DNA of 64,000 nt from Gemmatimonadota bacterium (GCA_040882465.1 JBBEBG010000001.1:57075-121074), one strand, 5' to 3'; shown: positions 1 through 64,000, counted from the stretch's first letter. A program made the numbers and translations. Notes: generated by a model not told the origin, from the sequence alone.

Positions 1-36
1 ACTCCCGTACGCGCCCCCTGGGGGCGGTGCGGGAGT
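1..36 (+). terminator. Terminator-like hairpin at the left edge
   Basis: ACTCCCG at the start pairs with CGGGAGT at 30-36, and GCGCCCC pairs with GGGGCG inside, with a CTG loop. A pyrimidine-rich stretch (tctttccttctct) follows on the + strand. It probably ends a gene lying left of the window. The arms are imperfect in the middle. Confidence 0.6.
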
Positions 37-81
37 CCGGTCTTTCCTTCTCTTGAGGATGTCCACGGAGCTTGTGCGCCC

Positions 82-97
82 TGGAGGGAGCCTTGCC
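82..97 (+). promoter_or_regulatory. Candidate sigma-54 promoter (-24/-12) for the HPr-kinase-like gene
   Basis: TGGAGGGAGCCTTGCC has GG and GC separated by exactly 10 nt and an intact TTGC -12 box, but only TGG and one G match in the -24 half. It points toward the gene starting at 259, predicting a leader of about 150 nt. This is the weakest of the eight candidates in the window and is supported mainly by the pattern they form together. Confidence 0.45.
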
Positions 98-210
98 CTA
101 AGTCATCCGGGGTCGAGATGGGCTCTGTATTTTCGAGTTGACCAAGTGGTGAAACGACCGCCCAGGGTCCGACAGGTCTCCCCGCGACCGATCCGGGCCC
201 AGCTCCAACT

Positions 211-232
211 CCCCGTCCCCGAGGGGACGGGG
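211..232. other. GC-rich leader hairpin before the HPr-kinase-like gene
   Basis: CCCCGTCCCC (211-220) is followed by GA and then its perfect reverse complement GGGGACGGGG (223-232). In RNA this makes a nine-base-pair stem with a CGAG loop. It ends 26 nt before the GTG start at 259. It could be a leader structure or a terminator of upstream transcription. No T tract follows. Confidence 0.5.
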
Positions 233-258
233 GCCCACCCGTCCGACTGAGCTTCCCG

Positions 259-1209
259 GTGCCCGATTACGAGGTCTTTGGCCGCCTATTTCGCTCCGAG
301 CTCCCCTTCCCCGAAGTCGCCCCCGCTCCCGCCGGTGCGGCCCACCCTCCTCTTACGCTTCGCGTGGCCCCCCCCGAAAGGTTTCCCGAGATGCCCGCCG
401 CGCCCCCCATCGGAGAAACAACCGTGGGCAAGGGCGCGACCGTCCGTCTCTTCCGCGACGCTTCCGGTTTCCTCCTTCAGTTCTCCGACACGGGCACCTT
501 CCGGATTTCGGAAAAGGAAATCGTCTGGTGGCCGGGTTCCGACGGTGCCTCGGAAGCGGCTCGCGTGGATGTCAAGGGACGGGTCATTCCTCTGGCCCTT
601 CACCTTGGAGGCACCCTTTGCCTTCATGCGGGAGCGGTCATGATCGCCGGAAGTGTCATCGCCCTCACGGGTCCGAAGAGGGTCGGCAAGTCCACTCTGA
701 CCGCTTCGCTCGTGGCGGCCGGCGCGGAATTCGTGACGGATGACGTGCTCGCCCTGTCAGGCCCTCCGGAACCGAAGGCAGTCTCGGGCTTCGGTTCCTT
801 TCGCCTCTGGGTGGATTCTGCCAAACAGGTCTCCCTTTCCTCGGCGTACAGTGAACCCGGCCTCGGAGGAAAGTTGAACGTGCGCGCCGCCGAGCCGACG
901 GGCCTCCTCGCCCGCGAAGGTGTGCCTCTCGCGGCGGTATACCTCCTCCGTCCGGCCGATCCGAAGATCATGGAAACGCCGAAGCGCCAAAGGCTCTCCG
1001 AGCGGGACGCGGCAGTCGCGCTCCTCGGGAGCGTGAAAAACGGTGAGATCCTCGGGGGCGATGAACAGACTCGTGTCTTCGAGCTCGCCTCGGCGTGCGC
1101 CCGTGCGGTCGCCTGTTACGAGTTGGCCGTGCCTCGCGACCTCGATCTCCTCTCACATGCGGCCGAGGAGATCTTCGCCTGGCACTCCGGGTCAGGGGAT
1201 CGCAAATAA
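259..1209 (+). CDS. HPr kinase-like P-loop protein of an EPS cluster
   Basis: This 316-residue protein resembles the catalytic half of HPr kinase/phosphorylase. A strand-rich N-terminal region (1-115) is followed by HAGAV (123-127), a P-loop GPKRVGKST (138-146) and FVTDD (158-162). The last is the acidic Walker-B-like pair seen as VADD in HprK. It lacks the canonical HprK N-terminal domain and C-terminal signature, so HPr is not a safe substrate. Such HprK-related proteins recur in polysaccharide and peptide clusters, where their targets are mostly unknown. The start is GTG at 259. No clear Shine-Dalgarno is visible and a hairpin lies just upstream. A sigma-54-like site at 82-97 points at the gene. 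The family assignment is firm and the function is not. Confidence 0.8.
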   Translation: MPDYEVFGRLFRSELPFPEVAPAPAGAAHPPLTLRVAPPERFPEMPAAPPIGETTVGKGATVRLFRDASGFLLQFSDTGTFRISEKEIVWWPGSDGASEAARVDVKGRVIPLALHLGGTLCLHAGAVMIAGSVIALTGPKRVGKSTLTASLVAAGAEFVTDDVLALSGPPEPKAVSGFGSFRLWVDSAKQVSLSSAYSEPGLGGKLNVRAAEPTGLLAREGVPLAAVYLLRPADPKIMETPKRQRLSERDAAVALLGSVKNGEILGGDEQTRVFELASACARAVACYELAVPRDLDLLSHAAEEIFAWHSGSGDRK

Positions 1210-1426
1210 CCTCAGGACGATGCCATTGCCCTCGAACACAATCCCCCGGGTGGGCGTCGGAAGTCCCCTGCGGGCCCGCCGTACGAGCAGGAGAACGCGG
1301 GTGACCGCGCTCCGCCTTGCCCCATCTCGGCACGCGGCTCTAAGCTTAGCCATCATCATCCCCAAGTTCGTTCGCTCCGCCCCGACGACCGTCGGCACCG
1401 CGGGACGATTTCTGCCGACGCCCCGC

Positions 1427-1750
1427 ATGCCAGACGACCCTGACCTTCGCAACCGTGCGCTCGAGCTGGAAATTCAAGCCCGCACGACCCTGACACAGCT
1501 TGCGATCGCGCCCGACGGTGCGATGGCCGAAGAGCTTTCGGCGCTCGACCACAAGCTCGAAGAGCTCGATCGGCTTCGAATCGAAAGCGAGGGAAGGCTC
1601 CGCTGGCCCCCGGATGCCGCACAACGTCTGGCCGTCTGCCGACTCGAGACGCGAAAGTTGCGGGAGGGGAAGACCCGCAGGCGGGACGCCGTCGGGAAGA
1701 TCCGCCTCCTCATCCCGAGATTCGGGGGCGAGACTTCGGACCGGAAGTGA
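1427..1750 (+). CDS. Small hypothetical protein, charged and helical
   Basis: This 107-residue frame starts at ATG 1427. It is rich in Glu, Arg, Leu and Lys, with heptad-like stretches around 30-60 (for example LSALDHKLEELDRLR) that suggest a short coiled coil, and a basic C-terminus. No signal peptide, membrane segment or known motif is visible. It lies between the HPr-kinase-like gene and the convergent export gene, with no clear ribosome binding site. The frame stays open upstream to about 1043, so the true start could differ. I do not recognise the family. Chance coding in GC-rich DNA is possible, though the composition looks protein-like. Confidence 0.45.
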   Translation: MPDDPDLRNRALELEIQARTTLTQLAIAPDGAMAEELSALDHKLEELDRLRIESEGRLRWPPDAAQRLAVCRLETRKLREGKTRRRDAVGKIRLLIPRFGGETSDRK

Positions 1751-1772
1751 CGAAGTCGGCGCGAGCGCGCCG

Positions 1773-2549
1773 CTAGAAGAGCGAAAACCCGAAAGCGACG
1801 CTCGTCGCGACGGCGACCCCCCACCGGAGGACCGAACCCCAGACGGACCCTGTCTGCTCGGGAATGACGACCTGGTCGCCCCCGCGTAGGTTCATCTGAT
1901 CGAGCGTTCTCCCCTGGGCGAGGACGACTCTCAACTCGTCCCCGGTCCAGAACTCCTGACCCATCCGTTCGATGCTAATGTCCTCGAGATTCGCGTTCGA
2001 TCCGGGGCCGCCCGCAAGCTGGATGAACTCGCTCAGGAGCATGTCCGACGGGGCCGTATAGAAGCCCGGAGCCCCGACGGCGCCCAGGATCGACAGCCGA
2101 ATCTGGGAACTCGCCTGTACCTGGGGGTTCGTGATGAAGCGGCCGAGCTCCTGCGTGAGGTGGGGAATCACCTCGGAGCGGAGGACCCCACGCAGCGAAA
2201 TGGGGCCGAGCTGCGGAAGGGTGATCCGCGGCCCACCCTCCACGGGGACGGTGACGGCCTGGAGTGCGGGTTCTCCGAAAACGGTCAGGGTGACCTGGTC
2301 CCCGATCTGGAAGTCGCCCTCCGAGAGACGCTGCTGAATCAGCGCGGCGTCTCGCCTTGCCGCGTCTCTTTCCCGTCCGCTGTACACCGTGGACGACGCT
2401 ACGGCTTCGGTTCGCTCGAGGAGGTCGAGGAGTTCGGTGCGTCCGGCCTGGAGGCCGGAAGGGTCCCAGGAAGCCGCTGCCTGGCCCGAGAGACCCCCGG
2501 GAAGTGCCGCGAAACTCGCGATCGCCATGGCCGTCATCCATTTCATCAT
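1773..2549 (-). CDS. Polysaccharide export protein (Wza-like, Poly_export plus SLBB)
   Basis: This 258-residue periplasmic/outer-membrane protein has a Sec signal peptide (1 to about 26, ending GQAAA) but no lipobox cysteine, unlike classical Wza. A Poly_export domain at about 75-150 contains FQIGDQVTLTVFGEP, LPQLGPISLRG and NPQVQ. An SLBB-type domain at about 155-235 contains VGAPGFYTAPSDMLL and LAGGPGS. A hydrophobic segment ends the protein (GVAVATSVAFGFSLF). By family it forms part of the outer-membrane channel for EPS and works with the Wzz/BY-kinase encoded at 4181-6637. The gene stands alone with its own sigma-54-like promoter at 2640-2655. Its leader can fold into a hairpin pairing GGTTCC with GGAACC within about 2580-2620. 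Confidence 0.92.
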   Translation of the reverse strand: MMKWMTAMAIASFAALPGGLSGQAAASWDPSGLQAGRTELLDLLERTEAVASSTVYSGRERDAARRDAALIQQRLSEGDFQIGDQVTLTVFGEPALQAVTVPVEGGPRITLPQLGPISLRGVLRSEVIPHLTQELGRFITNPQVQASSQIRLSILGAVGAPGFYTAPSDMLLSEFIQLAGGPGSNANLEDISIERMGQEFWTGDELRVVLAQGRTLDQMNLRGGDQVVIPEQTGSVWGSVLRWGVAVATSVAFGFSLF

Positions 2550-2639
2550 AGTCCCACCTTACCGTTGGTCGTCTCCCCAGGTTCCAAAGGGGCCTCTCGC
2601 GGTCCCGAGGTCGGAACCGCCCTCTACTTTTCCATGTTC

Positions 2640-2655
2640 AGCAACAAAGAAGCCA
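2640..2655 (-). promoter_or_regulatory. Candidate sigma-54 promoter for the Wza-like gene
   Basis: On the minus strand the site reads TGGCTTCTTTGTTGCT: TGGC, then TTGCT, with GG-N10-GC spacing. Positions 5-7 depart from the TGGCACG consensus. It lies about 90 bp upstream of the ATG at 2549 and points toward it. Confidence 0.65.
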
Positions 2656-3026
2656 GCGCCGCTAAGCCGGCCAGGCGACTTCACATCCTCCTTAGAATGT
2701 GGACATTTCGGACCGGATGGCCAATCTTGTCCCCTTGCGAGGGACGATTTTCCCCAAAAGGACGTTGCGTACGTCCTACGAGGGCGTGGCGCCGCGCATC
2801 ACCTCGGTGTACGGCGCGCGGGGGTGTCACCCGCCCCGAATCCCAAGACGCCACCCGCACCAAGCGGCCCAGATGGCTCCAAAGCCGCCGTGCGAAGCCC
2901 TTTTTACAATGTTGGCGGAGTAATGAGCACGTTTCCTGCATACCGTGGTGAGATGATCCGGTGCGCCAATTCGCCCACTCTAAAGTGACTCCCGCCGGAG
3001 ACGTGCCCCCGGGAGCCGGAGCCTAG
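2656..3026. other. Intergenic region between divergent genes
   Basis: No convincing gene is seen. A six-base-pair inverted repeat GGACGT-TGCGT-ACGTCC at 2760-2776 lies about 110 bp upstream of the sigma-54-like site at 2640-2655, a typical distance for an enhancer site bound by an NtrC-type activator. No other evidence supports that role. No clear promoter for the + gene at 3027 was recognised. Confidence 0.4.
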
Positions 3027-3998
3027 ATGCAAGACCCCTCGAAGTCGGCGGGAACCCCCCTCGTCCTCCTGATCAACGACGAGGAGTGGACCACGCGTTC
3101 CATCGAGAGCATCCTCAAGCCCGAAGGGTACGCCGTCCTTCGGGCCTACACCGGACGCCAGGGACTCGAGCTCGCCTCCAAGATGCGCCTAGATCTCCTT
3201 CTGATCGATCTTCGCCTCCCCGATATCACGGGAATCGATTTGTGCGCGCAGATGCGCCGACTTCCCACCGTGCGGCCGAGCACTCCGATCCTCATCTTCA
3301 GCTCGGGATCGGTGCGCCGGAGCGACCGGCTTGCGGGGTTTCAGGCAGGTGCCTGGAGCGTCATCGAACCCCCGCTCGACCCTCAGGAGCTACTCGCTCT
3401 GCTCCATCCGTTCATCGCGGCCAAAAGAGACGCGGACGCGGCACTCGAGATGTCTTACGTGGACCCCCTGACCGGATTCTACAACGTGCAGGGACTCATT
3501 CGGCGGGTGACCGAGATGAGCGGGGACACGACACGCAGCCGGCGACCTCTGGCCTGTGTCGTTCTTGGCCCCTCGGGGCCGGGCGCCCTGGGTCCGGAAG
3601 CGAGGGACTTCCCGCCCGACACGGCGACACACCCCGCCAATCCGGACGTTACGCGGAGCCTCGGGAACATGATTCTCTCCGCCACGCGGCTCTCCGACGC
3701 GGTTGGACGCGTAGGGGAAAATGACTTCGTGATCATGGCTCCGGGAACGGATCAGGAAGGTGCGCTCCGGCTCGCCGAGCGCGTCATGGAGGCGGTGGAT
3801 CGGGCATCGGCCCAAAACGCCGACCTGCGGGACATCGAGCTCAAGGCCGGGTTCTACGTGGTCTCGGGGTCGGAGCCGGACACCCTGATTCCCGAGGAGT
3901 TTCTCCGGCGGGCTACCTCCGCGCTGCGAGGGGCTCAGGCGGCGGGAGGCAAGAGTGGAAACGGCCTCTCTCGGATTCGTCCCTTCCAGCCCAACTGA
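3027..3998 (+). CDS. Response regulator with degenerate GGDEF domain
   Basis: The protein has 323 residues. A receiver domain at about 12-130 carries the acidic pair (ND at 17-18) and phospho-acceptor Asp61 in LLLIDLRLPD. The usual Lys of the KP motif is replaced (VIEPPL). A GGDEF-type domain follows (about 140-315), with DPLTGFYN at its start, but the signature is GENDF (230-234). Both the second Gly and the catalytic Asp/Glu are lost and no RxxD inhibitory site is visible, so cyclase activity is unlikely. It more plausibly acts as a phosphorylation-controlled c-di-GMP or protein-binding module. It starts at ATG 3027 and stands alone between two EPS export genes, ending at a strong terminator shared with the convergent kinase gene. 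Confidence 0.85.
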   Translation: MQDPSKSAGTPLVLLINDEEWTTRSIESILKPEGYAVLRAYTGRQGLELASKMRLDLLLIDLRLPDITGIDLCAQMRRLPTVRPSTPILIFSSGSVRRSDRLAGFQAGAWSVIEPPLDPQELLALLHPFIAAKRDADAALEMSYVDPLTGFYNVQGLIRRVTEMSGDTTRSRRPLACVVLGPSGPGALGPEARDFPPDTATHPANPDVTRSLGNMILSATRLSDAVGRVGENDFVIMAPGTDQEGALRLAERVMEAVDRASAQNADLRDIELKAGFYVVSGSEPDTLIPEEFLRRATSALRGAQAAGGKSGNGLSRIRPFQPN

Positions 3999-4112
3999 TC
4001 CGCGCTCCCCAAGACCGACACCGTGGCGACCCGCTCGAGCGCGGTTGGCTATCGGGCGCAGCGCGCCAGTCGTGACTCTCGGGCAGGCGCCGATGAGCGG
4101 GAGCCAATGCAA

Positions 4113-4157
4113 GCGAAGGGGGTGGGACCCACACCGCGTGGGTCCCGCCCCCTTCGC
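4113..4157. terminator. Strong bidirectional terminator between convergent genes
   Basis: Arms of 19 nt at 4113-4131 (starting GCGAAGGGGG) and 4139-4157 (ending CCCCCTTCGC) pair with a single T-G wobble around a 7-nt loop. The hairpin lies between the stop at 3998 (+) and the stop at 4181 (-). No long T tract is present on either side. Confidence 0.85.
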
Positions 4158-4180
4158 ATTCCTCTCCCGGCCCCGTCCGG

Positions 4181-6637
4181 TCAGCTCTGCGAGCCTGCCC
4201 CCACGCCCGCAATGATCCGTTCCTCGCGGGGCTCGGCCTCTGCCTCGCTACTCACATCGTATCCGGGGAGGTAGGAGCCGTAGTACCGGTAGGCACCGAT
4301 CTTGTCGGGGACGTAGTCGTTCAGGACCACACCCATGACACGGATCGGGAGACGGTCGAGGGGCTCCAGCTTCGCCATCGCGAAGTCCTTCTCGGTAGTC
4401 CCGCTCCGGACCACAAAGAGCATATGGCCGGTGATGGACCCCAGAACCAGAGGATCCGCTCCGGCCCCGAGCGGCGGACTGTCCACAAGAATCACGTCGT
4501 ACATCTTTCGAAGGGCCGCGAGCAGATCCCCCATTCGGCGCGATGACAAGAGCTCCGGCGAGTGCGGAACGCGTGCCCCCGACCCGATGAAGTCGAGTCC
4601 GGGGTGGCTTGTGCTTTGGATGACCTCTTCGCCGGACGCGGACGACTGGAGGAACTCGGTGAGCCCAGGGGTCCTCGTCCCGCCCAGGAAGTGATGCACG
4701 TCGCCGCGGCGGGTATCGGCATCGAGGATCACGGTGCGCAGCCCCAGCTCGGCAAAGGAGACGCCAAGGTTCGTCGAGACGAGCGTCTTCCCTTCTTCCA
4801 TGCTCGAGCTGGACACGGTGAGAAGCATCGGCCCGGCGGTTCCGTATGCATATTCGAGGCTCGTCCGCAGCTGGCGGAAGGCCTCCCGGATCTGCCCGAG
4901 GTTTCGGATCTGTCCGCTCCCTCCCCTGCCGTTGCGAGCGCCCTGGATTCGGGGGATCGCACCCAGGACCGGAAGCCCGAAGGCGCTCATCACCTGATCG
5001 GGCGTCCGAATCCGAGAATCGAACCGGTCGTACAGGAGCACGCCGGCCACGGCGAGCCCAATGACGCCAAAGAAGATCAGGAGGCCGATGCTGATCGGCG
5101 CACCGTCGACAGGATCGTTCGGCGGCACTGCACGGTCGAGCACGCTCACGTCGGGGATGCTGCTCCGCCGCGCGAGCTCGGCCGCCATGTACCGAGTCTG
5201 AAGGTCCGCATAGAGCTCCTCGGTGATGGCCACCGTTCGGCCCAATTGCGCCTCCTGAATCGTCCTCGGTGGGATGCTGCTGAGGCTGGCGCCGGATGCA
5301 GACCGTCTTGTGGCCAGCTGCTGCTCATACGCTCCGAGCTGTTGCACAAGTTCGGTCAAGATGCCAGGAATCATGGTCTCTTCGAGCCGATTGATCCTCG
5401 TCGAGACCTCCTGGACCAACGGATGCTCCATCGTATAGCGGTCCAGGAGCCCGTCCCGCTCGACTTGGGCATCGAGGAGGGCATCCACCATGGGGCGCAA
5501 CTGAGGAGAGGCATCCGCGGCGGGAACAAACGCCAAGGCTTCGACCTCCAGTCCGCCCGTCGGTATCGAGGTCAGAATTTCCTGCAGTCGTTCGCGATCA
5601 CGCCGGGCGGCGTCCGCCGCGGCTGTAAGGTCGAAATATTCTTGGAACGCCGGATTCCGCGTCATCTCCGTTCCGCCCTGCACGCTGTAGGGACGATCAG
5701 AGGGCAATGTGACGGTCTGGATCTGATGGGCTTCGAGGGCCTGCTCGGCGGCGGTCAACTCCGCCTCGGTCGCACGGAGCTGACCCAGCAACACTTCCGC
5801 TTCGGCATCGAGGTTGCTGCTCTTCAGGTCTGCGGCCACCGCAACGAACTGATCCATGACCGCATTCACGACATCGGCGGTTCGCTCCGGATCCGGCCCC
5901 TGGAAGTCGATGGTGAGGAAACTTCCGCGCGGGTCGATCGTCGGCACGAGTTCTTCGCGGAGATCGCGCGCGGCGTCCCTGAGGGTCATGAGTGTGAACG
6001 CGATGTCGCGGCCTTCCCGGAACGCTTCGGAGGGAGGGGCCCAGATGAAGCCCATTCCGGTGCCCAGCACGGTTCCGGGACTCACACCTCGAGTGACCGT
6101 CTCGTTGTCGCGAACGAGGATCCATCCCTCACCCGTGGGGGATGTGAGCCGGTAGCTCCCGGCCCGCACGGGACCGTCGAGCGTCAGATCTTCGAGGAGA
6201 CCTGCATCCGCAGGATCGTGTGCCCGCACGTACAGCCTTTGGTCCGTGACGACCGGATCGAGAACGGCGTAGGTCTGAAGGAGATCGAGCCAGGAGCTCT
6301 GCTGAAGGAGCTCGTCGGTGACGATGGGTCCCTGATCCCCGCGTCCACTTCCCTGGATCCAGATCCGCCCCTGGGCCGCGTATTGCGGAACCGCCGCCAT
6401 GAAAGTGGAATAGCCGTACCATGCGGCCGCCCCGATCAGTGCGGCAGTCAGAATCACCCACTTTCCGCGGTAAAGGGCAGAGAGATACGCCCGAATTCCC
6501 GGACCCGCCTCCTCATCCATCGGTGCGGCGAATTCCGTCGGAGCACCGGCATAAGGGGAGGTCACCGCCCCCGACGGGCGAGATTCCTCAGAGGGGACGT
6601 ATCCCCGGGAAAGGGGGGAGAGGTGGTGATCGCTCAT
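4181..6637 (-). CDS. EPS chain-length regulator fused to BY-type tyrosine kinase (Wzc-like)
   Basis: This 818-residue inner-membrane protein starts at ATG 6637. A cytoplasmic N-terminus is followed by a first membrane helix (about 59-78), a long periplasmic Wzz-type domain with coiled-coil stretches, and a second helix at about 520-545 (ISIGLLIFFGVIGLAVAG). The cytoplasmic BY-kinase has Walker A SSSMEEGKT (about 607-615), Walker A' VILDADTRRG and Walker B VILVDSPP. The C-terminal tyrosine cluster includes YRYYGSYLPGY. By family it controls polymer length and export through autophosphorylation, with the Wza-like protein (1773-2549) as partner and the low-Mr phosphatase at 13100 as the likely antagonist. 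Its leader of about 230 nt is driven by a near-consensus sigma-54 site at 6880-6895. Confidence 0.94.
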   Translation of the reverse strand: MSDHHLSPLSRGYVPSEESRPSGAVTSPYAGAPTEFAAPMDEEAGPGIRAYLSALYRGKWVILTAALIGAAAWYGYSTFMAAVPQYAAQGRIWIQGSGRGDQGPIVTDELLQQSSWLDLLQTYAVLDPVVTDQRLYVRAHDPADAGLLEDLTLDGPVRAGSYRLTSPTGEGWILVRDNETVTRGVSPGTVLGTGMGFIWAPPSEAFREGRDIAFTLMTLRDAARDLREELVPTIDPRGSFLTIDFQGPDPERTADVVNAVMDQFVAVAADLKSSNLDAEAEVLLGQLRATEAELTAAEQALEAHQIQTVTLPSDRPYSVQGGTEMTRNPAFQEYFDLTAAADAARRDRERLQEILTSIPTGGLEVEALAFVPAADASPQLRPMVDALLDAQVERDGLLDRYTMEHPLVQEVSTRINRLEETMIPGILTELVQQLGAYEQQLATRRSASGASLSSIPPRTIQEAQLGRTVAITEELYADLQTRYMAAELARRSSIPDVSVLDRAVPPNDPVDGAPISIGLLIFFGVIGLAVAGVLLYDRFDSRIRTPDQVMSAFGLPVLGAIPRIQGARNGRGGSGQIRNLGQIREAFRQLRTSLEYAYGTAGPMLLTVSSSSMEEGKTLVSTNLGVSFAELGLRTVILDADTRRGDVHHFLGGTRTPGLTEFLQSSASGEEVIQSTSHPGLDFIGSGARVPHSPELLSSRRMGDLLAALRKMYDVILVDSPPLGAGADPLVLGSITGHMLFVVRSGTTEKDFAMAKLEPLDRLPIRVMGVVLNDYVPDKIGAYRYYGSYLPGYDVSSEAEAEPREERIIAGVGAGSQS

Positions 6638-6767
6638 GTCGAAAACGTCCGCCTTAGTGAGGGTTCGGGCTCCTCGTCCAGACTCCGGTCCCGTCTCAAA
6701 AGTTCGGGAAATCGGAGGCCCACTCGGAAACAACGTTGCACAAGAGATACCGCTTCTGCGTTCCCCA

Positions 6768-6815
6768 GGGCAAGGTTTCTCTCCGGGGTCTCACCGGCCC
6801 CTTCCGACCTTGCCC
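6768..6815 (-). other. Stem-loop in the leader of the Wzc-like gene
   Basis: GGGCAAGGT at 6768-6776 pairs perfectly with ACCTTGCCC at 6807-6815. The loop contains further self-complementary GGGG/CCCC tracts. It falls inside the predicted untranslated leader, between the sigma-54-like site and the start at 6637. It may act as an attenuator or a stability element. Confidence 0.5.
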
Positions 6816-6879
6816 CGCATCAATTTTTCCCCCGACCGGCCCCGAGAATCGGTTTCGGGACCCCTTCGAGCCAACCCCT

Positions 6880-6895
6880 TGCAAGTGTCGTTCCA
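6880..6895 (-). promoter_or_regulatory. Candidate sigma-54 promoter for the Wzc-like gene
   Basis: The minus strand reads TGGAACGACACTTGCA, which differs from TGGCACG-N4-TTGCA at one position and has exact GG-N10-GC spacing. The gene start lies 243 bp downstream. The divergent neighbour at 7024 encodes a sigma-54 activator, so the activator may control this promoter. Confidence 0.8.
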
Positions 6896-6988
6896 AGACG
6901 TCAGGTGATGCATCCGCGCAAATTTGAGCCTTGCGTGCCGGCGCGCCGGGTGGAGATTTAGGCGTCAGGCGCCGCAATTCCACAATTC

Positions 6989-7004
6989 CCGGCCGCAAGG
7001 CCGG
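6989..7004 (+). other. GCAA-tetraloop hairpin before the activator gene
   Basis: CCGGCC-GCAA-GGCCGG forms a six-base-pair stem closed by a GNRA tetraloop. It ends seven nt before the Shine-Dalgarno-like GAGAGGGG (7011-7018) of the gene starting at 7024. It may affect translation initiation or mRNA stability. Confidence 0.45.
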
Positions 7005-7023
7005 CCGGCCGAGAGGGGTAAGG

Positions 7024-8556
7024 GTGGGCGACGCAAATCCAGGAATGCTGGAACGCACGGCAGCGGGAACCTGGAGCGATCAGGGCTCGCCCGTCGAGGT
7101 GGATCCCAAGGACAAGGAGACGATTCGAATCCTCGTCGTGGACGACGAACGCACGCTCCGCGAGAGTTGCGCATCGATCCTCGGCGCGGAGGGATTCCCG
7201 GTCACGGTGACGGGGAAGGCCGACGAGGCCCTCCAGATCCTGCGCAGATCGCGTCCCGAAATCGTCCTCGTGGACCTGTACATGCCCGAAATCTCGGGCA
7301 TGGACCTCCTCCAGGAAGCCCTCAAGCACAATCCCGATGCGCTCGTCATCGTGATGACGGGGAAGGCCTCGGTCGAGTCCTCGATCCAGGCCCTCCGGGC
7401 AGGGGCGTGGAGCTATATCCCCAAGCCCTTCTCCGCCACCCACCTGAGCATCCTCATCGGCCGGGCCGCGCACGCCATCATGATCGGGCGCGAGAGCAAA
7501 CAGCAGCGCGCCGAGGAGGAAAGCTCCGGTGGCCACAGCGACAAGATCACCCTTCTCGGAGTATCTGCCGCTTTTAATCGAGTGATCCAGTCGGCCCGCC
7601 AGGTCGCGCACACGGATGCATCGGTCTTTATCAGCGGCGAAAGTGGAACCGGGAAGGAGATGATCGCCCAGTTCATCCACCACAATAGCCGCCGCAGCAG
7701 CCGCGAGATGGTGTCCATCAACAGCGCGGCCATCCCGGAGAACTTACTCGAGTCCGAGATGTTCGGGCACGTGGAGGGCGCGTTCACCGGGGCAATCCGG
7801 GACAAAAAAGGGCTCCTCGAGGCCGCAAATGGCGGGACCCTCTTCCTGGACGAAGTGAACGAAATGCCACACCCGATTCAGGCCAAGCTCCTCCGCGTGA
7901 TCCAGGACGGTGTCGTGCGGCGCGTCGGGAGCGTCTCGGTGGATGCGGTCGTGGACGTCCGGTTCATCGCGGCCACGAATCAGGATCCTGGGGATGCGGT
8001 GCGATCCGGAAAACTTCGGGCGGACCTTCATTACCGTCTCCGCGTTTTCCCGATCGAGATCCCTCCCCTCCGCGAGCGCCCCGAGGACATTCCCGTCCTC
8101 GCGAGGCACTACCTGGAGAAGTTCTGGAAGGCGCATCGGCCGAAGGAGGCTACCGCGCCCGAGATCAGTGACGACGCGATGGCGGCGCTGCAAGAGCGCC
8201 CCTGGCACGGAAACGTGCGCGAGCTCCGCAACGTGATCGAGCACACGGTTGTCGTTCTTCCTCAGGGTGCCCGTCGGGTCGAGGCGGACGTCCTCCCCTT
8301 CCTCGAGCACGACGGTCCGATGCACGGCACTCCGTCTCGGCTCGGGGGGTTCCCTCTCGGCCTCGGTTATCACGCGGCGCGCGACCACGTCCTTGCCGAC
8401 TTCGAGAAGGACTACCTCCGCCACGTGGTGCGGCGGGCCAACGGAAACCTCTCGGACGCGGCGCGCTTCGCGGGAGTGGACCGGACGACCCTTTACCGGC
8501 TCATGGATAAGCACGACCTCCGGAAGGAGGACCTCATGAGGACCGACGGCGGCTGA
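7024..8556 (+). CDS. NtrC-family sigma-54 activator (PrsR-like response regulator)
   Basis: This 510-residue cytoplasmic transcription activator has three domains. The receiver (about 34-150) has VVDDE and the phospho-acceptor Asp84 in VLVDLYMPE. The AAA+ sigma-54 interaction domain (about 180-410) has Walker A GESGTGKE (205-212), the sigma-54 contact loop GAFTGA (about 252) and Walker [13 protein letters not shown] Fis-type helix-turn-helix ends the protein ([20 protein letters not shown]). All signature residues are intact. It resembles regulators of exosortase-linked EPS clusters (PrsR type). The GTG start at 7024 has a good Shine-Dalgarno; ATG 7045 is an alternative. The kinase gene begins 5 bp downstream. 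I infer that it drives the sigma-54-like promoters found across the region. Confidence 0.95.
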
Positions 8557-8561
8557 GTCGG

Positions 8562-9704
8562 ATGGCCGTTCGCCTTCCGTCCCGGCGTGAACCGGATACG
8601 CACGGTGCCTCGGGCGACGCAGGTCCCCTATCGTCCGACAACGCCGATCCGCATCCCCTCCGGACGATCGCCGAGGGCATCGTCGCCCACTGGGACGACC
8701 GATCGTCGGGCTGGATGGCGCAAAAGGAGGAGGTGCAGGAGGCCCTTACGCGCATCGAGGTGGAGATCGAGCGAATCCGCGCCGGACGGGGACTTCCTTC
8801 GATCGGGGAACCCCCCGCGCGCCCCCTCCTCGATCACCGCCTTTGCGAGGCGATCCGGATCGAGCTCCTTCGCGACTGGGCCGGGACACAAAAGGGTTGC
8901 GGGCAGTGGCCTCCTCAGACCATCCTAGAGATCCTCGCCGCGTTGGAGGAGTATCGCGGGCTCCTGCGGCCGGGAGGGACCGAGGAGCTCGCCGCGCGCC
9001 TCGCGGAACCGGACGCCTTCGAGCTCGTGGTCGAGTTGGCGCACGATCTCCGATCTCCGCTCAACTCGATCCTCTTCCTTTCCGAGGTGCTTCGATCCGG
9101 GCACAGCGGCCCGGTCACGGACCACCAATGGAAGCAGCTCGGGTTAGTCTACAGCGCAACGTTGGGGATTGTGTCGGTCGTGAGCGACGTGATGGATCTC
9201 GCGAGCGAGCAGAAGGGCACGGTGATCGAGGACCCGAGCCCGTTTTCGATCGGGTCCGTCTTCGACTCGGTTCAGAAAATGGTGGGGCCCATGGCGGAAG
9301 AGAAGGGAATCTCACTCGAGTTCCGACTTCCGGATTACGACCGCTGTCTCGGAACCCCGGGGCCGCTTGGCCGCATCTTGCTCAATCTCACCACCAACGC
9401 CCTCAAGTTCACCGACGACGGATGGGTTCGGGTCTCCGCGGAGAAGCTCGGGCGCTCCATCGTGGAATTCTCGGTGCAGGACACGGGGCGGGGAATCCGT
9501 GAGGAGGAAATCGGACGGCTCTTCCAGCCCTTCAGGAAGTCCCCTCACCGGAGCGGCTACTTCTTTTCGGGGAGCGGACTCGGCCTGTCGATCGTGAAGC
9601 GGCTACTCGCGGCTCTCGGATCAGAGCTCAAAATCGAGAGCACCATGGGCGAAGGGAGCCGCTTCTCCTTCCGGGTGGAGCTTCCCACGGTGCCTGCTGT
9701 ATGA
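8562..9704 (+). CDS. Soluble sensor histidine kinase paired with the activator
   Basis: The protein has 380 residues and no membrane segment or signal peptide. An N-terminal region of about 150 residues matches no domain I can name. The dimerisation/phospho-acceptor H-box is ELAHDLRSPLNSILFL. The ATP-binding domain has an N-box (LLNLTTNALKF), G1 (DTGRGI) and G2 (GSGLGLSIV). It should phosphorylate the receiver of the activator encoded just upstream (5-bp gap, same operon), in response to an unknown cytoplasmic signal. The 252 bp after it, up to 9957, hold a GGCCCC/GGGGCC hairpin (about 9909-9926) and no recognised promoter. Confidence 0.92.
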   Translation: MAVRLPSRREPDTHGASGDAGPLSSDNADPHPLRTIAEGIVAHWDDRSSGWMAQKEEVQEALTRIEVEIERIRAGRGLPSIGEPPARPLLDHRLCEAIRIELLRDWAGTQKGCGQWPPQTILEILAALEEYRGLLRPGGTEELAARLAEPDAFELVVELAHDLRSPLNSILFLSEVLRSGHSGPVTDHQWKQLGLVYSATLGIVSVVSDVMDLASEQKGTVIEDPSPFSIGSVFDSVQKMVGPMAEEKGISLEFRLPDYDRCLGTPGPLGRILLNLTTNALKFTDDGWVRVSAEKLGRSIVEFSVQDTGRGIREEEIGRLFQPFRKSPHRSGYFFSGSGLGLSIVKRLLAALGSELKIESTMGEGSRFSFRVELPTVPAV

Positions 9705-9956
9705 GAGATTCATCGCATTGTGGCGCCATCGCATCAGACGTTGGCTCACCACGCCAGATTTTGGGCTCGACACGAGAAGACCAATCAATGGAAGTTTTGC
9801 CGATAAATGACTTACAGATGGTTAGGGTCCATGCGTAGGCCTGAGAACGGCCCTTGCATGGATGGGTCGACGTCCGGAGGAACGCGTCCCGCGCCACCAC
9901 CGGAGGACCGGCCCCAGAGGGGGCCGATCCATGTCCGACTCGGCCAAGTGAACTCC

Positions 9957-10730
9957 ATGTCCAACTCCTCGTCCAGCCCCGAAGACGCGATTCGGTCCGC
10001 CACCTTGCCCGAAGGCGACCTCCCGATCGCTTCCACCGCGGCGATGCGGGAGTTTCGGCGCGATCGCCGCGCACGCAACCGTTGGAACAGCGTGGGCGAC
10101 CGGAACATTCGGCGGCTGAACGTGCTTGTGGCCGCAGTGGGGCTCGTCCTGGCGATCCCGCTCATCACGATCATCGCGATGGCTGTGAAGCTCACGTCGA
10201 GAGGCCCCGTGCTCTACCGGCAGCAGCGGGTCGGACACGACCGGCGCGAGTACCGCGGCCCCGGGTGGGAGAACGGACGACGCCAGTCGGACACGGGTGG
10301 GAAGATCTTCACGATGTACAAGTTCCGAACCATGTACACCCGCGCGGTGGATCAACAGGTCTGGGCGCGCCCGGACGATCCCCGGATCACGCCCGTCGGG
10401 CGGATCCTGCGGAAGTACCGGCTTGACGAGCTCCCGCAGCTCGTCAACGTGATTCGCGGCGAGATGAACATCGTGGGGCCCCGTCCAGAGCAGCCCGAGA
10501 TCTTCCAAAAACTTCGGAGCCACGTGGAAGGATACGCGGAACGGCAGGCGGTTCTCCCCGGAATCACAGGGTGGGCACAGGTCAACCACCACTACGATCA
10601 GTGCCTCGACGACGTGCGGAGGAAGGTGGGGCTCGACCTGGAATACATCCGGAAGCGCTCTCCCGCCGAAGATCTCCGTATCATGGCCCGAACGCTTCCG
10701 GTCATGGTCCGCCGGAAGGGCTCGGTTTGA
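9957..10730 (+). CDS. Priming undecaprenyl-phosphate sugar-1-phosphate transferase
   Basis: From ATG 9957 this is a 257-residue member of the bacterial sugar transferase family. One membrane segment (LNVLVAAVGLVLAIPLITIIAM) is followed by the catalytic domain. The latter has SRGPVLYRQQRVG, FTMYKFRTM, ITPVGRILRKYRLDELPQL, MNIVGPRPE and LPGITGWAQVN, all family hallmarks including the basic KFRTM and DELPQ motifs. By family it transfers a sugar-1-phosphate to undecaprenyl phosphate, the first committed step of repeat-unit assembly. An upstream in-frame ATG at 9807 would add 50 residues of low-complexity sequence and seems less likely. The gene is convergent with the GT2 gene ending at 10736, with only 5 bp between. 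Confidence 0.93.
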   Translation: MSNSSSSPEDAIRSATLPEGDLPIASTAAMREFRRDRRARNRWNSVGDRNIRRLNVLVAAVGLVLAIPLITIIAMAVKLTSRGPVLYRQQRVGHDRREYRGPGWENGRRQSDTGGKIFTMYKFRTMYTRAVDQQVWARPDDPRITPVGRILRKYRLDELPQLVNVIRGEMNIVGPRPEQPEIFQKLRSHVEGYAERQAVLPGITGWAQVNHHYDQCLDDVRRKVGLDLEYIRKRSPAEDLRIMARTLPVMVRRKGSV

Positions 10731-10735
10731 GGCGG

Positions 10736-11920
10736 TCAGGCTGACGCCGGCCCCTTTTCCCTTCGCGTAGGCTCCCAGACGGCGTCTCTCCGTCCGCCGA
10801 GTGCACGTAGCGCGGCATGCATCGCCGCTACGTTGCCCGCGAGACCGAACGCCGGAACCTGAAGGAGTTTTGGCAGGGGCCGCCCGTCCCCGAGTCGCCA
10901 ACCCACCGCTCCCAGCGCGACCCCGAGGACCCCCGCGGCCAGAACCCCCCACAGTACGGGAAATTCCGGCGCAAGGAGGGCTACACCCACCGCCCCCATC
11001 AGCGCCACCCACGGGACGCCCCAGCGGCACACTTTGTGGCTGAAGAGCATCCAGGCGAAGGCTCCGTGACGGATCGGGTTCAAGAGGGCCCGCCGGTCCA
11101 GGAGCGTGGTCATCCCTCGCGTCATCGTCCTGACCTTGCGCCCGTACTCCCGGCGGAGCGACGAAGTGCGAGGGACGAGGCAGACCGCACGCGGGACGGA
11201 AACGGCGCGGTACCCGTTTTCACGACACTTGAGTGCCGCCGCGAAGTCCCGGCTCAGATGAGGTGCGACCGGGATTTTGTGAAGATGGGTCCGGATGGCG
11301 TAGAAACATCCGGACGCCCCCACGATTCCCGACACTTCGGTTTCGAGGTCGCGGATCCACATTTCGTACCCGACGTAGCCCGATTCCCCGAGGTTGGCGG
11401 GCTCGTCCGTGCGGCTCACGCTCAGGTCTCGCCCCGATGCGAGCCCGACCGACGGGTCGGAAAGGGCTGCGATCAGCGGCTTGAGAGCGTCCGGAAGGAT
11501 CCGTGTGGACGCGTCCGTGTTCACTACGATCTCGGCCCGGATGCAGCCGGAGGCCGCGTTCTCGGCCGCCGTCTTTCCGCCTCGTTCGGGAAGGCGGAGG
11601 AACTCGACGCCGCGGTCAAGGTACCGGCTCACGATCTCGTCGGTTCGATCCGTCGAGCCGTCCGACACAATCAGGACCTGCCGCTTGCCGGGGGGATAGT
11701 CGAGCGCCGCGAGGCTCTCGAGGAGCCCTTCCGCCTGGCTCTCTTCGTTGTACATCGCGACCGTGATCGTCACGTCCGGCCAACTCCCGGGAGGCGCTTG
11801 GAGGAGCCCCTTCCCTCGACCCAATGCGGAGAGGATCTTCAGGGCCAAGGGATACCCGAGATAGGTATAGGCGACGAAGGCCGTCGCGAAGACCACGGCG
11901 GCCGCGCCGAGTAAGGTCAT
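10736..11920 (-). CDS. Membrane GT2 glycosyltransferase
   Basis: The protein has 394 residues. An N-terminal helix (FATAFVAYTYLGYPL) precedes a GT2 domain with VTITVAMYNEE, VSDGSTDRT, a DxD-like NTDAST and a possible catalytic-base region SRDF. At least three hydrophobic segments follow after about residue 290 (for example GVPWVALMGAVGVALLAPEF). The layout resembles processive or lipid-linked GT2 enzymes, but a clear QxxRW motif is absent; RREYGRKVR stands in that region. Linkage and donor cannot be read from sequence. It starts at ATG 11920, seven nt after the stop codon of the upstream GT4 gene begins, so the two form an operon. Confidence 0.88.
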   Translation of the reverse strand: MTLLGAAAVVFATAFVAYTYLGYPLALKILSALGRGKGLLQAPPGSWPDVTITVAMYNEESQAEGLLESLAALDYPPGKRQVLIVSDGSTDRTDEIVSRYLDRGVEFLRLPERGGKTAAENAASGCIRAEIVVNTDASTRILPDALKPLIAALSDPSVGLASGRDLSVSRTDEPANLGESGYVGYEMWIRDLETEVSGIVGASGCFYAIRTHLHKIPVAPHLSRDFAAALKCRENGYRAVSVPRAVCLVPRTSSLRREYGRKVRTMTRGMTTLLDRRALLNPIRHGAFAWMLFSHKVCRWGVPWVALMGAVGVALLAPEFPVLWGVLAAGVLGVALGAVGWRLGDGRPLPKLLQVPAFGLAGNVAAMHAALRALGGRRDAVWEPTRREKGPASA

Positions 11921-11924
11921 GACA

Positions 11925-13034
11925 TCAGCGGGGTGCAGGATGAGTCCGGAGGAGCGAAGAATACAGGGCCTCGTACCGATCCAGCCAGGGTCCGGGAGCG
12001 AAGTCCAGGTCGAGGCGACGGCGGGCGCGGGCCGCGCGCACCTTCGCGGCCTCCGGTTCATTTCGGACCGTCTGGATTGCGGCGGCGAGCCCTTCCGGAT
12101 CGTCGGACGAGACGAGAAGGGCTTCCTTCCTCACCACATCGGGGACCCCGCCCACGGCCGTCGCGACGATCGGAACCGAGGCCTCCATCGCCTCGAAAAG
12201 CGCGATCGGCGTCCCCTCGGTCCGGGAGCTGAGAACGAAGAGATCGAAGGCGGTGAAGAGCCTGCCCGCGGACGGGATCGCACCGTGGAATCGAATCGTC
12301 GCGTCGGCCTTTCGGCTCGCGATCCCCTCCCCCACTTCTCGAAGGGGTCCGTCTCCGATGAACGAAGCGGAAAGCTGTGCATCTGCAATCCTCTCGAGCG
12401 CGCCGAGGAGGACATCCGGACCCTTCTCCCGACTCAGGCGGCCCACCCAGCCGATGAGAAAGGCCTCGGGCGGCACCCCGAGGATCCGACGCGCCTCCTC
12501 CCGCGAAACCAGGGCGTGCCGGGTGCTCCAGGCATTCGGAATGAAGTGGACGCGATCCTCGGCAACCCGCCGCTCGCGGAGCCTTTCCTCGATCGCGCGG
12601 GAAACCGCGACGACCGCGTCCGCCTTCCGCACCGCCCTCACCTGCAGCACCTCGTAGATTCGATTCTTCCAGTTTCCTCCAGTGAACCCGTGGAGGGTGG
12701 TGACATGGGGAATCCCCAACGGACGGGCCGCGCCAGCGTGGAGAACGTCCGGCCGGTAGCCGTGCGTGTGGAGCACGTCGGCGCGGAGTGCATCGAGTGC
12801 CTCGCGGACACCCCGGATCTCACGCAGGTAGGCGCGCGAGGAGACGACCAGGGGGATGACCTGCACGCCCGCTTCCTGGAGGGGAACGATGAGAGGGTGG
12901 GCCGCGTCGCCGGGCGCGAGAACGAGAGCGGCGGCGACTTCGTGACCGCGCGCGCGTTGTCCTCCCGCAAGGCGGATGACGACCTCCTCCAACCCACCCG
13001 TCGTCGCGGGGGCCAGGGTGTGGAGAATCTTCAT
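11925..13034 (-). CDS. GT4 family glycosyltransferase
   Basis: This 369-residue GT-B fold enzyme starts at ATG 13034. Its N-terminal half has KILHTLAPATTGGLEEVV and VLHTHGYRPD. The donor-binding C-terminal half has GWVGRLSREKGPDVLL, the E-x7-E region SRTEGTPIALFEAMEA and VGGVPDVV. By family it is a retaining transferase acting in the cytoplasm on the lipid-linked repeat unit. It is cotranscribed with the GT2 gene at 10736. Its start codon overlaps the earliest possible start of the divergent phosphatase gene. No sigma-54-like site was found in front of it, so its promoter must lie within or beyond the phosphatase coding region. Confidence 0.92.
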   Translation of the reverse strand: MKILHTLAPATTGGLEEVVIRLAGGQRARGHEVAAALVLAPGDAAHPLIVPLQEAGVQVIPLVVSSRAYLREIRGVREALDALRADVLHTHGYRPDVLHAGAARPLGIPHVTTLHGFTGGNWKNRIYEVLQVRAVRKADAVVAVSRAIEERLRERRVAEDRVHFIPNAWSTRHALVSREEARRILGVPPEAFLIGWVGRLSREKGPDVLLGALERIADAQLSASFIGDGPLREVGEGIASRKADATIRFHGAIPSAGRLFTAFDLFVLSSRTEGTPIALFEAMEASVPIVATAVGGVPDVVRKEALLVSSDDPEGLAAAIQTVRNEPEAAKVRAARARRRLDLDFAPGPWLDRYEALYSSLLRTHPAPR

Positions 13035-13099
13035 TGAAGCTGCACCCCGTCTCGCTCCTTCGTTCTTGGGTGCGCGCGGCGCGCTCGTTTCGCGACGGG

Positions 13100-13663
13100 A
13101 TGTTGCATCCCCTCCGACGCCGGAGGGCGCGAGGGATCTTAAGGGGAACTCAGCACCCTCGCTCGGTCCTCTTTCTCTGCACGGGAAACATATGCCGGAG
13201 CCCTTATGCCGAGAAGGTGTTCGGGCGCTTCCTTTCCGATGGAGAGAAGGCCGCAGTGGAAGTCTTCTCGGCCGGTTTCCTCGGCGCGGACCGGCGTTCC
13301 CCGGAAGAGGCCGTCGTCGCCGCGGCGCTCCGCTCGGTCTCGCTGGATTCCCATCGCTCTCGTACGGTGGACCGAGCGCTCCTTTCCAGGGCCGACATCG
13401 TGGTCGCCATGGAGGTGGACCACTTACGCCGGCTTCGAAGTGTGCAGGGGAGCGAACCGCTTCCCTCGATTCTTCTCGGCGATCTAGACCCCGAGACTCC
13501 CAGGCGGCGCGAGATCCAGGATCCTTGGGGGCACCCTCCGGAAGTGTTCGACGCAAGCTTCGACCGGATCGATCGCTGCCTCGGAGAACTTGCGAAGCTC
13601 GCATACTCCCGTGCGGCCCCGGAAACACCCGCCTCGCCGGGGCTCGGCCACCCTGGCGACTGA
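13100..13663 (+). CDS. Low-molecular-weight protein tyrosine phosphatase
   Basis: From ATG 13100 this is a 187-residue LMW-PTP with the CX5R active site CTGNICRS (27-34) near the N-terminus, SAGF in the middle and the general-acid motif DPWG (Asp141). A TTG at 13034 is possible but would overlap the divergent GT4 start. By family it dephosphorylates the tyrosine cluster of BY-kinases such as the Wzc-like protein at 4181-6637. The pair is here split between two transcription units. The ATP-grasp gene follows by 19 bp, in the same operon. The basic stretch LRRRRAR before the domain is unusual and could mean the start is further downstream. Confidence 0.9.
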   Translation: MLHPLRRRRARGILRGTQHPRSVLFLCTGNICRSPYAEKVFGRFLSDGEKAAVEVFSAGFLGADRRSPEEAVVAAALRSVSLDSHRSRTVDRALLSRADIVVAMEVDHLRRLRSVQGSEPLPSILLGDLDPETPRRREIQDPWGHPPEVFDASFDRIDRCLGELAKLAYSRAAPETPASPGLGHPGD

Positions 13664-13682
13664 CCCAAACCGACGGAGGGCG

Positions 13683-14891
13683 ATGCACTCCGCCCTCGTG
13701 ACCGACGGAAACGAGCGAGCCGCGCTCGCCACGACTCGGGCCCTGGGAAGCGCCGGGTTCCGGGTCTTCGTGGCATCCCCCACTGGCCGGTCACTCGCCG
13801 GCGCCTCCCGCTTCTCGGCGGGCGACTTTCGGGTCCCCGATCCTCTTGAGGACCCGGACGCCTTCCTGGCGGGGCTCGCGGCATCCCTGGAGAGCTCCGG
13901 GGCGACCATCCTCTTACCGATTTCGGAGGCTTCGCTCCGGGCCGTCCTCCCCGCCAGAGAGCGGTTCGGGCCCACGACGATCCCCTTCCCCGCCGCACCG
14001 CTCTTCGACGCCGTCTCCGACAAGGCGAGGGTCGCCGAGCGCGCGCGGGAGATCGGGGTCGCCACCCCTACGATCGAGGTGGCCGAAGACGCGGAAGGGC
14101 TTTCTGCGCTCGCCGAAAGGGCGGGAATGTCCTTCCCTCTGGTCCTCAAGCCCACCCGGTCCGTCGTCGAGGGGTCCTCGGGGCGGCTCAGGACCACGGT
14201 CTCGTACGTTCGGAGCCCGGCCGAGCTCCGCGAGCTCGCTCCCCAACTCTCCTCGGCCACCTTTCCCATCCTCGTGCAGCGACGCGTCGTGGGCCCCGGG
14301 GTCGGCGTCTTTCTTCTCATGCACAAGGGCGAAGTGCTGGCGCGCCTCGCACATCGTCGCCTTCGGGAGAAGCCGCCTTCCGGAGGCGTGAGCGTCCTCA
14401 GGGAAAGCGTGCGTGTAACAGAGCCCCTCTTCTCGGCCTCGGCGGAACTGCTCCGCTCGTTCGGCTGGGAGGGTGTCGCGATGGTCGAATACAAGCTGGA
14501 CCGCGACTCCGGAGAATACCATCTCATGGAGATCAATGGGCGGCTATGGGGATCGCTCCAGCTCGCCATCGACGCCGGAGTCGACTTTCCGACCCTGCTC
14601 GTGCGATGTGCCTCGGGAGAGGCTGTGGCGGCATCGCTCGACTATCGGATTGGGGTGCGGACCCGATGGATGCTCGGCGACCTGGATCACCTCCTGGCCC
14701 GCCTGATGCGGACGCGCGAAAGGCTCGGGCTCCCTCCCGGCGCCCCGGGGCGGATTGGCGCTTCGCTCGCCTTTCTCAGGGGCTTTTTTCCACCGATTCG
14801 AGACGAAGTCTTCCGGATCAACGACCCGGCGCCGGCCTTTCGGGAAGCCGCGGGTTGGCTCCGGGATTCCTTCCGCCTCCTCGGATCCTAG
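13683..14891 (+). CDS. ATP-grasp carboxylate-amine ligase-like protein
   Basis: The 402-residue protein starts at ATG 13683 with a GGAGG Shine-Dalgarno. Its Rossmann-like N-terminal domain (SALVTDGNERAALATTRAL) is followed by an ATP-grasp fold, with FPLVLKPTRSVVEGSSG (ATP-binding lysine and glycine loop), ILVQRRVVGPGVGVF and the metal-binding LMEINGRLWGSLQLA. Such proteins in EPS clusters attach an amino acid or another amine to a carboxylate, often on a sugar; the substrate here is unknown. Its TAG stop forms the left tip of the palindromic element at 14889-15053. Cotranscribed with the phosphatase. Confidence 0.88.
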   Translation: MHSALVTDGNERAALATTRALGSAGFRVFVASPTGRSLAGASRFSAGDFRVPDPLEDPDAFLAGLAASLESSGATILLPISEASLRAVLPARERFGPTTIPFPAAPLFDAVSDKARVAERAREIGVATPTIEVAEDAEGLSALAERAGMSFPLVLKPTRSVVEGSSGRLRTTVSYVRSPAELRELAPQLSSATFPILVQRRVVGPGVGVFLLMHKGEVLARLAHRRLREKPPSGGVSVLRESVRVTEPLFSASAELLRSFGWEGVAMVEYKLDRDSGEYHLMEINGRLWGSLQLAIDAGVDFPTLLVRCASGEAVAASLDYRIGVRTRWMLGDLDHLLARLMRTRERLGLPPGAPGRIGASLAFLRGFFPPIRDEVFRINDPAPAFREAAGWLRDSFRLLGS

Positions 14892-15053
14892 TGTCGTGGA
14901 GCAGAAGTCCTGTTCAGCACCGAGAGCGCTGATGCGCCGTTCTGGCAAGGCGCGCCGACGAGGAATGGCCGGGCTATTGCGAGCGAGGTGCAACACAGCC
15001 AGAGCGGATGCAGCGGCGCTCGAATGCGACAGGACTTCTGCTCCACTGCACTA
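14889..15053. repeat. Palindromic MITE/REP-like element of about 165 bp
   Basis: Perfect 17-bp arms, TGGAGCAGAAGTCCTGT (14897-14913) and its reverse complement (15029-15045), are extended outward by TAGTG/CACTA with a short mismatch. Inward, an imperfect stem reaches GTTCTGGC/GCCAGAGC. The centre (about 14947-14997) is GC-rich and has no reading frame. The element exactly fills the gap between two convergent genes and can fold into a long hairpin, so it may also terminate transcription. No transposase is linked. The structure suggests a miniature mobile element, which is an inference. Confidence 0.8.
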
Positions 15054-15055
15054 CG

Positions 15056-16294
15056 CTAGGAGGGCCTCTCGAAGCCGTGGGCGGGTGGGTCGCCCTTTCG
15101 TCCCCCGAGGGCTGACGCGATTCGCTCCGCGATCTTGGGCGTGACGAAGCGATGCGTGGGCAGGGTCAGAAGCTCCGCCGCCAGTCGCCGGGCCACCGGC
15201 ATCTCGGAAGTCGGTTCGAGGATGCAGCCCTTCAGGGCGGGAAGTTCCGGGAGCGCTAAGGGATACCCAGGCATGATTCCGAGCGCGCGAGCCGTCCCGG
15301 GGTCTCGCAAGGCCCTGCTCCCCCCCTCGACGAGAACGGGAAGCCTCAGATACCCGGGCTCCCCTCCCGAAGCGGGCCGGACCCGAGACACCCCCGGCAC
15401 CTCCGCGATTCTGGCCTCCAGGTCGAACGCGCAGGCCCGGCGCGAGGCCGCCTCGGTGGCGGATGATTCGGCCGTGCGGCGGGCCAGCTGGAGGGAGAAC
15501 TTCGTCATCTTCCTCACTGGAACCGGCGGGTGATACATCGTTTCGCCCAGCGCGAGGCCGGGAATCGCCGCTGGGATCGCATAGAGCCCCGGACGCCCGA
15601 GGATCCACTGAGCGGTCGTTGTTACAGCCGCGCGTCCACCCCACCCCGACACGGCACCCCGCGCGCCCTTCGCGTGGCGAAGCCGACCTGCCATCTCCCC
15701 GCGAGCGAGGAGCGCGCCTCCTCCCCCTCCGGTCCATCCCTTCCCCCGGCCGAAGCTGAGGACGCTGAGCGCACCTAGCTCACCGATCAGACGGCCTGCC
15801 CAGCTCCCGCCTCCTCCCTGCGCCGCGTCCTCGACGAGCACGACTCCGTGCTCGTGCGCCAAGATCTCCAGGGGCTCCCATGCGACGGGAAGGCCGAAGA
15901 GGGGCGCCGCCACGAGGACCCCTGCTCCGCGAGCGAGGGCCGCTTCGACACTCGCGAGGTCCGGACCAAGCGTCACGGGATCGAGGTCGTAAAAGATGAC
16001 CGGGGAATCGCTTCCGATCGCCGCGCTCGCCAGATCGAAGCAGGCGTAGGCCGGGAGCGCCACGGCGGGATTCGAACCGCGTGGGCGGGCGGACGCGGCG
16101 ATGGTCAGGGCGAGTTGAAGCGCCTGAGTCCCGCTTCCGCAGGTTGCCACTTCCATTGCGTGGAACCGAAGGGCCAGCGCCCTCTCGAGCGCCCCTTCAG
16201 CTTCCTTCCGGGAGGCGGATGCTACAGCGAGCGCGGCCCCGATGATCTCACTGCCCCGGACCGGCGAATGCGCGGGCGGAATCGGGAGGGTCAC
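15056..16294 (-). CDS. DegT/DnrJ/EryC1 family aminotransferase-like protein
   Basis: From GTG 16294 this is a 412-residue PLP fold-type I protein of the sugar aminotransferase family. Motifs are ATCGSGTQALQLAL (phosphate-binding region), FGLPVAWEPLEILAHEHGVVLVEDAAQGGG (shown in two parts: FGLPVAWEPLE and VVLVEDAAQ, the latter with the PLP-contacting Asp) and the likely Schiff-base lysine in SFGRGKGWTGGGGG. The last region departs from the usual SF-x-K-x4-GDGG form, so the substrate may be atypical. By family it aminates a keto-sugar nucleotide, or acts as a dehydratase. It is the last gene of the operon starting at 20302. The C-terminal half is less conserved to my eye. Confidence 0.83.
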   Translation of the reverse strand: MTLPIPPAHSPVRGSEIIGAALAVASASRKEAEGALERALALRFHAMEVATCGSGTQALQLALTIAASARPRGSNPAVALPAYACFDLASAAIGSDSPVIFYDLDPVTLGPDLASVEAALARGAGVLVAAPLFGLPVAWEPLEILAHEHGVVLVEDAAQGGGGSWAGRLIGELGALSVLSFGRGKGWTGGGGGALLARGEMAGRLRHAKGARGAVSGWGGRAAVTTTAQWILGRPGLYAIPAAIPGLALGETMYHPPVPVRKMTKFSLQLARRTAESSATEAASRRACAFDLEARIAEVPGVSRVRPASGGEPGYLRLPVLVEGGSRALRDPGTARALGIMPGYPLALPELPALKGCILEPTSEMPVARRLAAELLTLPTHRFVTPKIAERIASALGGRKGDPPAHGFERPS

Positions 16295-16349
16295 GGCCGG
16301 TGAGCCCGGCCGCCGCGCGGTGGACCCCTCCAGTCGCGGGGGGTCTTCG

Positions 16350-17414
16350 TCACGGAAGCCGACGCGCGAGAAGGGGACCGATGCGGTTGGCGATCGCCAG
16401 GGGCAGCCGGCTCCAGACTCGCGTCGCGAGCTGGAATAGGGGGCGATCCGGATTCGGTGTCTCGGACACCTCGGTCGGGGACCACTGCCCCCAGGGGAGC
16501 GGCTCATCTCGCCCGCCCCACTGGCTCTTGAACCGATGTGTCCCCCCTCCTGGCGTACATCGCCCGAAATTGAACGCGCGGTTTCCACGGCCGATCATCT
16601 CTTCCATGAAAGTCCAATAGAGCAGCATGTTGGGCGCCATCGCGTTGTACTTCCGAATGGAAGAGGCCCAGGTGATCTCGAATTCCCCTTGCCAGGCGAA
16701 GCCGCATCCCGCGGCGACCGCGGTGGCGCCCTTGTACACGCAGCCGAATTCCACGATGCCGGGAAAGATGTCCGCCACCCTTTCGAAGAAACGGGCGGGA
16801 AGGACCGGCGTGCCGAGGTCTCGCATGTTCTCGGCGAATATCCGATAAAAGGGCGCTCTCTCGCCCGGGCCGAATCGAGCGGTCATTCCCTCCTTCTGCG
16901 GACGGCGAATCTGACTCCGCACCTTCGATCGAATCCCCTTCTCCCAGAGCTCCGCCGGATCCTCCGGAAGGTCGAGCACGACCGTGATCTTCCGGTCGAA
17001 TCGCTTGAGCGGGGGTGCCGAAGGGGTTGCACGGTTCCGCAACTCGAGGAGCTTCACCCCCGTGGAGCGGGCGATCTCCACCGCGCGCTCCCCAAGGACC
17101 CGCCGTGCCTCATCGGTGCCGACGGCACCTCCATAGTTCAGGAAGGGCATGGAAAGGAGGTAGTTTCCGAAGAGTGCGCTCTGCACGTGGAAGAGGGGGA
17201 GAATTCCCTCCCACTCGCCACTCTCCTGCGATGCGACGAGGTAGGCGTGCTCGTGACCGAGCACGTCCCGAATAACTTCCCTCCACCCGGCCAAATGACA
17301 GAAACTGGCCGCCGGAGCGCGGCGAACGTAGTCGTCCCAGTGGGCCGCCTCCCCGTCGAATTCCCGGACGGTCAGTGTCCGCCCCGACAGTCCCTTCCCC
17401 TCACTCCCCGTCAT
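16350..17414 (-). CDS. FemAB-family protein of the XrtA/PEP-CTERM-associated type
   Basis: The 354-residue protein starts at ATG 17414 with a GGGAGG Shine-Dalgarno. It is a GNAT-fold FemAB relative with the pattern I associate with the exosortase-linked subfamily: GWREVIRDVLGHEHAYLVA, SALFGNYLLSMPFLNYGG, LELRNR, FNFGRCTPGGGTHRFKSQWG and the ending LPLAIANRIGPLLAR. FemAB enzymes transfer aminoacyl groups from aminoacyl-tRNA; the role in these EPS clusters is unproven. Its place between a GT2 and an aminotransferase gene suggests modification of the polymer or its lipid precursor with an amino acid. Note that no exosortase is present in the window. Confidence 0.9.
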   Translation of the reverse strand: MTGSEGKGLSGRTLTVREFDGEAAHWDDYVRRAPAASFCHLAGWREVIRDVLGHEHAYLVASQESGEWEGILPLFHVQSALFGNYLLSMPFLNYGGAVGTDEARRVLGERAVEIARSTGVKLLELRNRATPSAPPLKRFDRKITVVLDLPEDPAELWEKGIRSKVRSQIRRPQKEGMTARFGPGERAPFYRIFAENMRDLGTPVLPARFFERVADIFPGIVEFGCVYKGATAVAAGCGFAWQGEFEITWASSIRKYNAMAPNMLLYWTFMEEMIGRGNRAFNFGRCTPGGGTHRFKSQWGGRDEPLPWGQWSPTEVSETPNPDRPLFQLATRVWSRLPLAIANRIGPLLARRLP

Positions 17415-17463
17415 CGGATGGACCTCCCGCGGGGTGACAGGTCCGAGGCCCTCCCCCTCGCCC

Positions 17464-18474
17464 TCAGATTTTCTCCCGCACGGATTCCTCCACGCGATAT
17501 TCCCGTCGTCCCTGGCCGGCGCTGAGATGGACGATGATCTCACCGATCAGCCCCATGGCAATCGCCTGGACCCCCGTCACGAAGAAGAGGACGCCCAGGA
17601 GAAGGAGCGGACGGTCGGCGATCGCCTGACCACCGATTCGTTGGAGGAGAAGGACGATCAGGATGAGCGTGCCGATCCCGGAAAGGAGCGTCCCGACGAG
17701 ACCAAAAAAACGCAACGGCTTCCGGGTGAAGCGGACCATGAAAAAGAGTCCGAGGAGATCAATGATGCGTCGCACGTAAATCCCGGGAGAATAAACGCGG
17801 GGTCGCGAGTCTTCCGGGTGTTGGGGAACGGGGACCTCCTCCACTCGGAATCCCTCCCGCTGCGCGAGCACCGGGAGAAATCGAACGAGGTCGCCATAAA
17901 CGGGAACCTCGTCGAGAACCTCCCGCCGCATGGCGCGCACGCCGGAAGCCACATCTTCGAAGGAGCCACCGATCCCCCATCGGAGGAGCAGGTGAAAGGC
18001 CCCGCGCTGCAGCCGACCGAGGAATGACCCTCCGATCGCGGTTCGCTTCGCCGTCGCCAGATCCACCCCCTCATCGACCTTTCGAACGAGAGCGGCGAGC
18101 CCCTCGGCACGAACCCGCGGATAGGCGGGGAGGGTCACCACGACATCTCCGCGCAGATGGGTGCGCACGGCCTCCAACATCCCCGACTCTCCCACGCCGT
18201 GTCCTGCCTCGAATACCCGAATCGGCTCCCCTTCCTGACGAAGCTCCGCCAGCGATTGGGCGAGCTCGGTACCCCAACGATCCACCACGAAAACGAATTC
18301 GAAGGGTTCGCCCAGGGCACGTATCGGAGGAGAGTATTCTCGATAGAGCCAGTCGAGGGACGAAGGCCGTTCGGTTACGGCGACCACCACGGAGACGCGG
18401 GGTCGGTCGGCGGCTCCGGGGTGCGACGCGGACGCGGTCTCGACTTCGAACACCGGTCGAAGGGTGGGGGTCAT
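17464..18474 (-). CDS. GT2 glycosyltransferase with C-terminal membrane helices
   Basis: The 336-residue protein starts at ATG 18474, overlapping the upstream stop by 4 nt (ATGA). The GT2 domain (about 25-235) begins VSVVVAVTERP and contains FVFVVDRWGTEL in place of the standard D-D-x-S-x-D loop, then VVVTLPAYPRV at the usual DxD position. Both acidic motifs are altered, so the donor site is unusual. Two helices follow: LRFFGLVGTLLSGIGTLILIVLLL and LLLLGVLFFVTGVQAIAMGLI. The domain order matches DPM1/GtrB-like transferases and its neighbour at 18471. Activity may be reduced or specialised, and the two GT2s may work as a pair. Confidence 0.83.
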   Translation of the reverse strand: MTPTLRPVFEVETASASHPGAADRPRVSVVVAVTERPSSLDWLYREYSPPIRALGEPFEFVFVVDRWGTELAQSLAELRQEGEPIRVFEAGHGVGESGMLEAVRTHLRGDVVVTLPAYPRVRAEGLAALVRKVDEGVDLATAKRTAIGGSFLGRLQRGAFHLLLRWGIGGSFEDVASGVRAMRREVLDEVPVYGDLVRFLPVLAQREGFRVEEVPVPQHPEDSRPRVYSPGIYVRRIIDLLGLFFMVRFTRKPLRFFGLVGTLLSGIGTLILIVLLLQRIGGQAIADRPLLLLGVLFFVTGVQAIAMGLIGEIIVHLSAGQGRREYRVEESVREKI

Positions 18475-19424
18475 GTGTGGACCTCGTGTAGAAGGGGGCC
18501 CGGATCCCGCCCGGCTCTCTGCTTCGTGCTCACCGCCACCTGCGCCACCAATCCCAGCATGAAAAGGAAGACGCCCAGAGAAAACCAGAGTAGCGTCACC
18601 CCGGCGAAAATGACGGATCCCGCGATCTCGGCATCGAACGCGCCGTACGCTCGAAGGGCGAGCCCAGCGGTCACGACACCGATCAGGGCGGCCGCGAGGG
18701 CTCCGCCTCCGAACAGGCGGGCGGGATTCATGCGAAAGGAGCGAATCATCTTTACGGTGAGCAGGTCCACGAGAACTTTTCCCACCCGCGAGAGGCCGTA
18801 CTTGCTTTCGCCCGCGATTCGGGGGTGGTGGCGAACCGGCATCTCGGAGATCCGGGCACCGGCCATCCCTGCCGCGAGAGCCGGGATGAAGCGATGCATG
18901 TCCGAATAGAGGTGTACGCGCTCCAACAACTCCCGCCTGTACGCCTTGAGCGAGCATCCGTTGTCGCGGATTTTCACACCTGTGATCCCGGCGATGATTC
19001 GGTTCGCGATCCAGGAGGGGATCTTTCTGCGAACGAGGAGATCCTGACGCCGTTCCCGGTATCCCGCGACGAGATCCCACCCCTTCTCGAGCTCCGCCAC
19101 GAGGACCGGGATATCGAGCGGATCGTTCTGGAGATCGCCGTCCATCGTGACCAAGATCCGGCCGCGTGCGTGATCGAAGCCCGCCTGCATGGCGGTGGAC
19201 TGCCCGTAGCGGCGCGCGAGCGTCACGAGCCGGATTCGGGGATCCTCCGCGGCCGAATTAGCGACGAGCTCGGCGGTCCGGTCGGTGCTCCCGTCGTTCA
19301 CCAGCACCAGCTCCCACTCAGTCGCCACCCCGAGCGCCGCTCTTACGCGATCGATCAGCGGGAGGACGTTTTCCTCCTCGTTGAGGACCGGGATCACGAC
19401 GGAGAGTTCGGGGACGGAGCTCAT
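18471..19424 (-). CDS. DPM1/GtrB-like polyprenyl-phosphate glycosyltransferase
   Basis: This 317-residue GT2 protein has the classic motifs: LSVVIPVLNEEENV, LVNDGSTDRT, TMDGDLQNDP (DxD) and DNGCSLKAYRRE. Two C-terminal helices (about 235-295) follow. By family it moves a sugar from a nucleotide donor to a polyprenyl phosphate on the inner leaflet. It overlaps both neighbours by 4 nt, giving tight translational coupling in the order deacetylase, this gene, the atypical GT2, FemAB, aminotransferase. Confidence 0.93.
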   Translation of the reverse strand: MSSVPELSVVIPVLNEEENVLPLIDRVRAALGVATEWELVLVNDGSTDRTAELVANSAAEDPRIRLVTLARRYGQSTAMQAGFDHARGRILVTMDGDLQNDPLDIPVLVAELEKGWDLVAGYRERRQDLLVRRKIPSWIANRIIAGITGVKIRDNGCSLKAYRRELLERVHLYSDMHRFIPALAAGMAGARISEMPVRHHPRIAGESKYGLSRVGKVLVDLLTVKMIRSFRMNPARLFGGGALAAALIGVVTAGLALRAYGAFDAEIAGSVIFAGVTLLWFSLGVFLFMLGLVAQVAVSTKQRAGRDPGPLLHEVHT

Positions 19425-20302
19425 GCCTCTTGGGCGCTCGGTGAGGACGGTGCGGGTGGCCGCGTCCCATCGTGAAGGAGCGCATCCACCGTCTCGGCGA
19501 CTCGCTTGAATTTGTAGTCCCGGAGGAGGCGCTGAACCCTGGACCAGAGGTCAGCGGAACGCCCGCGAGTCCGAAGCCTCTGGCGCCACGGGATCCCGTG
19601 CCGGGGGAGCCCATCGTCCAACTCCCAGGGATGGATGTAGAAGGTCCCCGAGGCTCCCCTCGACTCTGCACTTTTCAGCGCCGCCTTCAGGACTCCATAA
19701 GGGAAGAACCGGAAGTAGGCGCCGCCCCCCGCGGGAAGGTTTGCACCGAGGACCCGGAGGGTTGCCGGCGGTACCTCCACCAGGGTCCCGGAAAGTCGTT
19801 CCATCCTATGGGGGTCCGGGTCACACGGATAGCCGTAGGACGGATGCACGCGGACCGGGAAGAGGCTGGAATCGTATCGGTACCCCTCCTCCAGCAGGAC
19901 GTCCAGAGCCCATTCGCAACCTGGAACGATGGAAAAGCTCGGGGCCCGGTACCCGATCACCGCGGATGCCGTCAGATTCTCCAGGATACCCTTGGTTCTC
20001 CGAGCTTCCTCCCGGAAGGCCTCGGGGGTGAGGCCCGTCGTGACGAGGTGGTTCCATCCGTGCGAAGCGATCTCGTGCCCGCCGGCGGCGATTTCCTTCA
20101 CCATCTCCGACTCCCTCTCCGCAAGCCACCCGAGGATGAAGAAGGTCCCACGTGCGCCGTTTTCGTCCAACAACTCGAGGAGCCGCCGCACCACTGGGGC
20201 GGAGCGCCGCGGGAGGTCGGGCCACATGGACCGCGGAACCCAGGGCTCGAGTGCGGTCGAGTGAAAGTACTCCTCGACGTCTACGGTGAAGTGATGTTGC
20301 AT
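19421..20302 (-). CDS. XrtA-type polysaccharide deacetylase (NodB fold with DUF3473-like tail)
   Basis: The 293-residue protein starts at ATG 20302. It opens with FTVDVEEYFHSTAL, the Asp-containing NodB motif 1 variant typical of exosortase-linked deacetylases. HEIASHGWNH supplies the metal-binding H-x-x-x-H motif, and ENLTASAVIGYRAPSFSI the catalytic RAP motif. The C-terminal section (GGGAYFRFFPYGVLK, FYIHPWELD) matches the DUF3473 extension. No signal peptide is seen, which is usual for this subfamily. By family it removes N-acetyl groups from the EPS or its precursor. It is the first gene of a five-gene operon with a near-consensus sigma-54 site 85 bp upstream. Confidence 0.94.
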   Translation of the reverse strand: MQHHFTVDVEEYFHSTALEPWVPRSMWPDLPRRSAPVVRRLLELLDENGARGTFFILGWLAERESEMVKEIAAGGHEIASHGWNHLVTTGLTPEAFREEARRTKGILENLTASAVIGYRAPSFSIVPGCEWALDVLLEEGYRYDSSLFPVRVHPSYGYPCDPDPHRMERLSGTLVEVPPATLRVLGANLPAGGGAYFRFFPYGVLKAALKSAESRGASGTFYIHPWELDDGLPRHGIPWRQRLRTRGRSADLWSRVQRLLRDYKFKRVAETVDALLHDGTRPPAPSSPSAQEA

Positions 20303-20386
20303 TCAATTCCTCTCGTGGCGGTGCGCACTAGCACTTATCTTCGGGGGCGGGCCATCCGGCGTTTCCAAGGATCGGCGCGTACAGGT

Positions 20387-20402
20387 TGCAAGGCGCGTGC
20401 CC
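20387..20402 (-). promoter_or_regulatory. Candidate sigma-54 promoter for the deacetylase operon
   Basis: The minus strand reads GGGCACGCGCCTTGCA. Only the first base departs from TGGCACG-N4-TTGCA and the spacing is exact. It lies about 85 bp before the ATG at 20302 and would drive five EPS genes down to 15056. Confidence 0.82.
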
Positions 20403-20477
20403 GAGCCCTTCCGATGCGGGAAGGGCCCTATGGCCGCCCCCTTCGAGAGAATTCCCGAACCGCGATTGAATGACCGC

Positions 20478-20806
20478 ATGGGCGCACCGCTGAAGATCTT
20501 GATGGTGGCTCCCGAGCCCTTATTTTTGCCCCCCGGGGAACCCCTTCAGTGTCCTCCACCGAATCCGCGCTCTTCTTGGGCTGGGCACGGGGTGGAGCTT
20601 GTCACCAACCCCTTCGGCGCTGCGGCTCCATCTCCCCCTCTGCCTCGCAACACGACCCGAATTATGAAATGGCACCTACGACCGGGTTCATACCCATGAG
20701 GAAGCCGGAGTCTTCGGCGAATGGCTAGCCCAACCTTACGGAGTCCCTCACGTCTATGATATGCACTCGAGCCGCCCGGCCCAATTCACGAGCGGCGGAG
20801 GGTAGA
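20478..20806 (+). pseudogene. Decayed GT4 glycosyltransferase fragment
   Basis: Three frames together spell the N-terminal third of a GT4 enzyme. Frame one gives LKILMVAPEPLFLPPGEP from ATG 20478. After a shift the next frame gives FSVLHRIRALLGLG, and then HGVELVTNPFG. From 20695 comes HEEAGVFGEWLAQPYG and VPHVYDMHSS. The same landmarks occur in intact GT4s in this window, for example VLYDMHS in the protein at 31532 and the RG[ST]P loop of three paralogues. At least two frameshifts are present, a stop closes the frame at about 20804, and the donor-binding half is missing. It is a remnant, not a functional gene. Confidence 0.85.
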
Positions 20807-20866
20807 CGATCCCGTGATGCGACCGAACCAGCGGCGTCCCTCACCCGCCCCCATTAGTTGAATCGG

Positions 20867-21697
20867 GTGGCGACCCCGCTTGTCGTGGACAGTCATGTGC
20901 ACCTCCACCCGGAGTTCGGGATCGGCGACTTCTTTTCGTCCGCCCATGCGAACTTCGAAGCCGCCGCGCGCGAAGCCGGCATCCCGAAGTGGCAAGGAGC
21001 CATTCTCTTCACCGAATCCGGCGGCGTCGAGCGCTTCACGGAACTCCAGGTCAGCGGGTCCGAGACTCACTCACGCGGGAGCTGGACGTTCGAGCCCACC
21101 GACGAGCAAGGTTCGCTGGTCGCCCGGAACGCGACAGGTGCGGAGCTCCTCCTGATTGCGGGAAGGCAGATCCGGGTCGAAGGGCGCCTGGAGGTGCTGG
21201 CGGTGTGCACGGCCAAATCTTTCCCCGACGGAGGACGGCTCGAGGAGGTGGCGCGCAACGTGAGGGCGGCGGGTGCCGTCCCGATCCTCCCCTGGGGATT
21301 CGGGAAGTGGTGGTCCAAACGCGGCGAGATCGTGGAGTCGGCGCTTCGACGAGCGCATCCCGGTGACTTTTTGCTCGGGGACTCCGGACAGCGGCCTCGA
21401 AGCCTCCCCCAACCGAAGCTCTTTCACCTCGCGCGCGAGCGCGGGATCCCGATCCTGAACGGCACCGACCCCCTTGATTATCCGGCCCAGGCCCGCCGCG
21501 TGGGGACATACGGATCGTTTCTCGATCTGGGTGGGGAAAGCGGCGGCCGGCCCTCGGAGATGCTCAGGGACACTCTCCTCGCCCTCTCCGCGACTCCTCC
21601 TTCCGTCGGTAGGCGAGTCTCCCTCGGCGGCTTCGTCTCTGCCCAAATCCGCATCCGAATCCCCATCGGGGGCTCCGGCACGAGGAGGCACCGATGA
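20867..21697 (+). CDS. Putative metal-dependent hydrolase (amidohydrolase/PHP-like)
   Basis: About 276 residues, from GTG 20867 (TTG 20858 is also possible). The N-terminus VVDSHVHLHPEF carries the H-x-H metal motif of amidohydrolase/PHP proteins. Further candidates are an acidic GDSGQRP segment (about 175) and LNGTDPLDYP (about 205), which could supply later ligands. No signal peptide or membrane helix is seen. The last 30 residues are low complexity. The stop overlaps the start of the FAD oxidoreductase gene by 4 nt, so the two are coupled. Substrate unknown; the motif supports the superfamily only. Confidence 0.65.
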   Translation: MATPLVVDSHVHLHPEFGIGDFFSSAHANFEAAAREAGIPKWQGAILFTESGGVERFTELQVSGSETHSRGSWTFEPTDEQGSLVARNATGAELLLIAGRQIRVEGRLEVLAVCTAKSFPDGGRLEEVARNVRAAGAVPILPWGFGKWWSKRGEIVESALRRAHPGDFLLGDSGQRPRSLPQPKLFHLARERGIPILNGTDPLDYPAQARRVGTYGSFLDLGGESGGRPSEMLRDTLLALSATPPSVGRRVSLGGFVSAQIRIRIPIGGSGTRRHR

Positions 21698-23196
21698 CGA
21701 CTCGAGAGGCGCCCTCCCGGGGGATGATCCACCGCGATCCGACCGCCACCGAGCGCGAGCGCTTCGACCTGATCATCATTGGCGGCGGCGTCTACGGGAT
21801 TTCGCTCGCGCTCGAAAGCGCCGCACGTGGCCTTCGTCCTCTCCTCCTCGAGCGGGGAGACTTTGGCGAGGAGACGAGCGCGGCTACGCTCCGCATCCTC
21901 CATGGGGGGCTCCGGTACCTCCAATCGCTGGATCTCATTCGATTCCGGGAGTCCGTGAGGGAGCGCCGATGGTGGATCCGGACTTTCCCCACTCTCGTCG
22001 CTCCCCTTCCCTGCCTCCTCCCCCTCTATGGCGACGGTCCCCGGCGGCGGGTGATCGTCGCTCCGGCACTCCTTCTGAACGACCTTCTCTCCGCCGATCG
22101 GAATCGCGGCGTCGCCCCGGAGCTCGTTCTCCCCCCCTCCCGGACCCTCGGTCGCAACGAGACGATCGACCTCTTTCCATCGGTCCGCGCGGAAGGGCTC
22201 GAGGGCGCCGCCCTCTGGTACGATGCCTCCATGGAGAGCCCTCACCGCCTCCTGGTGGAAATGCTTCGGTGGGCCGCCCTCGAAGGGGCAGTCGCCCTCA
22301 ACTACTTGGAAGCCACCGAGCTCCTCCGCGAAGGTGACCGGATTGCCGGTGTGCGAGGGCTCGACCGCCTGCACGGCACGGAGCTCGGATTCCGAGCCCC
22401 TCTCGTAGTGAACGCCGCCGGCTCCTCGACCCCTCGGGTCGCGCAGCTCGCAGGGGCCGCGGACGCGGCGCTTTTCCGGCCGTCCCTGGCCTTCAACGTC
22501 CTCCTCCGCCGATCGCCCCCCTCCAAGTTCGCGGTCGGTGTTCATGCTCCGGATGGCTCGGCCCAAACCTACTTCCTCCGGCCCCACGGAAAATTCACCT
22601 TCGCCGGAACGGGACACGTGCCATGGCATGAACGGTCGGAGCCCCCCACGCGGACACCAGACTCCATGATCGCTACGTTCCTGGAGGAAATCCGACGTGC
22701 GGTTCCCTCGTTCGACGTCACACCCGCCGATGTCGTGCGGGAGTTCCGCGGGCTTCTTCCGGCGGCGAAAGAAGGAACTTCCGTCCTTGCCCGCCGCCCG
22801 GTGATCCGGGATCACTCCAGGAACGGTGGCCCGACCGGCCTCTATTCCGTGGCGGGAGTGAAATTCACGACTGCCCCGGGGGTGGCGCGCCTAGTCCTCG
22901 ACCGCGCCTTCGGTCCGGCCCCAACTCGTCGCGAGGAGTTCCTGGCTCACCCGCCCGCGTTTCCGGCACGTATGACCCCCAAGCTTTTCGGGCGGCTCCG
23001 TGAAGGGTCACCCGAGCGGGCCGCGGCCTACCTGCGCTCGACGGTCTCCGAAGAGAGTGTCGCGTTCGAGGAAGATCTGGTGCTCGGCAGGCTCGACTGG
23101 GGTCTCGACCTCGAAGATGCGGAAAGCGCGAGCCTGGATCTTGCGGGTCTTCCCGGCGCGCCCGCCCTACCTCGACGCACCACGTCACTACCCTAA
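21694..23196 (+). CDS. FAD-dependent oxidoreductase of the GlpD/DAO family
   Basis: The 500-residue protein starts at ATG 21694. FAD-binding motif DLIIIGGGVYGISLALESA is at about residues 25-43, followed by LLLERGDFGEETSAATLRI and HGGLRYL, the signature of glycerol-3-phosphate dehydrogenases (usually TSxxSxxLIHGGLRYLE). VVNAAGSSTPRVAQLAG and the C-terminal GVKFTTAPGVARLV also fit. No membrane helix is present. In E. coli this family oxidises glycerol-3-phosphate with a quinone acceptor. Here, between a hydrolase and a GMC oxidoreductase in an EPS region, another polyol or glycerol-phosphate substrate is possible. Its end overlaps the convergent GMC gene by 4 bp. Confidence 0.87.
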   Translation: MTTREAPSRGMIHRDPTATERERFDLIIIGGGVYGISLALESAARGLRPLLLERGDFGEETSAATLRILHGGLRYLQSLDLIRFRESVRERRWWIRTFPTLVAPLPCLLPLYGDGPRRRVIVAPALLLNDLLSADRNRGVAPELVLPPSRTLGRNETIDLFPSVRAEGLEGAALWYDASMESPHRLLVEMLRWAALEGAVALNYLEATELLREGDRIAGVRGLDRLHGTELGFRAPLVVNAAGSSTPRVAQLAGAADAALFRPSLAFNVLLRRSPPSKFAVGVHAPDGSAQTYFLRPHGKFTFAGTGHVPWHERSEPPTRTPDSMIATFLEEIRRAVPSFDVTPADVVREFRGLLPAAKEGTSVLARRPVIRDHSRNGGPTGLYSVAGVKFTTAPGVARLVLDRAFGPAPTRREEFLAHPPAFPARMTPKLFGRLREGSPERAAAYLRSTVSEESVAFEEDLVLGRLDWGLDLEDAESASLDLAGLPGAPALPRRTTSLP

Positions 23197-24779
23197 GAAA
23201 GGTCCCGCAGGCGGACCGCGAGCCGGCGTGCGAGTGCAACGACGGTGAGCGTGGGATTCGCGTACCCCACGGTCGGAAAGACCGAGCTTCCGGTCAGGTA
23301 AAGATTGTGGAGGCCATGGACGCGGCAGTCTTGGTCAACGACTCCCTGGGCCGGATCCACGTGCATTCGAGTAGTTCCCATGTGGTGCTTCGCGGGCACG
23401 ACGGCGGCGCGCCAAGCATCGGTCTCGCCCCGGATGCCCCACTCGATCCGTCCGAGCCCCGCCGTCCTCACCGAGCTCTCGAACCGAGCACAGGCCTGGC
23501 GCATGCTCCTCACGTCCAGGTCGCCCAACCTCCATTCGACCCGGGGGAGGGGTCGGTCGAAGGCGTCCCGACGGCTGGAGAGGACCACCCGATTCTCCGG
23601 ACGGGACTCGCATTCGGCGAGGAGCTTGAGGGGCCATCGGCCGGCTCGTCTCCCGTGAATCGTGAGCCGCCGCCAGAGTGCGACCGCCGCGGCACCCGGG
23701 GATCGCAGGACCCTCTTGGCATGCGTGACCGTTCCGCCCGGAATCCCTCTTCCTCGCGCCTTTTCCCAGAGCTCGAGCATTGCCTGGACACCCCCGGAAG
23801 CAAAGACGGGGTGAGCTTCGTACGCCGGCCGAAAAGTCACCGCGATGTTGAGAAGGGCTTCTCTCTGCTGGACTTCCGGCGACAGCGCGAACCCACCGCG
23901 GACAAAAGAGCTCGGAGGCATCTCCGCGCCTCTCCAGGGGAAGTAGAAGTCCATCTCCACTCCCCTTCCCTCTGGGACGAAATGTCCCGGGTAGAGGAAG
24001 GCATGCTCGGTGAAACATCGGCCTACCCGCCCGCGGGCGTTTCCCGGGCTCCTCTCCGGAGAATCGCCGGAGAGGAGAAGGAGGCGGGGGTTCTCGATTC
24101 CTCCTGCGGCGAGCACGAAAGTCTTCGCCCTCACCTCGACTCGTGTCCCTCCCAACGCGGCCGCTGACGCCGACTCGATCACATCACCGCTCGCGCCCAC
24201 ATGCAGGCGGAGCGCGATCGCATGGAGAAGGACATGGATCGTACGCGAACGCTCGAGCGTCTCCCGGTACGTCGTCCCGAAGTGGACCGGGCTCACCTGA
24301 AATAGCGCGGCAGGAAACTCGCCGCCCGGGAGCGGGAGGGGCGCCAGCCCAGAGCGTAGCGCCCACCGCTCCGCGTCGTAGTCGTATGGTCCCAATCCCA
24401 GGACTCCGTGGGCTTCCTGGTAGTGCGGGAGCAGTTCGTCCAGGCCGAAGGGCCAGCCCCCGGCCGGAACCCAGGTGCGCGCCGCGAAGTCGAGTGGGTC
24501 CAGTGGGCGGCACCAACCGGCCCAGACTGCGGTGGAGCCCCCGAGTCCGGCCATGCGGGTGTCTCGGAGCGGTGGATAGGGGTCTCCACTCACTTCGCCT
24601 TCGTACAGCTCCTGGGTCGGCCCGTCATAGCCGAACCCGCCGGATTCGAGGACCGCGACTCGCTTTCCGCGACCCTCGAGGCCGAGCGCGAGACTGATCC
24701 CGGCGGCGCCGCCGCCGACGATACAGATGTCGAATTCGTGCGTGGTGCCGGTCTCGAACCGCCGCGCATCCGCGATCAT
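23193..24779 (-). CDS. GMC-family FAD oxidoreductase
   Basis: This 528-residue protein has an N-terminal dinucleotide-binding motif (DICIVGGGAAGISLALGLEG), then AGLGGSTAVWAGWCRP (flavin loop), VLAAGGIENPRLLLLSG, and a GMC C-terminal domain with KHHMGTTRMHVDP and LYLTGSSVFPTVGYANPT. The family oxidises alcohols such as sugars, polyols and choline. No Tat or Sec signal is visible. It is divergent from the GT2 gene at 24848, sharing a 68-bp intergenic gap, and convergent with the GlpD-like gene. The exact alcohol cannot be told; a sugar or cyclitol of the EPS pathway is one option. Confidence 0.88.
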   Translation of the reverse strand: MIADARRFETGTTHEFDICIVGGGAAGISLALGLEGRGKRVAVLESGGFGYDGPTQELYEGEVSGDPYPPLRDTRMAGLGGSTAVWAGWCRPLDPLDFAARTWVPAGGWPFGLDELLPHYQEAHGVLGLGPYDYDAERWALRSGLAPLPLPGGEFPAALFQVSPVHFGTTYRETLERSRTIHVLLHAIALRLHVGASGDVIESASAAALGGTRVEVRAKTFVLAAGGIENPRLLLLSGDSPERSPGNARGRVGRCFTEHAFLYPGHFVPEGRGVEMDFYFPWRGAEMPPSSFVRGGFALSPEVQQREALLNIAVTFRPAYEAHPVFASGGVQAMLELWEKARGRGIPGGTVTHAKRVLRSPGAAAVALWRRLTIHGRRAGRWPLKLLAECESRPENRVVLSSRRDAFDRPLPRVEWRLGDLDVRSMRQACARFESSVRTAGLGRIEWGIRGETDAWRAAVVPAKHHMGTTRMHVDPAQGVVDQDCRVHGLHNLYLTGSSVFPTVGYANPTLTVVALARRLAVRLRDLS

Positions 24780-24847
24780 TCGAGTCCCCCGCCGATCGTG
24801 CCGCCGGGAAATTGTACGCCCGGACTCGATCGGCGATATTCGGTCCC

Positions 24848-25951
24848 ATGCCTTCCCCGGACATCGAACGTTCTCCCCGCCCCGCGGTCTGTGTGGTGAA
24901 TTACAATGGGGCTACGTACCTGCCGCGGACCCTCGGCAGGATCCTGGAGCTCCGTGACCAGTTCGACACGGTTCTTCTCGTGGACGACGCCTCCACCGAC
25001 GCGAGCGTCGAGGTCGCCCGCCAACATCTGACCGACGACGGCGTAATCGTCCTCCCGAAGAACGCGGGTCCGGGAGGGGCGCGAAATGCCGGTTTCGTGG
25101 CCTTGAAGGCCGACCGAGTCCTCTTTCTCGACAACGACGTCTTCCTCGGGTCCGATACCGTGCGGATCCTCTCCGAGGCTCTCGACGAAGCTCCAAAGGC
25201 CGTCATGGCGCTTCCGCGAATCGTCTCCGACGATGAGCCGGATACTGTCGAATACGAAGGCGGCGAAGCCCATTTTTCGGGTCTGGTTACGTTGCGGGGC
25301 GCGGGGAAATCTCGAAGCGGGAGTCCCGCCGGTCCGCCCGTGCGGGTCGGCTCGATGATCGCCTGTTGCTTCCTCTTCGACCGGCGCAGGTGGGGCCAGG
25401 AGCCCCTCTTCGATCCCCTCTTCCCGATGTATCTCGAGGATCATGAATTTGGTCTCCGCACGAATCTCATGGGCCATGACGTGCTCACCGTATCCGCTGC
25501 GGAATGCGGACATGGAAAAGGAACGCCCGGCATTTCGATTCGGGCCACCGGCGGCCACACTGCCATCCGGGTCCGGCAGACGATTTTGAACCGCTGGCAG
25601 CTGATGGCAAAACTCTATCAGGGACGCACGTTCCTTCTGATGGCACCCACCTTCTTGTTGTTCGAGATAAGCCAGTTCCTCGGCTGCCTCGTTCTCGGAT
25701 GGGGTGGTCACTGGATGTGGGCCGCGGGCACCTTCGTGAGGAGGACGCCGGAGCTCCTGAAGCGGCGAAAAGGTTTTCGCGCATCGCGCGCGCGAAGCGA
25801 CACGGAGGTTCTCACCTCCGGGCCCCATCCGCTGAACGCCGCGCTCGCCCGGCGACCGTTCGCGCGCCTCGCGTTTGCGGTGCTGGACCGCCTTGGGCAC
25901 GTCAACTGGCGGCTGGCGACCTTTGCCCTCGCCCGGTCGCGGAGATCCTGA
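24848..25951 (+). CDS. GT2 glycosyltransferase (rhamnosyltransferase-like)
   Basis: The 367-residue protein starts at ATG 24848. GT2 motifs are PAVCVVNYNGATYL, LVDDASTDAS, LPKNAGPGGARNAGF, LFLDNDVFL (DxD as DND) and the acceptor-side FPMYLEDHEFGLR, where the ED pair supplies the catalytic base. The pattern resembles rhamnosyl- and related transferases. A hydrophobic region (TFLLFEISQFLGCLVLGWGG) suggests membrane association near the C-terminus. The TGA stop shares one base with the ATG of the next GT4 gene, so the two are translationally coupled. Confidence 0.9.
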   Translation: MPSPDIERSPRPAVCVVNYNGATYLPRTLGRILELRDQFDTVLLVDDASTDASVEVARQHLTDDGVIVLPKNAGPGGARNAGFVALKADRVLFLDNDVFLGSDTVRILSEALDEAPKAVMALPRIVSDDEPDTVEYEGGEAHFSGLVTLRGAGKSRSGSPAGPPVRVGSMIACCFLFDRRRWGQEPLFDPLFPMYLEDHEFGLRTNLMGHDVLTVSAAECGHGKGTPGISIRATGGHTAIRVRQTILNRWQLMAKLYQGRTFLLMAPTFLLFEISQFLGCLVLGWGGHWMWAAGTFVRRTPELLKRRKGFRASRARSDTEVLTSGPHPLNAALARRPFARLAFAVLDRLGHVNWRLATFALARSRRS

Positions 25952-27123
25952 TGCGCCCTCTCCGCATCTGCGTCGTCGCGGCCTGTCCCGTGCCTTACCC
26001 CCGCGGAACCCCGATTCGCGTCACCCGACTTTCCGAGGCGGTGGCTCGGCTCGGCCACGAAGTTGATCTCGTCACCTATGCCACCAGCGAGGGGACCATG
26101 GACCCCGCGGTCCGAATCCATCGAATCCGCGACGTCCCCGGGATCCGGGTCGGGCGCCCGGGTCCCAGCGTGGGGAAGCTTGCGGTCCTGGACCCCCTCC
26201 TCGCGCTTCGTTTCCGGCGGCTCCTCCGTGAGCACTCCTTCGATGTGATCCACGCGCACCACTATGAGGGGCTCCTGATCGCAAGCCTGGTGAGAGATCG
26301 GAAGATCCCCCTCATCTACGACGCACACACGGTCCTCGAGACAGAGCTTCCGACGTACGCCCGATGGATTCCCACAGCGGCCGTCCGCGCGGTCGGCGCG
26401 GTCCTGGACCGCCGCCTCCCCTCCCGTGCGAACTTCATCGTCGCCGTATCGGAGCCCCTCCGAGATCACCTGGTCGCGCGACGTGCGGCGCCCCCGGAGC
26501 GGGTCAGGGTCATCGGAAATGGGGTGGAGTTGGGGACGTTTCCCGTCCTTCAGGCTGCGCCTAATCCGCCGTCGGACGGGGGCACGATCGTCTACGCAGG
26601 GAATCTCGCGCCCTATCAGGGGATCCCCCACCTGCTCGAAGGCTTCCGAACCGTTCTCGAACGCCGCCCTCTCGCCAGCCTGCGGATCATCACGACCTCC
26701 TCCTTCGAACCTTTCGAGCGGATGGCCCGAGAGCTCAGGGTGCGCCACCGGATCGAGATCGAGGGCGCCACCATCGAATCGCTGGGGGCGGCCCTCGGCC
26801 GCGCACACGTCGCGGTAAACCCACGGCCGAAGTGCGAAGGGGTTCCCCAGAAGAATCTCAACTACATGGCCGCAGGGATTCCGCTGGTGGCCTTCACGGA
26901 CTCGCTCCACCCGGCCCGCGACGGCGAAACCGGGCGGGGAGTCCGCCCCGTCTCGGGAAAGGCGTTGGGACAGGTGATCCTCGAGCTCCTCGAGCGCCCT
27001 GAAGAACGAAGGCGTCTCGCCGCATCCGCGAGAGCCGCCCTCGACCCCGATTACACTTGGAGCGGACAAGCGGGGCGCCTCGTTCAGCTCTACGAAGAAC
27101 TCTCCCCCCGTGCCGCCGGCTGA
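25951..27123 (+). CDS. GT4 glycosyltransferase
   Basis: This 390-residue GT-B enzyme starts at ATG 25951. The N-terminus has CPVPYPRGTPIRVTRLSEA, the RGTP loop shared with the paralogues at 31532 and 43530 and with the pseudogene at 20478. It continues VIHAHHYEGLL and LIYDAHTVLE. The C-terminal half has IVYAGNLAPYQGIPHLLEG and KCEGVPQKNLNYMAAGIPLV (donor site). It is coupled to the GT2 gene upstream. Its last 34 bp overlap the convergent phosphodiesterase-like gene, so both C-termini are encoded by the same DNA. Confidence 0.92.
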   Translation: MRPLRICVVAACPVPYPRGTPIRVTRLSEAVARLGHEVDLVTYATSEGTMDPAVRIHRIRDVPGIRVGRPGPSVGKLAVLDPLLALRFRRLLREHSFDVIHAHHYEGLLIASLVRDRKIPLIYDAHTVLETELPTYARWIPTAAVRAVGAVLDRRLPSRANFIVAVSEPLRDHLVARRAAPPERVRVIGNGVELGTFPVLQAAPNPPSDGGTIVYAGNLAPYQGIPHLLEGFRTVLERRPLASLRIITTSSFEPFERMARELRVRHRIEIEGATIESLGAALGRAHVAVNPRPKCEGVPQKNLNYMAAGIPLVAFTDSLHPARDGETGRGVRPVSGKALGQVILELLERPEERRRLAASARAALDPDYTWSGQAGRLVQLYEELSPRAAG

Positions 27124-28676
27124 GACAGCGTCTCTTCCGCATATCCCGCGAGCTCCGGGATCGGCCGGCCTTCAAAGCGGTCGGGAATGTTGGCGCCCAT
27201 CCATGCGAGGAGCGTCGCGGGAAGATCGGCGGAGTCGACCGTCGAGAGAGTGCGGTCGGGCGCGATCCCTGGCCCGGCCGCGACGAGCCAACCCCCCGGT
27301 GTGTGGTTCCCGGAGCGGCCGGAAGGGAGGGGGGCGAGCGGATCCAACGCAAGGGTTCCGTAACACGATTTGAGCCCTGGGCAACCGTGTGCCACCCGGT
27401 CCGTCCATCGGACCACGAGATCAGGGAGCTCGCTCCGCCGGGGCGCGTCCTTCCCCACGAGGTCGTCCACCCGTTCCACCGTGGAGACGATCGCGCCCCC
27501 GTCCCGCATGTCGCGAAAGCTCAGGAATTCTTTCGAGAGCTGTTCGATGAGCGCCTCGTATTCCTTTCCTGGATCGACGATTCCGGCGGCGTCGCGTCCC
27601 CGAAGGTTTACGCGGAGGTATCCGTTGAGGTCAACGGGCAGAGCGAAGAATTTGGTGGCGGACCAATCCAGCATCTTCCGGGACCAAAGAGGAACCAGGG
27701 AGTGTTTGATGGAGCTGGGAAGACGCATGGTCACTTGACGGACCCAATTCCAGGGAAGCGCCTTTTTTATCCGATAGACGAGACCCACTCGGGGGGCGGC
27801 GCCCCGGCCCCGCGCGTGAAGATGCCTGACCATTGCCGGAAAGTGTTCCGGCCAGCCAGGGTTTCGCTCCATGCCGTGGAGCGCAAAAACGAGGATGCGA
27901 CCATCCGGCGGCACCGCAGCCAGAACCTCCCCCAGCGCGCGGTCGGCCGCCTCGTAGATCTCATCACGGGCGCCGGCGAGTCGCGCGCGCGTTGCCTCGT
28001 CGGTCCCGCTCAGGTCGGCCTCGTCGAGGCTCCACAGGTAGTGCGCCGCACGATGTGATCCTCCGAACACCGCGACGAGGAGGTCCCATCGTTCACGGCT
28101 GAGAAAGTCGCGGACGATTCGCGCGAACTGATGGAGCGATTCGAGGCCTTCCTTTCGCTGGCGCTCGAGTGTGCGTCGATTCTGCGGACCGAAGATCTCG
28201 GGGCCCATGGCGGGCGCGCCGAACTTGCGCCGAAGCTCGGCATGGAGACCTGGCGGATGCGAAATCGTTCCGAAGTCATCGTGAGCCTGCCAACCCCCGA
28301 GGAACACACCGTTGAGATCCGTAGGGGTGGACGTCGAAAAAGGGACGTCCAGGAGTGCCATGCGGAACCCCTTTTCCACGTCGTTCCAAAATGGCTCGAT
28401 CGGTATCCACGACGGGTCCACGAACCGGAGCCGCTGGTCCTTCCGGCTCCAGGGCTTGTTGAAATACCAGCCATGCGCGCCAAGAGTCTGGCCCGTGATG
28501 AAGGTCGGCCACACCATGCTGAGAAATCCCTTGGGGCGGCTCCGCACCTCCGCCCGGGTGCCCCGAGCCCGAAGCGCCGAGAGATTTGGCATCCGACCCT
28601 GCGCGACCAGCGACTCGACCAGAGGTCCTTCCATCGCATCGAATCCAAGTGCGACGACTGGTGCGCGCTTCGTCAT
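27090..28676 (-). CDS. Alkaline-phosphatase-superfamily (type I phosphodiesterase-like) protein
   Basis: The 528-residue protein starts at ATG 28676. VVALGFDAMEGPLVESL supplies the first metal-binding Asp, MPNLSALRARG follows, and SMVWPTFITG contains the expected Thr nucleophile. FALHGMERNPG replaces the usual S-D-H-G motif, so one Asp ligand is Leu. GNHTPGGWLVAAGPGI gives the last His ligand. No signal peptide is seen, suggesting cytoplasmic action or non-classical export. By family it hydrolyses phosphodiesters or phosphomonoesters; in EPS regions the substrate is unknown. The LHGM variant may alter metal use. It overlaps the GT4 gene by 34 bp at its 3' end. Confidence 0.82.
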   Translation of the reverse strand: MTKRAPVVALGFDAMEGPLVESLVAQGRMPNLSALRARGTRAEVRSRPKGFLSMVWPTFITGQTLGAHGWYFNKPWSRKDQRLRFVDPSWIPIEPFWNDVEKGFRMALLDVPFSTSTPTDLNGVFLGGWQAHDDFGTISHPPGLHAELRRKFGAPAMGPEIFGPQNRRTLERQRKEGLESLHQFARIVRDFLSRERWDLLVAVFGGSHRAAHYLWSLDEADLSGTDEATRARLAGARDEIYEAADRALGEVLAAVPPDGRILVFALHGMERNPGWPEHFPAMVRHLHARGRGAAPRVGLVYRIKKALPWNWVRQVTMRLPSSIKHSLVPLWSRKMLDWSATKFFALPVDLNGYLRVNLRGRDAAGIVDPGKEYEALIEQLSKEFLSFRDMRDGGAIVSTVERVDDLVGKDAPRRSELPDLVVRWTDRVAHGCPGLKSCYGTLALDPLAPLPSGRSGNHTPGGWLVAAGPGIAPDRTLSTVDSADLPATLLAWMGANIPDRFEGRPIPELAGYAEETLSQPAARGESSS

Positions 28677-29008
28677 GAGATGGCAGCTCCTGCTTGTGTG
28701 GCGCGGCTCGGGTCCGCCCGCTCCTTCAACCGCGGCGATGCGGTTGCACCAAGTCTTCCCGATCCACCGATCATGTCCAACCCGTCCTCCCCATGCAACT
28801 CCCGGGACCGCGGGGGAGGTGGGCGACGCCCGTGCCGCTTTTCCGCGACGGGCCGCGCCACAAGATTCCTATCCGCGGCCCGGAAGGCATCCCGCCTCGG
28901 ACCGACCCCTTGCACCGGTGAGGCTCTCGTTCGAATGCGCGGCACCCCGCACTTCCGCTCCGCCATTGCGCCCCCGGCGCCCGATTCCAGCCCGAACGGC
29001 GCACCCAC
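28677..29008. other. Intergenic region between divergent genes
   Basis: No gene is convincing here. On the minus strand 28745-28760 reads GGGAAGACTTGGTGCA, which has GG-N10-GC spacing 69 bp before the start at 28676 but lacks a TTGC box, so it is only a weak promoter candidate. No near-consensus site faces the flippase gene; one TTGCA at about 28914 has the wrong 11-nt spacing. Confidence 0.35.
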
Positions 29009-30484
29009 TTGACCGCGCAGCCGCGTTCGAACTTGCACGAACCAGGGGCAAAGCGGCTCTTTCGTAATTCCCTCTACGTGACCCTCGGCCAGGGGAGTGT
29101 GGCGCTCCTCTTTGCCACCTACATCCTGGCGGCCCGAATCCTCGGAGGTGACGGGTTCGGAGACTTTTCCCTCGGGCTGAGCATCGCCACAATCCTCCTG
29201 ATGCTCCCGGCCTGGGGATCGAACCGGTACTCGTCCATCATGGCGGCGCGGGACCCCGAGCGGACCGAGAGCATCCTCGCAACGCACCTCGGGCTCACCA
29301 TCCCGCTGGCCCTCCTCTACTTTCCTCTCGTCGCGGGCGTGGCCTTCCTCGTTTCGGGAGAAACGGTCGTCGCCTGGATCGCGATCCTGCTGGCGGTGGA
29401 TCTCCTCGCCCGAGAGTTCGGGAACGCGCTCCGCCTACTGTTCAGGGTGCATGGGGAGTACCCACTGGAGACGGTCACCGCCTTCGGGGAGCGGGGATCC
29501 ATCGTGGCCCTGACTCTGGCGATCCTCTTCGTGTCTCCCGATCCGGTGCATCTCGCAGCCGGCTTCGCCGGGGGCCGGATCCTCGGCGCGATCGCGACGG
29601 CCATCCTCTTTCGGCGCCGCGTCGGACGGATTCGGGCACGGTTCGCCGTCCGCGAGATTCTGGAATTGTTCGCGGCGGGAACCCCGATCGCGCTTCGGCG
29701 CGGAATCGGGCTCGTCACCTTTCGCGTGGATATGCTCTTCCTCGGGGGGATGCGTCCCGCCCGGGAGGTGGGTTGGTACGCGTCGATTTACACCATCATG
29801 GACGGGGTCCTCATGCTTCCCCAAGCCGTAAATGGCGGCTTCGGACCAACCCTGTCCGCGAATTTTGCTGCCGGTAGAACAGACGTAGTATCAAGACTTT
29901 ACCAGCGTGGATTAAAGTATCTTCTCATTATCGGGCTCCTCCTGGCCTCCATTCTCGGCGTCCTCTCGCGATCCATCGTGGGGATCGTCTTCGGGGAGGA
30001 ATACCTTTCGGCGGCGCCGGCCCTCACCATCCTTTCCCTGTCGGTCGTCTTCCTCTTCCTGCGAAGTCTCGCGACGGAAATCCTCGACAACGTGGACCTT
30101 CGTGGGGCGGCGGTCCGCATCTTCGCGGCGGGGCTCATTCTGAACGTCGTGCTGAATGCGATCTTGATTCCGCCTTACGGAATCCTTGGGGCCGCCGCGT
30201 CCACGGTGGCGACCGAAGCCCTTCTCATGGTCGGCATGCTTCGCGCCCTGGCGCGCTCAGGATTTCCGGGACATCTCTTCCGGCAGCTCCGCTCGCTCCT
30301 TCCGGCGATTGTGGCGCCCCTGATGCTGATGTGGTGGCTCGATGATCTCCCCTTCGTCGCACTTTCGGCGGCCGTGCCGGCGTATGCGGCGGGACTCTTT
30401 CTTTTCCGCGCATGGGACCAAAAGGACATGGAGCTCTTTTGGGCGCTGATCGCGCGGCTGCGCCTACGCCGGCGCAGTGGGTAA
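29009..30484 (+). CDS. Polysaccharide flippase (Wzx/MOP superfamily), copy 1
   Basis: The 491-residue integral membrane protein has about 12 to 14 predicted helices, beginning LFRNSLYVTLGQGSVALLFATYILAARI (quoted in part: GSVALLFATYILAARILGG). The typical N-terminal pattern of a helix followed by a short G-D-G-F-G-D-F segment is present. It moves undecaprenyl-linked repeat units across the inner membrane, by family. The start is TTG 29009; no ATG is close enough to keep the first helix. A second flippase is encoded at 46678-48114, so the region may assemble two glycans or the two may act on different intermediates. Confidence 0.9.
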   Translation: MTAQPRSNLHEPGAKRLFRNSLYVTLGQGSVALLFATYILAARILGGDGFGDFSLGLSIATILLMLPAWGSNRYSSIMAARDPERTESILATHLGLTIPLALLYFPLVAGVAFLVSGETVVAWIAILLAVDLLAREFGNALRLLFRVHGEYPLETVTAFGERGSIVALTLAILFVSPDPVHLAAGFAGGRILGAIATAILFRRRVGRIRARFAVREILELFAAGTPIALRRGIGLVTFRVDMLFLGGMRPAREVGWYASIYTIMDGVLMLPQAVNGGFGPTLSANFAAGRTDVVSRLYQRGLKYLLIIGLLLASILGVLSRSIVGIVFGEEYLSAAPALTILSLSVVFLFLRSLATEILDNVDLRGAAVRIFAAGLILNVVLNAILIPPYGILGAAASTVATEALLMVGMLRALARSGFPGHLFRQLRSLLPAIVAPLMLMWWLDDLPFVALSAAVPAYAAGLFLFRAWDQKDMELFWALIARLRLRRRSG

Positions 30485-30523
30485 CCGGCACAGGTGAACG
30501 CGAAGGCATCCCGAAGGAGCCGC

Positions 30524-30892
30524 TCATGTCTCGCCCGAAGGGATCCGGCCGTACCGGTCTTCGAGGCGAACGACATCGTGTAGGTGAGGAGTGGACACCT
30601 CCAGAAGGACCGAATCCGCCAGCGCTTCGATCCGGTGCAAGGTCCCCGGAACGAGATGGACGCTCTCCCCGGGGATGAGATCCAGGTCTCTCATCGCGCC
30701 TGCCGATGTCCCGATCCAGAATCTGACCCGTCCAGAGATGAGGTGGAGCGTTTCCTCCTTCTCACGGTGGTATTGAAGCGAGAGCGACTCCCCGGCCTTC
30801 ACGAAGAGGGTCTTCCCGGCGTAAGACCCACATTCCGCCCAGATCGTCTCGCGTCCCCACGGCTTCTCGACATGCTTGACGGGGACTTTCAT
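30524..30892 (-). CDS. Cupin, mannose-6-phosphate isomerase type II-like
   Basis: This 122-residue single-domain cupin starts at ATG 30892 with a GGAGGAT Shine-Dalgarno. KPWGRETIWA, KAGESLSLQYHREKEETLHL (metal-binding H-x-x-x-x-E... pattern) and VHLVPGTLHRIEA match the C-terminal cupin of ManC/ManA-type enzymes. No nucleotidyltransferase domain is attached. By family it may isomerise hexose phosphates for GDP-mannose supply, or epimerise another sugar phosphate. It is convergent with flippase 1. It needs a promoter in the 526-bp region upstream, where none was recognised. Confidence 0.82.
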   Translation of the reverse strand: MKVPVKHVEKPWGRETIWAECGSYAGKTLFVKAGESLSLQYHREKEETLHLISGRVRFWIGTSAGAMRDLDLIPGESVHLVPGTLHRIEALADSVLLEVSTPHLHDVVRLEDRYGRIPSGET

Positions 30893-31418
30893 CCTCCATC
30901 CTCCTTCGGTCGTGCCGCAAGGTCTGACACCCATTATGATGGGGCATCGCTTTGGTCTCTCGATCACCCCTCCGGATCCCACGAGGAGCATGCACCGTAC
31001 CACGCTCGCAAACGCCACTTCCCGGTGCTTTGGTTCCTTGATCGCCGGACGACGGGCGACGGCTTCCCTGGTCCGCGCCCTGGATGAGGATGGCCCGAGG
31101 CTCTGACTCAGCATTAAATCCATCGTGGCGTCCGCCGCGCCGTCGCCATAGTTGTGGGAAGTGGGCGACATGCAGCTCGGAACGCGGGAGAACCGTTCGG
31201 GGACCATCGGCGGATTCCACAGTTTCGAAGGGCTGGGAGCCCTACAAATCCCGGCTCAGGGGATGAATGGCGCGCCCGGAACCGCGATCCGGGGGAAACG
31301 GCACGCCGAATTCGAGTTACTTTCGTCGCCGGCAGCGGGAGACAGGATCGGCGATGCGCCATGCGGATAGGTGTGGCGAGGGGAAATCCCACTTGGCCTC
31401 GCGCGTCGGCGCTGTCGG
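30893..31418. other. Gene-poor region upstream of the cupin and GT4 genes
   Basis: Open frames cross this stretch on both strands, but none shows recognisable motifs or a ribosome binding site. It may hold decayed coding sequence. No near-consensus promoter faces the cupin gene; a GCAA at about 30918 has the wrong spacing for sigma-54. The region ends at the strong sigma-54-like site at 31419. Confidence 0.4.
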
Positions 31419-31434
31419 CGGCACCGTTGTTGCT
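31419..31434 (+). promoter_or_regulatory. Candidate sigma-54 promoter for GT4/VanZ genes
   Basis: CGGCACCGTTGTTGCT has GGCAC, the exact 10-nt gap and TTGCT; it departs from TGGCACG-N4-TTGCW at two positions. It lies 98 bp before ATG 31532 on the same strand. Confidence 0.8.
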
Positions 31435-31476
31435 GGTAGGGAGTCAAGGCACACTTACGCCGCATCCATTGCGGAA

Positions 31477-31504
31477 CAGGGGAGAGGGGAGACCCTCTCC
31501 CCTG
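31477..31504 (+). other. Perfect 12-bp leader hairpin with GAGA tetraloop
   Basis: CAGGGGAGAGGG (31477-31488), GAGA, then CCCTCTCCCCTG (31493-31504). The stem is perfect and closed by a GNRA loop. It falls between the sigma-54-like site and the AAGGAGG Shine-Dalgarno (31517-31523) of the GT4 gene, about 30 nt into the predicted transcript. No T tract follows, so it is more likely an mRNA structure than a terminator. Confidence 0.7.
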
Positions 31505-31531
31505 ATCGTCCGCTATAAGGAGGCCACGCCG

Positions 31532-32776
31532 ATGCGATCACCGGAAGCGAACCTTCCGGCGAACACGGTCCGGGGCCACGATCCGCCGAACGCGGAGCCG
31601 TCCTCGGGGGATCGAGTGCTTATCGTGGTGCCCCAGCCCTTTTACTCCGACCGGGGCAGTCCCATCGCCATCCGGGAGGTCGTTCGCGGGCACCTCGACC
31701 TCGGGCACCACGTGGATGTGGTGACGTTCCCCGTGGGAGAAGATTTTCCGGGCGAGCGGCTTCGATTTTTCAGGGCGGCGAATCCTCTCCGCATTCGGCA
31801 AGTTCCGGTAGGCTTCTCAATCCGTAAGGTCCTACTCGACCTGACTTTGGTCCTCGAGATGCGTCGGCGGCTACGCTCGCAGGCGTACCAACTCGTGCAT
31901 GCCCTCGAGGAAACCGCGTTCCCCGCAGTCTTCCTGGCCAGGCGCGCCAGGATTCCAGTCCTGTACGACATGCATTCCCGCCTGACCGACGGGCTCGTCC
32001 GACTTCCCGGCATGAAGCGGGGGCCTCTGCGACGGGCCGCTCGCCGGTGCGAGGAGTGGCTGTTCCGGAATGCCGACGTCGTCGTCACCAGCAAAGGCCT
32101 CGCGGATCAGGTCCGCGCGGTGTGTCCCGAGGCGCGGCTCTTCGAGTGGCACTTTTCGGGGACCCTCGGTGACGGCTCGAAATCGGGCCAGGTCTCCCTG
32201 CGGGAATCCTTGAAAATCCCGGCCGAAGCCCCCGTCGTCCTCTACTCGGGAACCTTCTCCGAGTACCAGGGAATCGACCTCTTCCTCGAAGCCGCCGCGC
32301 TGCTTCGGGAAAGTGCGCCGAATGCCGTGTTCGTCCTCGTGGGTTGTGAGGCCGGTCAAGCCGGGGGCGCCTTAGCGATCGCCCGAGGTTTGGGGGTCGA
32401 GGACCAGATCCGAATCGTGGATCGCCAGCCGCGTTCCCGGATGCACGCGTACTTCACCATGGCCGACATTCTCGTGTCCCCCCGAATCTCTGGGGACAAC
32501 GTGCCCCTCAAGATTTTCGACTATCTCGCCGCCGATCGCCCGATCGTCGCCACCGACATTCCGACTCATCGAACGGTTCTGGACGAGAGTATGGCCCTGC
32601 TCGCTCCCCCGACGGCCCCGGATCTGAGCGAGGCAATCGCGCATGTTCTCCAGGACCCGAACGTCGGTGAGCGCCTGCGGAAAGGCGCCCGCGAATACGC
32701 CGCCAAACACCTCGGGTGGGCCCTCTTCGTGGACTCATTGAGCCGCATTCACCAGGCCGCGGTGAATGGCCGGTAG
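31532..32776 (+). CDS. GT4 glycosyltransferase
   Basis: This 414-residue GT-B enzyme starts at ATG 31532 with AAGGAGG upstream. VLIVVPQPFYSDRGSPIAIR carries the family RGSP loop. VHALEETAFPAVFLARRA and PVLYDMHSRLTDGLV follow. The C-terminal domain has VLYSGTFSEYQGIDLFLEA, VSPRISGDNVPLKIFDYLAA and VATDIPTHRTVL, the donor-binding region. The protein is close in motif order to the GT4s at 25951 and 43530. Its 3' end overlaps the VanZ-like gene by 11 bp. Expression is probably sigma-54 dependent. Confidence 0.92.
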   Translation: MRSPEANLPANTVRGHDPPNAEPSSGDRVLIVVPQPFYSDRGSPIAIREVVRGHLDLGHHVDVVTFPVGEDFPGERLRFFRAANPLRIRQVPVGFSIRKVLLDLTLVLEMRRRLRSQAYQLVHALEETAFPAVFLARRARIPVLYDMHSRLTDGLVRLPGMKRGPLRRAARRCEEWLFRNADVVVTSKGLADQVRAVCPEARLFEWHFSGTLGDGSKSGQVSLRESLKIPAEAPVVLYSGTFSEYQGIDLFLEAAALLRESAPNAVFVLVGCEAGQAGGALAIARGLGVEDQIRIVDRQPRSRMHAYFTMADILVSPRISGDNVPLKIFDYLAADRPIVATDIPTHRTVLDESMALLAPPTAPDLSEAIAHVLQDPNVGERLRKGAREYAAKHLGWALFVDSLSRIHQAAVNGR

Positions 32777-34037
32777 GGCGGCCTCTCGTTGGGCCGGCCC
32801 AGGCGCAGTCCTCTGGACCGCCCTCATCTTACTTCTCTGCTTGGTTCCTACGGGCCAGACTGTCCCGGTGGGAATCTCTCTCTGCCTCCTCTGCGCGGAC
32901 CGGGCGTCGGCCGATTTCATCCGGAACGCGATGTTGTACCTCCCGCTCGGCATTGCCGTGCGGCGAAGCACAGGATCCCTCGGACTCACGATCACCCTCG
33001 GAGTCTTGCTCTCACTTGGCATCGAGGTGACCCAGTTCTGGATTCCGGGGCGTTTTCCCGCACTCTCCGACCTTCTGGCGAACGGCTTCGGGACCGCTGC
33101 GGGAGGGTTCCTCGCCGGGGCCCTCGCCTCACCGCCCGAGGCTCTCCAACGGAATGTCGCCTTCTTGGGGATTGGTGCGCTCGGCTTGCTGGCCTTCACG
33201 GCGCCCGGGTTCCTGTTCGTTCCCACCGTTCCGGACGGCGAGCTCTTCGGCAACTGGACTCCCAGGATCCGGGGCGCCGAGGCCTACGCGGGGAGCCTTC
33301 TCTCGGCAGAGCTGGATGGTGTTCCCCTCCCTGCGAGACGGGCGGAAGACTCTGCGAGGGTTCGAGCCCTTCTGGAGGCGGGAAGGCCGCTCGCCCTCCA
33401 ATTCGAATACCTTCCGCCGCACTCCCCGGCCCCTCTCTTTCGGATTCCCACGGCGCGCCGCCTGGAAGCGCTGAGGGTATCGGTGGACGGCGAAGACCTC
33501 CTAGTCGCCGAGTACCTCGTCGCCGATCGGCTGCGCCTGGATCGGCCCACTGTCCGATTTTCCGGAGCATTCACCGGTCTCCTTTCTGGCGATACGATCA
33601 AGCTCGTGGTCGATCGGAGCGGGAGCGGAACCCCGCGAGCCTCGGTCGAGGGCGGGGAGCCCGTCGTAGGCGGTTTTCCGGCCGCGCGGGGATGGGGACT
33701 GATCCTATCGCCAGGGCGACTGCCCCGCTCGGTCGAGGCGGCAGGCGACCTTCTGTGGGTCGCCTTCATCCTGCTCGCCGTGTCTTGGGCCGCGCCGTCC
33801 CCCTGGCGTGCCCTGGCGGCGAGCGGCGGGCTCTTGGCCACCCTCGCACTCCTGCCCCTCTTCACACCCTTGCTGGCCACGCCCGCCGCCCACTACCTGG
33901 CGGCCGGAGTGGGACTCGCCTCAGGGCGCGGTCTCCGTGCCCTGCCTGCAACGAGGTGGTGGGGCGACGCAACGGGTCCCCGGGAGGCCACGAGCCGCGA
34001 TCATATGGTTGATCGCCGGTCCGGCCGCCTGGTATGA
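32766..34037 (+). CDS. VanZ-family membrane protein with large extracytoplasmic domain
   Basis: The 423-residue protein starts at ATG 32766 inside the end of the GT4 gene. Helices at about 13-30, 55-75 and 80-125 form a VanZ-like domain with ADFIRNAMLYLPLGIAVRR, GVLLSLGIEVTQFWIPGR and SDLLANGFGTAAGG, which match its conserved polar residues. A helix at about 138-158 leads to a soluble domain of roughly 170 residues (lectin-like strand pattern, not firmly identified). Two or three helices follow at 320-400. VanZ-like proteins are frequent in exosortase-type EPS clusters; their role is unknown. The downstream receptor promoter lies in this gene's last 30 bp. Confidence 0.82.
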   Translation: MAGRAASRWAGPGAVLWTALILLLCLVPTGQTVPVGISLCLLCADRASADFIRNAMLYLPLGIAVRRSTGSLGLTITLGVLLSLGIEVTQFWIPGRFPALSDLLANGFGTAAGGFLAGALASPPEALQRNVAFLGIGALGLLAFTAPGFLFVPTVPDGELFGNWTPRIRGAEAYAGSLLSAELDGVPLPARRAEDSARVRALLEAGRPLALQFEYLPPHSPAPLFRIPTARRLEALRVSVDGEDLLVAEYLVADRLRLDRPTVRFSGAFTGLLSGDTIKLVVDRSGSGTPRASVEGGEPVVGGFPAARGWGLILSPGRLPRSVEAAGDLLWVAFILLAVSWAAPSPWRALAASGGLLATLALLPLFTPLLATPAAHYLAAGVGLASGRGLRALPATRWWGDATGPREATSRDHMVDRRSGRLV

Positions 34038-34038
34038 A
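34009..34038 (+). promoter_or_regulatory. Sigma-70-type promoter candidate for the outer-membrane receptor gene
   Basis: TTGATC (34009-34014), an 18-nt spacer and TATGAA (34033-34038) match the -35/-10 pattern at most positions. It overlaps the end of the VanZ-like gene, with the receptor start at 34063 or 34126. Confidence 0.5.
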
Positions 34039-34125
34039 TCTTGTGACCAGGCTGGTCCGGGAATGAAAATGCCTCTAACGTTGAACGAGTCACGACTCTT
34101 CCGCCGACCACGTAATCCCGGACCG

Positions 34126-37100
34126 ATGCCCTACCTCTCCCTCTCGACGCCCCGGACCAGAGCCAAGATGGCGCTTTTCGCGTCCGCCTGGCTCGTGCTG
34201 GCTTTCCATCCCGGAGGAACGCGGCCAATCGCGGCCCAGAGCATCGTGCGCGGAGAGATCGCGGGAGTCGTGCGCGACCAGTTCGGGAGCGGAGTCCCCT
34301 CGGTCGGGATCAGCGTCATGCCTGCGAACTCGGACGCCGCCCTCTTTGTCGAGTCCAGCCGTTTGGGGGCCTTCCAGATCTCGATGCTCGACGCGGGCGC
34401 CTACGACGTTCTCTTCGAGGCAAGGGGGTACATCCCCAGCCTCGTTCGCGGAGTCACATTGCGGGCCGGCCAACTGGTCGGGGTGAACGTGACGCTCACG
34501 GCAACCGCCACCGTACCTCAGGCGATCGACACCGTCTTTGCCGCCAGCGTCGGCCCTTCACGATTCGGCGGGGGGTCGGGACGATGGATCTCTCAGAGCG
34601 AGCTCCAGGCGTTTCCCGATCCGCGTCAGGGGCTCGCGCGCATCGCGAACCTCGGGATCGGGATGGATGAGGCGTTGGGGTCCGAGGGACTTCCCGGAAG
34701 CCTTTCGGTGATCGTCCTCGACGGCCTTCCGTTCACTCCCGCGCGCCACCCGCTTCAGGCCGGCGCCGGTAACCTCCCGCTCTTCCCTAGGTCGGGGCTC
34801 GCTTACGTAGATCTCCATCGGCGCACCGATGTCGAGTGGACGGGCGCGGCCGGTGGCTTCGTGGCGGCGGCGTCCCGTCCCGCATCGGGGGTGAAGACCC
34901 TGGAGGCGTTCGCGGGAGGATCGACTGACGCTCTTTGGCAGTCGGACGCCTTTTCGGATTTGGATAAGCCGGGTGCGACGTCGTTTTGGGGCGAAGGAAG
35001 TCTCCATCTCCCACTCGACGATTCGGGTACCCGCCTCTTCATCGCCGTCGAGGGTGAGAGCACTGCGATGCCGAGGCCCTCTCCCCTCTCGGAGGATTTC
35101 GCGACGAGGCTCGTGCAGGCACGCCCGCCCCAGGAGGGGGTCGAGTCGACCGACCTCACGGCGCCGTGGACCGGGGACTTAACTGCCCTGAGTGCCTTGG
35201 CGCGGGTGGACTGGAGGACGGGGAGCGCCGCCGATGTCGCGATCCGTGGCTCCTTCTCCACCGTGAAAGAAACGGGTAGCCCCTTTTTTGGGTCCGACCT
35301 CGCGTACGGATCCACCCAGGCCTTCGACGGAACCGACCTCTCCCTTGCAGCCTCCGTCCTCGTGGAAGCACACCCGCTCGTCACGGTCGAGGCGCGGGCC
35401 GGGCTCGAGAGGAGCACCCGCGAGTGGAGTGGTCCCGAAGGCGGAACAGAGGCATCGCCGATTCCGGCCACCCGATTCCTTGAGAGTGGGGTGCCCATGG
35501 GCGCTGCGCCCGGACTTTCCGGGATGGTGACGCGCACCTCGGTGGTCGGAACGGCGACCGGCCACTACCGCGACGGGCCGCATTGGGTCAAGGGCGGACT
35601 CAACGCCACCTTCGCGTCGCACGAATTCGCCCACGTGTACGGATCGGGCGGGTCCTACCTATTCTCGGATCCGGAGTCAGTCGCCACGGGCGAAGGCGCG
35701 CTCCTGCAGGCGGGGAGCCCAGCCCCTACGACGTCGTTTTCCGTACCCGAATTCGGGATATTCGCACAGTACCGTTGGGAGCCGGCGATCGGAATCCACG
35801 TCACGGCCGGAGCGCGTTATGACCGCGAGCTTCTTCCCACGGACGACGTTCCGCTGAACATCCTGTTGGATTCTCTCACCGGCATCAACAACCGTCTCTT
35901 GGCGGAAACGAATGGAAAGATCAGTCCTCGACTCAGCGTGTCGTGGGATCCCGCAGGGAACGGAAGGACGGTTCTGGAGGGCACATTGGGGGCGCAGTTC
36001 GGCCGGGTCGATCCGGCCGCGTTGAATGAGGTGATGACGCTCGCGGGCTCGGTTACCCATCGTAGGCTCGTCGGCTCGCTGGGCGCGAGTTGGCCGTCGC
36101 TCCCCGCCGGATCCGGCGCGGCCGCTGGCTTCCGGCCGACAGTCGCCATCTTTGGTCCCGATCTCCAGGCGCCGCGGACCGCACGAGGAACCTTCGGGCT
36201 CTCTCAACGCATCGGCGCCGGGATGGTGCTTCATCTGACCGGAACCTTCCGACGGACCGAATTCCTCCTCCGCCGCGATGACCTGAATCTAGCGTCCGCG
36301 CCCTCGGGGACCCTTTCCGACGGACGGCCGACATACGGGTTGCTCGAGCAAGCCGGTTCAGTCGTTGCCGCCGACCCTCAGTCCAATCGCCGATTCGACA
36401 ACTTCGGTCAGGTGTGGGCACTCAATCCCGATGGCGTCTCCGAGTACCGCGGGATGACCGTGGCAGTCGAACATGCCGCGAGCGCAGCGCTCGACCTTTT
36501 TGCCAGCTATACTTTTTCGAAGACGGAGGACAATCTCGTTGGTGCCGCCCTCGGAATACCCGAGGCCCAACTCGTGCCCGAGGTGCCTTCTTTTTCGGCC
36601 GACGCGTGGGAAGAGGGGACCTCCGACTTCGACGTGCCGCATCGCATCGTGGCCGGAATGAGAGTCCGATTCGAATTCCTCGAAGGCACCACCCTGGCGA
36701 GTACTTACCGCTTCCGATCGGGCCGGCCCTTTACGCCCGGATTCGCTTGGGGTGTGGATGCGAATGGCGACGGCTCCGCTCACAACGATCCCGCCTTCGT
36801 CCCCCAGAACCTGGGTGCGCTGTCCGGCGAAAATGCCTCCTGCCTCAGTCAGGACGTGGGCCAGGTTGCACGGCGGAACGGGTGCCGCGGCCCCTCGATT
36901 CACGCGATAGACCTCCAGCTCTCTTCAGGCCTCTTCCGGGTCGGAGGCTCCGTCGCATCTCTCGTCGTGGATCTCTTCAACGTCCTCGATGCGGAGATGG
37001 GCTCGCCGGAAAGCGCACTTCTTCACGTGGACCCTTCCGGAGTCGTGTCGCGAGATCCGGTCAGCGGAGTAACGGCGATCCCCGTGACGGTGAACCCCGA

Positions 37101-37173
37101 CTTCGGAGAAGTCACGCGGTCCTTCAAGCCGGGACGGATGATCCGTGTCGGATTCAGGGTGGCGATGCCATGA
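34126..37173 (+). CDS. TonB-dependent-receptor-like outer-membrane protein with carboxypeptidase-regulatory-like domain
   Basis: About 1015 residues from ATG 34126 (ATG 34063 and 34168 are alternatives). The signal peptide has h-region MALFASAWLVLAF and ends IAAQ. Next comes a carboxypeptidase-regulatory-like fold, about 38-125 (GEIAGVVRDQFGSGVPSVGI, YDVLFEARGYIPSLVRGVTL). A plug-like region and a long strand-rich barrel follow, rich in aromatic/Gly alternation and acidic turns, with SYTFSKTEDNLVG and FRSGRPFTPGFAWGVDANGDG near the end, typical of Oar-like receptors. No TonB box was recognised. The stop overlaps the lipoprotein gene start by 4 nt. Its cargo is unknown; linkage suggests EPS attachment or export. 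Confidence 0.85.
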   Translation: MPYLSLSTPRTRAKMALFASAWLVLAFHPGGTRPIAAQSIVRGEIAGVVRDQFGSGVPSVGISVMPANSDAALFVESSRLGAFQISMLDAGAYDVLFEARGYIPSLVRGVTLRAGQLVGVNVTLTATATVPQAIDTVFAASVGPSRFGGGSGRWISQSELQAFPDPRQGLARIANLGIGMDEALGSEGLPGSLSVIVLDGLPFTPARHPLQAGAGNLPLFPRSGLAYVDLHRRTDVEWTGAAGGFVAAASRPASGVKTLEAFAGGSTDALWQSDAFSDLDKPGATSFWGEGSLHLPLDDSGTRLFIAVEGESTAMPRPSPLSEDFATRLVQARPPQEGVESTDLTAPWTGDLTALSALARVDWRTGSAADVAIRGSFSTVKETGSPFFGSDLAYGSTQAFDGTDLSLAASVLVEAHPLVTVEARAGLERSTREWSGPEGGTEASPIPATRFLESGVPMGAAPGLSGMVTRTSVVGTATGHYRDGPHWVKGGLNATFASHEFAHVYGSGGSYLFSDPESVATGEGALLQAGSPAPTTSFSVPEFGIFAQYRWEPAIGIHVTAGARYDRELLPTDDVPLNILLDSLTGINNRLLAETNGKISPRLSVSWDPAGNGRTVLEGTLGAQFGRVDPAALNEVMTLAGSVTHRRLVGSLGASWPSLPAGSGAAAGFRPTVAIFGPDLQAPRTARGTFGLSQRIGAGMVLHLTGTFRRTEFLLRRDDLNLASAPSGTLSDGRPTYGLLEQAGSVVAADPQSNRRFDNFGQVWALNPDGVSEYRGMTVAVEHAASAALDLFASYTFSKTEDNLVGAALGIPEAQLVPEVPSFSADAWEEGTSDFDVPHRIVAGMRVRFEFLEGTTLASTYRFRSGRPFTPGFAWGVDANGDGSAHNDPAFVPQNLGALSGENASCLSQDVGQVARRNGCRGPSIHAIDLQLSSGLFRVGGSVASLVVDLFNVLDAEMGSPESALLHVDPSGVVSRDPVSGVTAIPVTVNPDFGEVTRSFKPGRMIRVGFRVAMP

Positions 37174-38210
37174 CGCGGCGATTCACCGTGCGAAGCCATC
37201 TCGGACTGAGCGTAGTCGGGGTCGCGCTGGCCACCCTGACTGGGTGCGGCGACCTTCTCGTGGATGGAAGGACTCTTCGGATCGAGTCCACGGGGACCGT
37301 CGAGGGAGTCGTTTTCCTCGACGCCAACGGAAACGGAAACATCGAGGGGGGTGACCCCCACTATCCGAACCTGCGCATTCAACTTCTGACCGCGGATGGC
37401 GTGTCCGTCGTGGACACGGCGACGACGAATTCGTCGGGCCAGTTTCGATTCCCGACCGCTCCTGTCGGAGACCTGCGTTTGGCTGCGGATCCGTTGTCGC
37501 TCTCTGACAGCCTGGTCGTCCGCGATCTATCCGACGAGCTGTTCACGGTCGAGCCGGGGCGCACCGTGCCGGTGGTTTTCAGCGTGTCCTTCCCCGCGTA
37601 TCAACTGCAGGACGTGCGGAATTCGGTCCTCCCCGGACAAAGCATTTTCACGACGGGAATCGTGTTGAACCAGCGGAACCAGCCCGGGGATGCGGTTGTC
37701 CACATCCGCGATGGGAACACGTACCTCCGGCTGACCCAGGTCGCCCTCGTAGGGCTCGAGGTCGGGGACAGCGTACGCGTCCGTGGGCGCACCGCGGTGT
37801 CGGCGGGACAACCGATCCTCACGGACGCCGCGATCTTCCAGCTCGTTCCCCGAGTCACGCTCGTCTTTCCCGTTGCGGTGACATCGGGCGCAGCGACAAC
37901 CGCCATGGGCGGGACACTCGACGCCGCTCTGGTCCGGATTCAGAACGCCGCCATCACCAACACTCAGGTCGTCCAGGGAGTCACGGGCCCGTATCTGCAC
38001 GTGACCGCCGACGACGGGAGTGGTCCGGTGGTCGTCGTCCTCAGGAACTTCATCAACTTCAATCTGGGACAAATCAACCCCGGAACGAGCCAGTTCACCT
38101 CGGCCACCGGACTCCTCGTCCCGGTACAGGACGGCGCCGGCAACGTGACCTGGCAGATGACGCCCCGCGCGGACTCCGACCTCGACGTAGACCAGATCGG
38201 AGGGGGCTAG
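37170..38210 (+). CDS. Secreted lipoprotein with SdrD-B-like and OB-fold-like domains
   Basis: The 346-residue protein starts at ATG 37170, coupled to the receptor gene. A lipoprotein signal ends in LTGC at about residues 23-26. The segment VEGVVFLDANGNGNIEGGD, followed by NLRIQLLTADG, matches SdrD-B-like repeats. A later half (about 150-340) reads like an OB-fold domain (VHIRDGNTYLRL, GDSVRVRGRTAV), often found in surface proteins. It probably sits in the outer membrane beside the receptor, like SusC/SusD-type pairs though no SusD motif is visible. Function unknown. Confidence 0.8.
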   Translation: MTRRFTVRSHLGLSVVGVALATLTGCGDLLVDGRTLRIESTGTVEGVVFLDANGNGNIEGGDPHYPNLRIQLLTADGVSVVDTATTNSSGQFRFPTAPVGDLRLAADPLSLSDSLVVRDLSDELFTVEPGRTVPVVFSVSFPAYQLQDVRNSVLPGQSIFTTGIVLNQRNQPGDAVVHIRDGNTYLRLTQVALVGLEVGDSVRVRGRTAVSAGQPILTDAAIFQLVPRVTLVFPVAVTSGAATTAMGGTLDAALVRIQNAAITNTQVVQGVTGPYLHVTADDGSGPVVVVLRNFINFNLGQINPGTSQFTSATGLLVPVQDGAGNVTWQMTPRADSDLDVDQIGGG

Positions 38211-38220
38211 GCCACTCCGC

Positions 38221-39204
38221 ATGTCCGTCCTGGTCACCGGTGCCGCGGGCTTCATCGGTTCCCACCTCGTAGACCGCCTCCTCGAGCGCGGGGAAGCGGT
38301 GGTGGGGCTCGACAGCTTCGACTCCTTTTATCCGCGTCGCATTAAAGAGGCAAACCTCGCACACGCGCGCGAGTTCTCCCGATTTACCCTCGTCGAGGGA
38401 GATATCCGCGACCGAAGCCTGGTGGCGAAGCTACCGGACACGATCAACTCCGTCGCGCATCTCGCAGCGCGCGCCGGGGTCCGTCCCTCCATCCGGGATC
38501 CCACGCTTTGCGCGGACGTGAATCTCGTCGGAACATCCATCCTCTTGGACTTTGCGGTCGCGCGTGGAATCCGCCCCTTCGTCTTTGCGTCGTCGTCTTC
38601 GGTCTACGGCAACAATCCCAAGACTCCATTTTCGGAGACCGATTCGGTGGATCACCCGGTTTCGCCCTACGCCGCGACGAAACGAGGCGGCGAGCTCCTC
38701 TGCCACGCCGCGTCCCACCTGCACGGACTGACCTGTCTGGCGCTGCGCTTCTTCACGGTCTACGGGCCGCGTCAGAGGCCGGACCTAGCCATTCGAAAAT
38801 TCAGCGGACTTCTTCTCGCCAACGGCGAAGTCCCCCGATTCGGAGACGGGAGTACGGCGCGGGACTATACTTTCATCGACGACATTCTCGAGGGCGTTCT
38901 CGCCGGGCTCGAATGGACGCGCCGATCCGATCCTGGATTCGAGGTCGTGAATCTCGGCGAAGCTCGGCCCATTCGTCTCGCCGAGATGATCCGCGTCCTC
39001 GGCGAGGCCTTCGGACGGAGCCCGCGCGTGCGTGAGCTTCCCATGGAGCCGGGGGACGTCGAAAGGACCTTTGCGGATCTCGAAAGGGCGAGGGCTCTGC
39101 TGGACTACCGGCCCTCGACCGACTTCCCTGAAGGAATCCGAAAATTCGCGGAATGGTACTTAGCGGAGGGAGCCCACCAGGACGAAGTGTTGGGAACCGC
39201 CTGA
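38221..39204 (+). CDS. NAD-dependent sugar-nucleotide epimerase/dehydratase (extended SDR)
   Basis: The 327-residue protein starts at ATG 38221. VLVTGAAGFIGSHLVDRLL binds NAD, DIRD and HLAARAGVRPS follow, and the catalytic set is SSSSVYG plus YAATKRGGE (Y-x-x-x-K). RFFTVYGPRQRPD and GDGSTARDYTFIDDI match UDP-glucuronate/glucose 4-epimerases and related enzymes. The RPD segment resembles UDP-GlcA epimerases but does not prove it. The gene starts 10 bp after the lipoprotein stop and ends 15 bp from the convergent receiver gene. Confidence 0.9.
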   Translation: MSVLVTGAAGFIGSHLVDRLLERGEAVVGLDSFDSFYPRRIKEANLAHAREFSRFTLVEGDIRDRSLVAKLPDTINSVAHLAARAGVRPSIRDPTLCADVNLVGTSILLDFAVARGIRPFVFASSSSVYGNNPKTPFSETDSVDHPVSPYAATKRGGELLCHAASHLHGLTCLALRFFTVYGPRQRPDLAIRKFSGLLLANGEVPRFGDGSTARDYTFIDDILEGVLAGLEWTRRSDPGFEVVNLGEARPIRLAEMIRVLGEAFGRSPRVRELPMEPGDVERTFADLERARALLDYRPSTDFPEGIRKFAEWYLAEGAHQDEVLGTA

Positions 39205-39219
39205 GCGGCAGGTCGTTCG

Positions 39220-39648
39220 TCAGTCCGTCGACCCTTTCCCCTCCCCACTGACGATGGAACGAATCGCGGCGGCGAGCTCATCGACGGTGAATGGCTTGGC
39301 GAGGAAGACGATCTCGCCCTGGCCGGAACTGGCCTGAAGCACGGCGTCCTCCAGTGCATGCCCGGAGATGAAGATCACAGGCGTTTCCGGTCGATAAAGG
39401 CTCTGCTCCATCGCCACCTGCGATCCCCACGAGTCCGGTAGGACGATGTCCATGATGACGACGTCAATCGGCACGCCAGGGTCGGCCACAAGGCGAAGGG
39501 CGTCGGCCGCGGTGGCGGCGGCGCTCACCTCGAAACCTTTGCGCTTGAGGCCTCGGGCGAGGGCACCCCTGAGCGCGGGGTCGTCGTCCACGAGGAGCAC
39601 ATCAATCGCCCGCTCGGAGCGGTTCGTCGGCTTGTCCATGACTCTCAT
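39220..39648 (-). CDS. Stand-alone receiver-domain protein
   Basis: This 142-residue protein is a single REC domain: DVLLVDDDPALRGALARGL, phospho-acceptor Asp in VVIMDIVLPDSWG, VIFISGH and FLAKPF with the conserved Lys. No output domain is attached. It could be a phosphorelay intermediate or a partner of the histidine kinase at 8562 or of the MEDS protein at 40012. It starts at ATG 39648 with a GGAG Shine-Dalgarno. A near-consensus sigma-54 site lies 49 bp upstream, which places it under the same control as the EPS genes. Confidence 0.9.
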   Translation of the reverse strand: MRVMDKPTNRSERAIDVLLVDDDPALRGALARGLKRKGFEVSAAATAADALRLVADPGVPIDVVIMDIVLPDSWGSQVAMEQSLYRPETPVIFISGHALEDAVLQASSGQGEIVFLAKPFTVDELAAAIRSIVSGEGKGSTD

Positions 39649-39696
39649 GAGTATATCTCCTGTCTTGTCACTGGCCTAGCGCATACATTCCTTGCG

Positions 39697-39712
39697 AGCA
39701 AGACCCGGGCCA
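39697..39712 (-). promoter_or_regulatory. Candidate sigma-54 promoter for the receiver protein gene
   Basis: The minus strand reads TGGCCCGGGTCTTGCT, one base (A to C) from TGGCACG-N4-TTGCT with exact spacing. It lies 49 bp before ATG 39648, predicting a leader of about 38 nt. This site shares the 363-bp intergenic region with a facing candidate at 39868. Confidence 0.85.
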
Positions 39713-39867
39713 CCCTCGGGAAGCCGTTCGGCCGCGTTCGACCCCAAGTTCCGGGAATGGATTGTCGAACCCGGGATACCCAATGAAACCGTTGCGCATT
39801 CGCGACGATTCGGGCTCCGGATCCACAGTTTTCCAGGGGATTCTGCGCCATCGCCCCCGGGGGGGTC

Positions 39868-39883
39868 CGGCACGGTCCGTGCA
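39868..39883 (+). promoter_or_regulatory. Candidate sigma-54 promoter for the MEDS-GGDEF-EAL gene
   Basis: CGGCACGGTCCGTGCA has GGCACG, exact GG-N10-GC spacing and TGCA; it departs at position 1 and with G for T at position 12. It overlaps the inverted repeat GCACGG-T-CCGTGC, so it could instead be a protein-binding palindrome. It lies 129 bp before GTG 40012. Confidence 0.55.
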
Positions 39884-40011
39884 CCCATGCGCGACATGTA
39901 GTTGCGATGACCTCCGACCGGGACTCCCGCACCCGAAATGGCTCGCCGCCCAGGATCCCCATGGACCCTCCGGCCGTGAGTTGTTCGGGTGACTCATGAT
40001 AGAGGACCTGC

Positions 40012-43000
40012 GTGACCGAATCCGTTTCCACGCCGCCGGCGCCCCACCGGTCACATGGCGAACACCACTGCCTAATCCACAGGACCGAGGCAGAGTTGCG
40101 GGCCGTTCTCGAGTCCTTCGTCCAGGAGGGGATTCGGGCCGGTCGCCGGGTAATTCTCATTGGTGAGGGCCCTTCTTCGGTGGCATTTCGCGTCTTCGAA
40201 CACCATTTGGACGGGAGTAGCGGGGATGCCCGCCAACACGACCAGATCGAGTTCAAGCGGATCGAGGAATGTTTTGAGGGGGGTGGGCAGTTCGACCGCT
40301 ACCAGGGAATCACCTTCATCCGCGAGCAGCTCCTGTTCGCGCGGGACGCCGGCTTCGAAGGCCTTCACCTGATTCAGGACATGGGAGCCCTCGAAAAGCG
40401 CTCGGCCGGGCTACGCGATCTCACGGCGTTCGAAGCGGGACTGAACGTCCTCCTGGGTGACAAGCCCTGCAGTGTCCTCTGCCTGTACGATCGGACCCGC
40501 ACCTCCCCCGAGCTTCTGCTCCGCGCCCTCGATCTCCATCCCACCGAGCTCCGTGAGGGGTTGACCCGGCATCAGAACCCCTTTTACCAGCCGGAAGTCG
40601 AGTTTCGCGCGGCACATGCCGGCGAGCTCGTCGAGGAGAGGCTCGAGTTGTTGAGGCGCCCCACGACTGTGGGTGCCGCCGCCGTCGAGCAGGATGCCGA
40701 CACACTGCTCGCCCGTGTGACGCGCCGCATCGATGTGGAAGGCGCCTCACGTTCCGGACTCGCACGGATCGGCCTCGAAGAAATTGGACGCCAGGTGGAA
40801 GCCGACAGCGCCCGCTTTTATCTTGTGGACCCTCAGGACGCTTCCCTCGTTGAACGGGGGATGGAGGAAGAGATCGGCGAGCCCGAGCGGCGGGTGCGCG
40901 GCGAAGGGGCCGCGGGCCGCGCCTGGTTGGCACGTCGGCCGGTCTGGGCCTCCAGCTCGATGCCGCCCGCCTCGGGGGAGGTCGCTGCCGACGGGGGAAA
41001 CCAGCTTGCGCTTCCCTTGCTCGCCGGAACCACGGTTCGCGGGGTCCTCGAGTTCTCCATGCCAAAGGAGCGCCACCCGGATCAGGGATCCATGGACCGG
41101 CTGGAGCCCGTCGCCCGCGTCCTGGGGGAAGCCCTCGGGCGGGTCCGTGCAGAAGAGCGGCTCGGCGAGGCACGAGGCGGACTCGAAGGACTCCTGGCCA
41201 CATCTCCCGACGGGATCGTAGTCACGGACCGTGAAGGGCGAATCCAGACATGGAATCTCGCGGCCGTCCGGCTCCTGGGGAGCTCGATCGGCGAGGTGCC
41301 GGTGGGGCGTCCGCTGGCCGGATTTCTCCCGTTCGAGCTCCGCGACCGCTTCCAGCGAGCGCTGGACGTAACCGCGGCCTCGGGACTCAGCGAGTCCCCC
41401 GCGTCGTACGAGATCCTACTTCCTCCGTCGGACCCGGGCGCCAGTCCGATCACCCTCACCATGACCTCATGGGATGTGCGGGGCGAGGCGTGTTTCGTGG
41501 TCAAGCTCCGCGATCACATGGATGATCGCGAGTCGCGGACCCAGGCACGACTCATCGAAAACGTGGCCTCCCGAGCGGGACGCGAAGCGATGCTTGTCAC
41601 CACTGGAAACGTCCAGTGGGGCGGGCCTTCCATCCTCTTTGCAAATCCGGCCTTCTGCCGGATGACCGGCTTCACCGAGGCCGAGGTACTCGGGCAGAGC
41701 TTTCGCGCCTTCACCGGACCAAAGACGGCTCAGGACAAGCTGAAGGTGATGTGGGAGCATCTTCAGCGAGGAGAACGGGCTTCGACGGAGTTCGTGGCCT
41801 ATCGTAAGGATGGCACGGAGTTTCTCATGCGACTCGAGGTGTCTCCGATCCGGGACGATCATGGCCAGCTGACCCACTTCGTCGCGGTCCAAACCGACGT
41901 GTCGAAGGACAACGGGGGCGACGACAAATTCCTGCGCGCCGATCGGGATGCCCTCACGGGGCTGGCGAACCGTGCGCTGCTCAACAAGATCCTCCGGCGC
42001 GCAATCGAACGGGTTCAGAGGAATTCCGAGCTCCGATTCGCCCTCCTTTTCTTGGACCTCGACGGGTTCAAGCAGGTCAATGACTCTCTCGGTCACCTCA
42101 TTGGCGACCAGCTCCTCGTGTCCGTCGCAAGAAGGCTCGAAGAGGCAGTCAGGCCGGGGGACATCCTGGTCCGCTTCGGTGGGGACGAGTTCGTGATTCT
42201 CCTCGAGTACGTCGGAGGGCTCGCCGACGTCCTCGCCGTAGCCGACCGCATCCAGGACCGCCTGGCCCAGCCCTTCCGTCTCGAGGGCCGTGACCTTCGC
42301 CTCTCCGCCAGCGTCGGGATCGCCCTGAGCGACACCGGATATGCCACAGTGGAGGAGGTCGTGCGCGACGCGGACGCCGCGATGTACCGCGCGAAGGAGG
42401 AAGGAAGAGGTAAATACCGCATCTTCGACCGGACGTTGCGGGAAGAGGCGCTCTCCGAAGGCCGAATCCGCTCCGAACTTCAGAGCTCCCTCGATCGGGG
42501 AGAATTTCGTCTCCATTACCAGCCCCTGATGGATCTGGGATCGGGGCGGATCAGCGGGGTGGAAGCTCTCCTACGCTGGGAGCACCCGGACCGCGGCCTC
42601 GTCGCCGCGACGGAATTCATCTCCTATGCCGAGGCGATGAAGCTCATCCTTCCGCTGGGACGGTGGGTCATCCGGGAGAGTTGCCGCCAGCTGAGGATTT
42701 GGCGGGACCGCCTCCCCCCCGATGTTCCACTGGCCTTGAGCCTCAACCTCTCCACACGAGAACTTCTGGATCCCCGGGCACGCGAGTGGTTCGAAGAGAG
42801 CATTTCGGACTCGGGAGTGGACCCATCGTCGCTCCAAGTAGAGGTCTCAGAGAGCTTTTTCGCCCGACCCCAGACCGAGATCGAGAACGCCCTCGCTCCC
42901 TTGCGCGACCTGGGCATCCGCATCGGCATCGATGACTTCGGAAGCGGCTCGGTTTCCGTGGGCCAGTTACATCGGTATCCGGTGGACTTCCTGAAAATGG

Positions 43001-43248
43001 ACCGCCAGTTCGTGGCCGATCTCCCTCGGAAGGACGGGGGCAACAGTCGGGCCGTCCGGGCAATCCTCGCCATGGCGGGGAGCCTTGGACTCGACGTGGT
43101 CGCCCCCGGAGTGGAGACGACCCTTCAGGAGGAAATCCTCCGGCAGCTCGACTGCCCCACGGCGCAGGGGTACCTCTTCTCGGCTCCCGTGGATGCGGAA
43201 AAAGCGGGCAGACTCCTCGAAGCGGGGCGACTCGGACCGCGGCGCTAG
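40012..43248 (+). CDS. MEDS-GAF-PAS-PAS-GGDEF-EAL signalling protein (c-di-GMP turnover)
   Basis: The 1078-residue cytoplasmic protein starts at GTG 40012 with GAGGA upstream. An N-terminal MEDS domain (about 10-190; HHCLIHRTEAELRAVLESFV) precedes a GAF (about 225-385) and two PAS domains (about 390-500 and 515-635; the second with RMTGFTEAEVLGQSF). The cyclase domain has an intact GGDEF (723-727), so it is likely active. The EAL domain has EALLRWEHPD (851 onward), DDFGSGS and LKMDRQF. The late motif is VAPGVET rather than VAEGVET, so a conserved Glu next to the catalytic region is lost. The net activity, synthesis or hydrolysis, cannot be told. Probable sigma-54 control links it to the EPS genes. 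Confidence 0.92.
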   Translation: MTESVSTPPAPHRSHGEHHCLIHRTEAELRAVLESFVQEGIRAGRRVILIGEGPSSVAFRVFEHHLDGSSGDARQHDQIEFKRIEECFEGGGQFDRYQGITFIREQLLFARDAGFEGLHLIQDMGALEKRSAGLRDLTAFEAGLNVLLGDKPCSVLCLYDRTRTSPELLLRALDLHPTELREGLTRHQNPFYQPEVEFRAAHAGELVEERLELLRRPTTVGAAAVEQDADTLLARVTRRIDVEGASRSGLARIGLEEIGRQVEADSARFYLVDPQDASLVERGMEEEIGEPERRVRGEGAAGRAWLARRPVWASSSMPPASGEVAADGGNQLALPLLAGTTVRGVLEFSMPKERHPDQGSMDRLEPVARVLGEALGRVRAEERLGEARGGLEGLLATSPDGIVVTDREGRIQTWNLAAVRLLGSSIGEVPVGRPLAGFLPFELRDRFQRALDVTAASGLSESPASYEILLPPSDPGASPITLTMTSWDVRGEACFVVKLRDHMDDRESRTQARLIENVASRAGREAMLVTTGNVQWGGPSILFANPAFCRMTGFTEAEVLGQSFRAFTGPKTAQDKLKVMWEHLQRGERASTEFVAYRKDGTEFLMRLEVSPIRDDHGQLTHFVAVQTDVSKDNGGDDKFLRADRDALTGLANRALLNKILRRAIERVQRNSELRFALLFLDLDGFKQVNDSLGHLIGDQLLVSVARRLEEAVRPGDILVRFGGDEFVILLEYVGGLADVLAVADRIQDRLAQPFRLEGRDLRLSASVGIALSDTGYATVEEVVRDADAAMYRAKEEGRGKYRIFDRTLREEALSEGRIRSELQSSLDRGEFRLHYQPLMDLGSGRISGVEALLRWEHPDRGLVAATEFISYAEAMKLILPLGRWVIRESCRQLRIWRDRLPPDVPLALSLNLSTRELLDPRAREWFEESISDSGVDPSSLQVEVSESFFARPQTEIENALAPLRDLGIRIGIDDFGSGSVSVGQLHRYPVDFLKMDRQFVADLPRKDGGNSRAVRAILAMAGSLGLDVVAPGVETTLQEEILRQLDCPTAQGYLFSAPVDAEKAGRLLEAGRLGPRR

Positions 43249-43529
43249 CACTTGCGTGAGAACGGGGGTAAAATGTCCGCCGATCCAAAGGGACGGGGGA
43301 TGAAAGGCCTTAACTCGATCGATGCAGCAGGACCGGGACGTGCCAAGGAGTCCGAGAGTGCAGTCCGGGCTGGAGCCGAATAAGCCGCTTGGAGGGGGTG
43401 AGATGTGAGAGGGACGACGGGGCGAAAAGCCGAGTCGAATGCCGCCAGAACGTGCCCCGGACTCGGATCCAGGCCGGTAGCAGAGGCTGGCCTGGCCGGC
43501 CGCTGCCGGCGCGCACCGCTCCGACTACC
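43249..43529 (+). other. Unassigned, probably structured 281-nt leader of the third GT4 gene
   Basis: The stretch contains CCAAG (about 43343) pairing with CTTGG (about 43388) around internal GGCT/AGCC pairing, and AGTCCG repeated 13 nt apart. I compared it by eye with c-di-GMP, THF, TPP and fluoride riboswitch consensus and found no match. No sigma-54 site with a TTGC box was seen; TGGAGCCGAATAAGCC at about 43370 has the spacing only. Confidence 0.35.
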
Positions 43530-44726
43530 ATGAGGATCCTGTTACTGGCGCCGCACGAGTTTTACATCGATCGCGGCACTCCGATGGACACGGATCTCCT
43601 CCTGCGCGCTTTGGGCGCCGGCGATCACCAGATAGATTTAGTCGTGTACGGTGGCGGGCAACACAGGGATTACCCAGGGGTGACGATTCACCGGGCGAAG
43701 ACGCCACGGTGGCTCACGGGAATCCGCCCCGGGTTTTCCTACAAGAAGGTCCTGGCCGACTTCTGGCTCTTCGCGGCGGCGAGGCGACTCGTGCGCCGCA
43801 ACAGTTATGACATCGTGCACGCGGGCGAAGAGGCCGTCTTCATGGCTCTCTGGTTTCGCTTCCGGCATGGGATTCCATACATCTACGACATGGACTCTGC
43901 GATAGCTCACCAGCTCGTGGAGGCAAGCCCCTGGCTCAAGCCCCTCAGAAAAGTCTTCGATTGGATCGTCGGATTGGCGCTCCGCCGTGCGATTGCGGTG
44001 GCCCCCGTGTGTCAAGCGCTCGCCGAGCTCGCCGAGTCTAATGGAGCCAAGCAGGTGGTCATTCTCCACGATATCTCCCAGCTTCAGAATCCTGGACGCG
44101 CTCCGACGGGGGAACTACGGCAGAGTCGAGGGATCCAGGGCCCGCTCGTGATGTACGTGGGAAACTTTGAGCGATACCAGGGGATCGCACTTCTCCTTTC
44201 GGCCTTTTCTCGGGCGGTCGCAAACGGATCGGACGCCGCGCTCGTCCTCGCCGGCGGCATCCCCTCGCACATCGCGAAATACCGTGAGGCTGCGGAGGAC
44301 CTCGGGATCGGTGATCGCACCCACTTCGTTGGCCACTGGCCTGCCGATCGCCTCGACGAGATTCTCGCCGAGGCGGACGTACTTGTATCCCCGAGAACCA
44401 GCGGGATCAATACGCCGATGAAGGTCTTCCCATTCATGCACTCGGGAAAAGCGTTACTCGCGACGGACATCCGAACGCACAACCAGATCCTCACCCCGGA
44501 CATCGCGCGCCTCGCCCCGCCCGAACCGGAGGCTTTCGCCGGGGCCCTCCTCGAGCTCTGCAACGATCCCGCGCTGCGCGAGCGGATTGGACAAGCAGGA
44601 AGGGCCTTCGTTGAGCAAAACCACACTTTCGAGGCCCACGTCAGGAGAGTGGAGGCCCTCTACCGCTTCATAGCCGAGCGGGTCGGGCAGTCGCCACTTC
44701 ATTCGACCGGCGGTCCGATAACTTGA
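43530..44726 (+). CDS. GT4 glycosyltransferase
   Basis: This 398-residue GT-B enzyme starts at ATG 43530. The N-terminus ILLLAPHEFYIDRGTPMDTD has the RGTP loop. DIVHAGEEAVFMALWFRFRH and PYIYDMDSAIAH parallel the paralogue at 31532. The C-terminal half has VMYVGNFERYQGIALLLSA, SPRTSGINTPMKVFPFMHSG and ATDIRTHNQIL. It stands alone, preceded by an unusual leader and convergent with the asparagine synthase gene. A small GGGG/CCCC hairpin lies in the 28-bp gap. The last 20 residues are low complexity. Confidence 0.92.
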   Translation: MRILLLAPHEFYIDRGTPMDTDLLLRALGAGDHQIDLVVYGGGQHRDYPGVTIHRAKTPRWLTGIRPGFSYKKVLADFWLFAAARRLVRRNSYDIVHAGEEAVFMALWFRFRHGIPYIYDMDSAIAHQLVEASPWLKPLRKVFDWIVGLALRRAIAVAPVCQALAELAESNGAKQVVILHDISQLQNPGRAPTGELRQSRGIQGPLVMYVGNFERYQGIALLLSAFSRAVANGSDAALVLAGGIPSHIAKYREAAEDLGIGDRTHFVGHWPADRLDEILAEADVLVSPRTSGINTPMKVFPFMHSGKALLATDIRTHNQILTPDIARLAPPEPEAFAGALLELCNDPALRERIGQAGRAFVEQNHTFEAHVRRVEALYRFIAERVGQSPLHSTGGPIT

Positions 44727-44754
44727 CGCCGTCGCCGGGGGCGGCCCCTCGAGC

Positions 44755-46674
44755 TCAACCCGTGGACGTGCCCGTGAGGGTCCGCCCCGGGTTCTCTGCT
44801 GGTGGAGCGGCGAAGAGTCGGTGCCAGACGAGAAGATTCAGGATCGCCCAGAGCACGTGGCTGTGGTTCGCTCGCCGTTCCATGTGCTCCTGGAGGAGGA
44901 TCCGCACGAAGGCACGATCGAAGCACTCCCCGATCAGAGTCGAGGACGCGAAGGTGTCCTCCATGAACTCCCTGAGCTCTCCCCGGATCCAATTCTTGAT
45001 CGGGAGGGAGTACCCCTGCTTTCCCCGGCCCCGAATCTCGTCGGGAAGAATCCCCCTCATGGCGCTTCGAAAGATGCTCTTCGTCCTGAACCCCTCCAGC
45101 TTGAGGTCGCTCGGTATGGTGCAGCAAAGTTCCGCGAACTCGTGGTCGAGGAAGGGGACCCTCACTTCGAGGGCATGCGCCATGCTCAACTTGTCCGCCT
45201 TGACCAAGAGCGAGTCGGGCATCGTCATACAGGTGTCCACGTAGATCTCCGCGGCGACTTCGTCATCCACCTCCGCTCCTTCGAGGATCCTCCGGACCGG
45301 GGCGAAGGGCCTGTCCGTCACCTGGGCTTGTACCTCGCGGGTGAAGAGCGACTCCTGCACGCGGGGCGTAAGGAAGTATTGCCAACGCATGTGGCGCCCC
45401 TCCTCGGGAAGCAAGCTTCCTTCGATGAAGCGCTTGAGGAGGTTGATGGACCCCTTCTTCTGCGGGCGATCCGGGAGGAGGTCGACGGCCTTCGCGATCG
45501 CGCCTTCCCTCAGTACGCGCGGGAGCGTCTCGTAGATTCGGTTTAGCTTACTCGCGCGGAACCGGTCGTATCCGCAAAGCAACTCGTCCCCTCCTTCACC
45601 TGAGAGGCAGACGGTGACGTGCTCGCGGACTTTCTTGCACAGGAGGTAGAATGGGACGGCTGAGAGGTCGGTCATCGGCTCGTCCAGGTGATAACACGAG
45701 GCCTCGATGGTCTCGGGAGTCACCGGGTCGATCCGGATGACGTGATGCTGGGTCCCGAAATATTTCGCGACAAAGTCCGCATACTCGAGCTCGCTGTACG
45801 ATCCGTCTTCATAATACAGGGAGAAAGTGTCGATCGGCACATCGGAGAGCCGACTCATCATCGCAACGATGGCGCTCGAGTCGAGCCCTCCGGAGAGAAA
45901 GACCCCGAGGGGCACATCGGAGACGAGCTGGCGCTCCACCGCGCGCTGCAGCGCCTCCCGAAGGAGCCGCTCATGCTCCCCGCGGTCGCGCGGGACCGCG
46001 CGGACGCGTAGGCGCCAGTAACGCTCAACCCTCGGCTCTTCTCCCGGAGCCCACGTGAGCGAATGGCCTGGCGCAAGGCGGCGCACCTGGCTGAAGATCG
46101 TTTCGGGTGAAGGGACGAATTCGTACCCCATGTACTTGTGGAGCGCGGCGAGGTCGAGCGAACGATCCACTTCGGGGCATTGGAGCAGCCCCTTGAGCTC
46201 CGACGCAAAAATGATGCGGCTCTCGGGCCCGGGAAGGACTGCGTAATACAGCGGCTTCACGCCGATCTGGTCCCGCGCCAAAAAGAGCTTCCGGCGCCTT
46301 ACGTCCCAAACCGCGAACGCGAACATCCCGTTGAAGCGCTCGACGCAGCTCGGGCCCCAGGCGGACCACCCGTGCACGATTACTTCGGTATCGGCATCGC
46401 TCTGGAAGTCGTACCCGAGCCCCCGCAGCTCCCGGCGGAGTTCCGCGAAGTTGTAGATCTCTCCGTTGTAAACGACCCAGACGGACCGGTCGGCATTCGT
46501 CATCGGCTGGCGTCCGCGCTCGCTCAGGTCGAGGACGCTGAGGCGACGGTGACCCAAAGACACCGTCTCGTCCGCGAAGACCCCATCCTGATCCGGACCT
46601 CGGTGCGCCTGGACCCGGGCCATTCTCTCGACTAACCGAGGGTCGTGCCAGGTGATGCCCGCGATTCCGCACAT
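44755..46674 (-). CDS. asnB: Glutamine-hydrolysing asparagine synthase (AsnB-like)
   Basis: The 639-residue protein has an N-terminal Cys2 glutaminase (MCGIAGI, RGPDQDG, VVYNGEIYN) and an ATP-pyrophosphatase synthetase domain with PPi loop SGGLDSS (261-267) and LSGEGGDELLCGYDRFR. Length and motif order are standard. In EPS clusters AsnB paralogues may amidate sugar uronic acids or another acceptor rather than aspartate, so the gene name is used by family only. It is the last gene of the operon starting at 51733 and lies 3 bp after the flippase stop. The last 25 residues are low complexity. Confidence 0.92.
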   Translation of the reverse strand: MCGIAGITWHDPRLVERMARVQAHRGPDQDGVFADETVSLGHRRLSVLDLSERGRQPMTNADRSVWVVYNGEIYNFAELRRELRGLGYDFQSDADTEVIVHGWSAWGPSCVERFNGMFAFAVWDVRRRKLFLARDQIGVKPLYYAVLPGPESRIIFASELKGLLQCPEVDRSLDLAALHKYMGYEFVPSPETIFSQVRRLAPGHSLTWAPGEEPRVERYWRLRVRAVPRDRGEHERLLREALQRAVERQLVSDVPLGVFLSGGLDSSAIVAMMSRLSDVPIDTFSLYYEDGSYSELEYADFVAKYFGTQHHVIRIDPVTPETIEASCYHLDEPMTDLSAVPFYLLCKKVREHVTVCLSGEGGDELLCGYDRFRASKLNRIYETLPRVLREGAIAKAVDLLPDRPQKKGSINLLKRFIEGSLLPEEGRHMRWQYFLTPRVQESLFTREVQAQVTDRPFAPVRRILEGAEVDDEVAAEIYVDTCMTMPDSLLVKADKLSMAHALEVRVPFLDHEFAELCCTIPSDLKLEGFRTKSIFRSAMRGILPDEIRGRGKQGYSLPIKNWIRGELREFMEDTFASSTLIGECFDRAFVRILLQEHMERRANHSHVLWAILNLLVWHRLFAAPPAENPGRTLTGTSTG

Positions 46675-46677
46675 GGG

Positions 46678-48114
46678 TCAGTTAGGCCCTCCGGTGGTCC
46701 CGGCGGGCTCCCCGACCAGCCCCCGCCATAGCTCCCCGAGCTCGGAAGGCCGAACGAAGCCCACCCCGGCGAGCCCGGCCGCGGCCGCGGCCATGGCGAC
46801 GAGGGCGGCGAACGGGCCCTCGAGTCCCGTCAGGCCGAGCGCGAGCGCGGCGACGCCCGCGGCCACGCACACGCCGAGCACGCGTTTCGCGAGTGTCACC
46901 CTGAGTCGCGGTTCGCCCAGACCCCACAGATAGAGGAGGAGAAGAAATCCCTCCGCGGCCACGACCGTTCCCGCCGCGCCCGCGGCGCCGAAGGAGGGAA
47001 TCAATAGGAGGTGCCCGATCCCCGCCCCCGCAGTCGCCACCGCGAGCGCCCCCGTCCTCCAGGCATGCCGATCCCGCGTCGTGAGGACGGTCTGAAAGGC
47101 CACGAGGATGAACTTGAGGGCAAAGCTCACGCTCAAGATGCGCAGGACCACGGTCGCGCCGGCGTATTCCGGCCCGAACACGACCCCGATTAACCACTCC
47201 GCGCTCGGGTAACAGGCGACGGCGAGGAGGAGCCCCGCCGCAGCGCTCAGTCGCACGAAACCGTCCGCGGAGCGCCGGTAGATCTCGTCGTTCCCATGGC
47301 TTTGTTGGAAGAGTTGAGGCGACACGACGCGAGCCCCGAGAATCGGCACTTTCGCGGCCAGGTCGAGGAGCTTATAGGCGGCAGCGTAGACCCCGACCTG
47401 CGGCATCGTGGCAAGAACCGACAAGAGGATGAGATCAATCCGGTAGAAGATCTGCCCGAGGAGGCCAGTCAATCCGTAAAGATAGCTCTTCCGCAGGATG
47501 GCCGGGGCTCCCGCAAGTCGCACCTTGGGGCGCTCGGCGCGCCAGGTCAGCAGGCCCCAAAATCCGGTCACGAAGATTCCGCCGACGACGTATCCGACCC
47601 CCACTCCGAAAAGCCCGGAGCCGAGCCCGATGGCGGCGAGCACACACCCCGCAATAGCCACGGGGGTCCCGCCCTGGAAGAACCCGTTGACCACCATGCG
47701 CTCCCTCGCGGCATACACGGCCGAGAGAGAGTCCTGCATGGCGAGAGCGAGGAAGTAGAAAAAGAAGATCAGGTAAAACGAGACCGCCCGGTCGTCGTAT
47801 CCGAAGGCTGCGAGACCCCACGCCGCGAGCGGATAGAGGACCGCGAAACCGAGGAGCTTCAACACCACGGTCGTACCCAGGAGCTCTGGAATGCTCTTGG
47901 AGTCCCGAGACCCCGACTCGATGAGCTGCCAGCTCATCCCGAGATCCACGACGAAGAGGCTGGTCAGCCCGAGCGCGTAAACGGACGAAAAGACGCCGTA
48001 TTCCTCGCTCCCGAACTCGCGGGCGACGATGACCTCGATCGTGATGAAGGCTACCTGGGCAACGACACCGCCCACGGCGAGGGCGACGGCGTTCGAGGCC
48101 ATCCGTCTCAGCAT
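46678..48114 (-). CDS. Polysaccharide flippase (Wzx/MOP superfamily), copy 2
   Basis: The 478-residue protein has about 12 to 14 helices, beginning AVALAVGGVVAQVAFITIEV, with the short REFGSEEYGVFS loop typical of MOP transporters. It differs clearly from copy 1 at 29009 in loop sequences. It would translocate a lipid-linked glycan. It is the fifth gene of the operon epimerase, FkbH, ACP, acyltransferase, flippase, asparagine synthase, 13 bp after the acyltransferase stop. Two flippases and no recognised Wzy-type polymerase in the window is an open point. Confidence 0.9.
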   Translation of the reverse strand: MLRRMASNAVALAVGGVVAQVAFITIEVIVAREFGSEEYGVFSSVYALGLTSLFVVDLGMSWQLIESGSRDSKSIPELLGTTVVLKLLGFAVLYPLAAWGLAAFGYDDRAVSFYLIFFFYFLALAMQDSLSAVYAARERMVVNGFFQGGTPVAIAGCVLAAIGLGSGLFGVGVGYVVGGIFVTGFWGLLTWRAERPKVRLAGAPAILRKSYLYGLTGLLGQIFYRIDLILLSVLATMPQVGVYAAAYKLLDLAAKVPILGARVVSPQLFQQSHGNDEIYRRSADGFVRLSAAAGLLLAVACYPSAEWLIGVVFGPEYAGATVVLRILSVSFALKFILVAFQTVLTTRDRHAWRTGALAVATAGAGIGHLLLIPSFGAAGAAGTVVAAEGFLLLLYLWGLGEPRLRVTLAKRVLGVCVAAGVAALALGLTGLEGPFAALVAMAAAAAGLAGVGFVRPSELGELWRGLVGEPAGTTGGPN

Positions 48115-48127
48115 CGTGCCCCCGCGC

Positions 48128-48655
48128 TTATCGGCGGACGAAGATGATCCGGGCCGGATTACCCTGGACGATCGCGTTGTCGGGGACCTTTCCGGACACC
48201 ACCGAGTTCGCGCTGACGATGACCCCCTTCCCGACCTCCGCCCCGTCGAGGATCACGACATTGGACCCGATCCAGACGTTGGACCCGATTCGGATTCCCT
48301 TGGACGGTTGCCCCTGCAGCCGCATCGGCACTTGGATGTCCGAGTAACCGTAGTTGCTCGCAGTGATGGAACAGCCCGGTCCGATCAAGCAGTCATCTCC
48401 GATCTCGAGACCCGAGATTCCTGCAGAGATGAAGCAATTCGTAGCCACATGAACGTCGCGCCCAATAGAAATTGGTCCATCGCTCGCCTTCACCTTGGAG
48501 AACGAGCCGATCCGGGTTCCCCGCCCCATTCTGAGATTCCCGGTCAGGTCCACTTCGGCTTTGGCGCTCACGAGTGCGCGATCCCTCAGGTAATAGTAGA
48601 GGGTTAGGACCGGCCCGAAGACCAGGAACCGTCGGATGAAAGTCCCAGCCTTCAT
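48128..48655 (-). CDS. Hexapeptide-repeat (left-handed beta-helix) acyltransferase
   Basis: The 175-residue protein starts at ATG 48655, sharing one base with the ACP stop. Repeats of the [IVL]-G-x4 type run through the middle and end (ISIGRDVHVATNCFIS, IGDDCLIGPGCSIT, IRIGSNVWIGSNVVIL), with the common C-terminal GNPARII. A short N-terminal hydrophobic stretch (RFLVFGPVLTLYYYL) may anchor it. The family transfers acetyl or other acyl groups from CoA or ACP. The gene next to it encodes an ACP and a FkbH protein, so the donor could be glyceryl-ACP rather than acetyl-CoA (inference). Confidence 0.88.
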   Translation of the reverse strand: MKAGTFIRRFLVFGPVLTLYYYLRDRALVSAKAEVDLTGNLRMGRGTRIGSFSKVKASDGPISIGRDVHVATNCFISAGISGLEIGDDCLIGPGCSITASNYGYSDIQVPMRLQGQPSKGIRIGSNVWIGSNVVILDGAEVGKGVIVSANSVVSGKVPDNAIVQGNPARIIFVRR

Positions 48656-48879
48656 CACCGGCGCCCGGCAACGATCCGCGCGAGCGCGGCAAAGCTGTCC
48701 ACCCCCTGGATCTCGTCCATGCTGAGCCGGAGGCCGAAGGTCTCCTCGACTGCCGACATGATCTTGAGGTGGCTCAGCGAATCCCAACGGTCGCCGAGCC
48801 CCGGTCCGAGATCGTCCCGCACCTCGGACGGATCAAGGTCAAGGATGTCTGCGACGATCGAGCGCAACTCGGGGTTCAC
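48655..48879 (-). CDS. Acyl carrier protein
   Basis: This 74-residue ACP starts at GTG 48879, overlapping the FkbH stop by 4 nt. The phosphopantetheine attachment site is Ser34 in GDRWDSLSHLKI, with acidic residues before and after. The helix pattern EVRDDLGPGLGDRWDSL and SMDEIQGVDSFAAL is typical. Placed between FkbH and an acyltransferase, it probably carries a glyceryl or other small hydroxyacyl group rather than fatty acids. Too short for most automatic calls but clear by motif. Confidence 0.92.
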   Translation of the reverse strand: MNPELRSIVADILDLDPSEVRDDLGPGLGDRWDSLSHLKIMSAVEETFGLRLSMDEIQGVDSFAALARIVAGRR

Positions 48880-50732
48880 ATCACCTCGTCGTGGATTCGG
48901 ATGTGGGGGCAGGGGATCTCGGTGGCGCTCGAGGTTTCGAGCGCATACCGACGGATCCCGTCGTCTTCTTCGGACACGAGCGTGAAGCCCTGGTCCGCAA
49001 GGAAGCTCACCGCCGGGGCGTTTCGGGCGGTCGGAACGAAGGTCGCCGTGATGCGGTCCACGCGGGGTCCGTAACGTCCTTTCAGACGGTTCATCAGGGC
49101 GGTCTCGGCGCCCCTTCCCAAAGCTCGGCAGCTCATCAGAAAGTTCTCGAGGTCGGCGGCCGCACCCTCGCGGCGAACGAGATGCATGGCGATCACTCCC
49201 ATGTCTCCGAAGCGATCCTTCAGCCGCGCGATGGTCAGGTCGTAGTTCCCGTCCTCGACGAATCGTTCGAGCTCGGCCGGCGTGTATCGGCGTGTCGTGA
49301 GATTGAACTGGTTCGTTTTGGTGACGAGCTGGTGCACGCGGGCGAGATCGTCGCCGGTGGCGGGACGGACGAAGATCTCGGTCTCCAGTGCCGCGAGGAA
49401 CACCCCCATGTCCGTGGCGCCGCGTTCGAAGCTGAGCCTCCGGCTCTGCTGGACGTACTGCGCCGTCTTGGCCCGGTCGTCCGTGGTGATGTCGAGACGG
49501 TCGAAGAGCGCCGACTTGCGGAGGGCCATCGCGTATCCGGCCGGGTCCGCCGGGAGCTCGATGACGGCAACCTCCGGGAGGGCTCCACGGACCATAGTAC
49601 GTTCCGCGGGATTGTCGTCGACGAATGCCAGGGCGTCCGTCCCGATGTTGAGCTCCGCGGCGAGCGCGACGAGATTCGCCGGCTTCTGATTCCAGTTGAT
49701 CCGCTCGGCAACGAAATCCTCGCGCCGGAGGGGCATCTCCGGGTGGGCGGCGAAGGCGGCGTCCACGTCCGCGACGTTGTTTTTGCTGCAGAGGGCGAGC
49801 ATGACCCCCCTTCCCTGGAGCCCCTTGAGCGCTCGCTGGAAGTCGGCGAAGGCCTCTCCCGCCGCCGAGCTCGGTCCGATCTGGAGCCCATGCGGGCCAT
49901 CTTCTCCGACGATTCCCCCCCACAATGTGTTGTCGAGATCCACGACCAGGCACTTCCGCGCCGCGCCGCGGAGCGCCCCCTCGTATCGGAGGATCTCCTC
50001 GGCCACGCGGCCGGTGAATCCTTCCCGCCAGGGAACCTTTGCGACGTGGTAGAGACGGTCGTCGAGGGCACGCTCGGATCCGTACGCGGCGACCAACCGG
50101 TCCAAGTCGAGGATTCGCACCCGCCGCTCCGTTCGGTATCTCCGTTGGAGCTCGAGGTTGATCTCGAGGTAAAATTCTCCCTCGCCGAGCTCCTGCCCCG
50201 AATCCGCCGGGCCGAAGGCGGCCTCGAGCGGACGCGGAAAGTTCGCGACAAGGAGGAGCGCCTGGGTGGCCCCGAGGGCCGCACGAACCCAGTCGTCCAC
50301 CTGTCCGAGGATCTTCTCCCGCTCGGAGGTCCGCCGCGTCAGGTCGAGCGAGGCGAACGCACCATGCACCTCTGGAGAGAGCGCTCGCATCGTAAGGCTT
50401 AGGAATACGAGCCCCGGCTGAAACTGGCCGAAACCGGACCCTTCGTCCAGGACGGCCTGGATATACTGACCAAACGGCCCAGTCCAGGCGCTCGCGTTCA
50501 CTCCGCGAATCGCGGCGTGCACGGGAATTCGCACCGCGAGAGGCTCTAGCGTGTGGTTACCTAGAACGGCCACCCGTGTGGGCGCCCCACCCATCGGATG
50601 GCGCCGTAGGGCCCGCGATACCAGCTCCACGTCGCGCGAGGTGAGCGCCGTGGCGTCGAGGCTTCCTACGAGGGCGTGGAGCGAAACCGCGCTTTCAGCT
50701 GCCCGGATCTCCGACAGCGCTTCGGGTCTCAC
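48876..50732 (-). CDS. FkbH-type HAD phosphatase with SGNH-like and GNAT-like domains
   Basis: About 618 residues from GTG 50732, overlapping the epimerase stop by 4 nt. The N-terminal 240 residues resemble the alpha/beta region of FkbH proteins. The HAD core begins CLVVDLDNTLWGGIVGEDG (catalytic DxD at about 264-266), with CSKNNVADV and FVDDNPAERTMV as later motifs. The C-terminal 150 residues look GNAT-like (VRPATGDDLARVHQLVTKTN, SCRALGRGAETALM). By family, FkbH dephosphorylates 1,3-bisphosphoglycerate and loads glycerate on an ACP. The ACP gene follows directly, which strongly supports this role. Confidence 0.92.
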   Translation of the reverse strand: MRPEALSEIRAAESAVSLHALVGSLDATALTSRDVELVSRALRRHPMGGAPTRVAVLGNHTLEPLAVRIPVHAAIRGVNASAWTGPFGQYIQAVLDEGSGFGQFQPGLVFLSLTMRALSPEVHGAFASLDLTRRTSEREKILGQVDDWVRAALGATQALLLVANFPRPLEAAFGPADSGQELGEGEFYLEINLELQRRYRTERRVRILDLDRLVAAYGSERALDDRLYHVAKVPWREGFTGRVAEEILRYEGALRGAARKCLVVDLDNTLWGGIVGEDGPHGLQIGPSSAAGEAFADFQRALKGLQGRGVMLALCSKNNVADVDAAFAAHPEMPLRREDFVAERINWNQKPANLVALAAELNIGTDALAFVDDNPAERTMVRGALPEVAVIELPADPAGYAMALRKSALFDRLDITTDDRAKTAQYVQQSRRLSFERGATDMGVFLAALETEIFVRPATGDDLARVHQLVTKTNQFNLTTRRYTPAELERFVEDGNYDLTIARLKDRFGDMGVIAMHLVRREGAAADLENFLMSCRALGRGAETALMNRLKGRYGPRVDRITATFVPTARNAPAVSFLADQGFTLVSEEDDGIRRYALETSSATEIPCPHIRIHDEVM

Positions 50733-51733
50733 GCCCGGACCTGCTCCGCGGGAATGTACCCATGGGTGCGGTACCACTTCCCGGTCTCGCGGAGCCCCTC
50801 ATCAATGCCGACTCGGGGCTCGTACCCCAGGTCGCGCCGCGCGCGATCGATGCGGAAGGCGCGAACCTGGCGGAACCAATCCACGCGCCGCGGAAAAATC
50901 GGGGGCTCGATTCCGAAGGGCTTGCAGATTTTTTCGCAGAGATGGCCGAGGACGATCAGCGGGAGAATGGGAAATCTGGGGACGCGGACCGCGACCCCGA
51001 TCGAGTGGCCCACCCGCTTCACGAGCTCATCAATCGGGAAGTACTCGGCATCCGCGATGATGTACGCCTTCCCGGCTCCCGCCCCCGGCGCCATTGCCAA
51101 AACAAAGGCGTCTACCAGGTTGTCGATGTAAACGGGGTGGTAGTAAGTCGTCCCGGACCCGAACATCGGAAAGAAGCCCTTCGCGGCCCGCTTGTAGATC
51201 ATGACGAAACGGCCGGGGTCGCCCGGGCCGTAAATCGCGGTCGGACGCAGGATCGTGAATTCGATCCCTCCGACCGCGAGGCGGCGCACCTCGAGCTCGC
51301 CCTCGTATTTCGTCTTCTGGTAGAAGTCGGCGGGCGCGATGGGGGAGTTCTCGTCCCCCGGAGGAGACTCTATGTGCCCATGCACCCCCTGCGTGCTGCA
51401 ATATACGAGCTTCCGGGCTCCCGCGGCGATCGCCTCTTCGACGACGACCTGCGTCCCGAAGACGTTGACCTCGCGGTAGAGGGCGTCGGGAACACCGACC
51501 TCGCGAAACGCCGCGGCGAGATGGTGGACGACTTCCGCGCCCCGAACGCAGTCGCGGACCATGTCTCGATCCGCCACGGTTCCGTACACGACTCTCGCGC
51601 CGGCCGCCCTCAGCTCCGCGTCCATCAGCCCTGGCTGCTTGTCGAGAACTGTGACCTCATGCCCGTCAGCCAACAACCTTCGGACCAGGGCAGCACCCGT
51701 GAACCCCGTCCCCCCCGTCACGCAGACCTTCAT
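50729..51733 (-). CDS. NAD-dependent epimerase/dehydratase (extended SDR)
   Basis: The 334-residue protein starts at ATG 51733. VCVTGGTGFTGAALVRRLL is the NAD site, VVHHLAAAFREVG follows, and STQGVHG plus the catalytic YQKTKYEGE (Y-x-x-x-K) are present. PTAIYGPGDPGRF and YHPVYIDNLVDAFVLA complete the family pattern. It is closer to 3-beta-hydroxysteroid or dihydroflavonol-type SDRs than to GalE, so the substrate need not be a nucleotide sugar. It is the first gene of the operon ending at 44755, with a sigma-54-like site 67 bp upstream. Confidence 0.87.
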   Translation of the reverse strand: MKVCVTGGTGFTGAALVRRLLADGHEVTVLDKQPGLMDAELRAAGARVVYGTVADRDMVRDCVRGAEVVHHLAAAFREVGVPDALYREVNVFGTQVVVEEAIAAGARKLVYCSTQGVHGHIESPPGDENSPIAPADFYQKTKYEGELEVRRLAVGGIEFTILRPTAIYGPGDPGRFVMIYKRAAKGFFPMFGSGTTYYHPVYIDNLVDAFVLAMAPGAGAGKAYIIADAEYFPIDELVKRVGHSIGVAVRVPRFPILPLIVLGHLCEKICKPFGIEPPIFPRRVDWFRQVRAFRIDRARRDLGYEPRVGIDEGLRETGKWYRTHGYIPAEQVRA

Positions 51734-52015
51734 CCAGACCCCTGAGTCGAATTGCCCTGATCCGTCCCGCGCACGCACCCGCACGCGGTATGGCAGCGCT
51801 GCAAGAATCACGCCCTTGAGCTCAACAGGTTCGGATGAGCATGGGAGCGGACTTCACCGCGTCTGACGCGGGAATCGACCGACTAGGCAATGTGGAAGTG
51901 TTGCGCCGATTCGGCACCCCAAGAAGGGACTCCACGGGGTAGCCGGTGGGCGATCCAGGTGCCGCTCGCCTGGGCGCTTCGCGGAAGGACGGACCCGGTG
52001 ACTCGATTATCCTGT
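51734..52015. other. Intergenic region between the EPS operon and housekeeping genes
   Basis: The region holds the sigma-54-like site at 51800-51815 and, toward its right end, the dusB terminator. Open frames across it show no motif or ribosome binding site. It marks the right border of the EPS region. Confidence 0.5.
51800..51815 (-). promoter_or_regulatory. Candidate sigma-54 promoter for the six-gene FkbH/ACP operon
   Basis: The minus strand reads GGGCGTGATTCTTGCA: GGC, G at position 7, exact GG-N10-GC spacing and a perfect TTGCA. Positions 1, 5 and 6 depart from consensus. It lies 67 bp before ATG 51733. Confidence 0.7.
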
Positions 52016-52035
52016 GCAGGGGGCCGGCCCCCTGC
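52016..52035 (-). terminator. Perfect palindrome after dusB, probable terminator
   Basis: GCAGGGGGCCGGCCCCCTGC is a perfect 20-nt palindrome beginning 3 nt after the dusB stop codon on the minus strand. No T tract follows, so it is probably a hairpin terminator of the kind common in GC-rich genomes. Confidence 0.65.
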
Positions 52036-52038
52036 GGC

Positions 52039-53076
52039 TCACCTCCCTGCCAACACAGGCGAGTGGACCGGCCGCTCTGCTCGGGATGCGGAGAAACGGC
52101 CGAGATAACTCGCGATGCGTTCTCGGATCTCTTCGAGAGACGTTACCCGAAACAACTCCTGCCTGAGCTCTCGGCCCCCGGGAAGCCCCTTCGTGTACCA
52201 TCCCAGGTGTTTCCGAAACTCGAGGATGGCCTTCTCAGGCGCCCCCCCGAAGTCGATGGCGTTTTGCGCATGTTCGAGGCAGATGCCGAACCGTTCCTCG
52301 ATGCCGGGATCCGGAGGGACGGGCTCACCCGACAGGGCCGCCCGGGCCTGGCGGAAAATCCAGGGATCCCCATGGGACCCACGCGCGATCATGATCCCGT
52401 CGCACCCGGTTTCGTCGCGCATCCGCGCGGCGTCTTCCCCAGTCCGAATGTCGCCGTTCCCGATGACCGGCACGGACACGCCCTCCTTGAGCCTGCGAAT
52501 CTCGTCCCAGCGGGCTTTCCCCGAGTACATCTCCGCTCGGGTCCGGGGGTGAAGGGTGATCGCACGCGCCCCGGCGTCTTCACACACTCGACCGATCCGG
52601 ACGGGATCCCGGGTTTGTTCGTCGAACCCGCTCCGAATCTTCACCGTCGTAGGAAGGGGGGTGGACTCCGTCACCGCCCGTACAACCTCAGACACGAGGC
52701 CGAGGTCCCGTAGGCACCCGGATCCTCCGTTCCGCTTGACGACCTTCTTCACCGGACAGCCGAAATTGATATCCACGAAGTCTGGCCCGAAGGCCTCGTA
52801 CACGTGGGCCGCCGCCTCGGCCATCACGGCCGGATCGGCCCCGAATATCTGAACGCCGATCGGGTGCTCCGCCTCCGCGAATCGAAGGTGTTCGAGGCTG
52901 CGTTCGTTTCTCCGGCAAATCCCGTCGGCGCTCACGAACTCGCTCACGACCACGTCGGCCCCGAATCGGCGACAGAGGCGCCGGAAGGGGGACTCGCTCA
53001 CCCCGGCCTGGGGGGCGAGGTAGAGCGGCGTCTCCATGTTAGTCAGATGCTGGAGGACGTTGACGGCCATACACAT
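52039..53076 (-). CDS. dusB: tRNA-dihydrouridine synthase, DusB type
   Basis: The 345-residue protein starts at ATG 53076 with GAGGAG eight nt upstream; ATG 53037 is an alternative. FMN-binding TIM barrel motifs are YLAPQAGVSESPFRRL, VQIFGADP, DFVDINFGCPVKKV (conserved catalytic Cys), TTVKIRSGFD, TLHPRTRAEMYSG, PVIGNGDIRTGEDA and MIARGSHGDPWIF. It reduces specific uridines in tRNA D-loops. It diverges from ptsN. Unlike in E. coli it is not followed by fis. Confidence 0.94.
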   Translation of the reverse strand: MCMAVNVLQHLTNMETPLYLAPQAGVSESPFRRLCRRFGADVVVSEFVSADGICRRNERSLEHLRFAEAEHPIGVQIFGADPAVMAEAAAHVYEAFGPDFVDINFGCPVKKVVKRNGGSGCLRDLGLVSEVVRAVTESTPLPTTVKIRSGFDEQTRDPVRIGRVCEDAGARAITLHPRTRAEMYSGKARWDEIRRLKEGVSVPVIGNGDIRTGEDAARMRDETGCDGIMIARGSHGDPWIFRQARAALSGEPVPPDPGIEERFGICLEHAQNAIDFGGAPEKAILEFRKHLGWYTKGLPGGRELRQELFRVTSLEEIRERIASYLGRFSASRAERPVHSPVLAGR

Positions 53077-53142
53077 AAGGTACTCCTCAGGGATCCGGTC
53101 GAGAAGCGTGAAGTCGAGGCGTCTCTTCGCGACGGCGTGGCT

Positions 53143-53171
53143 TTGACTTCGCCTCGGGCATCCTGTAAGGT
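53143..53171 (+). promoter_or_regulatory. Sigma-70-type promoter for ptsN
   Basis: TTGACT (53143-53148), a 17-nt spacer and TAAGGT (53166-53171) match TTGACA-N17-TATAAT at 5 of 6 and 3 of 6 positions. The ptsN start is about 80 nt beyond the expected transcription start. It contrasts with the sigma-54-like sites of the EPS genes. Confidence 0.7.
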
Positions 53172-53257
53172 TCGAGGCTCAAGTGATTCCAGGTGTGACA
53201 GTGAGGCCCGTTTGGCGGGACGCCCTTTCGGGGGCCCCCGGCCTTGGAGATGATAGA

Positions 53258-53710
53258 ATGAAGCTACGGGAGTTCTTCACGCTCAGCGCCGTCAAGCTCG
53301 GGCTGGAGGCGAAGAGCAAAGACGATGCCCTGAAGGAGCTCATCGGGCTCCTCGGACTCGATGACAAGTCGCAGGCCATCCTCTTCAAGACTCTCAAACG
53401 GAGGGAGAATCTCGGCTCCACGGGGATCGGCAAGGGAATCGCGATCCCGCACTGCCGGTCTCTCGTAGTGAGTACACTCCGACTCGCTTACGGGAGGAAG
53501 CCGGGAGGGATGGACTTCAACTCGATCGATGAGGAGCCGGTCCATCACTTCTTCTTGATCGTGGCTCCCCCCCTCGAGGTATCGAACCAGTACCTTCCGG
53601 TCCTCGGAAAGATCGCTCAGTTCGCTAAGGACCCGGACGTTCCGCGGCGACTTTCCGCAATCTCCGACCCGGAAGACTTCCTTCGCCTCTTGGAAGAACG
53701 GGCTCCCTGA
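53258..53710 (+). CDS. ptsN: PTS nitrogen regulatory EIIA (PtsN-like)
   Basis: The 150-residue EIIA-Ntr/fructose-family domain starts at ATG 53258 with GGAGA upstream. The phosphorylated His is His65 in GKGIAIPHCR. HHFFLIVAPPLEV and the C-terminal LSAISDPEDFLRLLEE fit. In Gram-negative bacteria it takes phosphate from the nitrogen PTS or HPr and regulates potassium, nitrogen and envelope functions. HPr and EI are encoded 8 kb away at 59641-61700. It stands alone with its own promoter. Confidence 0.92.
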   Translation: MKLREFFTLSAVKLGLEAKSKDDALKELIGLLGLDDKSQAILFKTLKRRENLGSTGIGKGIAIPHCRSLVVSTLRLAYGRKPGGMDFNSIDEEPVHHFFLIVAPPLEVSNQYLPVLGKIAQFAKDPDVPRRLSAISDPEDFLRLLEERAP

Positions 53711-53858
53711 CGGTTTCAGAGGGAAAAGCCGCGGGAGGCAGGTCGAAAGACTTGAGAGGCGACCCCGACCGAGGTGGCCGGACTTCGGAAACCACGGAGG
53801 GAGAGAGTGAAGCGGGGTGCGCGATTGCGGGGCACCGCCAGGTCCAAGGCGGCCCGCC

Positions 53859-54314
53859 TTATCCGCCGCTGATGAACACGCGACGGCTCTCCGAGCGGCC
53901 GTTTACGGTCAACTCTACGATGTAGCTCCCCCAGGCCACCGGAATCCCCGAGGAATCGCGGCCGTCCCAAAATGCCTCAAAACGACCCGGAGCGACGTAC
54001 TCCAAGTCCAGAACTGGTGTCCCGTCTCCCGCCGGGTGATTCAGCGCCGTGGGGGAGCCCACGTGCTGCAGAAGGATGTCAAATATCCGGATCGTGACCA
54101 CGACCGGACGGCCTTCCGCGAACAGCACCTCGAAGAGCTCGAAGGGAATCCGGGTTTCCGTGGTGAACGGATTCGGATAGTTGCTTCCGAGCCGAAACCC
54201 CGACGCGGGGATCTCCGGAGGCCCGACGGTCGCCCCTCCCACTTGTGCCGCGATGGAGTCCGGGAGGGACAGGGTGGAGAGCAGGACGATCAGGACGCCA
54301 ACGGCGTGCCTCAT
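53859..54314 (-). CDS. Secreted FlgD-like/T9SS-type C-terminal domain protein
   Basis: The 151-residue protein starts at ATG 54314 with GGAGG upstream. The signal peptide (AVGVLIVLLSTLSLPDSIAAQ) ends at about residue 24. The mature part begins with FRLGSNYPNPFTTETRIPF, the NYPNPF motif of FlgD-like and T9SS sorting domains, and ends with WDGRDSSGIPVAWGSYIVEL, the usual WDGRD-x-G-x2-V-x2-G-x-Y signature. It consists of little else, so it is either a minimal structural protein or the tail of a lost longer gene. No T9SS gene is in the window. Confidence 0.85.
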   Translation of the reverse strand: MRHAVGVLIVLLSTLSLPDSIAAQVGGATVGPPEIPASGFRLGSNYPNPFTTETRIPFELFEVLFAEGRPVVVTIRIFDILLQHVGSPTALNHPAGDGTPVLDLEYVAPGRFEAFWDGRDSSGIPVAWGSYIVELTVNGRSESRRVFISGG

Positions 54315-54467
54315 CCTCACCTCCGTGAAGCTGTAGCAGTGGGGAAATAGCCCTCCCGGGTACATGCCCGAACACGCATCGAACGTCTTCAACAATGGAC
54401 ACCGCTCCTAGCGGGCGTCAAGCCAAATCGGCAAGGGACCTACGTCGCTGGCCTGTGTGCACGGGCG

Positions 54468-55238
54468 TCACTCCCCCACGGTCGCCGGATCCAGGAGCGG
54501 ACGGAGCATTGCGACGGAACGAAAAGTCCGCCCTGGGGCGAGATGATGGAGGGCGAAATCCTCCAGCAGCGCCAGATGCGCACGACTCCCCTGAAGCGCC
54601 GATGGAGGTGCTCCGCGAACGAAGGTGGCGAGGTCTCTCCGCGCCGTCTTTCCAACCCGGGGGAGAGGTGACCCCTCCGAGCAGCCCGGGCAACGCAGGC
54701 CTCCCGCCGCGGCATCGAATCGGTCGAACAGACCGTCGTCGGCCCCCCCGAGGTCTTTTCCACAACCGGCACAGTGGTCCAGGTCAGGCGCGAAGCCGAG
54801 GAGCGACAACGTCCTCCATCCCCCGGCCAGGATCCACCCGGCCAACTCACTTTCAGGAGCTGTCCCAAGGTGGATCAGGACCGATCGGATCCAGGCATAA
54901 AGCGGCGGATCTCCCTCTTGTAACGCATGGGCCAGGAGAAGTTCCACGAGCAGGGATGCTCCAAGAAACCGTCGCAAGTCTCGCCCGAGTGAGGTCGCGC
55001 CCGTGGTCTTGTGAAAGTCGCGGAGGGTGTGGAGCTCCCGGTCGGGTCGGTGCGAGAAGGTCAGGAGCCCCTCTCCGAACGTATCCGGAAGCCCTCCGGA
55101 TGAGGCACCGCGCCGGGCGATCCCTTTCCCGATCAAAGCGACGACACCGAAGTCCGGGGTCAGGAAACGTAGAATTCGCGAAGACTCGGAATAGGGGTGG
55201 GAGCGGAGGAGGATCCCGGGAGTAGTGACGAGCCTCAT
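54468..55238 (-). CDS. recO: DNA repair protein RecO
   Basis: The 256-residue protein has the N-terminal OB-fold (TTPGILLRSHPYSESSRILRF, with GVVALIGKGIARR) and a helical C-terminal domain with a zinc ribbon: CAGC at about 166 and CPGC at about 192. It loads RecA with RecR in the RecF pathway. Its start overlaps the end of the upstream membrane-protein gene by 4 nt, so it is translationally coupled to it. Confidence 0.93.
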   Translation of the reverse strand: MRLVTTPGILLRSHPYSESSRILRFLTPDFGVVALIGKGIARRGASSGGLPDTFGEGLLTFSHRPDRELHTLRDFHKTTGATSLGRDLRRFLGASLLVELLLAHALQEGDPPLYAWIRSVLIHLGTAPESELAGWILAGGWRTLSLLGFAPDLDHCAGCGKDLGGADDGLFDRFDAAAGGLRCPGCSEGSPLPRVGKTARRDLATFVRGAPPSALQGSRAHLALLEDFALHHLAPGRTFRSVAMLRPLLDPATVGE

Positions 55239-56398
55239 CGCCTGGGGCCCGGCGGTCTCGGCCCCGCCTCCAGCTCGGCCAGGAGCGCCTCCCGGAGTCG
55301 GCGATACCGCCCCTCACCACCCTTTTCCTTTCCGGCCGAAGCTCTGAACTCTTCATCCAGGCGGGCAATCTCGACGAGGACGTCTCTACGGAGGCGCGCC
55401 GGGGCGACGGCCGGTCCCGGTCCGGAGGCCGCCGCCCCCTTCGACGACCCCCTCCCCCCCCGCTGAACGACCCACACGCCCGCGAGAACGAGGAGGAGAG
55501 CGAGGGCCACCGAGAGCCATCCCATGACCTGCGGAGTCTCTCGGCCCGACCGGATTCGCACGACCTGATCCCGAAGCCCCTGGCCGAACCAGACGCGGTC
55601 GGTCGAGAGGAGCCCGATCTCCTCCGGGGCGATTCCCGCGAGCCCCTCGACGGTGAACGGGGGTGTGGACTCCCGCGCGATCAAGAGCGCCGTCTCGACC
55701 TCGCCGGGAAGCGGGATCTCCACGGAAAGTGAATCCAGCTCGTACTGGATCCAGTAATAACTTCCGTCGGGGGTCACGGGGTTCGTCGTCAGGAGCGATC
55801 CCCCCTCGAAACGAACTTCTCCCGCAGCCGGACCGGCTTCGATCACGCGAAATGTCCTCAGACTTGCCGGGAGCGGGTACCGCCACACGACCCCCCCGGC
55901 TCCGTCCGGGACATAGGTCACCGACCTGGGATTCGCGAGGACGAATCGGTCCGTCACAACCCACCCCATGGGACCCTGCTCGATCCAGAGCTCCCGGGTC
56001 CGGACCGGGAAGGCGATCCCTCCCGGGGGAGCGGGCTCCGTATTGAAGGTGCGGATCGTATAGAGGGAGTCCAGATCGGCGGGGGCTTCGATGATCCGAC
56101 CGTAGTAAAGAATGCCTTCGAAGCGGCTCGCGGCGAAAAGCGTCTCACCTGACCCGGAGACCGGGACCCCCGGAAGGGTGAGGGTGAACCGCCCCTCATT
56201 TCCCACGGTCACCGAATCCACGGCCCCGGCTTCTTCCGGCGTCACGCGGTGGAGGACCACCGTCCCGGTGTCGGCAGGAATCGAATCCCAGAGGAGCTGG
56301 CCGGAAATCACGGCCTGAACTTCTTCCTGACCCTGAGCGGCCCAAGGGATCCCGAGGAGGAGGATGCCCGAAATAAGGAGCAGGGCGGACCGGCGCAT
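55235..56398 (-). CDS. Hypothetical exported protein with one C-terminal membrane helix
   Basis: The 387-residue protein starts at ATG 56398. A Sec signal peptide (RRSALLLISGILLLGIPWAAQG) is followed by a strand-rich extracytoplasmic region of about 270 residues (VISGQLLWDSIPADTGTVVL; VTVGNEGRFTLTLPGVPV resembles carboxypeptidase-regulatory-like strands). A helix (MGWLSVALALLLVLAGVWVV) precedes a basic, coiled-coil-like cytoplasmic tail ending PPGPRR. I recognise no named family. It is coupled to recO and follows the DUF151 gene; the tail layout recalls proteins with a cytochrome-biogenesis-like coiled coil, but this is not firm. Confidence 0.7.
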   Translation of the reverse strand: MRRSALLLISGILLLGIPWAAQGQEEVQAVISGQLLWDSIPADTGTVVLHRVTPEEAGAVDSVTVGNEGRFTLTLPGVPVSGSGETLFAASRFEGILYYGRIIEAPADLDSLYTIRTFNTEPAPPGGIAFPVRTRELWIEQGPMGWVVTDRFVLANPRSVTYVPDGAGGVVWRYPLPASLRTFRVIEAGPAAGEVRFEGGSLLTTNPVTPDGSYYWIQYELDSLSVEIPLPGEVETALLIARESTPPFTVEGLAGIAPEEIGLLSTDRVWFGQGLRDQVVRIRSGRETPQVMGWLSVALALLLVLAGVWVVQRGGRGSSKGAAASGPGPAVAPARLRRDVLVEIARLDEEFRASAGKEKGGEGRYRRLREALLAELEAGPRPPGPRR

Positions 56399-56421
56399 GC
56401 CGGAGGTCGGGCGAGGCTTCC

Positions 56422-56955
56422 TCAGGGGGAGAAGCGCCCGAAGTCTTCTGGATTCAGGCGCCTCAGGTACTCCTTGAGCTCTTCGGCGTTCGTGAAAGGA
56501 GAGGGCTCCGCCTCGGGTTCGGCCTCCACCTCCTTGGCCGAGGACTCCTCCGAGGCAACCTCGATAGACGCGATCTCCAGGAGGTCGTCTTCCGCGAAGA
56601 TCCGGGCATCGGCGCGAAGCGCCACGGCGATGGAGTCCGACGGCCGTGCGTCCACGCTGATCGTGTCCCCGGTCCGCTGGATGACGAGCTCCGCATAATA
56701 GGTGGCATCCGCCACTTTCGTGATGACGACCCGGTCGAGATTTCCGCCGAGTCCGGCGACCACGGAGACGAGGAGATCGTGCGTCAGGGGGCGGGAAAAC
56801 TTCATGTCGGCGAGCTGCATCGCGATGGCGCTCGCTTCGCCGGGGCCGATCCAGATCGGGAGCACGCGATCCCCAGAGACCTCTTGGAGGATCAGCACGG
56901 GCGTGTTCGACGCTCGGTCCAGCCCCAAGCTCTGCACCTTCACTTCGACCAACAC
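56422..56955 (-). CDS. Bifunctional nuclease family protein (DUF151)
   Basis: The 177-residue protein begins VEVKVQSLGLDRASNTPVLI and contains RVLPIWIGPGEASAIAMQL and VDARPSDSIAVALRADARIF, the two best-conserved DUF151 motifs. An acidic C-terminal tail of about 45 residues (ESSAKEVEAEPEAEPSP) extends the domain. Homologues have DNase and RNase activity in vitro. It is not a catabolic enzyme of known pathway. It follows ahcY by 26 bp and precedes the membrane-protein/recO pair, all on the same strand. Confidence 0.92.
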   Translation of the reverse strand: MLVEVKVQSLGLDRASNTPVLILQEVSGDRVLPIWIGPGEASAIAMQLADMKFSRPLTHDLLVSVVAGLGGNLDRVVITKVADATYYAELVIQRTGDTISVDARPSDSIAVALRADARIFAEDDLLEIASIEVASEESSAKEVEAEPEAEPSPFTNAEELKEYLRRLNPEDFGRFSP

Positions 56956-56981
56956 GGTTCTCTCTCCTCCGCAGGTCTCCG

Positions 56982-58427
<1,446 letters not shown>

Positions 58428-59606
58428 TCAGGAAAGCCCAAGCGCCGCGCGGAGGTCATCGAGGCGAGGAGTCGCTTCCCAGGGGAAGAGGTGTACGTCC
58501 CGATCGAAGCGCCGCACGGTCTCGGGCGTCCGCCCGAAGTGGCCGTTGGACGCCGTGGGCCCGAATATGGGAGAACGGAGTCCCAAGTCCCTGATGATCG
58601 CGCCCGGGCGGAAGTCGAAAAGCTCGGAGATGGCGTCGGCGATCTTGGCGTCCGGGACGACCCCCGTGCCGAAGGTGTCCACCCAGACCGAGACGGGGTC
58701 GGCGACCCCGATCGCGTAGGCGAGTTGGATCTCGCAGCGACGCGCGGCGCCCGACGCAACGACGTGTTTGGCGGCCCAGCGGCTCGCGTATGCCGCCGAC
58801 CGATCCACTTTCGTGGCATCCTTTCCGGAGAACGCGCCTCCTCCGTGGCGCCCCATCCCGCCATAGGTGTCCACGATCACCTTTCGGCCGGTGAGGCCGA
58901 CGTCCCCTTGGGGCCCTCCGGTCACGAACCGTCCCGTGGGATTCACATGGATCGCGGCCTCATCGGGAGAGAAAAACTCCGCGGGAAGGGACGGGACGAT
59001 GACCTGGTCCCGCAAGACCTCGCGGATCTCGGCGATGGGAATCCCGTCGGCGTGTTGCGCGCTCAGGACCACGGCCGTGACCCGTACCGGCCGGTCCCCA
59101 TCGTAGGCGACACTCACTTGGGACTTCCCGTCGGGACGGAGCCAGGGAATTCGACCGGATCTGCGTGCCTCCGAAAGGGCGTGCGTGAGCCGGTGGGCGT
59201 AAACGATCGGAACCGGCATGAGCTCTTTCGTCTCGTCCGTGGCGAACCCGAACATCATCCCCTGGTCGCCGGCGCCCCCGACATCCACGCCGATCCGAAT
59301 GTCGTCCGATTGCCGGTCGATCGTCGTGAGAACCGCGCAGGTCCGCCCATCGATCCCGAATGCCGGATTGTCGTAACCGATGGCCAGTATCGTCTCCCGC
59401 ACGAGCTCCGGGATGATGACCCTCGAGGTCGTCGTGATCTCCCCGGCTACGAAGGCGAGACCCGTCGTCACGAGGGTCTCGCACGCCACGCGGGAATTCG
59501 AATCGTCCGCAAGGATCGCATCCAGGATGGCGTCGGAGATCTGGTCCGCGACCTTGTCGGGGTGCCCCTCGCAAACGGACTCTGAACTGAACTGGCGCAG
59601 GCTCAA
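58428..59606 (-). CDS. metK: S-adenosylmethionine synthetase
   Basis: The 392-residue enzyme starts at ATG 59606: [60 protein letters not shown] and [19 protein letters not shown] are the hallmark motifs. It forms SAM from methionine and ATP. It follows the PTS enzyme I gene by 34 bp and precedes ahcY, so PTS and methionine-cycle genes may share transcription. Confidence 0.97.
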
Positions 59607-59640
59607 CGGGTCTCCTCGGTTGTGGTTCGGCCGATTTTCT

Positions 59641-61416
59641 TCAGGAAAGGGAAAGGCTCCAGCGCCCGGAAAAGGCGGAGAGATCCACGGCCGGCCCGAT
59701 CCCTTCCGCCAGGGCTCTCGTGACGTCTCGAGAGGTGGGAGCCGCGAGCGCCTTTCGTGCGGCGGCCCGAGCGTCCTCGATCCTCACGCTTCGTACGACC
59801 TTCTTCAACTCCGGAAGGGCCGGCCAGGCGACTGAGAGGGCCGTAATGTCGAGACCGAGCAGAAGGAAGGCTCCGAGCGGATTCGCCGCCATCTCGCCGC
59901 AAACGCTGACCTCGATCCCCGCGGCCCGCCCCACGCGCGACACCTGGTGGAGCTGGCGCACGACCGATGGGTGGAAGGGATTGTAGAGGTCGGCGAGCCG
60001 GGCGTTCGTCCGGTCCACGGCAAGGGTGTACTGGACCAGATCGTTCGTGCCGATAGAAAAGAAGTCGCAGTGCCGGGCGAGCTCGGCCGCGTCGAGGGCA
60101 GCCGCGGGCGTCTCCACGAGGCAACCCAGCTTGTACCCCGAATAAAAGGGAATTCCCGCCTTCCTGAGCGACTCCTCCTCTTCGCTGAGGAGCTCCCGCA
60201 CACGCACGACCTCCTCGACGTCATTCACGAGGGGGAGCAGGATACGAACGTCTCCATGGGCCGTCGCGCGCAGAATGGCCCGCAGTTGCGGACGGAAGAG
60301 CTCGAGGCGATCGAGGCAGACCCGGATGGCGCGCCACCCGAGGAAGGGGTTCTCCTCAGCCGGCATGTGGAGGAACATCGGGAACTTGTCCCCCCCGAGG
60401 TCGAAGGTTCTAATAAAAACGGCGTAGTTGGGGAATTCGCAGACGACCTGTCGATAGGCCTGATACTGTTCCTCCTCCTCGGGCATGGAGTTCCGCCCCA
60501 TGACATGGAACTCCGTGCGAAAAAGTCCGATTCCCTCCGCCCCGTGCTCCTTCGCGCGGACTGCCTCCGAGGGGAGGTCGATATTCGCCCGGAGGGCCAC
60601 GGGCTGCCCGTCGAGGGTGACCGAATCCAACCTCGCGACCTCCGAGAGATCTTCCTCCCAAGAAAGGATCTGGACTCTCCGTTCCCGGTAGATCTCCCGG
60701 TCGCGTTCCGCCGGATCGAGGATCAGCCGTCCGATCCGCCCATCCACGATCGCTTCGCGGGACCGCTCGGCCTCCTCAAAGGCGTTCACGAGTCCTCCGA
60801 CCGCGGGAATCCCCAGCGAGCGAGCGAGGATCGCCCAGTGTGAAGTCCGCGTTCCGAGCTCGGTCGCGATCCCGAGGACGCGCGACGGATCCATCTGCGC
60901 CGTCAAAGAGGGGGTGAGGTTCCGCGCCACCACGATCGCCGGTTTTCCATCCCATACCAGGTCTCCGGCCTCGGGGAGCCCGAGCAAGCGATGCAGCATG
61001 CGGACGAGGAGATCCTCGAGGTCGTTCAGCCGGTCGAGAACCATGGGGTTCGAGGTCCGGATCCAGAGCACCTGGAGCTCCAACATGCGCCACTCGAAGG
61101 CGCGCGCGGCAGTGAGCCGGTTCTCGCGGATGTAGAGAAGTGTGGGCTCCACGACTTCGACGTCTTCGAGCATCATGAGTTGCGGCTCGAAGATGCGGGC
61201 TTCCATGGCTCCAAGCCTCCCGGCCGTCAGCTCCCGCATCTCTTCCAGGCGCCCACGAGCCCAGGTGCATGCCTCGTCAAAGCGTTCGACCTCGGCTTCG
61301 ATTCCGTCCTCGGCCACCGTCAGATGCGGAACAGCGGGCACCCCCCAGCGGACCGTCCGCACCGGTCCGAGAGCGATCCCTTCCGAGATCGGAAGCCCCT
61401 CGTAAGTCCGGCCCAC
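59641..61416 (-). CDS. ptsI: PTS enzyme I (phosphoenolpyruvate-protein phosphotransferase)
   Basis: The 591-residue enzyme has the phosphohistidine domain with [13 protein letters not shown] (His193) and the PEP-binding C-terminal domain with [24 protein letters not shown] and the active-site Cys in [11 protein letters not shown] (about 512). It lacks the GAF domain of the PtsP form. It passes phosphate from PEP to HPr. It is the sixth gene of a mannose-family PTS operon: EIIA, EIIB, EIIC, EIID, HPr, EI. The HPr stop is 2 nt before its start. Confidence 0.95.
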
Positions 61417-61418
61417 GT

Positions 61419-61700
61419 TCAGGTCTCCTTGAAGCCCTGTTCCACGAAGATGCGCAGCGCCTCGACGGCCTCGGCAGCGTCGCGGCCCTCGCCACGAATG
61501 ACCAACTCGGACCCCCTCTCGGCTGCGAGCATCAGCACGCCCATGATGCTCTTCCCGTTCACCGCGAGCCCCTCTTTCGAGAGCTGGACCTCGGATTCGA
61601 ATCGAGCCGCGAGCTTCACGAACTCCGCCGCCGGACGCGCGTGCAATCCCAGTCGATTCCGGACCCGGGCGCGCCCCTCGACGATGTTATTGTCAGTCAT
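61419..61700 (-). CDS. ptsH: HPr phosphocarrier protein
   Basis: The 93-residue protein starts at ATG 61700. The EI-phosphorylated His20 lies in GLHARPAAEF and the regulatory Ser51 in NGKSIMGVLML, matching His15 and Ser46 of canonical HPr. Presence of the Ser motif makes regulation by an HPr kinase plausible. The only HprK-like gene in the window is the divergent one at 259. Closely spaced with EI. Confidence 0.95.
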   Translation of the reverse strand: MTDNNIVEGRARVRNRLGLHARPAAEFVKLAARFESEVQLSKEGLAVNGKSIMGVLMLAAERGSELVIRGEGRDAAEAVEALRIFVEQGFKET

Positions 61701-61757
61701 CCGCCATCGCGACCTCCGGTCCGTAAGGACCGGCCGCCCAGATGCACACGCGCGCAC

Positions 61758-62516
61758 TCAGGACGGCGGGATCCTTGTTCCGGCCAGGATGAGCAGGAAG
61801 AGGAGCTCCGGCCCCCAGCGGCGGACCAAATCCCCGCCCGAGAGCCCGGCCAGAAAGAGTACGATCGCACCCGCGACCCAGGCTGGACCCAACTCCGAAA
61901 CCCCCACTCCCCGGCCCAGAAGGAGCCCGAGCGCCAGGCCGAGGAGAAGGACCCCCACCGCACGGATCCGTTCCGTCCATGCGGGGAGCCCCATCTTGCT
62001 GATTCCCGCGGCCACGTTGAGTCCCGAGTCCGATCCCACCCGAAGGCCGTGGATACGAAGTGCGAGGTGCACCGCGTTGTACGTCACGAGGAAGGTGGCC
62101 AGCACGACTCCCGGTCCCCCGCCGAGGAGCGCAACGCATCCGGCCCCGAGCAGGCACGCCGGACGCCATCCTCCCCAAACGAGGCCGTCCCCGAGTCCCC
62201 CGAGGGGGCTCCGGAGCGCTTGGCGGAAGGCCCGGATCCGCGCCGGATCGACGCCGTCTTCGCGCATGCGGGCGAGCGCTCCGAGTGCTACCGGGGAGAG
62301 ATACGGGTGTGTGTTGAAGGGCTCCGCGGCCCTTGCCACCTCGTCGGCTTCCGTGTCCCGGCGACCCGAGGGACCTCCCTCCGGCCCCGAAACCGACCCG
62401 TTTTCCGGCCTGAGCGCCCAGGCGAAACCCGTGCCGAGAAGGTTCCGGTAGTTCCACGATCCCTGGATGAAAAAGGACCGAACGAGAAGTCGAGTCCGAC
62501 TGAACGAATGCCCCAT
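61758..62516 (-). CDS. PTS mannose-family EIID membrane component
   Basis: The 252-residue protein starts at ATG 62516, sharing one base with the EIIC stop. FFIQGSWNYRNLLGTGFAWAL at the N-terminus, FNTHPYLSPVALGA and SPLGGLGDGLVWGGWRP are typical EIID signatures. Hydrophobic segments at about 128-150 and 190-245 fit a membrane component. With EIIC it forms the sugar channel. Sugar specificity cannot be read. Confidence 0.9.
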   Translation of the reverse strand: MGHSFSRTRLLVRSFFIQGSWNYRNLLGTGFAWALRPENGSVSGPEGGPSGRRDTEADEVARAAEPFNTHPYLSPVALGALARMREDGVDPARIRAFRQALRSPLGGLGDGLVWGGWRPACLLGAGCVALLGGGPGVVLATFLVTYNAVHLALRIHGLRVGSDSGLNVAAGISKMGLPAWTERIRAVGVLLLGLALGLLLGRGVGVSELGPAWVAGAIVLFLAGLSGGDLVRRWGPELLFLLILAGTRIPPS

Positions 62517-63190
62517 CAGAGGATGACCGCCAAAGCCACTCCGCCGAGCGCGCCGATCAAGAAGAAGAGGGCCCGCCGCCGCGGAAAGGACCAGGACCGA
62601 AGGAGGGCGCCGCCCGCGAGCGCTCCCGGAAGGAGGAGGAGGGCGACGGTATCCGGAGTTCCGAGAGGCCACCACGCGCCGCCGAGGCGCGTCGAGAGCG
62701 CCGTGCCCATCCCGATCCCGACCGCGGTCAATACCGCGCCCCTGGTCCCGTCGAGCGCGATACACGCCCAGTGCCGGAGGGAAAGCGCGCGATAGTCGCT
62801 TCGTCCCTCGTCCACCGGACGGGTGATCCTTCCGTTCGCCCGGCGCAGGAGCGATATGGATCCGCCACCGAGCAGGCCCCACACCGTCCCGAGCGCGGCC
62901 CCCGCGGCGAGGCCCGGCGACCCGCCGAGACTCACGGCCACCACGACCCCCGGAATCGCCGCCGGGCCGGGCTCCGGGAGTCGGGCGCCGCCCATGGGAA
63001 GGCCCCCAAGGTGAACGGCTTCCAGGACCCCACCCAGGAGGAGGCCCGTCTGAGGGTCGCCCAGGACCCACCCCGCGAGCGTTCCCGACACCAGGGGCCG
63101 CGAGATCATGATCTGTCCAACCGAGGTCGTGTCGAGAGCAGCCGCCACTCCGACGGCGACGAGAAGTAGCCAACTCGAGGGCTCAAGCAT
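62516..63190 (-). CDS. PTS mannose-family EIIC membrane component
   Basis: About 224 residues, with a likely start at ATG 63190 that overlaps the EIIB gene by 8 nt. It has six or more hydrophobic segments; VGQIMISRPLVSGTLAGWVLG, QTGLLLGGVLEAVHLGGLPM and AIPGVVVAVSL match EIIC sugar-pocket regions. It is short for EIIC (usually about 260 residues), with a truncated C-terminal part. With EIID it transports the sugar. Confidence 0.86.
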   Translation of the reverse strand: MLEPSSWLLLVAVGVAAALDTTSVGQIMISRPLVSGTLAGWVLGDPQTGLLLGGVLEAVHLGGLPMGGARLPEPGPAAIPGVVVAVSLGGSPGLAAGAALGTVWGLLGGGSISLLRRANGRITRPVDEGRSDYRALSLRHWACIALDGTRGAVLTAVGIGMGTALSTRLGGAWWPLGTPDTVALLLLPGALAGGALLRSWSFPRRRALFFLIGALGGVALAVIL

Positions 63191-63665
63191 CGAGGAGCCG
63201 GGCGGCGGAAGTCTTTGCCGAGGATGGGAGGTCCTGCGCGACGATGTCCACTCCTTCGGCGACAAGCGCGCGGATGCGCTCCTCGTCGGCATCGTCGAGG
63301 AAGAGGTAGGGAAGCCGCTCGCGCCGGCCCGGCCCGTGGTGGATCCCCCCGAGGTTCACGGTTTCCCCGGCGAGCGCGCCTCCACGAGCGAGGCGCGTCA
63401 TGTGATCCAGGTCGCGGGTGAGTAGGACGACTCTCTCGGCACCCCTTCGCCACTCCGCGAGCCGCCCGCGGGCCTCCTCCACGCCGACGAAGTCCGAGGT
63501 GGCCTCCTGCGGCGTCCCGAGCTGGTAGAGATCCTTTTCCCAACCGCTCGCGGCCAGGGCATCGTCCACCACGACATAGTGTGAAGGCCGGATTCTCTCC
63601 CCCCAACCGAGGGTGACCTGCCCGTGGATGAGCCGCTCGTCCACGCGAAAGAGAAGGATCGCCAC
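63183..63665 (-). CDS. PTS mannose-family EIIB
   Basis: This 160-residue domain has the phosphorylated His14 in FRVDERLIHGQVT. YVVVDDALAAS and NLGGIHHGPG follow, the latter a conserved signature. It receives phosphate from EIIA and gives it to the sugar. The gene overlaps EIIC by 8 nt and starts 14 nt after the EIIA stop. Confidence 0.92.
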   Translation of the reverse strand: MAILLFRVDERLIHGQVTLGWGERIRPSHYVVVDDALAASGWEKDLYQLGTPQEATSDFVGVEEARGRLAEWRRGAERVVLLTRDLDHMTRLARGGALAGETVNLGGIHHGPGRRERLPYLFLDDADEERIRALVAEGVDIVAQDLPSSAKTSAARLLDA

Positions 63666-63679
63666 CCGCCGTCTCTTCC

Positions 63680-64000
63680 TCAGGGCGTTTCCAGTTGGAA
63701 GGAGCGCACCGCCTCCCTCCCTCTCTCCAGGACGCGCTGGACAAGCGCATCAAGGGAAAGGTGGCGGTGGAAAACGAAGTCGAGGAGCATCGGAAGGTTC
63801 GTGCCATAAACGACCCGGCGCCCGTCGGGGTCTCGGCAGGCAAATCTGGCGGCGAGGGCACAGCTCCCGGTTTGGAGGTCGGTGAAGATGATGGCGGGAC
63901 CGGGCCCGGCCAGCTCATCCACGGTCCGGAGGAGCTCGTCTGGCCCCTTCGCCTCGTTGCTCACCGGAACGAGTGCGTCGGCCGGGGCTCCCGCGATCTT
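63680..64000 (-). CDS. PTS mannose-family EIIA, cut by the window edge
   Basis: The visible 106 residues are the C-terminal part of an EIIA-Man domain. GPAIIFTDLQTGSCALAAR matches the D-L-x-G-G-S/T-x-x-N/A region near the active site, and YGTNLPMLLDFVFHR matches the conserved G-x-N-L-P-M-L motif. The phosphorylated His should lie in the missing N-terminal part. It is the first visible gene of the PTS operon on the minus strand; its start is beyond 64000. Confidence 0.88.
   Translation of the reverse strand, partial: KIAGAPADALVPVSNEAKGPDELLRTVDELAGPGPAIIFTDLQTGSCALAARFACRDPDGRRVVYGTNLPMLLDFVFHRHLSLDALVQRVLERGREAVRSFQLETP

Follow-up and report, generated by a model that had tools for sequence, protein, structure and literature searches.

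FkbH domains load D-1,3-bisphosphoglycerate onto a carrier protein and dephosphorylate it, leaving a glyceryl group on the carrier (PMC8949500; PMC7489565). In the tetronate glycerate-utilisation operon (Mad7/Mad8), an FkbH-like protein and a stand-alone acyl carrier protein (ACP) are proposed to carry out this loading of glycerate from 1,3-bisphosphoglycerate (PMC7489565). Likenesses of another kind come from surface glycans. The O-polysaccharide locus of Flavobacterium psychrophilum encodes a dedicated ACP (wfpD) feeding a sugar-acylating, PglD-type acyltransferase (wfpG), and its R-group genes vary between strains whose loci are otherwise identical (PMC6519341). In Campylobacter, the FkbH-domain gene cj1302 is part of a surface-glycan locus, and the sugar carries a group derived from glycerate (PMC3958885); we infer that the gene and the group are linked. 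Gellan gum is an exopolysaccharide bearing a glycerate ester (PMC9104527). With these three cases, precedents for glycerate or ACP-fed acylation of surface glycans exist already. Among the papers searched, no direct experimental work turned up on the genes for gellan glycerylation or on FkbH at polysaccharide loci.

The window analyzed here is a stretch of 64,000 nucleotides from a Gemmatimonadota bacterium. On its minus strand, six genes lie head to tail at 44755-51811, in the order SDR-FkbH-ACP-AT-Wzx-AsnB. The extended SDR, of the sugar-epimerase/dehydratase type (50729-51811; PF01370, 117 bits), has a likely start at MKVCVTGG, giving a protein of about 334 residues, and its gene overlaps the start of the FkbH gene by four bases. 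The FkbH-family protein, a predicted glyceryl-ACP synthase of 618 residues (48876-50732; TIGR01686), is encoded with a four-base overlap to a stand-alone ACP of 74 residues (48655-48879; PF00550, phosphopantetheine site Ser34), and the ACP gene overlaps by one base that for a hexapeptide (left-handed beta-helix) acyltransferase (AT) of 175 residues (48128-48655). After a gap of 13 bases comes a Wzx-like polysaccharide flippase (46678-48114; PF01943, 41 bits; PF13440, 38 bits) and, after another three bases, an AsnB-like glutamine amidotransferase of the XrtA/EPS type (44755-46674), which scored 572 bits with TIGR03108, below the cut-off of 817, and 497 bits with TIGR01536, above the cut-off of 267. 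This last protein, which resembles the XrtA/PEP-CTERM amidotransferase and closes the run, may amidate uronic acid or other carboxyl groups. The family scores of FkbH, ACP and AT are not due to chance. Coordinates and scores together bear out what the sequence-only reading had described, i.e., FkbH, a 74-residue ACP with Ser34 and a hexapeptide AT in overlapping or adjacent genes followed by a flippase; its gene list, although right about the triad and the flippase, had omitted the overlapping SDR gene, the AsnB gene and the conserved partners that lie at 18-23 kb and at 43-45 kb.

The window FkbH is a member of the FkbH domain family (TIGR01686, 264 bits; cut-off 146.65), and the sole match to that model in the genome. 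It also matches HAD-IIIC (TIGR01681, 57 bits; cut-off 35.75), while FkbH_N (PF21211) scored 24.5 bits, slightly below its cut-off of 27, in a region across which the PDB entry 3slr aligns. This entry (BF1531), the only related one found in the PDB, is listed there as an uncharacterised protein. The HAD motifs of the window protein are D265xD267, S316-K317, K350 and D372-D373, and toward the C terminus there are NQxN (474-477) and S534-C535-R536 motifs. Residues D265, D267, S316, K350 and D372 were present in 139 of 139 relatives, and C535 in 138; the window protein retains these near-invariant residues, with both its HAD and SCR motifs intact. We take the HAD motif residues to be catalytic, as in the family generally. 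Because the described precedents load D-1,3-bisphosphoglycerate and the window FkbH retains the near-invariant residues, the protein most likely makes D-glyceryl-ACP.

In a tree of 138 FkbH proteins, the window protein grouped with those of loci L144, L185 (genome G536) and L076 (Calothrix) in a four-member clade (SH-aLRT 100), lying deeply apart from other branches; identity between the window FkbH and the other members was 39-44%. The short FkbH proteins (L010-L017 type) and the large fused ones form separate branches. In all four loci of the clade FkbH and ACP are followed by an AT, and in Calothrix a MaoC dehydratase-KR fusion (L076:12035-13660) lies between the ACP and the AT.

The ACP scored 32.6 bits with PF00550 (cut-off 20.8), and its Ser34, which sits in a W-D-S-L motif, is invariant across seven cassette ACPs. 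FkbH is, then, adjoined by a cognate ACP with its attachment serine, the gene context of a glyceryl-ACP synthase. This ACP is one of eight PP-binding matches in the genome, which elsewhere contains two candidate phosphopantetheinyl transferases, one of them above the cut-off.

By its hexapeptide repeats (PF00132, 61 bits; PF14602, 45 bits) the AT belongs to the hexapeptide superfamily. Its best NCBIfam match was the WbbJ-like sugar O-acetyltransferase model (NF007240), for which its score of 89 bits was below the equivalog cut-off of 243. Tyr102 aligned with a histidine of the sugar O-acetyltransferase 3ftt; this histidine, on a loop of the beta-helix, is presumably catalytic, as in WbbJ/LacA-like enzymes, and the window AT does not have it. 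Tyrosine occupied the position in all eight aligned members of the AT clade. Lacking the histidine, the window AT could use an altered mechanism or be inactive. Structure prediction gave a low-confidence model of it (pLDDT 65), and a fold search was uninformative. The His-to-Tyr change was considered as an exclusive marker of ACP-fed ATs and rejected, because several cyanobacterial hexapeptide proteins are also of the Tyr type (L221, L222, L224, L226, L228, L229, L230 and L232), and neither FkbH nor an ACP was detected in their flanks of about 1.5 kb.

The AT of the window falls in a small, distinct clade, the members of which scored 172-310 bits (alignment A2), against about 115 bits for the next best hexapeptide protein in 540 genomes; that of L144 lies outside the clade (80 bits). 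Members occurred in six genomes, all six with FkbH, compared with FkbH in 79 of the 540 genomes overall. Since three of the six belong to one genus, this co-occurrence is only suggestive, and the count overstates independence, not representing six separate cases. In three same-class loci from this genus (L252, L249 and L150), an AT-clade member stands with a distant FkbH lineage, an ACP, AsnB and GT4, and the SDR is 61% identical to that of the window. One and the same AT clade is thus combined with two FkbH lineages. Around an extra AT-clade copy (G135:C186; L250), neither FkbH nor an ACP was present within about 9 kb.

An EPS core occupies the window at 1-14 kb, comprising genes for a Wza-like protein (1773-2549), a Wzc-like protein (4181-6733), a priming glycosylphosphotransferase (9807-10730), a GT2 (10736-12061) and a GT4 (11925-13688). 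An XrtA-system polysaccharide deacetylase (19421-20302; 290.7 bits, above the cut-off of 276.2), further glycosyltransferases (GTs) and another flippase are present as well. With flippase, export and priming genes all in the region, it has the composition of a Wzx/Wzy-type EPS locus; no Wzy polymerase was identified in the EPS-locus check of the window region. The triad had been placed inside an EPS operon. The Wza-like, Wzc-like and priming GT genes are indeed in the same window, but they stand about 37-47 kb from the triad.

Several other genes of the window have counterparts in related loci. A GT4 glycosyltransferase assigned by Pfam (43389-44726, plus strand) is 38-49% identical to proteins of L252, L076, L185 and L263; it is a single gene in the window and two adjacent half-ORFs in cyanobacteria (L076:3549-4739, L185:2386-3691, L263-L271). 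A protein resembling PHP-type metal phosphoesterases, with a DSHVHLH motif (20858-21697, plus strand; 32-34% identity to the L076 and L185 proteins), matched no Pfam family, and a fold search with a model of low confidence (pLDDT 58) returned 7rty, PsfC (prob 1.00) and 2anu, of the PHP family (prob 0.99). Its gene overlaps that of a GlpD-like homologue of FAD-dependent glycerol-3-phosphate dehydrogenase (21694-23196, plus strand; NF009906, 117 bits, cut-off 352; PDB 2rgh, E 2.5e-35), which is 35-41% identical to related-locus proteins. The GlpD-like and PHP-like genes (window 20858-23196; L185:3735-6874) are conserved partners of the glycan pathway in two phyla. An ArnC-like GT2 of the polyprenyl-phosphate sugar transferase type (18471-19424, minus strand; NF007986, 184 bits, cut-off 529) shows 43-52% identity to proteins of L076, L185 and L252. 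ARAGORN reported two tRNA-Ala genes, at 25750-25827 and 33295-33380, at least the first of which is probably spurious because it lies inside a GT4 reading frame (25504-27123).

With a single FkbH sequence as query, neither viral nor genome contigs gave a match, and an alignment query was needed. The alignment-based scan of genome contigs yielded at least 590 stretches, among which 587 encode relatives and 80 loci were kept; among the matches listed, the kept loci represented many phyla of bacteria as well as archaea. With others fetched in addition to these 80, 104 FkbH loci were examined. An ACP gene was found on the same strand within 2.5 kb of FkbH in 88 of them, and directly downstream in 72. 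Hexapeptide ATs peaked at less than 2 kb from FkbH (24 loci, followed by 12, 2, 5 and 2 per 2-kb bin, as raw counts that include loci cut by contig ends), and GT4 and GT2 genes were common within 10 kb. FkbH-ACP pairs are thus found widely next to glycan genes, and the window locus, as one member of this arrangement, is not unprecedented. In Asgard and Nitrososphaerota archaea (L028, L030, L033, L035, L040, L041, L045 and L046), FkbH mostly has an ACP directly downstream, with hexapeptide ATs nearby; in these archaea, ordinary lipid synthesis would give no reason to expect an ACP.

In L144 (genome G073, same class), whose FkbH was the best-scoring relative in the phylum sample (44%), FkbH-ACP-AT lies inside a locus that also encodes a Wza-like protein, a priming GT and an exosortase. 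Homologues of the window's EPS core are found there, with identities of 58% for the priming GT, 52-53% for the GT2 and GT4, and 39% for the Wzc-like protein. This locus ties the triad to an EPS locus more firmly than does the window by itself.

The two cyanobacterial loci of the FkbH clade, L076 and L185, share GT4, GlpD-like, PHP-like, SDR and ArnC-like GT2 genes, the window counterparts of which lie at 18-23, 43-45 and 50-52 kb. Used as a search query, the PHP-like protein had matches in 11 of 242 cyanobacterial genomes. In the eleven loci the genes were ordered GT4N-GT4C-GlpD-(YdjM)-PHP-(methyltransferase)-SDR, except in L267, where PHP preceded GT4N. Directly after the SDR gene, nine of the eleven had neither FkbH nor ACP but a longer hexapeptide protein, AT2, which does not belong to the AT clade, whereas the other two (L185 and L076) had FkbH-ACP-(MaoC-KR)-AT. 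The proteins of L185 and L266 are 93% identical for GT2, 84% and 80% for the GT4 halves and 76% for GlpD, and the loci differ at the site after the SDR; with closely similar flanks and the module present versus absent, this pair is a natural gene-swap experiment. The window combines homologues of the cyanobacterial core genes with the FkbH version of the module. Among all the observations, this exchange is the strongest evidence for the module. On its simplest reading, the exchange having been observed in cyanobacteria, outside the window's own lineage, AT2 and FkbH-ACP-AT would perform a corresponding step, acting on the same or a neighboring sugar with different acyl groups. A role for the upstream SDR in processing glyceryl-ACP was considered and dropped. 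Because homologues of this SDR occur in FkbH-free cyanobacterial loci, its distribution suggests that it is part of the sugar core and not of the acyl module.

We consider it probable that FkbH, ACP and AT form a single exchangeable module serving acylation in a surface-glycan pathway, in which D-glycerate loaded by FkbH is passed by the AT to a sugar. FkbH would start from a three-carbon acyl phosphate, which on the precedent of its family is D-1,3-bisphosphoglycerate, remove the remaining phosphate and load D-glycerate on the phosphopantetheine arm of the ACP, from which the AT would move it to a hydroxyl or amino group of the sugar. The SDR/GT pathway would supply this acceptor, either as a nucleotide sugar or in lipid-linked form, and the transfer would precede flipping by Wzx. 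There is good support for the three proteins acting together on a glycan and not in a polyketide line. The claim of the sequence-only reading that the polymer is decorated with glycerate therefore stands in part: a triad acting on a glycan agrees both with the conservation of its order in surface-glycan loci and with the exchange of the whole block for an AT gene, whereas glycerate as the acyl group, drawn by analogy from FkbH chemistry, is something we infer, as are the loading reaction, the acceptor and the choice between ester and amide.

An unlikely variant of this scheme is that glyceryl-ACP is processed before transfer, by dehydration and reduction to a lactyl-like group, by oxidation or by methylation, the sugar then carrying a derived hydroxy-acyl group and not glycerate. 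In 30 of the 104 loci, MaoC or KR type genes did lie no more than 2 kb from FkbH, and in those glyceryl-ACP may be converted to another hydroxy-acyl such as lactyl; the Calothrix fusion has its place between ACP and AT, and the Campylobacter group is a di-O-methylated glycerate (PMC3958885). However, the window run from SDR to AsnB contains no MaoC, KR or methyltransferase gene, L185 and L144 have none between FkbH and AT, and the SDR, being common to FkbH-free loci, falls to the sugar core. No paper on FkbH with lactyl starters turned up in a literature search. Also unlikely, in our view, is that the AT works as an ordinary sugar O-acetyltransferase, using acetyl-CoA, and that the neighboring FkbH-ACP pair serves some other purpose, e.g., making a small metabolite. 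The resemblance of the AT to the WbbJ-like family, the AT-clade member in L250 and the Tyr-type proteins away from FkbH are all consistent with this idea, but it fits poorly with the overlapping genes, with the ties of the AT clade to two FkbH lineages, and with the way in which the whole block takes the place of one AT gene, always at the same site.

The remaining alternatives concern the FkbH protein itself. Its clade is deeply separated, at 39-44% identity to the window protein, and has no characterised member, 3slr being likewise uncharacterised; these points favor an FkbH that loads an acyl phosphate other than 1,3-bisphosphoglycerate, which we regard as very improbable given that 139 proteins, drawn from all branches sampled, share the near-invariant residues. 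Precedents for FkbH-ACP loading do come from polyketide and nonribosomal peptide pathways (PMC7489565, PMC8949500), yet a polyketide-style supply of methoxymalonyl or tetronate biosynthesis is hardly credible at this locus. There was no FabH-like ketosynthase in the run at 44755-51811, a ketosynthase model (FabF-type seed) found none in the window at 40001-58000, and a ketosynthase was detected in 1 of the 104 loci. Neither does the run at 44755-51811 include the set of two dehydrogenases and an O-methyltransferase of a methoxymalonyl-ACP operon (FkbG-K type), and the short and large fused FkbH proteins lie on other branches of the tree. The earlier remark that this use of FkbH differs from its polyketide use is upheld by these results.

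Returning to glycerate transfer by a mobile module, a broader proposal can be made with somewhat less than even confidence. The commonest natural role of FkbH might be as the donor half of a mobile FkbH-ACP-AT glycan module, spread over many phyla and some archaea and handling D-glycerate or acyl groups derived from it, here with a Tyr-type clade of ACP-fed ATs. If this is true, the genes would form a signature predicting glycerate-type groups on bacterial polysaccharides, the charge, gel behavior and antigenicity of which such groups alter, and a widespread, uncharacterised branch of the FkbH family would gain a function.

The proposed product and route set the locus apart from each of the known systems that it resembles. 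In the tetronate operon, a FabH-like protein joins glycerate to the polyketide (PMC7489565), whereas at this locus (window 40001-58000) no ketosynthase was detected and the next gene encodes a sugar-type hexapeptide AT. In F. psychrophilum the acyl group is 3,5-dihydroxyhexanoyl, which is proposed to come from FAS-like enzymes and not from FkbH, and the transfer step is a predicted one (PMC6519341). The Campylobacter glycan is an O-glycan of flagellin bearing methylated glycerate (PMC3958885), unlike the product proposed for the window. Finally, gellan carries L-glycerate (PMC9104527), whereas FkbH chemistry should give D-glycerate.
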